DNA of 64,000 nucleotides from Buxus sempervirens (Eukaryota > Streptophyta > Magnoliopsida > Buxales > Buxaceae), in contig OX387190.1 in the NCBI GenBank assembly GCA_947561395.2, positions 9,418,858 to 9,482,857 on the forward strand. Reading direction: 5' to 3'. This document shows, one piece after another, positions 1 to 64,000 of this stretch (positions within the stretch are counted from its first letter, which is position 1; every line of letters begins with the position of its first letter). The notes beneath the pieces are model-generated. The model was given only the letters and a program-made list of their open reading frames with translations, did no database searches and was not told the DNA's origin. A program made the translations under genes and the position numbers.

Positions 1-478
1 CGGATCACCCTTAAGGTTCCAACTAGCCTCTTTCATTAACTTATTTTTAACAATTACTAAATTATCTCCTTTCAATTTCCACCATTTTATTTTTGATTTG
101 TTTTCGCATATTTGTTTTCCTCCTACTTTTAAAACAAATATCCATCACCATTAACCCATGTTTTGAAGCTAAACTCTCACCTGGAATAGCCTTGCAATCT
201 CTACAAGTAGCTAGTTCACTCCTCCTAAGAAGAAAAAAGCCAATTTGACTCCAATTTGATCCACTCTTAAAAGTTACCAAATGCTCAATATTCTTTTGGA
301 AAAGGGTGTTCGCTTAACGAGAGATCATAGGCCATTGCAAACTCAAGGACTGATCTTCCCATCTCATTCCTTTGACCAAAGCCTCTTCCTCCATGAATTC
401 TATTATAATCATCACTCTGATCTTCTACATGGCCATTTAAGTCCCCTCTTATAAATATCCTTTTAATCAAACATATTA
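1..478 (-). mobile_element. RTE-type LINE fragment, endonuclease region
   Basis: Two adjacent minus-strand reading frames match the apurinic endonuclease part of plant RTE LINEs, often annotated as craniofacial development protein 2-like. The upstream frame (470 to 285) carries the GDLNGHV and HGGRGFG motifs; the next (280 to 62) carries TFKSGSNWSQIGFFLLRR followed by CRDCKAIPGE. The frame break between them and the window edge show a partial, decayed copy. Reverse transcriptase is not present here; other RTE pieces lie at 25.9 kb, 41.2 kb and 49.6 kb. Family call is from recognised motifs; the inactive state is inferred. Confidence 0.8.
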
Positions 479-965
479 ATTAAAAAGCCTTGTTGGACTT
501 AAGAATCCAGTTATATATAGGCACAATGGGTTAGGTTATCAGCCCATTAGGGAGTTGCGAGACATTTTAGTTAACATACTTTAAAAAATAGAAATCCTAA
601 TCCTAATCCTTATATATCTCCTCATTATTTTATCTTATTATTATTATATTTTGAGAAGCTTTGGATTTCCAACCATGAAAAGAATTTCTGGACCTACGGT
701 GCTATGACAAGAGGTGAAAACTGCTTGATTTCGCATCAGATCTTGGATTTCATGAAGAGACTAATAAAAGAAAAAGCTTTTGCGAGTCAAAGGTAGGTGG
801 ATTCATAGCCTTGTTTCTGTTTGGGAATTTTAAATTTTAGAATTTGGTTGGTGGAAGCCGTGGAATATATACTTTTATCTTTTGCTCTTATCTTTTTATC
901 TATAGGAGATGATAAATGTAAAAATCCGAACATTTTTTGCCTTAAAACTATATCGATGGCTTGTC
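479..965. other. AT-rich intronic stretch, no gene seen
   Basis: No coding, RNA or repeat signature was recognised. It lies between the RTE fragment and the Copia target-site duplication and is most likely part of intron 4 of the CLC gene. Confidence 0.5.
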
Positions 966-970
966 CAAAG

Positions 971-1305
971 TGATGAAGTCTTGATTGTTTTGAGTGATTC
1001 AGGACTGTTAGGATCCCAACCAAGGTGGAGTGATTTGCGAAATTGAGTTTCTAATTGGAGAGAATTGAGCTTCTATACTTCAGTGGACTAATTAGAAACA
1101 GAGATTGTCTAGGGATCTATTGTACAGATTTACTTTTTTAGACAAATTTCTTTTTAGAAAGATCTCCATATCAGAATATCTTCAGAGATTGCTTTCTTTT
1201 CTTTTCTTTTCTCAATTGTACTATAAAAACAGAAATCAGCTGTGTATATTTGTACTTTAAAATAAACAGAAAATATAATTCTTCAATCTTCTTCATATTT
1301 CTTCA
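971..1305 (+). repeat. 5' LTR of the Copia element
   Basis: A direct repeat of 3504-3806. It starts at TGATGAAG right after the duplication CAAAG and ends in TTCA just before the primer-binding site. A (TTTTC)n tract near 1197-1215 is shared with the right LTR. Confidence 0.9.
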
Positions 1306-3503
1306 TGGTATCGAAGCCATCCTTTCTCCAACTCTAGTCTTCAGTGGTGGAAACAACCGTTAACAGTAGAGGTTCGATGTCGTCTGAAAATCCCAATGGT
1401 GAGACAGAAGCTATCTCCACCATGGGATCAAGCTAACTAGACAACTCTTCCTTTTAACTTACAGTGGAGAAACTCAATGGAAAAAACTTCCTTGATTGGG
1501 CTCAAACAATCAAACTTGTGATCGATGGCAAAGGTAAACCGGGTTACCATGCCGGATAAACGTAGAAGCCGGCCTCAACCGATAAAGTTGCTTTACAAAG
1601 ATGGAAGTCAAAGAACTTAATGGTGATTTCATGGCTTATTAACTCCATGAAACCGTCAATAGGAAAGACGAATTTGTTCTTGCCAACAGCGAAAGATATC
1701 TGGAATGTAATACGAGAGATGTATTCAAATGTTGAAAACTCTTCTCAGATATTCGAAATTAAAACCCGATTGTGGTAGATGGAGCAAGGGGAGCGAGAAG
1801 TCACAGATTACTTCATAGAGATGACAACTATCTAGCAAGAGCTTGACTTGAGTTTCGAAGAAGAGTGGAAGTGTTCCACTGACAGTGTTTGATACAAACT
1901 CGAAAATGAAAGAGTGATTGAATTTATTGCTGGGCTCAATCGAGACTTGGATGATGTTAGAGGAAGGATTCTGGACTGTCGTTCTCTGCCCTCAATACAT
2001 GAAGTTTTTTGGAAAGTAAGATGAGAAGAAAACAGACGAAAGGTGATACTAAAGGAGAATGTTAATATTGAAACTAAAACATCTGCCTTGGTGTCTAAAG
2101 GACCATCAGCTGCACCTGGTCCAAGACAACAGAAAGGTTGTCCCTGGTGTGAGCATTGCCGCAAGCCTAGACACACAAAGGATAATGCTAGGAGATACAC
2201 GAGAAGTCGGCTAACTGGAAACCACGGCAAAACAATAGGAATCATGGCTATCAAGATGCGGTTGATCATCAAGTTGAGAAACCTCAGGAGGAAAAAGGCA
2301 ATAATCAGATTTTAAGTGGTGCATTTAAATCTGAACAACTAGAGGAAAAAGTCTACATGCCAATACCACCAGGTTTCTGTAAGAAGGGTGAAGAAAACCA
2401 AGTATGTAAACTCAAGAAATCTCTTTATGGTCTCAAACAGTCACCAAGAGCATGGTTTGATAGATTTACAAAGGTGATAAAAGGTCAAGGATATCAGCAA
2501 GGGCAATCAGATCACACTATGTTCTTCCAACAATATAAAGATGGAAAGAAGACAATTCTAATAGTATATGTTGAAGATATTATTCTAACCGGCGATAATA
2601 TAGTGGAGTTGGAAAGACTGAAGAAAGTCCTAGCCACTGAATTTGAAGTAAAAGACTTGGGGCAGATACGATATTTCTTAGGAATGGAAGTTGCTAGATC
2701 GAAACATGGGATTAGTGTCTCTCAAGGAAGGTATGTTCCTGACCTTCTAGCTGAAACTGGTATGCTTGGACGTAAACCAAGTGACACACCCATTGAAGCA
2801 GGGAAGAAACCACAAGATGTTGGAAATCTAGTTGAAAAATTTAGATATCAGAGACTTGTCGGCAAGCTAATCTATCTATCACATACTAGGCCTGACATTG
2901 CTTTTGCAATAAGTGTTGTAAGTCAACACATGCATTCATCAAAGGAAGCTCACCTAAAAGTTGTGTACAAAATTCTCAGATACCTCAAGGGCTCTCCAGG
3001 CAAAGGGTTGCTATTCAAGAAAAGTGATAGCAAAGAAGTAGAAATCTATACCGATGTTGATTGGTTAGGATCAACAGAGGACAGGAGGTCTACTACTGGG
3101 TATTGCACCTTTGTATAGGGAAATCTAGTAACATGGAGAAGTAAGAAACAGACCATAGTGACCAAAAGTAGTTCTAAAGCTGAATTTAGAACAGTTACAC
3201 AAGGAATGTGTGAAGGTTTGTGGTTAAAGGAACTCTTGGAAGAACTAAGTGTCATAGTAAAGTCTCCAATCAAACGTTACTGTGATAATAAAGGAGCAAT
3301 TCAGCATGATAGGACCAAACACGTAGAGGTGGATAGACATTTCATCAAGGAAAAGGTTGAAGATGGGATCATCTGTATGACTTATGTTCCTACAAAAGAT
3401 CAAATTGCAGGTATGTTTACCAAAGTACTATCTCGGCAATGTTTTGATGATTTCATTTGCAAGTTGGATATGGTCAACATCTACCATCCAACTTGAGGGG
3501 TAG

Positions 3504-3806
3504 TAATGAAATCTTAATTATTTTGAGTGATTGGGGACTGTTAGGATCCCAACCAAGGTGGAGTGATTTGCGAAATTAAGTTTCTAATTGGAGAGGATTG
3601 AGTTTCTATATTTCAGTGGACTAATTAGAAACAGAAATTTTCTAGGGATCTATTGTACAGATTTCCTTCTAGAAAGATCTCCAGATCAGAATATCTTCGG
3701 AGATTGCTTTCTTTTCTTTTCTTTTCTTTTCTAAATTGTAGCATAAAAACATAAATCAGCTGTGTATATTTGTATTTCTTTTCTTCATCTTCTTCGTATT
3801 TCTTCA
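3504..3806 (+). repeat. 3' LTR of the Copia element
   Basis: A direct repeat of 971-1305, beginning after the purine tract and ending in TTCA before the second CAAAG. It is about 30 bp shorter than its partner. Confidence 0.9.
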
Positions 3807-3889
3807 CAAAGAATTTCTGAATTTATAAGAACATGTTTAGGTTGAGTTCGTGAAATAATAGGAACTAATGGGAACCTTTGTCAGCATAA

Positions 3890-4400
3890 AAATAAAAATA
3901 AAAACTATAAAAATTTGTGCTCAAAAACTCTATAAAAGTTTTAGTCTCTAGTCATGATTCAATGAAAAAAAACAAAAACAAAAAAAAAAACTTAAATTTT
4001 TAGTTGTTTTGTCATTGTATAAAAGATAAAGTTAATTTAGAATATTTAGAATTATGATTTGACTTTAAGATTTTGGTTTTCATATAAGAATATAATTCTT
4101 GAAAGAAAACAGGTAATTATTGATAATCTTAAAGTTATAAAAATTCTTTTCTAACATTCTTGGATGATATGATGAATCTTAAATCTTATATAATTAAAGA
4201 TCGAATTTTAACATTCTCAGATGATTCTTTGATGATCTTGATTCATCTATTAATCAATCTTAAATGACCTTGATGATTCTTGAATCCTCTTGAATTATTA
4301 ACAATTAAAGATTAATTTTATTACATTTTTGAATAATTTTTTTAAGATCTTTAATCATCTGTCAAACAATCTTGAAGGTTCTTAAGAAAAGATTAAAGAT
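3890..4400 (+). repeat. Dispersed repeat, copy 1 (partner near 11730-12150)
   Basis: The two stretches read in parallel with shared blocks such as ATAAAGTTAATTTA, TCATATA(A/G)GAATAT and TAGGTAATTATTGA, followed by similar runs of GATCTTGAATC-type words. No terminal repeats, primer site or coding sequence were recognised, so the element class is unknown. Confidence 0.6.
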
Positions 4401-4942
4401 TCGGACCTAAATCTATAATGTGTCTATAGACTCCATACTAAAATATAAAGCGAACTAGGGAGATTAGGACCTGACATTTCCCACCTAAAATACCCCTCAC
4501 TTTAAATTCTATTAACTTTTATCTCTCAGTTAGTTACTTATTTGAACATATCAATTAGTTAAAAATTAATCGGCAATTTCAACTAAATATTCAAACAAAG
4601 TTTATAACCATAGGTTTGATAGAGTATAATTATTTGCAATGCACATCGTGTTTGCTTTCCTCTAGTCTAATTAAAAAGAATATTAATAGGTGTTATAAGA
4701 TTATAAGGAAACAAAATTAATGCAATAAGTTCAATACCATAGTCCCAATTGTTTCTCTGATTGGCTCACGAGTTAAAATGAAATATCATATTATGGCACC
4801 CATTATATTGTTTTCCTAAAATTTTAGCATTTTTATTATAAATAATAAATCACTACCAACTCTAGCATGTTATTGTTCCTACAATAACAATGAAAGTATA
4901 ACCAATCCCTTCAAAATAATATTTAATACCATAATCGGGTAT

Positions 4943-5010
4943 TAACTATATAATTATAGGGATATTAATTGGTTATTAACTATATAATTATAGGGATATT
5001 AGTTGGTTAC
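4943..5010 (+). repeat. 34-bp tandem duplication
   Basis: Two adjacent copies of a unit starting TAACTATATAATTATAGGG, differing at about two positions (4943-4976 and 4977-5010). Probably a recent local slippage event. Confidence 0.85.
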
Positions 5011-5231
5011 CTATTGATGTTTGTTAAGTTTCATATAAAAATAAAAATAAAAGTAAAAGTCAAATGACAACAGAATTTCTAGCCGATATACCGTAAATTC
5101 TTGTAGTAATTAGTCAATTAAAATATTTACTACTAATACAAGGTTATTGACAAATGACAAACCCTAAGCATGTGGAGATTAATTAGTTGAATTAGTTAAT
5201 TAATTAACTAGTCAGTTAGTCATTTAGTTAA

Positions 5232-5579
5232 GGGAAAATTGGTTTTTAGTGGTGCTCTTTCAAAATAATTCAGATTCAGTCAGTCAATTCTTGGTAATTT
5301 GTTTTTAGTGATGTTTTTTAACATAATTGACAATCGGTGTCATTTTACTGTTCATTAGTAGTTTCTTCCAAAAATACTTGTAAACTTCACTGGTAACAAA
5401 ATGAATGAAAAGGTTTTCAAAGTCTTTTGAGGGCATTTTCGAAAGAAATTCTTAATTAACAATAAAATAACACCAATTATCAATTATGTTAAAAAAGTAT
5501 CATTAAAAACCAATTACCAAAATTTAACCGACTGAATCTAAATTATTTTGAAAAAGCATCATTAAAAACCAATTTCCCC
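5232..5579 (+). mobile_element. Mutator-type MITE with long terminal inverted repeats
   Basis: The ends are long inverted repeats, GGGAAAATTGGTTTTTAGTG on the left and its imperfect complement on the right; inverted similarity extends more than 100 bp inward. A perfect 9-bp duplication TTTAGTTAA flanks it (5223-5231, 5580-5588), which fits Mutator-like elements. There is no coding capacity. The same family, longer, is found split around the hAT transposon at 53341-59499. Confidence 0.88.
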
Positions 5580-5588
5580 TTTAGTTAA

Positions 5589-6062
5589 TTGGTTAATCAG
5601 TTAGTTAATTGCTAGTCAATTATAAAAGATTTCATTATTAGTAGGAGTTAATTAAGTTGATAACATAAATTCTTTAACTATGATAGGGTACTCTTTATGG
5701 TAGGCCTTACATGTATTTGAGATTGGTTAAATTAACTTTTATTTCATAAGCTAGTTCCCACCAAAGTAGGGTCAGTGAATGTTTAGATTTAGCAAGAGTT
5801 TTACACCAGCTGCTAACTTAAATTAACTTTTATTTAGTTATAAAAATTTTTCGAAGTTTACAAATGCTAATCAATTTGAGAGTTGATTTATTTGATTAAT
5901 TTAATTATTTTAGGGTACATTGGCCCTACATGCAATGACCTATATTTTAACCTAAGGTTAATTTAGTTTTTTCTTAATTAGATTAATTGATTGTTAAATT
6001 AATTAATTAACCTTCTTGGGCTTATGAGCCCAATTGGACTTAAATTGTATCTAGGTTGACCC
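5589..6062. other. AT-rich intronic stretch
   Basis: No gene. A short run near 5751-5783 resembles the RTE LINE 3' end seen at 41228 (about 26 of 33 bases by eye), too short for a firm call. Confidence 0.4.
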
Positions 6063-6076
6063 AAATTGCTATGTAT

Positions 6077-6760
6077 TTTTTTTTTTTGATCGGTAATAAA
6101 AATCATATATATAAGAAAAGAAGAGAAGACAAAGAAGAAAACACAAGATAGCACCCCAATATGAGGATGCCAAAAGCCACCTCACAAATACTACATACCC
6201 GACCTCAATAAGCTTATCCATCCACAATAAACGGACCTCCCCATACAAAGCACAAGCACCATAACAAAAACTAATATGAACAACCACGGCCAAAATAGAA
6301 CAAGATGTTCTTTACCTATCGTAGGTGTTCATACATCAACAACAAAAGTGCCCCTAGGAACTAGAAGCATCCTACACTCCACCACCAAACCCATACACAC
6401 AAGGATGCCCAGCAATGTCTGATATCATCAATTGAATATTCCCCGGAATGATGGAAGGACAACCCAAGAGGCCATATGGAATGTAATAGAATCCACCACA
6501 ATAGAAAGTGGAGACCATCTGTCCTCAAAGATTCGTCTGTTCCTCTCCATCCAAACACACCAACAAATAGCTTAGAATAAAAAACGGTAAATGCATCGAC
6601 CATGAGCTCCCAACTCGAATAATCTCCACTGAGAATAAAAGTCGGACAACATACGAGGGAAGACCCAATCAATATCAACCAAGCCAATAAAGTGCTGCCA
6701 AATCTGCCATGTGAAGCTACAATGAATGAGGATGTACTCTACCGTCTCCCCGCATGATCA
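6077..6760 (-). mobile_element. 5'-truncated L1 LINE, 3' end
   Basis: Begins on the plus strand with a T-run (poly(A) tail of a minus-strand insertion) and is flanked by a perfect 14-bp duplication AAATTGCTATGTAT (6063-6076, 6761-6774). The minus frame retains the end of the zf-RVT region typical of plant L1 (CSFTWQIW), then degenerate 3' UTR. About 680 bp of a roughly 6 kb element is present. Confidence 0.88.
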
Positions 6761-9059
6761 AAATTGCTATGTATGCTGCCTGTTAATGGAATAAAATGTC
6801 TTTTGGTAACGGTACCTGATTAAGGAGTCCTAATTCATGAAGCATTTAAAACACTAATGCAAGTAGGCGTTGTTTAATTACCAAATAAGGAAATGGACGA
6901 AAATAGAAAGTATAGATGGACCTTAGAGATATTAGATGATTAGGAATGCTTTAGTAGATCTAATCGAACTAGGAAACTCTAAACCCAATAATATATACAA
7001 GCTTAGTATTTCATTTTCATAATTTATCCAGTTTTAAAGTGGACTGTGTAAAACCCCAAATTTCTAGTAATTAATAATTAAATAGAATTATTAATAAAAT
7101 AATATAAAATTCCAGATTTTAGAAATTAAATAATTAAGTAGAAATAATAATAGGATTTAGATCTTATTATTTTATAACAGATAGTGAGATTTCAGATCAA
7201 CCCGAAAAGTTGTAGGTTGACCCGAGGATTTTGTAGAATTCAATCTAAGGTAAGTCTATGATTTGGTGTTAATAGAATTTTTATAATTATGATTATTATT
7301 ATTTGTGAAATCCCAAATTTTCAGAAAAATAATTAAAAAGAATTAAATATGAGTATTTAGAGAATTAAGGATTTTATTTGAAATAATTGGGAGATTTATT
7401 ATAATATAATGATTTGGGGAATTTTTCATTAATCTGTGATGTAATATTAGATCAAAATAATCAGGAGATTAAATCTGGAAATTTTGATAAAAAGTCAATG
7501 GTTAAATATGATCTAATTAAAGAGAAGGGTATTTTGGTTATTTCCTAATTAGCTAAATTATTAAATAGATTAATTAAATGATTATTAGACTTGAAAAATT
7601 AAATTAGATCTAAGTTGGATTTAAATTTATCACAAATAATGAGATTTATGGCCTAATAATTGAGAAAAGAGCATATTGGTAATAATAGTTAATTAGGAGC
7701 CTTAAGTTTAGGAAAAAGAAAAGTTTTGGGATGTTTTAGTAATATTTAAAAGTAGGGAAATTAATTAGCACGAAAATAGATTAAAAATAGAAGTTTCTTT
7801 TATAGGAGAATTAGGAGAAAGGATTTAAAAGAAGAGTTGGAAGAAAATAGGAAAGTGGGTTAGTTGGGGTGTTTCCAAATACAATTAGAACTCCTAGTTG
7901 GGTGTGTATAAAAGTAAGAGGATAAAGAGAATTAGGGTTTCTTATTATTCTTGGTGGTTTCATACGGCTAGAGAGAGAGAGAAAGAAGGAGATTCATTAG
8001 ATACAAGGTAAGTAAAACTAAATAGAAAATCATAATCTATATCCCATACGTATGGTTTAGTTTGTTGAGTTCATGCTTGTGATTTTAGACGACAAGAGGG
8101 GGTTGCTGTATTTCGTGGGGATTTCAAGAGGGTGATATCTGGATTCGTTGGAGAGGATTTGATCTAAGAATCAAGGCAAGTAGCCCCTTCAACTTGCATT
8201 AAAATCATGTTTTCAGTTTTATCGAGAACCATGTTTATACGCATTATTTATTGGAGTTTTGTTGATCAAATCTTTGTTTGTTGTGATTTATTTGTTTTAG
8301 ATTGATTGAACATGCTTAGGAGATGTTATTTGATGTCTTAGAATTGATTTGAAGTGATAAAAGTATTGTCTATAATTTTCGTTTGAAATTTAATAAGTTT
8401 TAGAAAAATCTGGAAATCTGCGACTATACACTAGCGCCTAATACGTTGCTTGAACGCCCATTCAGGCGCCCTTTGTTTTGTATGTTTCTATCTAGAACGC
8501 CCAATTCATTGCTTGAACGCCCAAGCAGGTGCCCTGCCTATGTTTTATTTTGGATTTTAAAACCTAAGATTTGAATTTAGGAATTTGTACGAGCGCCTGA
8601 TCCGTCACTCGAACGTTATATTGAGCACCCAAAGTCTAAAAACCCAGAAAGCCAACACCTAATAGGTCAAACGTTACATCGAGCGCACATACACAGATTT
8701 TCATATTTTGAGGTTTTGACCTAGTTTTCAATTCTAAACTAATTTTTGAGGGATTCCAACTCATGTGCCAATTAGATTATGGTATTTTGAGAGTGTCTAC
8801 AATAGCCAAAAATTTAATTGGATTTTAATAGAGATTTTGGGTACGTTCTACTAAAAGACTCTCATTTGAGGTTTATCGTTCCAAATTCTTTTCTTTTCAA
8901 TAAAACTTGATTTTAAAGGTTCTTACACTTGTATTTGGGCTATTTGAACGTGTTTTGAGCATCAGAATAATTTAAATTGTACTAAAATATGAATTGAGTA
9001 GTTTGACCATATGATGGCTTATGGTTTAAAGGAATGGAATAAATGGTTACTTGATTGGA

Positions 9060-9450
9060 CACGTATGTATTTCCTCGTATGGGGGTTACTTTTGATATGT
9101 ATATGTTTCCACGTATGTGGCTATTTCATGGTGTATGCCTTATGTTTCCGCATATGCGGGTATTATTTGACATAAATATTTCTCCATGGATGTGGATTGG
9201 TTTGTCATGGATGTGACTTCACGTATGCGACTATTTTGACGGATGTCCCAGGCTTGTGGGCATTAGACCTTCTACCTATGGATTCCGGATGGGTATATTC
9301 TTGCGGCATAGTCTTCCACCCGAGGGGTCGGGGTGAGCGTATGCTTGCGGCTATGTCTTCAACTCATGGAATTGGGGTAAGGATATTACTCATGGCTTTT
9401 GTCTTCTATCCATGGATTTGGGATGAGTCTATATATCTTTTGCCTTCCAT
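9060..9450 (+). repeat. Array of short hairpin-forming units in LTR-A
   Basis: A run of imperfect palindromes such as CCACGTATGTGG, CCGCATATGCGG and CTACCTATGGATTCCGGATG, spaced roughly 40-70 bp apart, each ending with a TATTTTGA- or TTAT-like linker. Structure seen directly; function unknown. Confidence 0.6.
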
Positions 9451-9715
9451 GCTAACTCACTCCAGGATCAGTTGGGTAGTTCCGTTTAGCATGTAATAAC
9501 CAGACCGGTATCGGCTGGTCCACTTATAATTCGGTTAAGTAGCATATTGGCAGTTTGGTTGTATTTTGCTATGCATGCTAGCTCACTCCGGGATCGGTTG
9601 AGTTCTTTCGTTTAGTGTTGAATAGCCTAACCGGTATCAGCTGGCCCATTTGTAATTCGGTTAGGTGGCATTTAGCAATATGATTGTATTTCCTCAATCC
9701 GTGTACTCGAAGGGA
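9447..9715 (+). repeat. 136-bp tandem duplication in LTR-A
   Basis: Two copies of a unit containing CTCACTCC, GGTATC(G/A)GCTGG and ATTCGGTTA; the CTCACTCC word recurs at 9456 and 9592. Confidence 0.8.
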
Positions 9716-10540
9716 AGAGTATGATGCTAATAGGATTTCAGTGATATTTGTATAGAGTGTTGATTACTTACTTGTGTGATTCCGGGTTGAGGTTAATGTT
9801 GGTGTATATGGACACGTAGTGATATTATTACTTGAATTGTATAATGATTTCATGATTATAATTGTGATATGGTTGTGTTATTGTAATTCCTCTTTTGTCT
9901 TGTGTTTTGGTTTTAGAACCTTGTTTTATTTGCCGGGCATGCTTTTTTTAGATTATAAACATACTATTTTCCTTGCATGACTACTTGCTGAGATTTTATA
10001 TCTCATATCGTTTTATTGGTTTTGTTTTCAGATCTTCCTGGTGAGAACGTATCAGCTGGGTTAGAGCCGTTGGGTTGATTCATTTGGGTGTCAAAGAAAA
10101 GACTACTTTGTTATGTAGGATTTAGGTTTTGGATTCAAGAAGTATTATGGATTTGATTTATTAGTTGGAATTGCAAACTTGTAGATGACCTTTATTACCA
10201 GACTTTCAGTTTTAAGGATGAAGTTATTAGATTGGATTTTCTTGTTCTATTTATACTTTAATTAAGATTTAGATTGATAAGGCACTCTGTTTTATCATCT
10301 ATCTTTTAAACCTTTTTCTTAATCTTTTTGTAATCATTCAAATAATGCCCTGATCCGGAAAAAAAAAAACAACACCCGGATCTAGGGCGTTACAGACTGC
10401 TAGGGAGAAAGTACACAAGCAGCCTAAGGTTTTACTTTTCGAAGGGAAAAAATTCTAATTCTTGGTAAAGATCACGTAAAAGAAAAAATTTTTGCAATCA
10501 CAAGTAGGAGGATCCTAGTTTGATACTAATTCTTAATGAG

Positions 10541-11687
10541 TTTTTTTTTTTTTTTTATTTGATGAATGATGAATATGTATATATATATATAAAAGAAATA
10601 TCCTGTACAATCATGAGCACTGCCGTAGGCGACATGCTATCGTATCAAACATCATCCCACCCAAAACCGACCCAAAAAATCCAAAACAATCTTGGATCGC
10701 TACTAAACAAGCTATTCAATTACGAGCCAAGGAGAAAGCCCTCAGAAAAATTATCCACCTTCCCCAACTACATATGGAATCACTCCTCTCGTCGATCCTT
10801 CATCTGTGGTAGATGTCGAATAACACCACCTATGCCATTCTCTCACTATCTATAACGGCCAAACATCCTGAAGATCTGGAAGAACAGATACCCATGAGGC
10901 TACCGCTAGCAATATGCTATCAAACAACTGATCCACCGTCATCCTAAGTATCCCCAAAAATCCTACTATTCCACTCCAGCCATATGAACCATAACCCCAC
11001 ATGGAAAGAGGCTCTAAACATGAAGTTTCCTCTCCTCCCTAGCCCCTTCAACCGCCACTGGTCAAAGCATGCTAGCAATGTGTCAAGAAGGATCCATGAC
11101 ACTCCAACATCTGACACATCTGCATCCAAATGGCACTCACAAACTGACACTGAATAAACAATTGATCGATACTCTCTCCTGCCTCCATGCACATAAAGCA
11201 CACCTAAGGAGAAAGGGCAATCGTCTTACATCTTCTCTGAATACAATCAGCCATATTTATCCTGTACAAGAGAGCAGTCCACAAAAAGCCTTGATCTGAA
11301 GAGGAACCTTGGGTTTCCATAGCCTATACACAGAGAAAGAAACATTGGTAGAGGAAGAACTCTAATTCACAACCTTAAAAAATGACTTGCAAGAATAAGA
11401 TCCAGAGGGAGAAAGTGACCAAATAACCTTATCGGAAGCTAAGGGATCAAGAACCACATTCTTAAGACTATCTAAAAGCAAAGCAATCTCTTCCATTTCA
11501 AGAGGATGAAGATTTCTCCTGAAAGGAAGGTTCCAAGATAAACTAGATGGGGTCCACAATAAGATGACAGCACTAAAGCATTTGGATAAAGGACAAGGGA
11601 GAAAAGGCAAGGAAACTGACTCGATGAAACAAAACTGTCCCACCATCTATCACCTTAAGACTATCTAAAAGCAAGGCAATCTCTTCC
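10541..11687 (-). mobile_element. 5'-truncated L1 LINE with zf-RVT region
   Basis: A T-run at 10541 marks the poly(A) end; a perfect 13-bp duplication AATTCTTAATGAG flanks the insertion (10528-10540, 11688-11700). The minus frame carries the L1 zf-RVT block (SGSYSCKSFFKVV, then PLQIKAFLWTALL and a CFMC...CQF zinc-binding pattern). Stops and frameshifts show decay. At its 5' end about 35 bp (11650-11688) repeats 11457-11500 in direct orientation. Confidence 0.9.
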
Positions 11688-11729
11688 AATTCTTAATGAG
11701 GTTTTTGGGGTGTCTTGATAATCTTTATA

Positions 11730-12150
11730 ATGGAAATTTGTGCACAAAAATTCTATGTATTGCCTCTAGAATCATGATCTTAGTAAAAGGAACATGAAAT
11801 CTTTAGGTGCCTTATCATCTAATAAAATATAAAGTTAATTTAAGGTATTTACAATCATGATTTGACATTAAAATTATGGTTTTTCATATAGGAATATTAT
11901 TCCTAAAAGGAAATAGGTAATTATTGAAAATCTTAAAATTATAAAAAATTTGTTCTTGAACATTCTAGCTAATTCATGATGTATCTAGAATCTCTCTTGA
12001 ATCTTTAATAATTAAGGATTGATTTTGAACATCTTTCAATTATTCCTGAATGATCTTGGATCATCTATTAATCAATCTCGGGTTATTCTTGAGTCTTTCT
12101 TTGAATTTTCTAAATCATTAATAATAGAGATCTGGAATTGAATTTACAAT
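11730..12150 (+). repeat. Dispersed repeat, copy 2 (partner 3890-4400)
   Basis: Parallel in order and orientation to 3890-4400, with shared words such as CATCTATTAATCAATCT. Not interrupted; class unknown. Confidence 0.6.
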
Positions 12151-13333
12151 AAATATTTAATAAAAAAGAGTTGAAGTCAAAGCAAAGCAACAGATCTAAA
12201 TTCATTAATAAGCCAGAGATAAGATGCACAAGACCAATAAGCTATGAAGTATCATAAGCACCGCACCTCCCCCCCCGAAAAGAAAAAAAAACAGAAATCC
12301 CCATTGAGCTATATCTCCAATCCTTCAAATATTTGATTATTTCTTCTGCATAAATAGCCTATAATCCACTGAAGCAACAACTGAAAGATGGAAGACAGCA
12401 TCACCAGATACAAAGCTATATGAAAGATTTGATCTGTAAGTTGTTTGTTAGTTCCTTTGACATCTAACAAGTCCAAAAAGAATTCAGGTTGACTTGTGAC
12501 AGTCATGGAAAATGTATCTCAAAACTAGATTAACCAACGGAGTTCAGGAAGAAGATTTATCTCAAAACTAGTACAATTAGTTGTTTTCTTTTGTCAATTA
12601 GAGGAATCGCTTTGTTTATTGGTCAGCTCCTCTCTGTGGTAGAAGAATATTGTAGATAGCCTGGGTCATCTATGGGATTGCAAACCTATTGTAGTATGTT
12701 GTCTCCAAATTGATATACTGAAATTGCATTTCTAACCTAGAGTATTTATCCGAGCCTTTTGTTAGATTTGGAGATTCTATCCAATCCTAAGCATATCACA
12801 ACCCTTTGTCCTATACTCAAAACTATGCCACTCCAATTTTGTAATATAGGTTGTCTCTTTTGTTGTTGTGTTTTTTTTTTTTTATCAATATCCTAACCAT
12901 AATATCACCTCATTGCTTTTCATCAACTGTTAGTCCAAAGGTTTGAACCTCTGCTATGAAACGGATCTCAGCCACAATTTAGTCTGCTGTTAGAGAAGTA
13001 GCGGCAACTTTAACCATTCCCTAAAATCTGCTCCACACCTGTTCTTTTGGTTTTTTAATGACAAAGCTTTGGTTACAGGCTGATCCATTGTATATTATAC
13101 AGCTACCATCACCTATCAAATGTAGAAGAGAAAACATAGTTATAACATGAAACATACTCATATGCTTAAATGATAAATGCCCACATGCATACATACATCA
13201 TAGATATATCTATATATATAGGTCTTTATATAAATAAATATAATAGGGATTTTCTATATGTTCGGGTGTTTGTTTTTTGTGGTGGTGGTGCGTGTGTGTG
13301 CAGGGGTGAATGGAGAAAGAACAAGAAAGGCAC
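12151..13333. other. Start of CLC intron 4, no further exon seen
   Basis: I looked on the minus strand for the next CLC exon (expected to continue ...SWWR.ALLWRTFF) and did not find it. AT-rich, with a C-run at 12269-12276 and a GT-rich stretch near 13264-13304. Confidence 0.6.
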
Positions 13334-13596
13334 CATGAAGCTATTTCTTCAAGTGCAAAGAGGACTCCCCCAACTGGGGCACGGAAGGCTGCCGCCACCC
13401 CCGCAGCAGCGCCACATGTGATCAAGTCCCTCCGGTCCCGATCATTTTTGAAATATCTGAGCCATTTCCAAGTCAGATGATACTTGCGCGACCCTCCCTG
13501 CCCAAGAAAAGAGGCTATGCAAGCACCTGTATGTACCATAGGGCCCTCCTTACCCACAACAAATCCAGCAGAAACTCCAAAGATGGAACCAAAAAT
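13334..13596 (-). CDS. CLC-c: CLC chloride channel/exchanger, coding exon 4 (GKEGP exon)
   Basis: Encodes residues about 190-276, from IFGSIFGVSAGFVVGKEGPM to FALEEIASW. GKEGP carries the gating glutamate of CLC proteins. The block GACIA..LGQGGS and the run NDRDRRDLITCGAAAGVA are conserved in plant CLCs; they form membrane helices and the loop that holds the pore. The acceptor is TTTGCAG before 13596 and the phase joins exon 3 exactly. The donor read from the sequence is ATG then GTGCCT, a GT donor weaker than usual, placed where plant CLC genes split the first W of SWW. The next exon is beyond the window. This IFGSIFGV.AGFVVGKEGP wording is nearer to Arabidopsis CLC-c than CLC-a/b as I recall them. 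Confidence 0.93.
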
Positions 13597-13962
13597 CTGC
13601 AAATTTACAATACAAATCAAATAAATTTCTTATAAGAAAATAAAAATCCACATTGAATCAGATCATAACTTGCATGCTTTTTCAACAAAATTTGGTGGCA
13701 ACTTATCCCACCAATACCTGATGCAATATATTAAATTCATTACACTGATAGTCAGTACTGAGAAAATTCAAAATGAAAAGGTAAAAAGAAGAGTTTATTA
13801 ATAGAAGGAAAGCAGGACAAGAATAGAACGGCAAAACATGTACACAAACAGTGATAACAAGACAGCCCCACACTACCAACATCACAGATCAGCAAAATTA
13901 GAACAGTCCATGACTACATATGAATCAGGATTCCACACTCGGCAACCAAAAAAGGAAAATCT

Positions 13963-14243
13963 TTCATGATTTGGCAGCGGCTTGGGTTAGTACTAGAAAA
14001 GAGTTCAAATCGGTCCCATTATCTGACATTGTGCGGGATTGGGCTACTGTTTCCTTTTTGGAATAGCCTATACCAGTGTGCAGATTCTTATTGTTTTGGT
14101 TCTCCATGGGGAGTGTCCTTACTAGATGCTTTTGTCTTTTTGTTCTATATTTTCCTTCCTTCTTCCCGATATCTCATGGGTCTTGTATTTTTCTCTCCCT
14201 CTAAGTTTTTAATATATCTTTCATGATTCTTATCAAAAAAAAA
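13963..14243 (+). mobile_element. Short 5'-truncated LINE insertion with poly(A)
   Basis: Ends in TTCTTATC followed by an A-run and is flanked by a 15-bp duplication AAAAAAGGAAAATCT (13948-13962, 14244-14258). The body has the T-rich look of a plant L1 3' UTR. It interrupts the 3' end of the older minus-strand L1. Confidence 0.8.
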
Positions 14244-16172
14244 AAAAAAGGAAAATCTAATTGCTGATTGAAGGATGACTCTCTTGGGGTTATAATGATC
14301 CTTGAAAATCCTTTCATTGCGCTCCTTCTATAACGCCCAAAAAAATTGCTGCGGGTATCATATTCCATATGATATGCATCCAGTCTAATCTTCTACTCCT
14401 CCCCCAAGATTCCAACACCTGATTTAACTCTTCAAGATGATCCCAGCATTTCTCATATTTTGAGAGGAAGAAAGACCACATTCCAAAAGCTGCCTCATTA
14501 TGGATAGAGGTGGTCTATCGATTCCGATTGAGATACACATCACACACCAGTTCATCATTTGCCATCCCCTTTTCATATGGTTGTCGATAGTTAGAATTTT
14601 CCTAATAGTTGCTGTCCACATGAAGAAACAGTGTGGAAAGAATAAAGGTTTTGTCACAGTAAACAAGATTTGTTCAAAATGATCGCTTTCTGATTATGTT
14701 GATTGTAGAAACTCCTTACTGAAAATTTCCCTGACTTGCACCAAATCCATTTCATACCATCCTTGTTCATATTCAGCTGCTGGCCATTTATATGCTCCCC
14801 AAGAGTTGAAGCTAAAGAATCCACCTCCCAATCTAGACAATTATGTTTAAAATTTAGATTCCAAGTCCATCCTTCCGCCCAATGCATACCCACTTCAGAA
14901 ATACAGGCTTATTTAGATGATGCGAAATTATAAAGATTCTGAAATTTGAATTTTAATGGGCCTTCACACCAATTGTCTTCCCAGAATTTTATTCAGCTGC
15001 TATTACCAACTTCAAATCGAATTCCTCCAAATAACATGGATAATTACTGATTGGACGCCATTGGCTACAACCCATGCTACCACTTATAGGAGTTGGGATC
15101 CAATCATTCTGGTTGTTGCCATACTTTGAGACAATCATGTCATGCCATAAGTTATCGACTTCTTGAACTACCAACACCATTTAGCCAAAAAAGCCCAGTT
15201 GAATAAACGCAACATCCTAATACCAAACCCTCCCTGTTCCTTACCATTGCATACTTCATCCCAATTTGCCAAATGATACTTACGAGTCTCACCCCACCCT
15301 TTCCATAGAAAGTCTGTTTGGATCTGCTCCTGGGCATTGGCAACTGAAGCCAGCATGGTCAATGATGACAGAAGATAAGTGGGTAAATTGGATAAGACAT
15401 TTTTTTTATCAAGATTAGCTTGCTCCCTGTAGATAAGAAATAACTTTTCCATGATGACATCTTATAGTAATCAGTTCCTATATTGATTTTGATTTAAATG
15501 GAGCACCTAACAAAATTCCAAGATAAATTGTTGGAAGAGTACCAAGGCTGCAACCCAGCACCTTACACGTATCTGCTGAAGCTGAACTAAAAACTGTCCC
15601 CGCGTTAAATATCTCACTTTTCTGGAGATTCACCCTCAAACCAAATGCCACCTTGAAGCAAGTAAGAACAACTCTCACCGTGAGGATATGGGCTGAATGG
15701 GCCTTACGAAATAGCATAGCATCATCGGCAAAAAGAAAGTGCAAAATTTACGGCCCACCAAAACCAAAGTTCACTCCTAATTATCCTAGGATCAGTGTTT
15801 TTAGTTTCGGGGCATGCAGCCAAAATTTCAATATTTTTCCCCTAGCGATGCGTTTCTCTGGGGGAAATCTCCAAGGATGTTTCCTTGGCGATATTTCGAG
15901 CGACGACTTTGCAGAGAAGAGCGAAAACATCCCCAACTTCAAATCTTTTGCCAAATCCGCCTGATTCAAGCTCAAATCAGTCTCATTCTCATCACTCTGC
16001 TTAATAGAAGTGATTTGAGAGAGATTTGTGTTGATTTAGGAGAGATTTGTGTTGATTTATGAGAGAGAGATTTCTTACACCTCACATTTGGTAACGAGAA
16101 AGTAAACCCGTTTTTTTTCATTTAGATTAATCTAAAGTTCATAGAATGGTTTGATTATTTGATATGTATTAA

Positions 16173-16520
16173 TCTGACACCCGATCTACAGATGGGTGTC
16201 GGCACTTTATTTTTTAATTAAAAAAATTATTTTTTAGCATTTTTTATGCGAAAATTGATAGAAATTTGTTTTTTAATTAATTTAAATTGTATAAACCTTG
16301 TATTATTTTATGAAAATTATGTATAATATATGGGGACACCTGATCTACAGATTGGTGTCCCCGGATTAATTTTAATAAAAATAATCATTTTTTTGAATTA
16401 TTTAATCCAAAAATTAATAAAAAAACGTTTTTTTATTATTTTTTAATGCTATAGACTTTATATAATATCATGAATTTTATATATAATATCTAGGGACACC
16501 CAATGTATAGATGGGTGGCG
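16173..16520 (+). repeat. Three palindromic cores at about 160-bp spacing in hAT-2 leader
   Basis: Cores of the form GACACC.GAT.TACAGATGGGTGTC appear with their GATGGG word (GATTGG in the second) at 16191, 16350 and 16510, a spacing of 159 and 160 bp. The intervening DNA is AT-rich. The same core and spacing recur in hAT-1 (54099-55140). Confidence 0.85.
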
Positions 16521-16910
16521 GAAAATATTTTTTTAATAAAAATATTAATTTATTTTATTACATTTAGTCGAAAATCAATATAAAAGGATAAAAAATAGAT
16601 AAATTCTCAAACTAAATTCATAAATTTAATTTTTTATTATAGAAAAAATTATTTTGAAGAATCAAGGTTTATATAATTTTTTATATTAAAACTTTTCTGA
16701 AATTATAAAAAATATTAAAATAATATGGGAAATTGAAAAAAAATCTAAAAATTAATATGGTTTAGAAATTATAATTAATTGATAATGTTAATATAATAAT
16801 TTATTATTGTGGATTAATAATCATAATTTTTTATTGTGCAATGTGCAAGGGTTCGTCTTTGACTGTATAGCACTTTTATTTTGATTTCAGCCTTTTTGGT
16901 TAAAGACAAT

Positions 16911-19900
16911 ATGACATCTGGTAGTGGTAGTGGAGGTGACCACCCTGGTGGCAGGAGACAAGATATTGTGGCTGGGCCCATGGCACGAGATTTGAGGGAG
17001 AAAGAAATAAGACCGTCTGCAATTATTGCCACCAAATCATAAAGGGTGGTAGAGTATCACGACTTAAGCAGTATTTAACGCACGACTACAAGAACGTGGC
17101 CAACTGCCCTCGAGTTCCTCCAAAGGTTAAGAGGCAGATGAAAAAGCACTTAAGAGTCAAAGAATACATCTAAGAAGGAGATTAGACGTAAATAGGCAGA
17201 GCCTATTCAAACCCCTACGGCTGAGGATAATGATGATGATATAGTGTACCCTGAAGACATGGTGACAGAGGCAGAGATGGTAGCATTCAGAGCCTCAATG
17301 TGAGCATCTTTGCAATCTGAGTTTGAGAGGAGAGAGGCTGGAAGGTACGGATTTCATAGGAGTGGTACCTCTAGAGGAGATGCAGTTGATGTTGATGCTC
17401 CTAGGTGTGAGGCTGATCGACCTGGGGCCGGGCCTGGGCTCATTCATTCTCAGAGCACCAAGATGCCCAATTATCCTATGGAGCCTAGTATGTTCCGTTC
17501 ATTTGGTGCCAAGCAGAAGAGATTGAGGGATATGCAGGGCAAAGGTAATGTCAAGCAGAGGATAAGAAAATTCATATCAAAATTCTTATCTTCAATCACA
17601 TTCCAGCGAATGCCGCAACGAGTCCACACTTCAAGAATATGGTTGATGTTATACAGGAGTCGGGTCAGGGGGTCTTACCTCCTACACCTCGGGAGATTAT
17701 GGGTATGTACTTGGACAAGGAGGAGGCAAAGATGAGAGAGTTTATTATATCCTTACGCCCCCACTGGGACCAGTTTAGAGTTACCATCATGTGTGATGGA
17801 TGGACAGATCCTACTAAACTGTCCATCATCAATTTCATGGTGTATTGCAGAGGCAAGGCAGTGTTTTTGAGATCTGTTGACGCATCAGACAAGATCAAGG
17901 ATGCGCCCTATGTTGCAGGCCTATTAGAGAACGTGATAGAGGAGGTTGGCAAAGAGCACGTGGTTCAGATTGTGACAGATAATGGCAGTGCATTCAAAAA
18001 AGCCGGCCAGACATTAGAGTAGCAGTATAACCTCTATTGGGCACCTGTGCCACACATTGCATCGACTTGATGCTAGAGGCGATTGGCAAGAGAAGTCATG
18101 CGCTTACCACATTGAGGGATGCACAATCACTCACCACATTTGTGTACAACCACAACTATCTACTTGCGAAGATGAGAGAAAGATGTGGTGGAAACATAGT
18201 TCGGCCGGGCATTATCAGATTCGGCAGGAACTATATTGCATTGGATAATATTTTGAGGCACAGGCAGGGATTGAGATCACTCTTCACCAGTGAGGATTGG
18301 ATGAGCTGTACTCAGAGTCGCATGGATATGGGGAGGAGAGTAGAGGATATTGTTTTATCCAGCACTTTTTGGGAGCATGTGCGAGAGTTGATTGATGTAC
18401 TGGAGCTTATATACCGTGTATTCAAGATGGTTGACATAGATGCCTATCCCACAATAGGATCTATATATCAGTGTATGGCTGTGATGAAATCTCAGATTAA
18501 AGCCGCATCATCCTCATCGTACAAGTGGGTACACAAGATTATTAATAATAGATGGTTCAATACGCTAGCTCATCCTCTGCATTCAGCTGGTATAATTATA
18601 ATTCTATTTGAATTTTTTATGTTCAATAATGTTTATAATTATATTTTAATTGTACTAATATTTTTTCTTGTAATCGTCAATGTAGAATATTATTTGAATC
18701 CCAAGTACCATTATAAGGATAACCTTGGCACCCGCACGGACCTCTACACTTCGGTCCACCAAGTCTTCATGAAATTGGACCCCCATTCAGATGCAATTAG
18801 CAGTTTTGGAAATGAGGTACGGGATTGTAAATTGTAAAAGTGGTAGTGAATCTATTACTTGACTTATGCATATTAGTTCTTACTTCTTAATAGTTATAAT
18901 AAATACTAAACTCTTTAACCCTTTCAAATTCCACTACCAGCTGATACTATTTAGAGATACGATGGGCTCGTTCGGAACAACCACGGTGATTGCATCGAGG
19001 ACAACGATGATGCCGTGTAAGTGACTTATTTGTGAATATTAATTATTAAATGATTTTTCTCTATTCTAATTTCTAAATAAATGTTAATATTTTCTATTTG
19101 TAAATCCAAGTGAATGGTGGGCAATGTATGGTACAAATGCCCCTAAACTGAGGAAGCTAGCATGCCGAGTATTGGCTCAAACAACATCTTCCTCTGCTTG
19201 TGAGCGCAATTGGAGTACGTTTGCACTCATACACATGAAGTAGAGGAACCGGCTAGCTTATCAGAGGTTGTAGAAGTTAATCTTCTGCCATTACAACATG
19301 AGGCTGAAGACGAGACAGTTAGAGACAGAGCAGCCCACCACGACGGTGAAGGATCCTTTGCACGTGTTATTCAGTAATGGAGTAGATGAGGATCCATTTG
19401 CAGAGTGGGTTAGATGTGTTGAGATGGATGAGCCTGATAGTCATCCTAGCCCAGTCATTGCACATACAGCAGCAAAGATGGGCATCGATGTGGATGCAGC
19501 TATGGAGGAGGAAAGGGGGAGGGCAGCAGAGACTCATTAGATAGATCCATGAGAGTTGTTCCTCCCTCCGTTGCTGCGACGACATCAGCCCCAGCCCATG
19601 GACATGTTAAGTCATCATCATCAGAAGAGGAGGAGACAGATGAGGAGGATGAGTCCGGATCATCAAATGATGATGATGGAGATGGTGGAGATGGTGGTAC
19701 TAGTAGTACTCATGATGGTGTTGACACCAGTGGCCCCAAGTTGAGCCCTTTTACTGAAGAGGCAGCTTTCCATCATGCCACACAGGGCACTGACCACGGG
19801 TTTAGAGGTCATGGTGAGAGTGAGGCACGTTTCTATCAGAGGACGAAAGGCAAGGAGAGACAGCATACAAGGATGCACGATAACTCATCCTCCATGGCAC

Positions 19901-20441
19901 AGAGTTTCGGATCTTTAGATGTTGGAGGATCATCGAGTTCTTATGGAGAGCAGTATCCACCACAGCTGAGCCAGGGACACTACCCATTCTATTATCCTCA
20001 GCAGCTTGGGCCAACAAATTCATCGGATAGTAGTAGTTATGGGCCAGCAGATTCATCAGATAGTAGTAGTTATGGTACTTCATACGGATATCCTGGAGCA
20101 CACATGCAGACATCTAATCCATTTGAGATCTTTCCAGTGAATCCATATCCGTATGGTTATTATGCTATGCCTATACCTACTGGAACTGTAGCCCCCTCCA
20201 TACGAGCATCCTGGTTATCCTACGCCGTCTCCTCCGTCACCACCACAGCCAGAGCCAGATCGTTTCCACTACTATTCTGATTTCCCTCTAGTTGGTATCA
20301 TGGCACACATGACATAAGAGGAGTATGAGAAGCATTCCGTTCATATCAAAAAGAGTATAGATTTCGGATGGGATGGAAGCGTTACTACCACTTTATTGGC
20401 GAGAAAGCAGGGTTTGAGCCTCGCCATTCATTTCAGTACTA
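16911..20441 (+). pseudogene. hAT transposase pseudogene (hAT-2)
   Basis: Starts ATGACATCTGGTAGTGG and runs through a BED zinc finger (KTVCNYCHQIIKGG, then HDYKNVANC), a linker with FERREAGRYGF, the DUF659 catalytic part (IMCDGWTDPTKLSIINF; IVTDNGSAFKKAG), the helical part (SLFTSEDWMSCTQSR), and after introns near 18590-18686 and 18815-19110 the dimerisation block (SSSACERNWSTF). A Ser/Gly/Asp-rich tail follows and ends EYEKAFRSYQKEYRFRMGWK. Stops at about 17300, 18020 and 19242 and several frameshifts break it; all three acidic catalytic positions can still be read. The BED finger has lost its usual histidine (KQYL instead of a KMHL-type word). Confidence 0.92.
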
Positions 20442-22309
20442 ATTTGACGGTATAATTGTCTGTTTTTTACTCTTCGTATTATTGTTTCAGTTTAATTTAA
20501 AATTTGGATCCTATTTGTCATTTTGATTTATGCATAGCCCACAGGCTACAGCATCACCCCGATCATTACATTTACATGTCACATTGCATTTCCATTATTT
20601 TTTGAAGTATATAGTTGCTACTTGTAGTAATTTCGTACAATTATACATGCAAATGCAATTATTTTACATATTATTATTGATTTTGGGACTAAACGAGGGA
20701 AAAAAAATTTCCTGGCAAAATTTCGACGGCATATCTCGCCTTGGGCGACACGCCCAGTGGCACCAAAACTAAAAACCTTGCCTAGGATTGATGCTCTATC
20801 AATCAACCTACTAAATGCTTCCATTACTATGATAAATAGGAGAGGTGATAGTGGGTCTACCTTAACCCTCTTGAAGATCTGAAAACTAGTTGCGGCACCA
20901 TTACGAGGATGGAGAAGGAAGCAAAAGAGATACAAGAGAAAATTCAACTTCTCCATTTAACCCCGAACCCCATCTTATGACACATATACATGAGAAAGTT
21001 CTAGTAAGCCTTTTGAAGGTCCAATTTGCACATCATCATCCGCTCACCATTTCTTTGAATTGAATCCAGGCATTCAAACGAGATCAGAACTGCATCTAAG
21101 ATATGTCTTCAATTGAAAAACACATTTTGGGATTTAGGGATAATAGATGGAAGCACCAAATGTAATCTATTGGAAAGCAATTTCGACATGATTTTGTAGA
21201 AACTACTCGCCAAACCAATTGGCCGATACTCTCAAAGGAATTCAGCACCATCAATCTTGGGGATAAGGACAACAAAATTTTGCATTGAGGCTTTTCTCCA
21301 TATGAGCTGACTTAAAGAAGTGCCAGGCTGTGTTCAAAAAATCCTCATTGAATCAATTCCAACATCTCTTATAAAACACAATAGAGAAACCATCTGGCCC
21401 TGGAGCTTCATCCTCCCCTTACTCCTTCAAAGTTCTCAACACTTCCTCTTCAGCTACTTGAGTCTCAAGCTTGTTCCTCTGCTCATCAGATAAAGTGTTT
21501 AATTCCAAGCCATCTAACAAAGGGTGTAATTCAGCCTTTTCCAAAAAGAGATCCAAATAAAAATTAACCACAGCCTTCTTAATGTCTTCCTCCTCAAGGA
21601 GAAGCTCCTCATCTACCACCAGCCTATCGATCTGGTTTCTTCTCTCTCTGGCCTTAGCTTGTTTATGAAAGAAGGATATGTTTTTATCCCGTAACTTGAG
21701 CCATAAAGCTTGGGTTTTGCCTCCAGCTTATCTCCAACATCGCTGCAGTCTTTTTATGTCCGACCTCAATCCCTCCCTCTCCAACCAATCTTTAGATTGC
21801 ATATGACCCTCTTCTTCCAGCTGATCCGACACTTTAATCTTGGCAGATAACTCGACCAATTTCTCATCAACTCTACTGAATACTTCTCTGTTCCATTTCT
21901 TAATTTTCATTTTCAACGCATGCAGCTTTTTGCAGAACTCAAACATATGGAAACCTTGGAACTTTGATTCCTTCCACCCCACCCCAACCAAACTAACAAA
22001 AGAAGGGTCCTCTAACCACATATTCTCAAATCTAAAAGGGGAAGATTTTCATAATTCATTAACGGTATGTTCGACAGAAGAAATTGGGCTCGGAATTCAA
22101 GCCAGGAATTGGAACTAGGATGAAGAATTATAAATTTTTTGTTTGGTGGATGATAAGGAACTAGAATTAAGAATCTCTATCAAATTCCTTAGAATTGAGC
22201 TTTAGGCATATTATAAGAAATGACAATTCTTTACACCTCCCCATGTTTTTTATAATTCCACGTCTAAGAATTAAAAGCAATCTACAATAATTTCCAATGA
22301 GATTGAGCA

Positions 22310-22718
22310 ACCCACCATCTGTCATCACTACCACCACCACCATCACCAGCACCACCACCATAATCACAACCATCCCCACCACCCCCACATCCTCTAATAC
22401 CACCACATCACCGCCACAACAACATCACTGACACAACAACCACTATTACTCAACATATATAACCACCACAAGCACCACAATATCACCACCACCACACAAT
22501 CACCACTACAATCATCACCAACACCACTGCACCATCACTACTATTGCTACCATCACTACAACCCCATTACCACCATCACCACTACCATCATTGCTACCAC
22601 CACCACCAAAATTATCACACAACCACCATTACAATCACCACCACTAGACCACTATTACCACAACAACCATTACTACTGCTACCACCACCGCCGTCATTTC
22701 CAACACTACCACCACTAT
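22310..22718 (+). repeat. Degenerate (ACC/CAT)n array, part 1
   Basis: About 400 bp in which the plus strand is almost free of G, built of CAC, ACC, CAT and ACA triplets. Open frames through it (Thr/His-rich on one strand, Val/Gly-rich on the other) are low-complexity artefacts. Confidence 0.9.
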
Positions 22719-22978
22719 TTTTTTATGAATAATTATATATATTAATATGAAAAATAAGTAAATGATAGATACAAGTATAAATGATAATCATGCTCTCCCC
22801 TTCCCCCAAAAGGCACCAAAAAAGTCACAAAAAAGCCCAATATTATAGAAACAGAAACTGAGAAATTATAGCCCCAACCACTCCCATAAACGAAAATTCC
22901 CCCATTACTATATATCTCTACTATGAACAAAGCTCGATAAACTCATTGGAAACTGGGACTACATATAGCTCTATAAAT
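22719..22978 (-). mobile_element. L1 3'-end fragment inserted in the repeat array
   Basis: Starts with a short T-run and ATGAATAATTATATATATT, like L1 3' ends elsewhere in the window. It is flanked by a perfect 14-bp duplication ACTACCACCACTAT (22705-22718, 22979-22992), though the repetitive site makes chance matching easier. Confidence 0.75.
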
Positions 22979-23282
22979 ACTACCACCACTATCACCACAC
23001 CACTACCATTGCCTCCATCACTGCCACCACCACTACCATTTCCACCACCACCACTGCCTCCACCACCTTCACCCACCACAACCACCTCCACCCCTGCCAC
23101 CATCCACAACTGCCACACTACTACCACCTCCACCACCACCACCACCACCACTGCCGCCGCCACCAAAGCTATCACTGTCGCCGCCGCCAACAACCCCACC
23201 ACCATTGCCGCCGCCACCAACACCACCATTGACGCCGCCACCTCCACCACCATCACCACCACCACAACCATTACCATTACTG
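22979..23282 (+). repeat. Degenerate (ACC/GCC)n array, part 2
   Basis: The continuation of the array beyond the L1 insertion, richer in GCC than part 1. Confidence 0.9.
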
Positions 23283-23650
23283 TTACAAAACCGCATCTTA
23301 TTCTATTTGACATTAATTCTTATACAAATTTCTTGATGATAAACAAATATTGGAATTTGAATTATATTGAAATCAAAGTTTTAGAATATTAATTCTCTAT
23401 TACAACCAAACAAAAAATTTCAATTCAAAGAATCATAATTTAGAGAATTATAAACATGTAGATTTGTAATTCTAATTCTTTGTATCAAACATACCCTAAC
23501 AGATGAGATGAGGATTGGCAAATGATCAGATGCGGTCATAGGCCAAACTACAACATCAAATCTTGATTAATTTGAATTAGTACTGGGATTTGTGCCTTGA
23601 TTAGACCATTCCATTGAGTAGGTGGTGATAAGGAAGCCCAGATCTAAAGG

Positions 23651-24880
23651 TTTCATTGAGATCTAACGGCTAGATGAAGTTTAATCAAGGTACTGTATCC
23701 TTGAAACCCTATTGGATGACACATGGTGGAGGAGCGTAACGTAGGATCATGTTGTTTTAGTTTTAACAAGGGCGGTTGAGGATACCCGTGTGGCTTGTGT
23801 GCAGATAGTTCTGTGGCAACCCTTACATATAGGATGTTCCATTGTTCCAGGAACTACCCACATAGTTTTGCATGCGACCAAACTTAGAGAAAGAGAGAGA
23901 GATGGCCGCTTAGATCTACTAGGCTTACTGTGAGCTGAAGGTCTTGCAATCCAGAGGTATTACCCTTCAATACCAAACCTGCATATATTTTGAGGTTAGT
24001 CGATAATATTACTGATTTCTTGGATCTGTGGATTGCTTTATGGAGTTTTATTTCCGGGAATGTTCTAAGTTTTATTTCCGGTATCTTTATTACTAGATCA
24101 ATAGAATAAAGATAACTGAGGATTAACAAAGATAACCTAGGATTAATAAAGATACCCAATACTATATTTGGTTAGGTACTCCGCCTTGTATGGTGACCGT
24201 GTATCTCGGCTCGTAAATGTAAGACGTGAGGTGGCAGATGAGCACGAGTTTAGATTATCAAAGATACCTTAGTTCACCAGTCTTGTGGGATTTTTGATTA
24301 ACCACTCTAATTTGGTATTTTATTGTGATTATCAGTATTCATTTAATTATTTGCATTGTTTTAATATTACTGCTTAATGCAACTGATTTAAAAATGTTAT
24401 ATAAAATGATTTTTTATTGCATGCATATGCTACTTACTGAGATGTATATCTCAATCGCATTTTCAATGTTTTGTTTCTAGATACTCTTAGTGAGTTGGTG
24501 TGGACAACCATATTGGTGTAGGGTCACAGAGTGCTTCTGAAGACTACCAAGAGGAGGACTATTTGTGATGTAGGATATAGGATTTCACTTTTGATTATAT
24601 CAGATACTTTATGATTGCTTTTTGAAATAGAGAGGGTAATGTGAGAGTTTAGTTAACCCTTTTTGTTCCAGACTCCTATTAGTCAAGGTTATTTCTGGTG
24701 TCAAACTTCCACACTATAATGGAAATTTAGCAGGGTAACCAATTAAAGTTTTTAAATTCCCGCACTCTGATATTACTTTAACTACTTAAGTCTGGATTCA
24801 ATTGTGCTTTGAGCCCATAAATAGCACTCAGGATTCGGGTTTATATCTTTAGTGAATAAATAGGGATCTGGGGTGCTACA
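23651..24880 (+). mobile_element. LTR end fragment, Gypsy-type
   Basis: Ends GGGATCTGGGGTGCTACA, like the LTR ending at 36797, and contains TGCTACTTACTGAGATGTATAT (near 24427) plus a TTTTGTTTCTAGAT word in the same order as the other long LTRs here. The left border is uncertain and no duplication was found. It is a broken fossil. Confidence 0.65.
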
Positions 24881-25040
24881 CTCCACATGATTAATTCTCT
24901 ATGCTCAGGCTTTTCAGTTACTAAATTCAGTAAATTATGACTAATTAATCCTACTCATTAATTACATTCATAAATTGGTGATAATAAAAATCACCATCTC
25001 TTCTCAAAATCCATCCTCATTTTGTAACTAATCCAGTCAG

Positions 25041-25370
25041 TGTTAAGATTTCCCATAGAAGGAGAGTCCCCAACAGAAAACTGAGACCTACTTACTGATG
25101 GATACTCATTAACAGAAAGGATACTTATTTAGCCTCTTCTTTTGATTCCTCAAATCTGCTTGTCATGTGCCAATATTTCCCTCGACTCTTATTTTAGGGA
25201 GTCACTGTCAAGATTTCCCATAGAAGGAGAATCCCCAACAGAAAACTGAGACCTACTTACCGATGGATACTCATTAACAAAAAGGATACTTGTTTAGCCT
25301 CTTCTTTTGATTCCTAAAATCTCCTTGTCACGTGCCAATATTTCCCTCGACTCTTATTTTAGGGTCCTTA
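25041..25370 (+). repeat. 165-bp tandem duplication
   Basis: Two adjacent copies (25041-25205, 25206-25370) starting TGT(T/C)AAGATTTCCCATAG and ending at TTATTTTAGGG. Identity is high, about 95 percent by eye, so the duplication is fairly recent. No coding or element signature. Confidence 0.92.
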
Positions 25371-25534
25371 ATGATCTATTTTGTTTGTTTTAACATTTCA
25401 AAACAGGGTGCAATGCTGGGATAAAGGCACCATATGCCCTGTGGTAATACTTTCCCCAAAAATTCAAAAATAATATTTCACCTACTTTTAAAAATACAAG
25501 GATCTATTTTTGAACCTTCTAGCAACTAATAACA

Positions 25535-25805
25535 TGAATTAACCAGGGTTAATTTCCTCAATATCATCCAGGGCAGATACCAAGTAGACACCGCCAATAG
25601 GGACACTATCGATGAATTAACGTAATCAAGCTCAACAACACCTTGACAAAAGCTGGCCAATACTACTGAGTCGTATCGGCTGATACCAAGTCGGCTGTTA
25701 TTAGTCAATATTGATGAAACCATGGTATCTCGGCTCAATCACGGCCAATACCGAGCCAACTTTGCCAATATGACTCACTATTAACAGAATTTTAAATCCA
25801 TGGCA
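25535..25805. repeat. Possible non-autonomous DNA element with repeated GCCAATAC/ATCGGC words
   Basis: Dense CGGC, GGCCAATAC and TATCGGCTGATACC words stand out from the AT-rich surroundings and resemble small hAT-like elements of other plants. No clear inverted ends or target duplication, so the class is a guess. Confidence 0.3.
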
Positions 25806-25934
25806 TTCATGGCTTTTATTCCCTATGTATCTCAGAATGCTAATTTCCTTTGTCAATCATGCGAAACTCCAAAATATCATTCTTAAGGCTTTCCAGCATA
25901 TTTGAGTAAAGAATATTATAAATGTTTTGACAAA

Positions 25935-27060
25935 AATTAAATTGATTCATTGGCTCATAGAGTAAGGCTAATCACTAGCGCGAAATTGTGGAATATAGAT
26001 TAAGGCTAATAACTAGAGTGACTAAAAACCAATTTGGATTTATGCCTAGAAGATCTAGAACATAAGCTATATTTTTACTAAGACAGTTAATATAAAAGTC
26101 TAGAGAAAAGAAAAAGATATCTGCATATGTATTTTATTGATTTAGAAAAAGCATATGATAAGGTTCCAAGAGACTTAATTGGGTGGACTTTGTACAAAAA
26201 AAGTGTACCAATGAAATATATTAGTATAATGAAGGATATGTATGAGGGAGCCTTAACTAAAGTGAAAATTGTTGGTTGTGAGACAATTGATTTCTTAGTT
26301 AAGATAAGTTTGCATCAAGGGTCAGCTACTGGCCCTTATCTTTTCGCTTTAGTTATGAATGAGTTGACGAATCATATCCAAGATGAGGTGCCTTGGTGTA
26401 GGTTATTTGCAGATGATGAAGTACTGATGAGTCACACTGGAGAAGAAGTAAATATTAAGCTAGAATTATGGAGAGACACCTTAAAATCAAAAGATTTTAA
26501 AATAAGCCGTGCAAAGACTGAATGTATGAAATGCCATTTTAATATAAATCACAATATAACTAACGAAACTATTAGAATTGACAATCAGGATATTCCTTTG
26601 AGTAATAAGTTCAAATATCTTAGATCAATGGTACAAAAAGATGGAGAAATAGATGAGATATGGCACATAGAATTAGAGCTAATTGGCTTAAGTGGAGGGG
26701 TGCTTCTTTAGTTTTGTGTGATAAGCGTGTTGCACTTACACTAAAGGGTAAGTTTTATAAGATGGCAATTAGACTAGTCATGTTGTATATGCAAATTGTT
26801 GACAGCAAAGAATCAACATGTTCAGAAGATGAGTATTACTAGGATGAGGATGCTAAGATAGACTTGTGGTAAAACTAAGAAATACAATAAGAAATGAAGA
26901 CATTCAAAAGTAACTAGGCATAACATGCATTAGGGATGAAATAAAGTAGGTTAAGATGGTTTGGACAATGTAAAGCGGGGACCTAGAGATGCACCTGTAA
27001 GAAGGTATGAAATTATGCATATTGAAGGGAAAACGAATTGCACCTGTCTATGTCAACTGT
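25935..27060 (+). mobile_element. RTE LINE fragment, reverse transcriptase to C-terminus
   Basis: The main open frame (26127-26711) has FIDLEKAYDKVPRDL (palm motif A), a HQGSATGPYLFALV motif and LFADDEVL at about 26403 (motif C). A frameshift near 26660-26711 leads to [20 protein letters not shown] and [10 protein letters not shown], the usual RTE thumb. Downstream, ITRMRMLR-like and GITCIRDEIK-like words appear in shifted frames, ending near a HIEGK word. Upstream, decayed residues matching NQFGFMPGRS lie near 26025. An inactive, 5'-truncated copy in CLC intron 3. Confidence 0.9.
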
Positions 27061-27431
27061 GGTGGGTGAATCATGTATGTCTTGTACTTTGGTCAGTCAT
27101 TTAAAATTTTGTGTTTATCTTATTTTCTCAGTTTCTTTAATGAATATTTGTATCCAATATGCGGAAGCTTTATGCACCAAATATGACATTTTAGAGGGAA
27201 AACGAATTTTTTATTAGTCGTAAGAATTTTCGGAAAGGTTAAGATGTGTATCAAGTCTCAAAGGAACAGGATTTATTCCTACTGATTCTCCAAAAGGCCA
27301 TTGATATACTGCTCTAAAATCCATAAAGGATAAATAATTTGACAAGGAAAAAAAATAAACAAACAAAAAAAGAAGACTCCGTACAATTTCAGTTGATTAA
27401 GAAAGATAAGTAACATGAGCTTGCAACTCAC

Positions 27432-27609
27432 CTTTACAAAAAGGGTGCTAGGCGCCAATATCGAATGGGAGTCTATACCATTGAGATAAGCTTTCACCTC
27501 AGGAATGCCAGACCCCGCTGCTGCAGGGGCAATGTAAGAACAGAGGGCTCCAGCAACAGTTGCCAGCAGCAAATTGCAACCAGCATAGGCAGCAAATGCC
27601 TTGAAGAAC
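27432..27609 (-). CDS. CLC-c: CLC chloride channel/exchanger, coding exon 3 (GSGIP exon)
   Basis: Encodes FFKAFAAYAGCNLLLATVAG, then APAAAGSGIPEVKAYLNGID and LAPSTLFVK. GSGIP is the anion-selectivity motif. Serine at the second position is linked in plants to chloride preference, whereas CLC-a uses proline for nitrate. The acceptor TATAG precedes 27609 and the donor AAG/GTGAG follows 27432. The 178-nt exon joins exon 2 as NH-K-FF and ends in phase 0, matching the start of exon 4. The sequence is uninterrupted. Confidence 0.94.
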
Positions 27610-29108
27610 CTATATTAGAACCACAAATCACTACAGTAATGCAGAACTGATACAAGTTGATTTCACAGTGAAACCCATATTATAAATCATATTGTGCTAT
27701 TTTATTACCATCATCATCATCATCAATAAATAGCAGTCCATGCAAATTCGAAATCATACACAACAAATGCATCGCATCTATACACCAAAATGACTTGTGC
27801 ATTCGAAAACAAAACCGATAGTACCAGGAGTTGAAAGTTAATCAAAAAGAGAACCTAGACTGCAAGAGTGGTATCAGATGCCAATTCATATTGTGCGATA
27901 TTAATCGAGTATTGAGCATATCAGCATGAAACTCTTGCGGGATCACCACATGTACAGAGACTCAACCAATACATATGTCATATCAAGCTTTTTGGAGGAT
28001 CTAATATAGGTCATGACATCTAGAATGAAATTTTTTCAAAGTCCTTCAAAAAAAATTTTATTTTTCAGTCTATAAATCAGTTACTATATATATAGGACAA
28101 ACTTGAAACACATGTAAAGATGAAAGATTGATCAATAAAAATGCAAGGATTCATAAGAATCTGTGTTTTTATTTTTCAATTATAAAACTAATTACAACAA
28201 AAAATATTATTTTGTTTGATATCTGTAAGTCGTGGTTGAAATAACCACATAATAATATAACATCAACAAGAAAAAATTGTAACTTGGCGTATGTCAAATT
28301 GAATCAAGGTCTTTGGAGTGGATTCACAACAAACATAACCTTTATCATTTTGCACAAAAAGTAGTAGTTCTCAAACACAAATCATCTCTATAAGCAAGCA
28401 GCTGGGTGTTTTCACCATCACATTAAGTGACTATCCCTGTGGCATCCGTTAATGGCTAATCTATCAGACCAACTAACTGATTACAATTTTTAAGTGCTAA
28501 AATGTTTTTATTTTCCAAATAAAATAACTATAAGAATCGTTTTGATAGGTTGTATTCATAGGTTAGAATTAGCATATTCCTTAGAATTTATTACGCCATT
28601 ACGTAAAATATGCTTATTCTTTTTCATTTATTTTTTTCAATGATTTAGAAGGCTGTATATCATATATAAAGCTTATCTTTACATTTAAGCATGATTTCAT
28701 TAAAATTTTTGTTCACATATGGACATGTCAATTTGTTACCACATTGTCAGAAATCATGAATGTCGATAGATGCTATGCAATAATGTGCATCAAATTTGGA
28801 GATTAACTTTATATCCAAATGATAAGTCTCTAAAAAATTTTCATGTGCTATCAATGTTTCTGTTATTTTCTATGTTATTTCCAAGTGTTTGCTATGTTTC
28901 CTAAAACTTTTTTACTTTCTTAAGGACAGTGACCCTTCCTCAAAATGATACCTTGAACCTTTTTCTTTTAGTTAGAATTGTTGCCAAGCTATATTTTGAA
29001 CCGAAAAGATACTCTCAAACAGAAACAATATCACCAATTACTTGAAGTCCATGTTTCATCAGAATGAGAATTTGAGATAGTAATTACAGTGGTGACAGTT
29101 TTGCTTAC
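27610..29108. other. CLC intron 2
   Basis: A 1.5 kb AT-rich intron with a short (CAT)n run near 27711-27724. No transposon or coding signature was recognised; it is the only short intron of this gene within the window. Confidence 0.7.
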
Positions 29109-29309
29109 TTATGATTTAGCATGAGATCACTAGTCAACAGTAGTTTAAATCCTGCAATATTCTCAACTGCAAGGTTATTAAAGAAGCCAACAAGCCCTGT
29201 ACCAAGCCCTATAAGAAGTGCAAGCGTCCACTTTAGGACAATGTACTGAAATATCTCAACTTTTTTCCTCGATCTCCAGTCCTGCTTGAATAGATCATTT
29301 TCAACAATC
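29109..29309 (-). CDS. CLC-c: CLC chloride channel/exchanger, coding exon 2
   Basis: Encodes IVENDLFKQDWRSRKKVEIF, then YIVLKWTLALLIGLGTGLVG, FFNNLAVENIAGFKLLL and LMLNH. This is the first transmembrane helix and the well-conserved NLAVENIAGFK loop of plant CLCs. The acceptor TATAG is before 29309; the donor AA/GTAAGC is after 29109. The split codon with the first coding exon restores ...LDYEIVEN, exactly as in plant CLC-c. Length is 201 nt; no defects seen. Confidence 0.94.
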
Positions 29310-29535
29310 CTATAAAAAATACATACAAACATGTGAGATAGAAAATGAAAACAATGGGCAACAAGTAAACTTCAGAAAAAACCAGCAAATTTATCTAAAT
29401 ATAAATGAGGAGCCATAGAGAAAGAATGTCGTATCTAGTGCAGCATTTCATGGCAGATGACTGTAATGTGAGGATCTCGAAGTTAAAATATTATTTATCC
29501 AACAACTCAAAATAATAATGACTAAAACTTGTGAT

Positions 29536-29575
<40 letters not shown>

Positions 29576-29909
29576 CATTAAAGGCAACATGGCATCCTCA
29601 GCACCAAATAACTGATCTGATGAAGTTATTATTGTGGGTTCCCCTAATAAACACAAATAGTTCCCAAAAAAAAAAAGGAAGAAGAAGAAGAAACCATTGG
29701 ATTTTTGAAATGATACCATTCATGCAAAAAATAGAAACAGCTTTGAATGTGCAAGAAACCAAAAGCTGCACACCCAGAAAATAAAAGAATGGGTAACTGC
29801 TTAATAAGAAAAGCTCAAATTTTTCTTCTAAAAGTTATGTTTTATTCTTCAGGAAAACAGTAAAAAAAAAAATATTGAGTTCTTTTTCTCTCTCTTGCTC
29901 TGGGGGAAG
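29310..29909. other. CLC intron 1, gene-proximal part
   Basis: AT-rich with a (GA)n microsatellite at 29539-29572 and an A/GAA-rich run at 29666-29694. No gene. Confidence 0.6.
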
Positions 29910-30395
29910 TAACTTGTAAAACCTCAACCCTGATTTTATCTTAATTATTAAGTTTAACTATTTAAAGTGGGATTATTAGACTAATTAAGTACTTGTGTTA
30001 TGAAGGTAAGGTAGACGTGGATCATGCTTGAGAATTTGGAGAAGCAAATTGAACTTTATTGAAGGTTATTAAGATAAGCTTAATTAAGGTTATGTTTAAA
30101 TTTCAATTGGCTAAAGTATGCTCCATGTAGTCCTAGTGAAATAGGATTCGAATTCTAAAAATTTGAAGCTAAATGTGAAATTTTAGCCTTAACGCGCGGA
30201 GCTCAAATTGCACGTTAATCACGCGTTGAGCAAACACTCGAACCAAGTCTCTGTCACGCGTAGACCACATGCTCACGTTGAGCTAAATTCTACAGAAACT
30301 ATTTGATAAAAGTTTAACGCCCGAACGTCCAATTTTATCGTTCGCGCATCCAATACAAAATTTCCAGATTTATTGTTTTGTGCCCAAATAAACCT

Positions 30396-31075
30396 AATGT
30401 ACCTTCTAAGAATACCCAAAGTATTCTTAGAAGGTACCTAAAGTAAACCTATTGTTTTGTGCCCAAGTAAACCTAATGTACACCTTCCCAAGTATATCTA
30501 AAGTACCTCCTAAGAATACCCAAAATACTTCCGAAATATACCTAAAGTACCTTCCAAGTATACCTAAAGTACCTTCTAAGAATACCCAAAGTACCTCCCA
30601 AGTATACCTAAAGTACCTTCCAAGTATACCCAAAGTACCTCCTAAGAATACTTAAAGTACCTCGCAAAAATACCTAAAGTGCCTCCCGAGAACCTCCTAG
30701 GTATACCTAAGGTAACCTCCCAAATAACACTAAAGTACCCCCTTAGATTACCTAAGGTACATCCGTTTTATAACTAAAGGTACCGCCTTCTATACCTAAG
30801 GTACACCCCTTGTATTATCTAAGGTACCCCTTCTATACCTAAAGTACACCCCTTATATTACTAAAGTACCCTCCTTGTATAAATAAAGGTACCCCCCTTA
30901 TATAACTAAGGTACCCCCCTTATATAACTAAGGTACACCATCCAAGCATACCTACAGTATACCCCTTAGAATAACTAAGGTAAACCCCTTGAAACACCAA
31001 AGTACCCCTCAAATAACACTAAGGTACCCCTATATAACACTAAGGTACTCCCCTAATATGTCTTAGGTACACCCC
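30396..31075 (+). repeat. Degenerate minisatellite, about 20-24 bp units, in LTR-C
   Basis: More than 25 units of the general form CCTAAAGTACCTCCCAAGTATA, grading on the right into AACTAAGGTACCCCCCTTATAT. At its left edge is a perfect hairpin: 16-bp arms 30400-30415 and 30421-30436 with a 5-base loop. Confidence 0.9.
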
Positions 31076-33799
31076 CAAGGGTTTAGTGGAATAAAAGACT
31101 TGTTGAGGGGCAACTTTGATAAACAAAATAAAGGCATATAAAAGAATGCCTTAGATAAATTTCTTAAGTGTTTGAACCCTCATTTTCCTTGTGTTGGATG
31201 TATAGAACAAGAGGAAGAGTGTGAAATTGCTTGAAAGCTTGAAGAAGAAGAAAAAAAAAAGAGATTGAAGGGAAGTTGAGCTTCTCCATTAAACAAACAA
31301 GTAGCAAACCCTTCAAACCAAAATGTATTACCAAAATTCATATTCTCTCTCTCCAAGGTTTGATTGATTTGAGGAAATGGTCTTGCATGTTGGTTTTTAC
31401 TTCTAAAATTCATTGGGTTTTAGTTGTATAACATTTTTGCTTGGTTTTCTACTAATTTGCTGTGGATTTCCAACCTGCATTGATTATATTTCAATTTTGG
31501 GTTTGAGTTTGGCATGTTGAATGAGGTGTAATACACCCAGATTTGTGTTTAGTTATATTTGAGATGAATTTCTGTTTTGAAAGGTGTTTTTAGGGATGTT
31601 GGAATGTTTTATGATCATCCCACTTGGTGATGGAAATGTTAGAAATGGTTTGCATGAATTTGATGTTGAAAAATAGCCAAAAAAATTTCAAAACCGAGCT
31701 GGCGATTAATCCTAAGCCAGAACCCCCAAAATTTAAAACCCCGATTTTTTGAATATAGTAATATAATGAATAAATCTAATTATTGGATAATAAGTTAGAT
31801 AAACATGGAAAATATTAAAGAATAAAGAACTAATCAAAGTATTGGAGGATTAGCAATATGTTCTAAGTAGGTGTATATAAGTAATTAAATAAATGATAGT
31901 AATTACGAGTTATTGAGAATTGGAATAGTAATTTAAATTAAGTAGAAGATTAATTATAGGTTGACTTTAATTAATAGTAATAGGAAAAGTGAAGAATTAA
32001 TTTAGAATAATTGGGAAAGCAAGTTAAATATGAAGTTTGGGAAAGATAGGTATTAATCCAAGTATGTATTATAACCAAGAATACTATAGATAATAAATTT
32101 GGAAATTTTGGAAGAAATCTAATGGATAAATATAAAATTATCAAGAGAAGAGTATTTTGGTCAATTCCTAGTTCGCTAAATAATTAAATAATTATTAGGT
32201 ATAAGAAATTAAGTTAGACTTAAGTTGGTTGATTTAAGTATAAATAATGAAATTTATAGCTTAATAAGTGAGGAAAGGGCATATTGGTGATTATAGTTAA
32301 TTAGGAGCCTTAAGTTGAGGGGAAAGAGGAGTTTTGGAGAGTTTTTGTAATATTAATATTTAAAAATAAGGGAAATAATTAGCACGAAAATTAGGAAAAA
32401 TAAAAGTTTCTCTTATTTAGTATTAAGAGGGAAGAATTAGAAGGAGGAGTTGTAAAAAAATAAGAAAGCTTCTAAGTGAGATTAGGAAACCTAGTGGGAT
32501 TAGTTAGAAAGTTCCCTAAACCTATTAAGACTTCTATTTTAGGTGAACCTATAAAAGGGAAGCTTTAGGGAGGAGTTAGGGGTTCTATTAATCAAATCAT
32601 GTAGAGGGAAAGGAGGAGAAAGGAGGGCTCTCACGTTTGGAGAATTTAGAGAAAAGAGGAGTTGCAGAGAAGTCCGACCAGCAAACTTTGAACGACAATC
32701 TACAGAGATCCAGCCGTTGGATCAGCCTCAAATTTGGAGGTTTTTTTCACGACTAGTAGGAATTCAATCTAAACTGTGGAGATGGTGTTCATAGGTCCCT
32801 AAAGGGGTGCGATAGTAGCAGATGGTAACTTAAAGGATAGGATTTTGCGTTTTGAGGCAAGTAGTAACACCCTGTTTTGTTTTATCGTTGCATGATTTTA
32901 GGTTTAATCGTTTGAGTTTAATCTAGAATTAATATATCATGATTTGAGATACCAAACCATGTATTTTATACAGTAGATTTCGTAGGTAGCACACCTTGTT
33001 TAGCCGAATAGTTGTTTTTCTCACGTTTGATCGTTCTTGATAATCTGAAAGCATTATATATATGTTTCTACATGATTTAAAAGTATGATCGGTATGTTTG
33101 GAAGTTATTAGAGTTGATTTAAATACGTAGATCGTTGTTTTGATGCATAAAAATCAGATTTTCAAAGCCGGATTAACCGCTATTGGCCGAGCGCTTGGCA
33201 CGATTGCCTGGGCGATCTACACGAGCGCCTCACCTGTGATTTTTAGAATTTAGTCTATAAGGTCGCCCAACCAGATCGCTTGAGCGATGGGGTGAGCGAC
33301 CGTTTAAATTTTATTTCTGGGTAGGTCGCCCAGGGGGATCGCCTAGGCGACCACCTGAGCGCCTATTGATTGTGAATTATTGTTTTAAAAAGCACGGCCG
33401 CCCACCTTGGTCGTCTGAGCGACAAGGCTGAGTGATCAACCTTATTGTCTGATTTTTCACCGATTGACACACTATTCCAAACTAAATAATTTTTAAATGT
33501 CTAAAACAATTTATTTAGGGTGTTTGCAACTGTTTTAAATGATTTTTGTATTTAAATCAAATTGAAGAATAATTTAGGTCTATTTTGCAAATGGGTTGTT
33601 TGACTTGAAAATAAAATGGGATTTTGGGTTATTTAGAAATCTGGTTTGATTTGATTTGAAAAATTATTACTCAGCAAAAGTATATTATAAAGTATCTTGA
33701 TTTCAGAACTTTAGAAAAAACTTCACACCAGAAATATAATGAGTATTGGCAAAAGGTTTTAGATTATGGATTGATCATGAACAAACTGTTTAATATATG

Positions 33800-34200
33800 A
33801 GATTTGGATTGTGAGATTTGTTTACCATCTGCAGATGAGATATGTGACCTCCTGAGGGAGAGATGTGACCTCCTGTTGGGAGAGATGTAATCCAGATTAG
33901 ATTGCATCCCACAGGAGAGATATGTGATCACCTGCGGGTGAGATGTGACCTCCTGTTGGGGGAGATGTAATCCAGATTGAATTGCATCCCACAGGGGAGA
34001 TATGTAATTTACCACCTGCGGGTTAAATGTGACTACATACGGATGAGATGTGACCTCCTGTGAGGGAGACGTAATCACAATGTGATTGCATCCCACAGGG
34101 AAGATGTGTGTGTTACCCCCTACGAGTGAGATGTGTTAACTCCTGCAGGAGAGACCTCATATATGGGAGATGTGATTACTACGTGATTGCATCCTACATG
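33800..34200 (+). repeat. Tandem hairpin units in LTR-B
   Basis: Repeats of GAGATGTGACCTCCTG..GGGAGA and ATTGCATCCCACAGG, about 25 bp each in larger units of about 110 bp. Most units can fold back because CCTCCTG and CAGGAGG-type words alternate. Confidence 0.8.
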
Positions 34201-34461
34201 GAAGAATATTACTATCGGATGTTGAAATTGATTGGTTTTCTTTTAAAAAGAAAGAAATTGATTGATTGGTTTAGCCATGTTTTGAAAAGAAGGGTTTTTG
34301 AAAGAAATATTAAAATGACATGATTAATATGATAAATTTTTTTGGGAAAAACTATTTATATCAATTTGGGGAAAATTATAGATTTGATTTATACGGCTCT
34401 GTCTTCTTGATTTAACGATACTTGTGATATTGTTTTGCAACTCATGAAAGGTTTGCAAAGG

Positions 34462-34465
<4 letters not shown>

Positions 34466-34504
<39 letters not shown>
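34466..34504 (+). repeat. (TA)n microsatellite
   Basis: An uninterrupted TA run of about 19 repeats inside LTR-B. Confidence 0.95.
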
Positions 34505-34509
<5 letters not shown>

Positions 34510-35579
34510 TTTTCTTTCATGCATGTTGCTACTTGCTGAGATTTTATATCTCATTCTTGCTTTTAAATATTTTGTTTTCAGGTGATCTTGGAAAGGACGC
34601 CTTGGGTTAGTCTGATAGTGGGCTTGAAGTGTAGAATATCCAGAAGACAGGAGTAGGATATTGATATAGGTGTTTTTATTGATCTAGTTGTCTTTTAGTT
34701 GAATATTTGATGTAATAGTAAGAATCAGATTCTAATAAATAATTTAAGCTTCCTAGCACTTTGATAACTCTTAAATCTTTTAGCCTTATCTTTTGAGCTG
34801 ATTGTGATATACTACAAGTTAATGCCTTGATCCGAGTCATGAAAAAAAAAAAGACCCGGATTCGGGGCGTTACACAAAAACAGTCCCTGTAAGGACTAAT
34901 CACGAGATAGGATTAGGTTGGCGATTAATCGTAAGCCCATATTTTGACAGTCCTTCACCCTTTTTTTCACGCTCTGTTTTCCAAACAACCTACACTTTCT
35001 ACACAGCATCCTTATTTACCTAAAATTATTTTTAAGTAAATGTCATGATTATTTTTACATTTCCATTTACTTAGGTATTTACATGTAAATAAGGTTTTAC
35101 CCCCCATTTGCAACCACTAAAAATACTCCCAAGACCTAATTCCTTACCAATCAAAAGTCAACTTTCTAGTTCATGCCTAAAATTCCAGTTTTGCCCGGCT
35201 TTCATCAAAAACCATTTCTTGGATTTGATACCCAAATGGATGATTTAGAAGCCCATAAAATTACAAAAAAATTGTCAACCCTTCATTAGACTATGATTAA
35301 AATTTGAGCTTAAACTCCTAGTAAATTTGTCTAGAAAAATCATATACCCAAAAAGTCAACATTTTTAACCAGACTTAGAATATTTTTCAAGGTCGAAAAC
35401 TTTTTGTCTCGGAATCCATTGATTTTTAGTATGGTGACTTCATTGTGAATCCTAAGACTATCCCACTCATAAAATATGTATTTTGTGGATTTTATGGCAT
35501 CGTTTTGCTTGATTTGGTTTTATGAAAGTGAGGTTGAAAACTCTTACATGATTTAACAAGGTTTATGGTGTATGGTTTG

Positions 35580-36060
35580 AATTACGGTGGATGGGAATTC
35601 CACTAAGCCACGGTTGATTTGATAGTAGATGAGGAATTCTACTTGGCATATGGTAAGGTTCGACAGTGGATGGGGAATTCCACTTGGCCCTAGTTTGTGC
35701 ACTGAAGACTGGTATTACTCATTGATTTGAATGGTTGGTTTTGAGCTATGAGTCATCTAATTGGGCATTGTACTTGGTGTGGATCCACAGTGAATCTAGT
35801 CAGTGTCGGCTTGTTAGCTTTAATGACCTTCTCCATGCTGCTTTCCGATGTAGGGTATCAGTGAGGCCCTCTTGGGATATAGAGGCGCTGCGACAACCAT
35901 CCGCCGTAGGATATCGGTGGGATGTTATTGTGATTTATGTTATTCATTCGACAATGGATGGAGTATTCCACTTGGCCTTGATTATTGGTTTGGTTGTCAC
36001 TTGCCAGCCCATACGTGGGTGCTCCGCTTGCTAAGTTGTCCCTATCTAGGCTTCTTTCTG
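35580..36060 (+). repeat. Hairpin units around GGAATTCCAC in LTR-C
   Basis: Units such as GTGGATGGGAATTCCAC, GTAGATGAGGAATTCTAC and GTGGATGGGGAATTCCAC each fold on themselves. They recur at about 50-bp spacing near 35590-35690, with a related one near 35950. Confidence 0.7.
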
Positions 36061-36802
36061 TAAGTTGTGTAGGTGGCAAATGGACAGTGGTCATTAATCT
36101 AATTTAGAGACACGCTAATCCACGAGTCCTACCAAGACATGCTTGCAGTGTGTGAGTGTGTTTATTGAATTGATTTCATGTGTTATCCGATTGAGATACT
36201 TTAACTTGAGTTTTACATTTAATATCTGAGAACGTATCATGATGTTATAAAATTGCATAAACTGCTTCTAGTCATGCATGTTTGCTACTTATTGGGACTT
36301 TCATCTCATGCGTGTTTTTGTTTTACCGGTTTTGTTTCCAGATCCTCTTGGTAAACTACATATTGGGGCAGAGATTGAAGGTGAGCTTGAGTACAAGCCC
36401 GGGGATTACTACCACCCTTAGTAAGGTTCTTCTTATGGTGTTGTATTTATTTTTTGGGAACTGTAAATGGGATCTATAAATATTCTTTTGGACTTATAAA
36501 CTTAAGAGTTACATTTAGATTATCACCTTTGTATATGTCTATACACATGAGAGATAGAGATGGTAAGCACTTAGTTGTCTTTTGTACATACAGATATCAT
36601 ATTTTTAGGGGTTATTATACAGGTTATCTTTTGTTAGATAGAAACTTTCATTCCATGCTTCTTTTGCTTATACACTCTGATGATTACTTTGTAATTGCCC
36701 AAGTTGATTGTATTAATTAGATTCTTTTGGGCCCATAAGTAGGGCTCGGGGGCAGGTCGGTACCGTGATAGGGCAGGCCCAGTTCCGGGGTGCTACATAA
36801 CT

Positions 36803-37260
36803 ACTCCTGAACCCAACCAATTTTGTGCCTTTTCTATTTGTCAGGAAAACTAGAAAAGCTACTTGCAAAAACCTAACTGCAAAATATATTACTTTGATTC
36901 GGCTCCACTCAAAATCAACAAAAAAGTGAAAATGGGTACCACCAAGTTAACCAATTCACCCAGCACCAGCCAATCAATTCTTGGTCTAACTAAAACCATG
37001 GAACTGAAAAATTATTTGCAAAAACTTTAGAGATCCATTGAGAATCTGTTCCACATTGGCTAGCACAGGACAAAGGGGTTTTTTGAGTATATATTTAATA
37101 TTTATAAATTTAAAAGATAGTAAACCAATAATCTAATTATTTGTTAAGATAAAAAGTAATATTTTGATTGCCAAAAACAATTATTAAATAGTTGATAAAT
37201 GATTAATATCTGTTAATAAATATTTAATGTGATATTGAACTAATTCAACTTAAGAATCTA
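36803..37260. other. AT-rich intron 1 stretch
   Basis: Nothing recognised. Confidence 0.5.
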
Positions 37261-37604
37261 GGGGTCCTTTGGTAGGGTTTCTAGATTTTGGATTGTACTA
37301 GAATCCAGATCCAGAGTCCACTTAAGTTGTTTGAAAGTAGATTTTCAAATCAGATGTTAAAATCTGGCCAAAAACCACACTCCATTTTTTATAGGTTTCT
37401 ATAGATTTTGACAGTTAAAAGAATAAAACCCAAGTAGTAAGGAACTATTCATAGTGGTGGGTCCCACTCAAACACAATGCCACAAAGGAGCTAAAATCCA
37501 AGGTATCCAAACAAGATACTGGATTCTAAAAATCAGCATTGAGAATCTGGATTTTCCAAATCCAAATTATAATCCAAAATCCAGAAGCCCTACCAAACGC
37601 CCCC
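37261..37604. mobile_element. MITE, Tourist/Harbinger-like
   Basis: Inverted ends GGGGTCCTTTGGTAGGG and, in complement, GGGGGCGTTTGGTAGGGC; the interior is full of AAATCCAGATT/GGATTTTG words forming a longer inverted repeat. The end motif is typical of PIF/Harbinger MITEs. The 3-bp duplication is not clear, so the superfamily is less certain than the element itself. Confidence 0.75.
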
Positions 37605-38102
37605 AATAAATTGACTCCAGTTTATGCTTTCAATTAAAAAAAAGTACTCTTCTATTTTGTCAAAAATCATTTGCTAGTCTTCAAGATCTTTACTATAAAC
37701 AATTTTGGATACCTCAGGTATGCCAAATTCCAAAGTGCCTCAATCTACTAGGTATTTTTCATACTTGCAAACCCTTCAAAACTTTGATATCAAGGCAAAT
37801 TTTACCTTTATTAAAAAGTATTCCATCTGAAATAAGACTGAAAATTTTTCAAGGACCACAATGAACAAAGCCTCAAACAACATAGTGATATCTACCAACA
37901 GATCACGAACAGTAGCTACAATTGTAGCACCACTATTTTGATTGCCATGTCAAGAAGAGAACACCTTTGAGTTGGTGAGAAACTCCATTTTGTAAGACAC
38001 GTGTTTACGTTACTTTTCATATATTTGTGGCCTAGTGGATCAGTTTCCAGTCAAAAACCTCTATATGCATCATTGAAGTATTCATGAATAATCTACATAA
38101 TT
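37605..38102. other. AT-rich intron 1 stretch
   Basis: Nothing recognised. Confidence 0.5.
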
Positions 38103-38113
38103 AAAGTGTCTTA

Positions 38114-39344
38114 GTATGTAGTGTCCTGATCCCTCCGGTTTGTTCTCCTGCAAGTCCTTCCTTCATGTTAGAAGCTCTGTTGTTTCTTCCCCTCCTACAC
38201 CCCTCAAACCCAAATTTATTTGGTTCCCCTGTTCCCCCAAAAATACAGGCTTTTGTTCGGACTGCTCTTTGGTCCAAAGTTAACACAACAAAGATGCTCC
38301 AAAGAAGAAGGTGGATGGCTCTGTCCCCTAGTATGTGTTGTTTATGTACAAGCGAGGAATCTCTTCACCACCTATTTCTACATTGTTCATTTTCATAGCA
38401 GATTTGGGTCGCTTTCTTGGGGGCAGAGTGGTCACTCATGGGTGTCTCCTTTTTCAGTTTTTGACCTCTTTAACAAGTGGCACTTTCCAGGTTTGCGTCA
38501 AAGAGGCAAGATACTATACAGGGTTCTATTCCAGGTGATCTGATGGTTCATATGGCGCGAGCATAATAGTAGGGTTTTTGAGGATATCCCCTTACTGGTT
38601 CAGATTAACTTGGATCCATGGTCTATAGACTTTTAGAGGATTCTCAAATTCAGATATCTTACGAGAATGGAGATTCATATCTCAATATTCACCCCCGATT
38701 TCCAGAGTGTCAGGGTGGAAGAATCCAGATGTTGAGGTTTTAAAGATGAATGGGGATGGCAGTTCATTGGGTCACCCGGGGAGGTCGGGTGTTGGTGGGA
38801 TCCATAGGTTTCATTTGGGCCAGACTATTTTCCTATTCAAGGGTCTGATTTGAGTGAGGTGATTCTCTCAAAGCAGAGATTCTAGCTGTTATCACTGGTT
38901 TATCCCAAGTGTGTAGCATGGTTTTTAGTAATTTTCTTGTTGAGGGAGACTATTATTTAGTTTTCCAGCAGACGACCCAGGATCTTTAGGGCCCTTAGCG
39001 GCTCAGATACTTGATTCAGCAGGCTCGATTTTTAGCTCTCTCGCTGAATGTCTCATTAATGCATGTGCTAAGATTGGGCAATGAGATCGCTGATTCTTTG
39101 GCTAAAAGCTGGAGTGCACCGTCCTGTTCTTTTTGTGGGTTCACATATTGGCGAGGCCGAAGGAATAGGATAGTCAGAGTTTGGATAGGTCCCGTGGAGG
39201 GCTGTGTTAGAGGGCCCTCTCGGTGATCTTATATTAGAGTTTCTCTCTCTTTCCTTTTTTGCTGACTCGTCCTTTTTGAGCCGACCTTGTACATTCTATT
39301 CTTCTTTATTTATATTATCGCTTTATTACTCTTCAAAAAAAAAA
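38114..39344 (+). mobile_element. 5'-truncated L1 LINE with zf-RVT and RNase H-like tail
   Basis: A plus-strand insertion with a poly(A) run at 39335-39347 and a perfect 11-bp duplication AAAGTGTCTTA (38103-38113, 39345-39355). The frame carries PPKIQAFVRTALWSKVN and a CCLC...HHLFLHC zinc pattern (zf-RVT). A C-terminal RNase H-like piece with HVLRLGNEIADSLAKSW near 39065 shows that this L1 subfamily carried an RNase H domain. Stops throughout. Confidence 0.92.
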
Positions 39345-39355
39345 AAAGTGTCTTA

Positions 39356-39839
39356 TTTTCTATGTATTCCTTCTCTAATGTCATTGTTTTTGTAATGGTT
39401 TGAGCTACTTGAGTATAAACATGTGTAAATCAGGATCCAGCACTGTTAATTTAAGAATTCCACTTTTACCATAAGTTTCCTTCAATATTCCAATTTCTTT
39501 GGTGATATCGAAGTAAGCCCTCTACATTTTACCTTCTTAAAATGAGGGGAATATATCTACAATATGATATTGAAAACCTTGCATTGAAAAAAATTAAATA
39601 GTTAATGGTCACCTAAAGAACAAGAATAAAGATGCTGACTGTAGAAGCATATATGTAAGGAAAACAGAAAAAAATTAAAAAAATAAAAAAATAAAAACTA
39701 AAAACTAAAAACCTTCTCTCCCATTTCTCCTTTTTATTTACTCTCTTTGGTCCTTCAAGCTTGGTGGAGATTATATGATAGATTATTTCAAAATGAGATT
39801 TTCAGTCAAGATAACACCTAGCAATCTGGGTCTGATTTT
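39356..39839. other. AT-rich intron 1 stretch
   Basis: An A-rich run at 39663-39712; nothing else recognised. Confidence 0.45.
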
Positions 39840-40660
39840 AAAAGATAAAGTTGCTGGTGAAAGTTCATTCAAATTGATTGAATGAAATTGGGAGGTTATC
39901 TGGGATGGAGTAGAAAGGCATTTTGGACTAAGAGATGGGGTATGAGGAGACATGGGATCAAAATGGAACTGACAGAGGAAGGTATTTCTAAGTGGCTTCT
40001 AGAAAAATTTTATGGAATTTGGGCAATTTTGGGAACATCTTGTGGAGGTTTGGGAAGGAAGCAAAGAAATTTTTAATAGCAATTGGGGAAAGAAAATGGA
40101 ATTTCAGGTTGAAGGATGTAAATTCCTAAGTGAAAGATAAGATTCCAAATGAACAGCAAAACTTCTTACAGAATATGACAGATGGGAATGCTTAAATGGA
40201 AAGGGGAAAGCAAAAGAAGAGGAAAGAGATTTTTACCTTGTTACGGCAAAACTTCTTATTCAGGGGAATGCAGACATTGGATGGACACTTGTGTTACATT
40301 TTTATCCAGCCACCTAAGATGGATATAATGCTTCAAGAGATTAAGATGAGAAATTAACTACAGGTATTATATGGGATTGCCAGGAGAAACAGATTTGGGA
40401 ATTTTTAAGCATCTAAGCCCATTAATAATTGGGTGGGTTTATGTTAGCTTGAGTACATGGGCAGCATAAAACTAATGCTTATATGTCAGCAAGGTCTCTG
40501 TTTCTGTTCTGGTTTCAGGTGTCCAGAGCAGGAATCGGTGGCCACTTGCAGTCTGTACATGGTCAAACAAATAAACAAACTTCAGCCCCAGATATTGAAG
40601 CATAACCTAAGTGATAGATGGAATTCTAAATGGTGTTGGGAGGGGATTTTAACAAAATGA
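39840..40660 (+). pseudogene. Decayed L1 ORF1-like stretch
   Basis: Broken plus-strand frames (SSFKLIE.NWEVIWDGVERHF, GISKWLLEKFYGIWA, KWNGKGKAKEE-like and SYLV-like words) resemble the nucleic-acid-binding ORF1 region of some plant LINEs. No zinc knuckle or ends were recognised. This is a memory-based resemblance only; it could instead be an old retroelement relic of another type. Confidence 0.3.
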
Positions 40661-41220
40661 TAGGTATATCTCAAAATATTTCATATAAAGAAGGGAATCT
40701 GAATATGACAGCATTTAATTATTTCATACAAAAAAAAATCCTTCCTCCAAGCCCCCAGCTACACAAAATTTAGGGGGAAATAGGTATATCTTACAAAATC
40801 AATTTCACCATGTGGCAACAAAATTTCAATGGCATGGTGGAATTTCGCGTCACACAAAATTGTCTTTTTTAAGGGCAGTTTCAAGGGAAATTTCGTCTCA
40901 CTTCAGTGACATTTCCCTCATTCTATTCTCTAATTCTTGAGCTAGAAGCCCCCATTTTTTTTCACCTCAACAACTTAGAAAATACTCATATATGAGTGTT
41001 TTGTAAATCAAGAACTACAAAATTTTTTAAGATTCAAAGCATCAACAAAAATTCAGGTTTGAGATAAACTTGTGGGATTTTCATGGTCACTAAATGAATT
41101 TATTTTTTACTAAAATATAACATTTATTTAATTTTATAAAAAAATTTAAACTAAATAAGAATACTACAAATAAAAATAATAAATAGATAAGTAAATAATT
41201 TAGATACAATTAAGATTTTT
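40661..41220. other. Possible hAT left-end relic
   Basis: At 40810-40930 GAAATTTCG-type words, a GGAATTTCGCGTCAC word and an AGAAGCCCCCATTTTTTTT run recall the left subterminal region of the hAT at 53559. No termini or duplication were seen. The rest is AT-rich. Confidence 0.3.
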
Positions 41221-41224
41221 ATCA

Positions 41225-41415
41225 TCATCATCAGCCAGTTCCCACCACAGTGGGGTCAGCAACACGAATCTTGTCTTTCCATCCTACTCTATCAAAAATC
41301 ATATCTTCAGTTAATCCACATTTTTTTAAGTTTTGTTTTATAGATTCCATCCATGTCTTTTTAGGTCTACCTCTTCGTCGCTTAGGCCCTTCAATATGCA
41401 TATTCTCACACCTTC
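41225..41415 (-). mobile_element. RTE LINE 3' terminus
   Basis: The minus strand reads CENMHIEGPKRRRGRPKKTW, then KKCGLTEDMIFDRVGWKDKI and RVADPTVVGTG followed by a stop and a (GAT)n tail. This is the conserved C-terminus and terminal short repeat of plant RTE elements. A 5'-truncated insertion of about 190 bp with an intact frame. Confidence 0.9.
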
Positions 41416-41607
41416 ACAATTAAAATTTTTATAATAATAATTTAACTAGTTTTTTACCAATTACTTATCCAAGTAATTGGTTATTAATTAACTATTAAAT
41501 CATTTCTTAATTTCATTATTAAACTTCATATATTATTAACCATTTCTAAAATATAGAAAAATGGAAAATTTTTTAAAAGGTTAATGGCCAATTAAATCCA
41601 GTATTTT

Positions 41608-41750
41608 TTATTTTTTTTTTGATAAGTAAATAAGATATATTATTATATAAGTTACTTGAAAGATGTTTTATAGGTACACAGATAGTGTGCCTATGTTACA
41701 AAGCTGATTTCAAACACTCAATTCCCTAATCTGGGCTTTACACATAAGGC
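41608..41750 (-). mobile_element. L1 3'-end fragment
   Basis: A T-run followed by GATAAGTAAATAAGATATA, the usual start (in complement) of an L1 3' UTR. The far end is not defined. Confidence 0.5.
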
Positions 41751-42180
41751 CCTGATTGGTTCAATGAATTGGAATTGGAATTAAGAATTATAATTCCAAT
41801 TCTAATTCATCAAGAATTGAAATTATTGTGATTAGATGGCAAGAAAATTGAAATTTGGAATTACAATTCCATGAAGAATTGATTTAAAATCCAATTCCAC
41901 TAATTTGGTGAACTTATGAAGAATTGATTTGTATCATTCCCATGTTAATAACAACAACACAAGTGACTGATTATCATGACTTATCAATTCTATATTTTAA
42001 ATATAATTCTCCTAAAATCTCATTATCTCCTGTAGGCCCTTTCACAATATATTTTTCGTAATGCCAAATTGTAATTGCTGTAACAGTACAAACAAGTGCA
42101 TGTAAGAGAATTTTTTTCTTCTTCTCTTTTGCATTATTTTCAGCATGAGTACCAACGAATCTATTATCCATCTATCAAAC
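41750..42180 (-). pseudogene. PIF/Harbinger relic
   Basis: An end-like sequence GGCCCTGATTGGTTCAATG after TAA, AATTGGAATT-rich inverted sequence, then a minus frame from 42171 (MDNRFVGTHAENN; TAITIWHYEKYIVKGP) that resembles the N-terminus of PIF/Harbinger nucleases. Only about 60 codons remain and the far end was not found. Confidence 0.4.
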
Positions 42181-42844
42181 AAAAAATTGAATATTAAACA
42201 ACATATTAATCATGCACATTGTAATCATCCTTCATAAAAATCAATCTCTCCTAATGAAACCGCATTTGCATAAAAGATGGAAAGATTTACACATGAGCAT
42301 CACCATTTATAATCCACTAAAAAAGGATAAATAAATAACACATTAACCGATTAATTTCAACAGAATCAATCAAATCCCTAAAAATCCACCAATTCAAGGA
42401 AAAGCAAGATATTCATAATCACACGAATTAACATCAGAATCCAACAAATCTAGATCAGATTGATTGAAGGGAAAGACACCCTAATGTTGGGAGAACGTGA
42501 CATGCGTGGGTATGGTGAAAGGAAAGAAGGGATTACTGGGAACATCGAGCAACAACAAAATTAACGATGGAAGAGAGCTAAGGTATGATCTTGAGCGGGG
42601 GATCATTTGTGGCCTCTTTGCCAGACTTTCTGCCACCTCGAAAGATAGACTTCAAGGAGCTTTGGTTCATGATATTCTCCAGTATACCCAAACTACTCTC
42701 CATTGGAGGAGTTAAGTCAAGTTAAAGCCGTCTACTGTTCTACGCCCCAATTGCAGGTTAACTGAAAAACCAAGAAAAGCATCAAGCATGGAAGAAGGAA
42801 TTACATTTCAACTGGGAAGAGAGGAGAACAATAATAACCTTTGG
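42181..42844. other. Intron 1 stretch
   Basis: A GC-richer piece at 42480-42720 contains a short open frame with no recognisable family. Possibly interior of the adjoining Harbinger relic. Confidence 0.35.
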
Positions 42845-42849
42845 CCCAT

Positions 42850-45720
42850 AGTTGTGAAAACGCCTAGGCAATGCCAGGCAATAGACCTGCCCGTAGCCTA
42901 GGCGACAATTTTTTCATTTCAAAATAATCAAAATATATTCATCATCCATTGTAGATGGAAGTATCAAAAATCAAAAAGATCTAAAGTATCAAAAGGTCTA
43001 GATGCCATCATCCAATGTAAAATCCATATCAGTTTCTTGAAGCAAGCCTCCTGCAATCCCATCACCCCCAAGTCCCCGATTATGATTAGCTTCATCTCCA
43101 TCTTCATTATCATCCGACTCTAAGTATGTATTTTCTTCCTCGCCTTCAGTTTCATCAGAGTCGGTCCATTGGGGCTCTTCGTTTTCTTCCTCTCTTTCAA
43201 AATGTCTACTTGAACTTCTTCGAGTGCTACTACTAGTTGCACTTGACATGTTGCGTTGTGGTCTTGACGGTCCATCAATAGCCCCCACAGCAATATCAAC
43301 GTCTAACCAACTAAGCCCTCCATGGACAACGTCTTCCGATGGCTCTTTTCCTGTGAACCACTCACTAGAGTCATCAATATCATCAAAGCAAATGGGGTCA
43401 TAGGCTTTAGGATTTTCCTTCCTTGTTAAGAATCTCTCTCGTAGTCGCTGATTGTATTGGACGAAGACAAGATCATTCAGCCGCTTCTGTTCTAGCCTAT
43501 TCCTCTTCTTTGTATGAATCTTTACAAAAAAAATAAATAAAAAAAAATTTACTAAAGAATCTCAAATTTTAATAAAACTTCAAATTAAAGATACAAATGA
43601 GATATATATTTTCATTCACAAATTCAAAAGTACTCCAATTGCATTCACAACTCGAAGAAGTGCATGTAAGCCCTAGGATCCGAAGTGCTAGACGTCGAAG
43701 TTCCGGGGTATTGGCTCCATAGGTATCCCACCATTTAACTTCAAAAAGTATTAAATAATGAGTAAAGGATCAGTTGTTAATTGTCACAAATAAAATTCAA
43801 ATTTAAAAGCATTACAATGAACTTACTTGGCTGCTTCTTCTCTCTTTGCCTTATTGCCATATCTTTTCCAAATAGGTCCCTACAGTTTTTGTAAGTATCC
43901 ATTTGTCTAGAGATCTTATCTTGTAACTCTTCATCTGTAACCATCCTCTCTAAACAATCAAGAAAACCCACTTCAAACTTTCCAACAGAATCATCTGAGA
44001 TGTCTTTAGCTTTAAAATACAAGCTTGGATTGAGAAAGAAGCCTGCTACATGTAGTAGCTGATTGAGTTGCTCTTCCCATCTCTTATCAACAATAGTCAA
44101 AATAGGTTTGTAATCTCTTTCTTTGTGTCCAAAAAAGCTTTAGATTTGATCTCTTGCTTGCTCCATTGCAGTATAAAGATAACCCATTGGTGGCTTCTCA
44201 TCACCATCAACTAATCTCAAAACTTGTACAAGTGGATATGAAGCTTTTAGACAATAACTAATACCTCTCCAAAATATTGTTGATAAAACAATATTTGCAA
44301 CTCTTTTCCCATCTTTTTTTTTTTTTTTTTGCCCACTTACTATTATTCCAATCAGAGGAAACAAATAAAGCTCTCAAGGCTTGTTTATGTGTAAACAAAC
44401 TTTGAAGATTCAAGAAAGCAGTAGTAAACCTTGTGACTGCTATCCTTACTAGGTCATTTCCTATCTTGGCTCTCATATGATTAAGTAAGAGAGGATGCTT
44501 GTACATGAAAGAAGTGACTGATCGGGCCTTGGCAATGATAACCTTTGTTCCAATAAGATTCCTAATATCTTCTAATATGAGATCTAAGCAATGAGCAGCA
44601 CAAGGTGTCCAAAACAGTTGTTTTCTCCTATCTATCAATCTTCTACCTATAAAAAGGCATTATAAATATAAGTACAAGTAAGATAATACACTTGAATTCA
44701 AGTAAAAGATGAAATAAAATAAAAAATAGACACCCAAATTACTCGCAATAACATAAGCAGCATTGTTATCTGTAGCAACTTGAACCACGTGCTCTTCTCC
44801 AACTTTTTCTATCACATTATCAAGTACTTCAAACAAGTACTGTGCATCATGTACTTTACTAGAAGCATCAATTGATTTCAAGAAATATGTCCCTTCGGAA
44901 CAATTCACTAAGAAGTTGATTAAACTTCGTGTCCTCTTATCAGTCCAACCATCAAACATGATTGTGCATTCATACTTTTTCCAAGCTGTTTGATAAACTT
45001 GAAAAAGATCCTTGATTCTACCAACCTCAATCTTAAAGAAGTGGTTCTCTCAATTCATGAAATGATGGAGGTCGATAACCTGGTCCAAATTGACCGATTG
45101 CTTCCACTATTACTTGAAAACCTCTTAATTTCACTGTATTGAATGAATTCTAGCTTGGTAAAACCATCGAACTACATATTGATTTACTTTTTACCGATCC
45201 TCCTTTTTGTATCTATTATTAATGGTGGTCTGAACTGTATTTCCTTTAGCCCTCTCTGCAATTACTTCTTCAGAATTCCTTCTCAAAAAGCTATCCATGG
45301 GCCCCCTTTCACGTGGCTTTTTTTTAGTCACTTGACTCACTTGTGTGGACTTCTCCTTGCCTGTCCGTTTTCTCTTTTCTACAATACATTCCACTTCAGC
45401 ATCTTCACTTTCTTCAACATTAATTTCCCAAGGATTTTGGCTAAAAGAATCATCAAGCAAGTCATTTTGGATTCTTTTATTACTTGCCATATGATCCGAT
45501 AATTCTTTAATTATCTCCACAGATGCCTTTGGGCATTTCTTGACATTCCTATACCCACCAATCAAATGTTGCTTTTGTTTATAAATACCTCCATTTGTTA
45601 TAGCCCCACATAACTCACATAGAATTTTGTTCTTATCACTAACAATAGGCCAAAAGGAATACTTCCACGCTGGATCCTTAGAATTGGCTTTTGGCTTCGA
45701 GCTACCGGAAGATGACATTT
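42850..45720 (-). pseudogene. hAT transposase pseudogene of a second family (hAT-3)
   Basis: Start ATG at 45718: MSSSGSSKPKANSKDPAWKY, BED finger ILCELCGAITNGG...KKC (C-C-H-C), nuclear-type basic linker KRKRTGKEKS and KKKPRERG, then DUF659 with MFDGWTDKRTRSLINF (first Asp), VVQVATDNNAAY (second Asp), WTPCAAHCLDLILE, helical part ALFVSSDWNNSKW, and a dimerisation block SCECNWSTF (Glu). The acidic tail EEENEEPQWTDSDETEGEEE ends near 42998. Several stops and frameshifts break it. The left end near 42850 (TAGTTGTGAAAACGCC) may be terminal; the right end was not found. It differs from hAT-1/2 in tail and sequence. Confidence 0.88.
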
Positions 45721-45887
45721 CTTCACATAGACAAACACCAAACACTTTTATTAAGTAATAAAAAAAATGTAGAAGTTTAGAAAAGAAAAACAATAAAGGT
45801 GTTCTTAACTGTTAAAAGACAGGTGTTCACACATCAAATTTAAAATCACCAGAAAAATACAGGTGTTCTTAACTGTTAAAACAATAA

Positions 45888-46405
45888 AATCACAGAGAGA
45901 GGGAGTGAGACAGAGAGAAAGCGAGAGAGATAGAGGGAGCGAGACAAGGGGTGACACAGAGAGAAAGCGAGAGAGATAGAGAGCGAGACAGAGAGAGGAA
46001 GCGAAAGAGATAGAGAGCGAGACAGAAAGAGGGCTAGAGAGATAGAGGGAGCGAGACAGAGAGAGAGCAAGAGAGATAGAGGGAGCGAGACAGAGGGGGC
46101 GAGACAAAGAGCGCGAGAGAGATAGAGAGCGAAACAGAGAGAGGGAGCGAGAAAGATAGAGAGCGAGACAAAGAGATGGCGAGAGTGATAGAGGGAGCGA
46201 GACAAAGAGAGAGCGAGAGAGATGGAGCGAGACAGAGAGAGAGCGAGAGAGATAGGGAGCAAGACAAAGAGAGGGTGCGAAAGAGACAGAGGGAGCAAGA
46301 CAGAGAGAGAACGAGAGAGAGAGGGAGCGAGACAGAGAAAGAGAGAGCGAGAGCGAGAGTTACAGAGAAAGAAAGAGCGAGAGCGACAGAGAAAAGGAGA
46401 CAGAC
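45888..46405 (+). repeat. Purine-only tract of GAGAGCGAGACA-type units
   Basis: About 520 bp of degenerate GAGAGAGATAGAGGGAGCGAGACA repeats, nearly all purine on the plus strand. It lies just upstream of hAT-3. Ser/Leu/Arg-rich open frames across it are artefacts. Confidence 0.9.
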
Positions 46406-47506
46406 GAACCCCTAATAGACTCTCTTTTGCCCATGTTTTGTTTCTGCTATTGTTATTTTCACTCCTATATTTTCTGTTTTGGGATGTTTCGGACTGAAGG
46501 ATGTCCTACTTCATTGTTTTCTCTATTCTTTCTACTGTTCTGCTCCGTCATGAACAGTCCCTATACTATCCCCTATTTACAAATGCAATTCTTACTTCAC
46601 TGATCAAAAATTGTATATGGACAACTATTAAAAATAAAATAAAAATTTCAAAAAAATGAAAATAGAAATAAATTTTTCAAATTGGACCACTATATTCTCT
46701 TGGATCTCTTTCATGTTATATGGAATTATTTGACTTATATTATTATTTTCATTTTGTATCTCTTTGATTATGCCATAGTATCTTACCATATTAGCTTAGA
46801 CATAAGATACATGCATCCATTTTCATGTTTTATTTATTCTAGTTCCATGTTATTGTCATGTTTAGACCTCTATAAAATTTCACACTAGAATTGAATCATT
46901 GTGGATTAAGAACATGTGTGGGGAACTTTAATGCCTAACTTTCCTATAATAATTACTTTCATGCTTCAAGTGTCTTTAGTATACCACCAAATAATGACTA
47001 TTTGAAAGGGTACAATTCCCCTAAGCAATAGATTGAAGCCAAAAATTGAATTAATATGCTAAGAAGAAAAACGAAACAAATAATAATAAGAAAAGAAGGC
47101 ATGAGGCTGGAACATTAATCCTTGTATGTGGCTATGGATTTCAACTTTTCAATTTACAAAGTGAACCTATTCAATAATATGAATATTAAACTGATGTGAC
47201 CACACTATGATCAAACTACTGGCTAGTCAGATTCTTTAATTCTTTTATATGGCCAACAAAAACATTTCTGCCAATTAGTTTCTAGAAATGAAATTTCAGG
47301 AAATAACCATCCCGTAGTTACTCCATTAACTTCACAATCATTGTGAAGGAATACAAACAACTAATCAAGTTGGGGATACTTACTGAAGCTAAAATTAATA
47401 TCACCTATACTAATCTAAGATATATCCCTTGAAATTATAAGGGAGGATCATTATGCCCAATTCAAATGGAACTAGTAGTTGACACACACGCTAAGAAGGT
47501 GCTTAC
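46406..47506. other. CLC intron 1, start-proximal part
   Basis: AT-rich; no gene or element recognised. Confidence 0.55.
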
Positions 47507-47694
47507 TCATAATCAAGGCTCTCAATGGAATAGACATTGGCACCAACAATAGCAATCTGGGAGGTGGTGTTTATCCGCTTCCTGAGTAATGGCTCTCTAA
47601 GTGTGCTTTTTTCTGATATCTCAGAAACATTCCTATCAATCTTCCCATCATACAATCCCTCACTCTCTAAGTCATTCACATCTCCACGATCCAT
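47507..47694 (-). CDS. CLC-c: CLC chloride channel/exchanger, first coding exon with start codon
   Basis: Plant CLC proteins move chloride or nitrate across organelle membranes, mostly the tonoplast, as channels or anion/proton exchangers. This exon holds the cytosolic N-terminus: MDRGDVNDLE, then an acidic dileucine-type EPLLRKR, and NTTSQIAIVGANV and IESLDY, the signature that precedes helix B in plant CLCs. The ATG at 47694 sits in AGCAGATGG with G at +4. Protein length and start fit CLC-c of Arabidopsis as I recall it (about 780 residues; 276 codons are seen in the four exons here). The donor is GA/GTAAGC at 47507. The following intron is 18.2 kb and full of transposons. Codons are open and in phase through all four exons, so the gene is probably functional. 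Confidence 0.93.
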
Positions 47695-47812
47695 CTGCTC
47701 ACTCTTTTATATGGTTCTTCAGGTGTTACTTTTCCCTGTATTCTCTCAGTTGGATTCAGTGTCTCAGATGGTTCCCCTTCTACTTGCAGCCTTCAGTCTC
47801 CATATTTTACAC
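47695..47812 (-). promoter_or_regulatory. CLC 5' UTR part of exon 2, with short upstream ORF
   Basis: The acceptor TTCATTGCAG ends before 47812, placing a 5' UTR intron upstream. Within this leader an ATG near 47804 opens a seven-codon reading frame METEGCK and a stop, well before the CLC start. Such upstream frames often lower translation; here this is inference. Confidence 0.6.
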
Positions 47813-49589
47813 CTGCAATGAACACATAAAACAAATAGAAGTAATCCTTCTGAAAAGAATGTGCTGAGTTGCATGGTTTTGGATACTAGCATCAAAATCC
47901 AGTTTGGATAAAGGGTGTTGAATTCAGCAAATCCAACTAATTATGATTTGTTTCATGCCTAATTAAGATATTTGTTTAAATATCATAGAAGAAAATTTAA
48001 TGGGCTAAAAAATATTGCATCATTTGAAATGCTTCATATATTAGTATTCCTCTAAAAGTTTTTTGCATGGTTCTTGACAAGAAATATCGGCAAATAAAGG
48101 TGCAAGTTTTCAGTAGAAATCAAAAACTAAAACCACGCACAGGGGATAATAATGAACTCATCCCATATAACATTAAAACAAAGGTTCGCTTATTACAGGC
48201 GACATCTCAAATTCATTCCTCTTCATCGAATCTCATAATAAATGATCATGTTTTCAAATCCTTTCTATTGTTTTTACATTCAACAAAAATTTTAATATTC
48301 AAGGAAATACTTGTATAAGATAAAACTGAAAGAATCATATACAAAAAGTAAGACAAATAAACAATAGCAACACAAAAACATATCATATGGGATAAAATTC
48401 CAAATCATAAAACTATAAAATGGTCATCAGTTCTTACATCCAACTTCATATTTCGCTAAGCACATCCCATTTTATTTAAAATCAATTTGAAATATGTGCA
48501 GATAACCAACTTGAAAACATTATATAGAGCAAAGACAATTATACCTACGAAATGCTAAACCACTCAAAAAAACAATCTTTTCTACTGTGTCCCTATGTCT
48601 AACGCATTTTTTCTCTTATACCCCTTCAAATTGGAAATAATTATATAAATTCCAGGACAAAGAAATCCACATTCAAAATCCATAAAGATAAGACTACTAT
48701 TGTCATTCAAGTTAATTTTGGGTGTCTTAAAGCATGCTAAGATTTAATATGAAGGCATTTTTTCAAGATTCAATCCATCTCATCAAGATGGTTAGATCAT
48801 AGCATGTCATTCTTGATGTATTGACAGACCTTCACAACTTGTTGTAGATTAGATTATAGCATGCAGCATGCATGCATAATAAAATCCCAGTGAGTGTCAC
48901 GCACACAAAAAATATGGACACACACACACAAAATAATGAACAAAATAAAGTGTAGAATACAAGGACATTTTGATCATATGAATTTCTAAAGTAACAGAAA
49001 GACAGGCATTTTGATGTTAGTGGTGTAGAGCAGTAAATGAGATTATATTATATATGAAAGGATACAGCAAGTGCAGACACATTGTATGGCATCATTAAAT
49101 TCAAAAACCAGGTGCCGATGCACTATAATGTATAATAGAATTCAAAAATGGTGGAGAAGGTAAAGTTGCAAATTCCCTTGTTGCCTTCCCCCAATTCCAT
49201 AGAGTTCTAAATTTTATTTATGGCACTATCCAAAGTTTCTTTGTCCTTGAAGATTTTCAGGTTTCTTTCTTCCAAATACGCCATCAGACAAAATTGTTGC
49301 ACCATCATGTTAGTGCTGTATGGTAGTAGGCAGTTTTACATCTCCATATGCATTATACAGATAGTATTCTTCCTCCTTCCCCCATGACCATACACTAATG
49401 CCGTAAATGTGGCACCGGGAAAAATTTTTCCAAACTTTCTCATAGAAAATATCTCTATTATTAACAAAAATTCCCTTATGTCACTAAAAATATCACCAAT
49501 AATATCAAAAATATTTTCACTTTTCAAATTATCAAACAGAAGATACAATAATAACATAATGTATCATCTCAAACTAATTGAGCTTAGAA
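47813..49589. other. CLC 5' UTR intron, left part
   Basis: AT-rich with a short CA run near 48897-48935. No gene or clear element. Confidence 0.5.
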
Positions 49590-50227
49590 GTATGGATCTG
49601 ATTCATCCAAACCAATCAATCCAAGATCTTAAATTTAGTTGGATTTTGAGTATCCAAGTGAATTCTTACCAAGGACATTTAGATTACTATTTACCTTCTT
49701 TTAACCCTCTTGGATCCTTCAACGAATATCCCATTACACCTCATGGCTGCCTTCCTTTGCCTTGCATGCCCAAAACATTTCCTTTATTTCATCTCTTATT
49801 TTTGTAACACCTAAGTACTCTCTAAGATGTTCAACCCTTAACTTCCCACACATCCATCTCAATATCTTCATCCCAAAAATACTCATTCTATGCATATTTT
49901 GCTTCTTTGTTACCCAATTCTATTTCATATATCATAGCACACTTAACGGCTGTCCTACAAAATTTTCCTTTCTAGTTTGAATGTAACATGCCAATCACAT
50001 AGCACTTTAGAAGCACCTTTACACTTAAGCAATCCATCTGTAATTCCATGTATAACATCCTAATTAATACTGCCCTCTTCATATACAATTGCTCCAAGAT
50101 AACAAAACTGATTGCTTTCGAGAATGACCTAGTTATAAATTCTTATCAATGCTTTGCTTTTACTAAAACTGAATCCATATTTTTTTAGTTCTAAATTCTT
50201 ATAATTTTTACTAAACTGAAATCCACA

Positions 50228-50773
50228 TTTTTTATGAATAATGAGATATATTAAAAAGAGAAGGATAAAGGTACATAGGCGGTAAAGGTATGTGGGATAA
50301 TCCCCTACAACCCAACCCAAACTGCAGGAACTATCAATCAAGTTACTAATCATGACCAAGGTTTATCGTTTCAGTGCCGCTGCCGCCCAAGGTACGAAAT
50401 TAAATTTCACCAACGTGCTGCTGAAACGCTGGAAAATTGAAAGGAACAAAAAAAATGGGGTTTTTTGGATTTTTGGGAAATTTTGTTCCTAATTCGAGCA
50501 AAATTTCACTATATGCCACCCAAAAAAATTATTTAAAAAAAAAAAAAGTGGTTCCCCCTGTTTCACCCCATTTCGCTCAGCACACCACTGCGTTTCACCG
50601 ATGTGCCACTAAAATTTGCCAAAAACGCAATCTAGAGATTTTTACCTTGTGAAATGCATTGCAATTGGGTGTTGTGGCAAAATTTCGAGAAACACTAATC
50701 ATGACCACCCTAAAGCACTACATACACTAAAATCTCATGTCCAATAATTCCACCTCACTTCCCATCTTCCATA
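50228..50773 (-). mobile_element. L1 3'-end insertion carrying a hAT MITE
   Basis: Begins with T6 and ATGAATAATGAGATATATT (L1 3' end in complement), flanked by a 15-bp duplication AAACTG(A/C)AATCCACA with one mismatch (50213-50227, 50774-50788). Without the MITE it is about 200 bp. RTE sequence resumes on both sides. Confidence 0.8.
50357..50697 (+). mobile_element. Non-autonomous hAT element (MITE) of the CAAGGTTT family
   Basis: A perfect 8-bp duplication ATCATGAC flanks it (50349-50356, 50698-50705). The left end CAAGGTTTATCG pairs with a weak right end (complement TAGTGTTTCTCG), similar to the left end of hAT-2. The interior has GCGTTTC, GAAATTTCA and GTGCC words typical of hAT-1 subterminal DNA. 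341 bp, no coding. Confidence 0.85.
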
Positions 50774-50890
50774 AAACTGCAATCCACATAGTCAGAATTA
50801 GTTATAATTATTTTAAAACCTTTTTGATTCCAAGTATCTCTCGATAATTCCAATTTTGCATTGAACATGACCGCAACTCTCTAAATCTTA

Positions 50891-52662
50891 TTCATTAAAT
50901 ATGGATTTTATGCAATATTTTGGAATATTCAAATGTACTTCGCTCTAAATTAGATCACAACAATGTTATATTAGATAGGCTTACTTTTCACAAATTTTTT
51001 TCAATTTTTTCTTCAACTTTTTTCCTACTATTTTGATGACAACTTGCCATATTAAATTAGCAACAAGGCTTGAAACTACGATCTTAAGCTTAGTGATTGT
51101 GCCTTTTTTTTTATTAGATCTGAGGTCTTCTTTTTCTTCATTTATTCCTCCATGATTGTTTTTCTTTTCAATATCTATGTAGATTATTTAAATAATTAGC
51201 ACAAAGTCCTAAGTTTTTGTTAAAATTGAAAGTTAGTTAATTTTTTTTTTTTTCACAATAGTATTCTAATCTTAACATTCAATTGGACAATAGTTTAAAC
51301 CAGTGTGATTTAGTCATAATATCTATGTCTTTGTTCCAAAAGTTTGTAACAGAAATTCATTCCTACAGTGGGTTCATTGGATTCTCTATGGTAGAAGAAG
51401 AAGCTCCTAGATGATGGAAATTTTGATAAAATTAAAAATAAAAGATGGTATATCAACTTTTACTTTCATTCTTTGTCTTCATACTTTATCTGTGAATTTC
51501 TTTATTTGTCAATTTTTTGCGCGTAAATTTATAATTATAACAATAACAACACAAAGTGCCTTACCCCTTCCCAACTAGATGGGATCAAAAAATATGATTG
51601 GTTAATTATTGTTAAAAGCAGATCATAAAAATTTTAAAAAAAATAAATGGTTTTCTACTACCTTATGATATGTTGTATCTAAGGTGACACTGTATAAGGC
51701 CACATGCTCTTTCAAGTTTCAAATTATCCTTGTGCTTGCTGCTATTTGAATGATTCTATCACTTTGATTAATCTCTTGATCTTGTAATCCAAAATAATAA
51801 ACAGTGATGATCCTTACACATAAAAGTACTTAGTAAAATACATGCAGAGTAAGATAGTGGTACATGGGACACAAATAATGCTTCTTCACAACTTTGATGT
51901 GGGGCAAACAAACTAGTTCTGTTCCATTTATCAAAATCAAAATCATAGAGTCCAGATAAAGAGAGATAGAGAAAGACCTACAGAAGATTCCGAAGTCTGG
52001 ATCTCTTTCTTCTTTCTTCACTTGTGAGTTTCAGTTCCTTCAAGAGTTCCTTTAACAACCAGAAAAAAAAACGCAAAATCAACAGCAAAGTCAAAGACAA
52101 ATGTAGAAAAAAGAATTATTTTGGGAAAGATATATGGAGATCCTTAAACTCATCAAAGACAAATTTTTGAAATTCTAGTTTCCATTCCGTCGAGCGTTCT
52201 CGTTGAATTTCTGGGTATTTTTCTTCAGTAACAGTCAAATAATTAGTTTTTATCAAACGTTGGAGACCGTTTTTAAATCTATATATCGGTATTTCTGAGT
52301 TTTCATTCAAACAAAATTTTAACATGAAACTAACTAAAAATGCTTAAGTTTTAGCCAGAAATTGGCTCCACTCGAACCGCAAAACAGAATCACAAGCCAA
52401 AAATAGGAAGAAGCTGTGGTATAGTGGATCCAGAAACGATTCTGACCTTCGATTCTCCAACTAAAAGCGAAGAAACTACAACCAGAAAATTTAAATTTTT
52501 CCCACGACTAAAGAAGCTTTTCCTTTCGGAATCTAATTCTTACATTACACCAGAACGAACAAAACAAAGGAGTACCAAATCAAGATATCTGAAACACCTC
52601 CCCAAACTTCCATCCATTTCAGAACAGTACGAGCTCGATTAGAATCTGAAGGCCATATATAC
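50891..52662. other. CLC 5' UTR intron, right part
   Basis: Mostly AT-rich. A short stretch at 51538-51595 (ACAACACAAAGTGCCTTACC then CCAACTAGATGGGATC) matches the terminal repeat region of RTE LINEs. A 72-codon plus-strand frame at 52424-52642 has no recognisable family and is not called. Confidence 0.5.
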
Positions 52663-52990
52663 CTTGAAACTTAATTTCTACACTCCGTTTCGATTGATGA
52701 TCGGATCAGCTCAAAACCTTGTGTTGATAAAGACGAATCTGTAGAAATCTTCAGGACTTCTTCTGATCCACAAGCCAAAAAAACAAAAAAAGTAAATTTT
52801 AGAGACGCAATGGGAAAGATAAAGGCGAGGTTTGGGCTGATCTGTATCCGTGACTGGGCCGAGAACAGGCTGGATAAGATCTTGGCCAGAGCGTAACGCG
52901 AAAGACCGACCAATGAAGACTGGGTCTATGTTGGGACGAAGAGAAGAAAAACGAGCTCACATCTCCTGTGACGAGTTTAAATTTTATGGC
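52663..52990 (-). promoter_or_regulatory. Probable CLC 5' UTR exon 1
   Basis: On the minus strand a GC-richer leader with CT-rich words runs from about 52990 to a good donor AAGTTTCAAG/GTATAT at 52663. No long ORF. It would splice to the acceptor at 47812. The transcription start is inferred from the TATA-like box upstream; transcript data would settle it. Confidence 0.5.
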
Positions 52991-53018
52991 CCCACGGACT
53001 CCAAAACGCCCCCACAGA

Positions 53019-53028
53019 CTTTAAATAG
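53019..53028 (-). promoter_or_regulatory. TATA-like box of the CLC gene
   Basis: The minus strand reads CTATTTAAAG about 30 bp ahead of the inferred start. Less than 110 bp upstream of it the first transposon duplication begins (53126), so little native upstream sequence remains. Confidence 0.4.
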
Positions 53029-53639
53029 AGGAGTGGAATGAAGTGACCAAAACGCTAACGCCGTTTTCGATTTAAAAAGAAGAAAAAGAATGCAACATCT
53101 GAATTTTGAAGGCAGGCTGGCAGCAATTGGAGCCAAGGTTTACAGTTTCGGCGGCACGCCGCAAAGCCAAGGTTTACAGTCAAAATTTCGGTTTTTGTAG
53201 CCCCAGCGATGCGTTTCGCTGGGAGAAATCGTCAAGTTGCATCGTTGACGAAATTTCAACGATTTTGCGATGAAACGGGACGGCGTGCCGTGCGAAACGG
53301 GCGAAACAAAGAAAAAAAAATGCAAATTTTTTAATTTTTTGGGAAAATTAATTTTTAGTGGTACTTTATCAAATTATTTAAGATTTAGTCAGCAAAGTTT
53401 TGAGTTTTAACTTTTAATGCACTTTTATCAACATAATTAATTTTTAATACTATTTAACTGTTACAGATAAATTCTTCCAAAAATACCCTTATACAACTTA
53501 CTTCCGAGACTTGTACAGGCCATTTTAGACTTACACAAGTAATAAAATGACTTGTACCCAAGGTTTGCCGTTTCGTATTTCGGTGCCTTAGCGGCACGAA
53601 ATACCAAATCGAAACCCTCTCCCATGCGTTTCGCTGGGG

Positions 53640-53855
53640 TGCCGGCGAAACTCAGCGAAATTTCGCTGAGTTTCGCAAAATCCCAGCGAAACGCAGGGAG
53701 AATATAAATTTTTTTGGCCTCTCAGCGATTCGCTGAGGTGCCAGCGAAACGCAGCGAAATTTCGCTGCGTTTCGCGTAACCCCAGCGAGGCACCTCACCT
53801 TAAAAAGGTGAGGTGCCGTCGAGATTTCGCCAGAACTGGCAAAATCTCGACGAAC
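53640..53855 (+). repeat. Cluster of palindromes at the left end of hAT-1
   Basis: Two perfect 32-bp palindromes centred on GCGAAATTTCGC (53645-53676 and 53744-53775), a short one at 53721-53737, a hairpin with 13-bp arms and 3-base loop (53789-53817) and another with 16-bp arms carrying one mismatch (53817-53850). Their position, 85-300 bp inside the terminus, is where hAT transposases usually have subterminal binding sites. Confidence 0.92.
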
Positions 53856-54098
53856 AGAAGAAGGGGGTTTCGAAAACCCCCAAATTTCAATTTTTTTTTT
53901 GAATTTCTTCAAATTAGCTGTTCCATTCTCTTTCAAATCGAAGATGGAGAAGGATTGAAGCTTGGGATTGCAATCTCCATCAGTTTTTGTGTGATTTGAA
54001 GCCTTGAAGAGTGTAAAATTGAGGTAATCATGTTTTTTCCCTTTTTTATGCTTGTAATTAACTTAGATTGTACTGATTTTTTTATATGTTATGTAACA

Positions 54099-55140
54099 AC
54101 ACCCGATCTATCGATGGGTGTTGTTACTTTTTTTTTTCTCCAAAAATTAGTATTTTTTAATTTATTTGACATGAAAAATCATTTAAAAATCATTTTTAAT
54201 TATTTTTTTAATACGAAAATCATTAATTATTTATTTAAAAATAACATATTAATAATATAATGAGAATGTTTTATAGTATTAGACTATTAGTATTACACTA
54301 TTACTATTACAAATTTACAATAACAATAATAATTATTTATTTATTTAATACGAAAATCATTAAAAATTTTGAAAAAATTATTAAAAAATGAAAAAAAATT
54401 AGTAAAAATATGGATGAAAATATAAAATATTATATGAAGCATGGATACCTAATTTATAGATGGGAGTGCACAATTTTATTTTTTGTAAAAAAGGAATAAT
54501 TAATATTTATTTAATCCGAAAATCATTTAAAAATTAAAAAAATATGAAAAAAGTTAGTAAAAATATGAATTATATTTATGTGAAGCGTGGACACTCAATT
54601 TATAGATGGGCGTGCAAACTTTTATTTTTTTGTAAAAAATGAATAAATAATTGTTTATTTAATCCGAAAATCATTAAAAATTTAAAAAAATTTAAGAAAA
54701 TATGAAAAAAATTAGTAAAAATATGGATTATATTTATGTGAAGCGTGGACACTCAATTTATAGATGGGCGTGCAAACTTTTATTTTTTTGTAAAAAATGA
54801 ATAAATAATTGTTTATTTAATCCGAAAATCATTAAAAAATTAAAAAATTTTAAGAAAATATGAAAAAAAATTAGTAAAAATATGGATTATATTTATGTGA
54901 AGCGTGGACACTCAATTTATAGATGGGCGTGCAAACTTTTATTTTTTTGTAAAAAATGAATAAATAATTGTTTATTTAATCCGAAAATCATTAAAAAATT
55001 AAAAAAATTTTAAGAAAATATGAAAAAAATTAGTAAAAATATGGATTATATTTATGTGAAGTGTGGACACCCAATTTTTAGATGGGCGTGCAAACTTTTA
55101 TTTTTTTAGTTGATTATTTTCTAGATGGGTATGCTAAAGT
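54099..55140 (+). repeat. Leader array of about 159-bp units with palindromic cores in hAT-1
   Basis: Cores of the form ACAC(C/T)CAATTTATAGATGGG(C/T)GTG; the GATGGG word occurs at 54113, 54459, 54605, 54763, 54922 and 55081, with a short extra one at 55134. The last four steps are 146, 158, 159 and 159 bp. The units between are nearly identical and AT-rich (AAATCATTAAAAA, GAAAAAAATTAG). Confidence 0.92.
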
Positions 55141-55238
55141 GATACTTTGTTTAATTGTTTGTAAATTGGAAATTTGGAATTGACACTTCGACAGGTAACC
55201 TACTGTTTTCAGGTGATTAGTTAGCGGCCTAGCGGGTG

Positions 55239-58200
55239 ATGGCATCAGGATCTGGTGGTGGTGATGGTGCCGAGACGAGTGGACGTAAAGTAGATATTGG
55301 ATGGCAGCATGGTACCCGCTATCAGGGAGACAGAAATAAGACAGTATGTAATTACTGTGGTCATGTATTCAAGGGGGGAGGTGTATCCAGACTGAAGATG
55401 CATCTGGCAGGTGGTGCCAAGGACGTCAAGGATTGTAATAAAGTGCCACCTGCAGTTAAAAAGCAGATGTGTGAGCACCTACAGATTGGTGTGAAAAGCA
55501 GAAAAACGAAGCATATTATAGAGGACGAGATCAGACGGAGACTAGCAGAGCCTCCACGGGTAGCTGAGGATGATGATGATTTTGTCTACCCTAGCGGGAT
55601 CGACACAGAGGCTGAGAGGGCCCAGTATAGAGCAGCACACCATGCATCCCTGGAGTCAGATTTTGAGCGGAGAGAGATGCAGAGACATGGATTTGAGAGA
55701 GGCGGTCATTCTGGGGCTGGTGGGTCGGCTTCTTTGAGGCGTTCTCATTCTACGAGAATGCCTGATTATCCTGTGGACCCTGACACACATAGATCATCAG
55801 ATGCGAAGCAGAAGAGGCTGAAAGATTCTTGGAGTGGAGGATCAGTTAGAAAGAAGATGGGTAAGTTCATATCTCGGTTCTTCTTATTCAACCATATCCC
55901 TGCACATGCAGCTTCCTCTCCGCATTTTAAGAGTATGGTTGACGTTATTCAGGAGTCTGGGGTTGGAGTCCTACCTCCTACACCGAAAGAGATCATGGGG
56001 GTTTATTTGGATGATGAAGAGAAAGAGATGTTGACATTTATTAAATCTTTGCGTCCATATTGGGAGAGATTCGGGGTTTCAATTATGTGTGATGGTTGGA
56101 CAGGCCCTACGAAGCTGTCAATCATCAACTTTATGGTCTATTGTAGAGGCAAGGCCGTCTTTTTGAAGTCTGTAGATGCCTCAGATAAAATCAAGGATTC
56201 AGAGTACATCTTTGGTTTACTAGAGGAGGTGATCAGAGAGGTTGGGATACATCTCGTTGTACAGATTGTTACAGACAATGGGAGTGCCTTTAAGAAGGCT
56301 GGTCAAATGATACAGGCGAAGTACCCCATATACTGGACCCCTTGTGCTGCACATTGTATAGACCTGATGTTAGAGGCCATTGGGAAGAGGAAGAGGGTGA
56401 AGAAGACACTACGAGATGCTCGGAAGTTGACTACATTTATTTATAATCATAATTATGTGTTAGCGAAGATGAGAACAGTATGTCATGGAGATATAATCAG
56501 GCCGGGGATTACTAGATTTGGTACAAATTATATTTCCTTGGATAGCATGCTCCGACACAAGCAAGGATTGAGAACCTTATTTACTAGTGAGGATTGGGGT
56601 GCTTGCTCTCATAGTCGCACTGAGAAGGGGAGGGAAGTAGAGGATATCGTTCTTCGTGGCAGCTTTTGGGATGGTGTGAAGGAAGTTGTCGATATATTGG
56701 AGCCCATTTACAGGGTGCTACGGATTGTTGATACAGATTCATACCCGACCCTCGGTTCCATCTATGAGAGCATGAGGGTGATGAAAGAACAAGTTCAAAT
56801 TGCCGCACAGTCGTCCTACCAGTGGGTCCACAAGATCATTGATGATCGTTGGATTAAATCGATGGATCATCCCATACTTTTGGCAGGTAATTAATTTATA
56901 ATATTAATTAAGGTTTGTTGATTTTTTTTATACTTATACTTCTTTGATAATGCTAAATTGTTTATTAATTCTCATTTTCTTTTCAAACACAATAACAGCA
57001 CATTACTTTAACCCAAAATATCACTACAAGGACAACCTTGGGATGCGCGCAGATATGTGGACAGCTGTGCTGATGGTTTATTCCCACCTCGATCCCAATT
57101 CTACCGGGCAGGCAGATTTCGGCGATGAGGTAAATTCTATATAAATAATAAATAAGTGCTCTATCAATTGTAATTTGGAATCTTTTCCTCAATTTTTACT
57201 AAATTCTGAACATGCTCTTGCAGTTGATCAAGTTTAGAGATGCAATGGAATCATTTGGAATGACGACTTGCCATTGCCTTGCGGAGTACGATGATGCCAT
57301 GTATGTAATTTACTACATTTTGGTAAATCATTTAGAATTTCTAAATTTATTTTATGCTTATTGAAAATCATTACACGTTTCAGGCGAGTGGTGGGCCATG
57401 TACGGAGCTTGTGCTCCCACTGTGTCGAAGCTTGCGTATCGGATTCTCGCTCAGACTGCATCCTCATCTGCTTGCGAGCGTAACTGGAGCACCTTTGCGT
57501 TGATTCATACAAAGCAAAGGAACCGGCTGGCCTATCAGAAGCTACAAAAGCTCGTGTTTTGTCACTACAACATGAGATTACGAGCGAAACAGCTGGAGAT
57601 CGAGACACAGCGTAGTAGTGCATATGTTGACGACCCTCTGGACATCCTATGCAGCACCCGGATTGATGAAGACAACCCATTCTCAGAATGGGTGAGGACT
57701 GCGGAGTTAGACGAGCCTAATGGTGGGCCAAGTTCAGTCGTTGCTCGCGCCGCAGCAGAGATGGGGATTGATGTTGATGCTGTTATGGAGGAAGAGAGGG
57801 GATTTCCTTCTGTTGACTTTTTTGATAGAGATACCAGCGTAGTGCCCCCTTCAGTTTCTACAGCAGCAGCGACGCCCTCAGTCCCAGTTCAATCAGTTGA
57901 GGGTACAGAGTTTGACTCCGAGGATGGAGATAGTGGGGATGGTGGAGGGTCTGATGATGATGACGACGATGATGGTGGAGATGATCATCAGGGAGGTGGA
58001 GGACAATCACATAGGCCAGGGGTTAGTCCTTTCACTGGGGAGGCAGTGTACACACATGCCACTCAGGACACCCACCATGGAGGGCGATACAGTCAGGGTG
58101 ATCAGTCAGATCCAGAGCCACGTACTTTTCAGAGGCGGGGTAAGGGGAAGGAGAGGATTGGTGCCCAGGACGAGGATGAGATGTCTCGATCGTTTATGAG

Positions 58201-58714
58201 TATGGACATGGAGGGATCTAGCAGTACATCTTCACGTAGTTATGGGGATCAGAGTGGGCAGTATGGAGGATATGCATATCCATATCCTGGGCAGTTTCAC
58301 ACATCTGACAACTATGGGTTATTTGATTTTCCCTCATATCCAGTTGCACCAGCTCCATATCCAGCTGCATACGGATATGGGTATGTCCCAGTGCCAGTGC
58401 CAGTGCCAGTCCCAGCTATCCCATATCCATATGGTTATTATCCTCCACCAGTCGTAGTAGAGGAGGAGGAGGAGGAGGAAGAGGAAGAAGATGAGGATGC
58501 GGGTGTTATTATTATGAGGGAGTATTATGATGAGTGTCCTCCTGTGGGCTTTATTGTGGATTTAGATCAGGATGAGTATGAGGAGGTTGTGCGTCGTTAC
58601 AGAAGTCAGTACGCAGGGCGCACGTCATGGAGGCGATATGTTCACATGCTTGAGAGACGACGACAGCAACAACATCAGCATTTCCAGCCTTCTAGACATT
58701 CTACTTCTTATTGA
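55239..58714 (+). CDS. hAT transposase, spliced, with long C-terminal extension
   Basis: Likely exons are 55239-56886, 56999-57129, 57224-57304 and 57389-58714, giving about 1,061 residues, long for a hAT protein. I start at ATG 55239, just after an intron-like acceptor. Domains in order: BED zinc finger (C37, C40, H55, C66); FERREMQRHGF linker; DUF659 catalytic part with D285 (CDGWT) and D346 (VTDNGS), PCAAHC (C369-C373); helical region; NPKYHYKDNLG; dimerisation block SSSACERNWSTF whose Glu (codon 57476-57478) completes the D-D-E set. A tail follows: Asp/Gly-rich, then Tyr/Pro-rich with a PVPVPVPVP run, a ten-Glu run (58461-58498) and a conserved end EYEEVVRRYRSQYAGRTSW. The exon 3/4 junction needs GTAATT with an acceptor 5 nt beyond the stronger TTTCAG; using the stronger sites shifts the frame. 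Otherwise open throughout. Confidence 0.88.
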
Positions 58715-59621
58715 TCTTTGTAGTTTGTACTTTGTAATCTTGTGACTCTTGTCTCTTATCTCTTGACTCTCTTGTAGACTTCTACTTTGTATTTTGCATT
58801 TTTTGCAATTTGTCTTTTTAATTTTTATGATTATTAATCTATGTGTCTATGAGGCTATGACTTTGTTTTACGCATGTAAGTATGTAACACATGTTACAAA
58901 GTGTGATGTAATGTGCTTACAGTTGTAGCCTTGTAATTGTTTATGTTCATGTGTTTGTATTTGACTATTTGTTCATAAATTAGATCAAATACTTATTTAT
59001 TCTATCTATTTTTGCATATAAATTGTATAAAATCATGTCTATTATGTTATTTTAGCTTAATTATGTTTTTTATTTTTAAAACAGGCATTTCGTCGGCGTG
59101 CTGCCAATTTCGGCGAAATGGCCCTTCTGACAGTTTATTTTCATCTTTTTTAATCAAAAAAGGCGTTTCGGCGGCGTGCCGCCGATTTTGCCAAAAATGC
59201 TGTTTCGAGCCATTTCATCGGAATTTCAACGAAATTTCGTCAGAAATTCGTTTCGGCCGCCTACCGGCGCACCCCAAATCACCAAAAAGTCGATCCTTGC
59301 TTGTACCATGAATAAGTGATTTGTATAAGTCATTTGGATAAGTGATGTAAGGGCATTCTTGGAATAGTTGATTTGTAATAGTTAAATAACACTAAAAATT
59401 AATTATTTTGATAAAGGTGTACTAAAAGTTAAAACTCAAAACTTTGCCGACTAAATCTTAAATAATTTGATAAAGTACCACTAAAAATTAACTTTCCCAA
59501 ATTTTTTAGCGAAACGGGCAGCGTGCCAACGAAATTTCACCAAAATCCAAAAAAACCTAATTTTTTCCTTTTTTTTGCCCATTTAAAATTTTCCGGCGTG
59601 CCACCGAAACTTAAAACCTTG

Positions 59622-60346
59622 ATTGGAGCAAATGGTCAAGTCTTATTTTCAAACAATTTATCAATACCAGCCCCAATGGAACAGGATGGAGCTCAATGGT
59701 TTAATACCGCAGAAAATTACTGTAGCTCAAAATGCTTTGATAGCCCACATTCCACCCTCATCTGAAATATGGAAGGCTATCCAAATTCTTGGTCACCTCA
59801 AATCTCCTGGTCCTGATGGGTACCAGGGAATATTCTACAAAACTTATTGGGAGACCGTTAATTCCAAGGTTATTCAAGATGTTCAAGAATTTTTCAAGTC
59901 TGGCACTCTTCCTCAAAAGGTGAATCACACTTACATCTCTCTTATTCCAAAGACACCTCATCCTCATACTTTAAAAGACTATAGGCCTATCAGTTTATGC
60001 AATTTCTTGTACAAAGTTATCTCAAAAATTCTGGTCAACAGAATTAGGCCTCTCTTGTCTAATATTATATCTCCACACCAATCTGCTTTTGTGCCTAACA
60101 GATCAATCCAGGACAACATCCTCATTAATCATGAGGTGTTTCATCGGTTCAAGAAGAAGAGGAAAAGAAAAACAAAACCAAAAGGTAAGACAGCTTTAAG
60201 TGCAAATAGAGGTATGTTCACGCTTAAATTAGATTTCTCTCAGGCATATGACAGATTAAGCTGGTCTTTCCTTCAATCTACGTTGTATGCTCATGGTTTT
60301 AATGCGGCTGTGGTTGCCTTGATAATGGAATGTGTTACATCTGTGA
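59622..60346 (+). mobile_element. L1 LINE, reverse transcriptase part 1
   Basis: The open frame carries HLKSPGPDGYQGIFYKTYWE, YISLIPKTPHPHTLKDYRPI, SLCNFLYKVISKILVNR, HQSAFVPNRSIQDNI and LDFSQAYDRLSW (motif A). It runs without stops to the solo LTR that interrupts it at 60347. On the left the L1 continues for an unknown short distance across the hAT nest (to about 53085), since the ATTGGAGC duplication joins the two sides. Confidence 0.9.
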
Positions 60347-60449
60347 TGTAAGCACCTCATTTTTGCGCTCCCGAAAGAGCCGGAAATGCAAACCCTAAAT
60401 AGAAAGTCAAACCATAAGGGATGAAAATTTGACCTTTTGATCAAGTGAT

Positions 60450-60850
60450 AATTGGCCACCTTGCTTTATCTAAGTGGATAGGGAATCCCGACACGACTCC
60501 AACGCAACTGGGTTCGCAGGAATCGGAGTCCAGATAAAGGTTATGCGGGCGGCCAAACTTAAGGAAGAGCCGAGAGTTGACTTTTCCTCGAATTCCGTGC
60601 CAAGTACCTTGCTCTATACCAGTGGATAGGGAATCCCGACACGACTCCAATGCAACTGGGTTCGCAGGAATCGAAGTCCAGATAAAGGTTCTAAGGGCAG
60701 TCAAACTTAAGAGAAGGCCAAAAGTTGACTTTTCCTCGAACACTGTGCCAAGTGTTTAGCTCTATGTCATTAAATAGAGGGCTCCGATACGAGTTTAACG
60801 CAATTGAGTTTGCTCAAATCGGAGTTCGGATGAAGGAGATATGATCTGTC
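60450..60850 (+). repeat. Three tandem units of about 148 bp in LTR-D
   Basis: AGTGGATAGGGAATCCCGAC recurs at 60473 and 60621, with a more diverged third copy near 60767. Each unit contains a GGTTCGCAGGAATCG-like word and ends with GTTGACTTTTCCTCGAA-like sequence. Confidence 0.88.
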
Positions 60851-61053
60851 GAAGCTTCCGAGCAGCAAAGCTGGAAGCTGCACACGTGGCGCAAGAACTG
60901 CACACGTGGCGACAAACACAGCAAAATATCTCAGGGACTAAATCTTAAATATCAAAAATTCGTACGGGCGATCCGTAGATATCCAAAAGTGTCAAATCGG
61001 TCAAATCGGTCGAATCGGTCAAGTCGAAGGGCAAATCCGTAATTTTTCGATTT

Positions 61054-61300
61054 GTATCCGGTCAACTATACCGGATACACTGGCTCCCCTTCATATCCGG
61101 ACTTGAAGGCCGGATATAAGAAGATTCTCGCGCGAGATCCGCACCGATCGCCCGACAAATTCGCGGCGGCATTAATTTTCTGAATGATTATGTTTTGTAT
61201 CCGGCATTGAAGACTGGATACAAAGAGGCTTCTGTGTAACCGGCCATGAAGGTCGGATATGAAGGGCACTTAGTGTATCCGGCCTGAGTTGCCGGATACA
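61054..61300 (+). repeat. Five TATCCGG...CCGGATA hairpins in LTR-D
   Basis: Units such as TATCCGGACTTGAAGGCCGG lie at about 61054, 61094, 61197, 61237 and 61275; each has arms of 6-9 bp and a short loop. Three more related hairpins lie at 62155-62260 beyond the TATA box. Confidence 0.88.
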
Positions 61301-63328
61301 TTAAGTTGCCTATAAAAAGGAAACAGTAGCCTGATTTCCGGGGTTGGCTTTCTTTTGGCTGTTTCCATCTCTTCTCCCCCACTGCACCTGGTCCGAAACC
61401 TCCCACTTTAACCCCTCCTTGTACCCTAAGTCCCCCAAGTCCCACCTAAAGGCCATCCTACCCCTCCCCACTCCTTTCCTCCACACTTGGCAAACTTGAA
61501 GGAGAGGAAGAAGCTGCTGTTGCTGTGGGAAGGTGCTGCTCCGGCCTGTGTGCCTGCTTCAAGGAGAAGACTCCACACTTCAAGGGGCTTCAAAACCCCA
61601 AGGTATTGTTCCTTGGCATGTTTTAATCAACATATATTAAAATGAGCATCTCTCGAGCATGATATAATATTTTTTGTCAAAGTATGTTTCACATGGCTTA
61701 TTTTGGTTATTTTGTTTGCATGGAGGAGCATGTTCCTCCATTTTGATCATCTATCTAATGTAACCCCATGTAATTCCCCCCATTATCCCTTCTCTTATTC
61801 GTTTGCTTCATTCATTACCATGCTCATGATGTTTGGTTTTAATCAACTTTGAAGGTTGGTTTTAACATACTTTCAAGCCCACGAAATATGCATGCACATG
61901 TATATGGAAGTCCCATTTGCATGCTCCCTTTACGTGCTAACTTAGATGATTTTCGTGCCCCATGAGGCCCGTCCAAGTGGTTTGGGTGTTGTTGATGGAA
62001 GGAGTCACATGAGGAGACCAAGAGATGAGGTGATCCCTCATCTCCAGCACCAACGTGGGCTCACACAGGAGCCCACATAATCCCTGGAACATCCCAAGAA
62101 GCATAAAAACCCAACCCCACTGCCAAAAATCCGAAAACAGGCTTCTGTGCATTGATCCGGCAACTCAGGCCGGATCAACATAAGCCTGCGTGTAGCCGGC
62201 AATAGAGGCCGGATACACAGAGACCCATGTGTAACCGGCATCTCAGGCCGGCTACACTGCCAGAATGTTGTTTTTGCCATTTTTGTGATTTTGTGCAATA
62301 TTTTGAATTGTTTGATTAAATCCGGGCGAACCAGTAGGGTTTCCGGGTCACCCGGAAACCCAAAATGGGCCATGGACCGACCCGGTCCAAATTGATTTCC
62401 GGTGGGCCTTCCAACGGGGCCCACCAAGCCCGACAAACCCATTTCTGCTAAATAAAGATAAAATCAATCCATTTGAGTGGGTCATACCATTGGGGGCCCA
62501 CCCAAGCCCAATTTTGAAGCATCTTGATCTAGACTTAGATGTGGTTTGGCCGAGACCATGGGCAGGGCCTGTCGGGCCCACTAAGCCCATTAAACCAAAC
62601 AAGATTAGGGTTTTCAAACCCTAAGTCAGGAAATCTTGGGTTTTCAAGCCCAAGCCCAGGTAGAAGGCCCCAAGCCCAACACTTGGCCATTTTGACACAG
62701 ATAAGCAAGATAATCAAAACTACTTGGCAACCAACTGTGGGGCCCACTCAAGAGCCCACAAACAATCCCGGCCCACTTGTGCATAGAAATCACTTAAATA
62801 ATCAAACGGGAATTTAAATAAAATCAATCCACTTAAACCAAAGCCCAAAGGGTCTCTCAGGGTTAGATTGAGGCCCACCAAGGGACATGTGGGCTCAACC
62901 AAGCCCACCAAGGAATCCGCGGGCCTTCCAACGGGGCCCGCCCATGCAGACTCATCTCACTTTAAGCTAAAGAAGATAAAATCAAGTAAAGGGACCCACA
63001 CCACTTTGGCGGTCCCGCCAGACTTAATCAAATTGAATGTTGGAATAGGAATCGGGTGAGTGAGAGACCAGAGTTGACTCAAACCAGGGAGACCTATGGG
63101 ACCCGTCATGTGACGAGGTGGACTGGGGTGTCTACAGACTTCCCCAGACCGCAACCGAGAACTTACTTAAAATCTCTAAAGCCGCAGACCAAGCCTTAGT
63201 AGAAGAACTTAGGCACCCAGGTGTCTGCCTGCACCCCATCAGGCAGTGGCGACTCCAAACAAATCCCGAGGCACGCATCGCTTTGTGTGCGCCTCGTCAT
63301 GTGACCGAAATCGGGTGCGCACATGTGA

Positions 63329-64000
63329 CATATAGTGTTTTACTGAATGGTACGCCCGTGGGGAATTTCCCTGCTTCGTGTGGTGTCAGACAAGGTGATC
63401 GCCTCTCTCCCTATCTATCTATCTATCTTATGCCAACAAGTTTTATCTCTTGCTATCTGTCGTGCTCAATCTGATGGGAGATTTCAGGGTATTACTTTGA
63501 GAAAGGGTGGGATGTCCTTGAATCATCTAATGTATGCCGATGATGTATTTATTTATGGCCACACTTCTGAGCGCGAGGCACACCCTTTGAGTAGATTGCT
63601 ACACCAATATTTCATAGAATCTAGTCAGGTCATTAACAAAGACAAATCGGCCTTATTTTTCAGCAGCAATACAACCACTCAAAGAAAAGTGAAGATCTGT
63701 TCAATGTTGGGGATTCAAGGCAAAAAACGAGTGGATAAATACCTTGGCTTACTGATCTTGGCAAGAAGACCTAAGGCTAAAGACTATGAGGAGCTGCTCA
63801 ACAAGATCTCGGCTCGCTTGGCTGGGTGGAAATCTCTCCTATTGAACCAAATGGGTAAAATTGTTTTGATTAATTCTATCATTTCTTCCCAACCAATGCA
63901 TTACATGAACTGCTTCTCACTCCCTCAGGACACTGTAAGTAAGATTGATGGTATGACTCGAGGTTTTTTCTGGAAGAAAAATAAGGATGACAGTCGGGCA
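63329..64000 (+). mobile_element. L1 LINE, reverse transcriptase part 2
   Basis: Resumes directly with YSVLLNGTPVGNFPASCGVR and QGDRLSPYL (motif B). A (CTAT)5 run at 63409-63428 shifts the frame. The next frame has MYADDVFIYG (motif C at 63533-63544), then DKYLGLLILARRPKAKDYEE, ARLAGWKSLLLNQMGKIVLI and MTRGFFWKKNKDD, running off the window. A recent-looking copy apart from the frame shift and the solo LTR. Confidence 0.92.

Follow-up and report, generated by a model that had tools for sequence, protein, structure and literature searches.

The locus analysed here raises the question of how three DNA transposons came to lie one within another, an outer short hAT-type element around a Mutator-type MITE around an inner hAT, and of how far the order of their arrival can be read. 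Within the window (the whole 64-kb stretch of Buxus sempervirens DNA that was analysed) each of the three has its own ends and its own target site duplication (TSD), with matches of 8/8, 8/9 and 8/8 for the outer, middle and inner layers, and each kind of element also has independent relatives elsewhere in the same 64 kb, including one further relative for each of the MITE-size elements (middle and outer). The nesting is real and stands as the sequence-only reading had described it: the Russian-doll arrangement with a duplication for every layer is borne out by the duplication pairs, and the division into hAT, Mutator-type MITE and hAT, nested in this order, by ends that are flush with them. 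Nested transposons are common in plants, and the stack is of an ordinary kind for plant genomes. We consider that it was made by successive cut-and-paste insertions, to which we give a probability of about 0.93.

The inner element (hAT-1; 53559–59299, plus strand, 5741 bp) has the ends CAAGGTTT and CAAGGATC and lies between exact copies of CTTGTACC (53551–53558 and 59300–59307, 8/8). Its inverted ends match at 5/5 positions of CAAGG, 6/8 and 8/12, and are weak beyond 5 bp; the flush 8-bp TSD, the short inverted ends and a dimerisation domain place it in the hAT superfamily. Dense subterminal hairpins occupy 53600–53880 on the plus strand (DNA fold −105 kcal/mol, z −15.3, none of 200 shuffles as good), and a tandem array with a 159-bp unit in 4.4 copies (54430–55107, plus strand) lies upstream of the start of the transposase. 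The transposase gene (55239–58714, plus strand, four coding exons) has matches in Pfam to a BED zinc finger (zf-BED, 2.3e-6), DUF659 (3.5e-48) and the hAT dimerisation domain (PF05699, 3.7e-11). Its reading is open under four GT–AG models giving 1058–1067 aa, one of which has plus-strand introns at 56887–56998, 57130–57223 and 57305–57388. For the third intron the AG at 57388 has to be used and not the TTTCAG that lies five bases before it; the transposase may therefore carry a one-base lesion. The element looks autonomous, and we infer a transposase that would be functional. Exon 1 (BED/DUF659) gave no confirmed relatives in a pattern search of prokaryote (99 pattern matches) and virus (7) collections only, which is uninformative, and no match to solved structures up to E 10; an Rfam search gave none at gathering scores.

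A whole 4988-bp relative, hAT-2 (15793–20780, plus strand), flanked by an 8-bp TSD CCTAGGAT (15785–15792 and 20781–20788), carries a related transposase with stops. It lies within another L1, on the minus strand, which is recognized to its right by tblastn (20926–21517) and to its left by reading the joined frame, which continues into what we take to be a FADD-type motif. Over 1006 codons the two transposases differ by pS 0.738 and pN 0.300, with six stops in hAT-2; since synonymous change is near saturation, the dN/dS only suggests past constraint. The terminal regions of hAT-1 and hAT-2 do not align clearly, their scores being reached by 11 and 107 of 500 shuffles.

The outer element (53134–59621, plus strand) measures 6488 bp as it stands, has 32-bp ends that match at 28/32 positions, and is bounded by ATTGGAGC on both sides (53126–53133 and 59622–59629, 8/8). 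Emptied of the middle element and one copy of its TSD it comes to 321 bp. The 8-bp TSD and CAAGG-type ends are those required of the hAT superfamily, and a sequence relation to a coding hAT is provided by the alignment of its left end with that of hAT-2, the score of which was reached by none of 500 shuffles; the match of the right ends is weak and short (2/500). Parts of both halves also align in order to an unbroken short hAT-type element of 341 bp (50357–50697, minus strand; none of 500 shuffles for either half), whereas the scores in the opposite orientation were reached by 22 and 14 of 500. This short relative has the TSD ATCATGAC on both sides, its own ends matching at only two of the first five and 8/12 bases. 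The outer element had been called a probable relative of the inner hAT, a view that holds as far as its hAT-like character is concerned; with the inner hAT it has in common exact 15-mers, the CAAGG termini and, among the matches listed, one of 33 nt at 79 % (E ~3e-4). Its best matches are nonetheless hAT-2 (left end) and 50357–50697 (both halves), to which, by these alignments, it is nearer than to the inner hAT. Longer alignments of the outer and inner ends, in four pairings, were reached by 9, 6, 107 and 22 of 500 shuffles, and with 6 to 107 shuffles doing as well, descent of the outer element from the inner hAT as a close deletion derivative is unsupported.

Between these two lies the middle element (53341–59498 as it stands, with the inner hAT inside), which shrinks to 409 bp once the inner hAT is taken out together with one copy of its TSD; emptied, both it and the outer element are noncoding and within the MITE size range. 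Its terminal inverted repeats (TIRs; 53341–53500, plus strand, and 59339–59498, minus strand) agree without gaps at 141 of 160 positions (0.88), against a mean of 0.33 and a maximum of 0.49 in 2000 Markov controls; the two arms may already have differed when the MITE inserted. The flanking TAATTTTTT (53332–53340) and AAATTTTTT (59499–59507) agree at 8/9 positions. Taken alone this duplication is the weakest item, since a match of at least 8/9 occurs in 31 of 22,885 local position pairs, and its one mismatch and its setting in A/T runs are a point against the nest reading, as are the weak inner ends, the unclear alignment of the hAT-1 and hAT-2 termini and the shortness of the outer right-end match to hAT-2. 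The MITE is assigned to the Mutator type from the length of its TIRs and the size of its TSD.

Considering how symmetrically the long arms flank the inner hAT, and that their 9-bp duplication is imperfect, one could regard them as belonging to the inner hAT itself or to a foldback hAT, with no separate middle layer. Related arms in the same order, however, make up a free-standing MITE of 348 bp (5232–5579) that contains no hAT and has a perfect 9-bp TSD, TTTAGTTAA (5223–5231 and 5580–5588, 9/9). The two halves of the middle element can be aligned with this free MITE in matching order, neither score being reached by any of 500 shuffles, the arms of the two elements are 67–70 % identical, and a profile built from the four arms, which finds those four by construction, has no match inside hAT-2 up to E 10. 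The free MITE leads us to reject the arms as part of the inner hAT, so that within the window the earlier separation of the arms from hAT-1 is not refuted, and we regard the absence of a distinct middle layer as highly improbable. No more credible is the notion that the duplications arose by chance or as assembly artefacts. Third plus-strand copies of ATTGGAGC (at 56696) and CTTGTACC (at 61418) do speak for it; because each sequence recurs in the window, the evidential weight comes from the flush position at inverted ends and not from rarity. The whole window was scanned for exact 8-bp duplications flush with ends of the form [CT]A[AG]NG...CN[CT]T[AG]. With at least 8/12 terminal bases matching, the window gave five candidates, whereas 100 Markov-1 sequences averaged 0.16 (maximum 2); with 7/12 required it again gave five, and the control sequences averaged 0.48 (maximum 3). 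The outer and inner layers are two of the five; another (26971–29235) may itself be due to chance. The relatives, moreover, carry TSDs of their own, against a chance origin.

The proposed successive insertions would have begun with the entry of a short nonautonomous hAT at ATTGGAGC, where an L1 fragment has its left edge, followed by insertion of a Mutator-type MITE into the A+T-rich middle of that element and of an autonomous-looking hAT into the middle of the MITE; at each step a staggered cut by the transposase concerned, followed by repair, would have produced the duplications of 8, 9 and 8 bp. The order had been claimed to be exactly readable. Nesting does show what was inserted into what, but a container, once filled, could have moved on as a unit, and because of this the order is only partial. 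Dating by TSD decay was dropped, as mismatch numbers do not track nesting depth. It is conceivable that the outer hAT or the MITE brought its guest along, two or three layers arriving in one event; the TSDs give no age ranking of the layers and the ends of the outer element remain well matched (28/32), as such an arrival would allow, whereas the free relatives of 348 bp and 341 bp are without comparable cargo. Large cargo usually reduces transposition, which also weighs against it. We judge a pre-loaded arrival unlikely and infer that the layers came singly to their present site.

A further reading would make the stack a self-carrying compound transposon, in which the inner transposase would act both on its own ends and on the CAAGG ends of the outer element. 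Movement as a unit would then be open to the whole of 6488 bp, or to the mixed-end segments 53134–59299 and 53559–59621, and the Mutator-type MITE would travel as a passenger. From the alignment of the left end of the outer element with hAT-2, both hAT layers point the same way; pairing of mixed ends would accordingly yield compound excision and not the chromosome breakage that has been linked with nested Ds. We hold this self-carrying behaviour to be improbable, and our preferred account remains that of successive insertions.

As to what the stack was built into, the whole nest had been placed inside an L1. The right flank agrees, with an ORF2 fragment (59623–60346, plus strand) that carries the N-terminal part of a reverse transcriptase (RVT_1 positions 1–99, 2.8e-15) and a continuation at 63324–64000 on the same strand (RVT_1 positions 126–202, E 9.1e-5, 22.7 bits, under the curated threshold of 29.6); RVT_1 also occurs outside the non-LTR elements, and the L1 label was given by reading. 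The left flank does not: no Pfam family was found at E 0.1 in the three forward frames of 47001–53133 (6.1 kb), a test that is not exhaustive, being limited to forward frames and to a region that, just upstream of a reverse transcriptase, may hold no Pfam domain, and the 40 upstream codons in the L1 frame contain three stops. Enclosure in an L1 is therefore unsupported on the left, and the L1 is demonstrable only on the right. The same L1 is cut by a second insertion, absent from the layers listed earlier: a 2977-bp TG...CA element (60347–63323) with the ends TGTAAGCACC...GGTGCGCACA and the TSD TGTGA (60342–60346 and 63324–63328, 5/5). Self-comparison of 60348–63323 showed no terminal direct repeat and no pair of LTRs around a coding interior, which leaves a solo LTR or a noncoding element; it is probably a solo LTR.

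Each component has known counterparts. In the accessible part of a survey of candidate coding-MULEs, nested insertions are given for 191 of 530 in maize (36 %) and 195 of 476 in rice (41 %) (PMC3903597); those too are transposons within transposons, whereas here, compared with what that part describes, all three layers are DNA transposons with preserved ends and the innermost has a long open transposase. With maize Ac/Ds, also of the hAT superfamily, the stack shares 8-bp TSDs, short inverted ends and a coding element accompanied by short nonautonomous relatives, and it differs from the system, as far as the available text presents it, in its CAAGG termini, its BED/DUF659-type transposase and the Mutator-type MITE between two hAT layers (PMC3260210). 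According to the portion of a review that was available, Mutator-type elements have TIRs that may be longer than 300 bp and TSDs of 7–12 bp, hATs have inverted ends of 5–27 bp and MITEs are mostly under 500 bp in size; long TIRs and TSDs of about 9 bp are common to the middle element and the Mutator-type MITEs treated there (PMC10741241). Insertion order is inferred from nesting automatically by REANNOTATE, in the part of its description available; here this was done by hand, with no difference in principle (PMC2672092). A literature search of partial coverage found no paper joining nested MITE, hAT and MULE.

The stack leaves knowledge of transposition unchanged. As a worked example it is clean: every layer retains its ends and its target duplication, and free relatives occur inside the same 64 kb. 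It also supplies the left and right ends of a BED/DUF659 hAT whose transposase is open. With ends and duplications kept and relatives close by, it could provide a relative dating of three transposon families and a set of markers for work on related species.

The analyses presented here show that the stack, in which a short outer hAT-type element (53134-59621) holds a Mutator-type MITE (53341-59498) that itself holds a 5741-bp hAT (53559-59299), is real and ordinary in kind. The sequence-only reading dissected it correctly for the most part; it needs correcting as to what flanks the stack on the left, to which elements the outer layer is most closely related, and the order of events, which is partial, and it missed a fourth insertion. 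The three duplication pairs it named were found where it had placed them, with flush inverted ends; the terminal bases of the outer element match at 28/32, the arms of the middle element at 141/160, and the ends of the inner hAT at 5/5, 6/8 and 8/12. The softest evidence of the stack is the middle duplication (8/9, within A/T runs), equalled in quality by 31/22,885 local pairs. Five candidates emerged when the whole window was scanned mechanically for exact 8-bp duplications abutting hAT-type ends, with 8/12 terminal bases required to match; 100 Markov-1 control sequences gave 0.16 on average and 2 at most. The five are the outer layer, the inner layer, a second hAT (hAT-2, 15793-20780, 4988 bp), a short hAT-type element at 50357-50697, and a putative element at 26971-29235 (2265 bp, TSD GGACAATG, TAAAG ends) that could be a chance match. 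Within 53134-53180, the left end of the outer layer, CAAGGTTTACAGT is present twice at a spacing of 34 bp, as if this end had undergone a small tandem duplication.

By the refuting condition that the sequence-only reading set itself, the middle and inner layers would be one element rather than two if the long arms were always part of the inner hAT. Within the window this is not so, since a relative of the MITE stands free: an element of 348 bp at 5232-5579, flanked on either side by TTTAGTTAA and with no hAT inside. Its two arms share 84% identity; compared with the arms of the middle element the figure is 67-70%, and we therefore regard it as a family member, not a recent copy. The left and the right half of the middle element both align to this free element, in matching order, with 0/500 shuffles reaching either score; a profile of the four arms recovers those four, by construction, and no further match above the inclusion threshold. 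Its 9/9 duplication (11/37,442 local pairs) is less improbable than nine random bases would be, because AGTTAA-like words are abundant around it. The outer layer, previously taken for a probable relative of the inner hAT, is indeed hAT-type, but its best matches are the left end of hAT-2 (a strong match, 77% over 82 columns, 0/500 shuffles; the right ends match briefly, at a score reached by 2/500) and the element at 50357-50697, which lies on the opposite strand between copies of ATCATGAC. Parts of the outer left and right halves align to positions 29-139 and 211-272 of its reverse complement, each at 0/500 shuffles (22/500 and 14/500 in the other orientation), so that the outer layer has an unbroken relative in 50357-50697. 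The ends of this relative are weak (2/5, 8/12), and the direct repeat flanking it extends to 12 bp (ACTAATCATGAC), which leaves its right end uncertain by a few bases.

The inner hAT encodes a BED zinc finger and DUF659 in exon 1 and the hAT dimerisation region in its last exon. When GT-AG combinations were searched in set ranges, four open models of 1058-1067 aa resulted, in all of which the third intron ends at AG 57388; TTTCAG, a site of more usual appearance five bases before it, lay inside the searched range and gave no open frame, and for this reason the transposase is probably, though not certainly, intact. On the left, the subterminal region (53600-53880) is very dense in predicted hairpins (z -15.3). 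Ahead of the start codon, in the leader, a 159-bp unit is repeated in 4.4 tandem copies (54430-55107); related A+T-rich sequence occupies the same position in hAT-2 (about 16150-16600), and this internal array may act as a seed for satellite DNA. hAT-2, flanked by a perfect 8-bp TSD (CCTAGGAT), is a decayed relative: its transposase contains stops and is about 69% identical in DNA to that of the inner hAT over the best stretch (1058 columns), and the ends of the two show no clear alignment (scores reached by 11/500 and 107/500 shuffles). It is surrounded by a second L1 in minus-strand orientation, which tblastn with the L1 beside the stack matches on one side (20926-21517); on the other side the joined frame continues into what we take to be an FADD-type motif. 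A long trinucleotide-rich stretch (GGT/GGC-type, 22300-23320) lies near this L1. A third, more distant DUF659/hAT-dimer transposase is spread over frames at 43000-45793 (minus strand).

The proposal that the whole stack lies inside an L1 holds for the right flank, where a reverse transcriptase domain is clear and is, on our own reading, of L1 type, but is not supported on the left, where none of the three forward frames of 47001-53133 gave a Pfam family up to E 0.1 and the L1 frame meets three stops in the 40 codons upstream of the stack. On both grounds, the best reading is that the L1 fragment is cut short at the outer insertion or slightly to its left. The reverse transcriptase is itself interrupted by the fourth insertion, a TG...CA element at 60347-63323 (2977 bp, 5-bp TSD TGTGA) with a 148-bp tandem repeat close to its left end, which is probably a solo LTR; with this element left out, the L1 frame crosses the junction and runs some 40 residues on to a stop. 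As to the order of events, held earlier to be exactly readable, nesting shows which layer entered which. The host of the inner hAT was the MITE, that of the MITE was the outer element, and the outer element in turn went into DNA in or next to the L1 fragment. Nesting is no proof that the layers arrived one by one at the present locus, because a filled container can move, and it leaves the insertion at 60347-63323 unplaced relative to the stack.

The layers fit the features given in a review (PMC10741241) for hAT elements (8-bp TSDs, short TIRs) and Mutator elements (long TIRs, TSDs of 7-12 bp). Other papers describe nested insertions as frequent among plant DNA transposons (PMC3903597) and the inference of insertion order from nesting as already automated (PMC2672092). 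Nested elements of the Ds type are said to be rarer (PMC3260210), and the hAT-in-hAT aspect of the stack is therefore of some interest.
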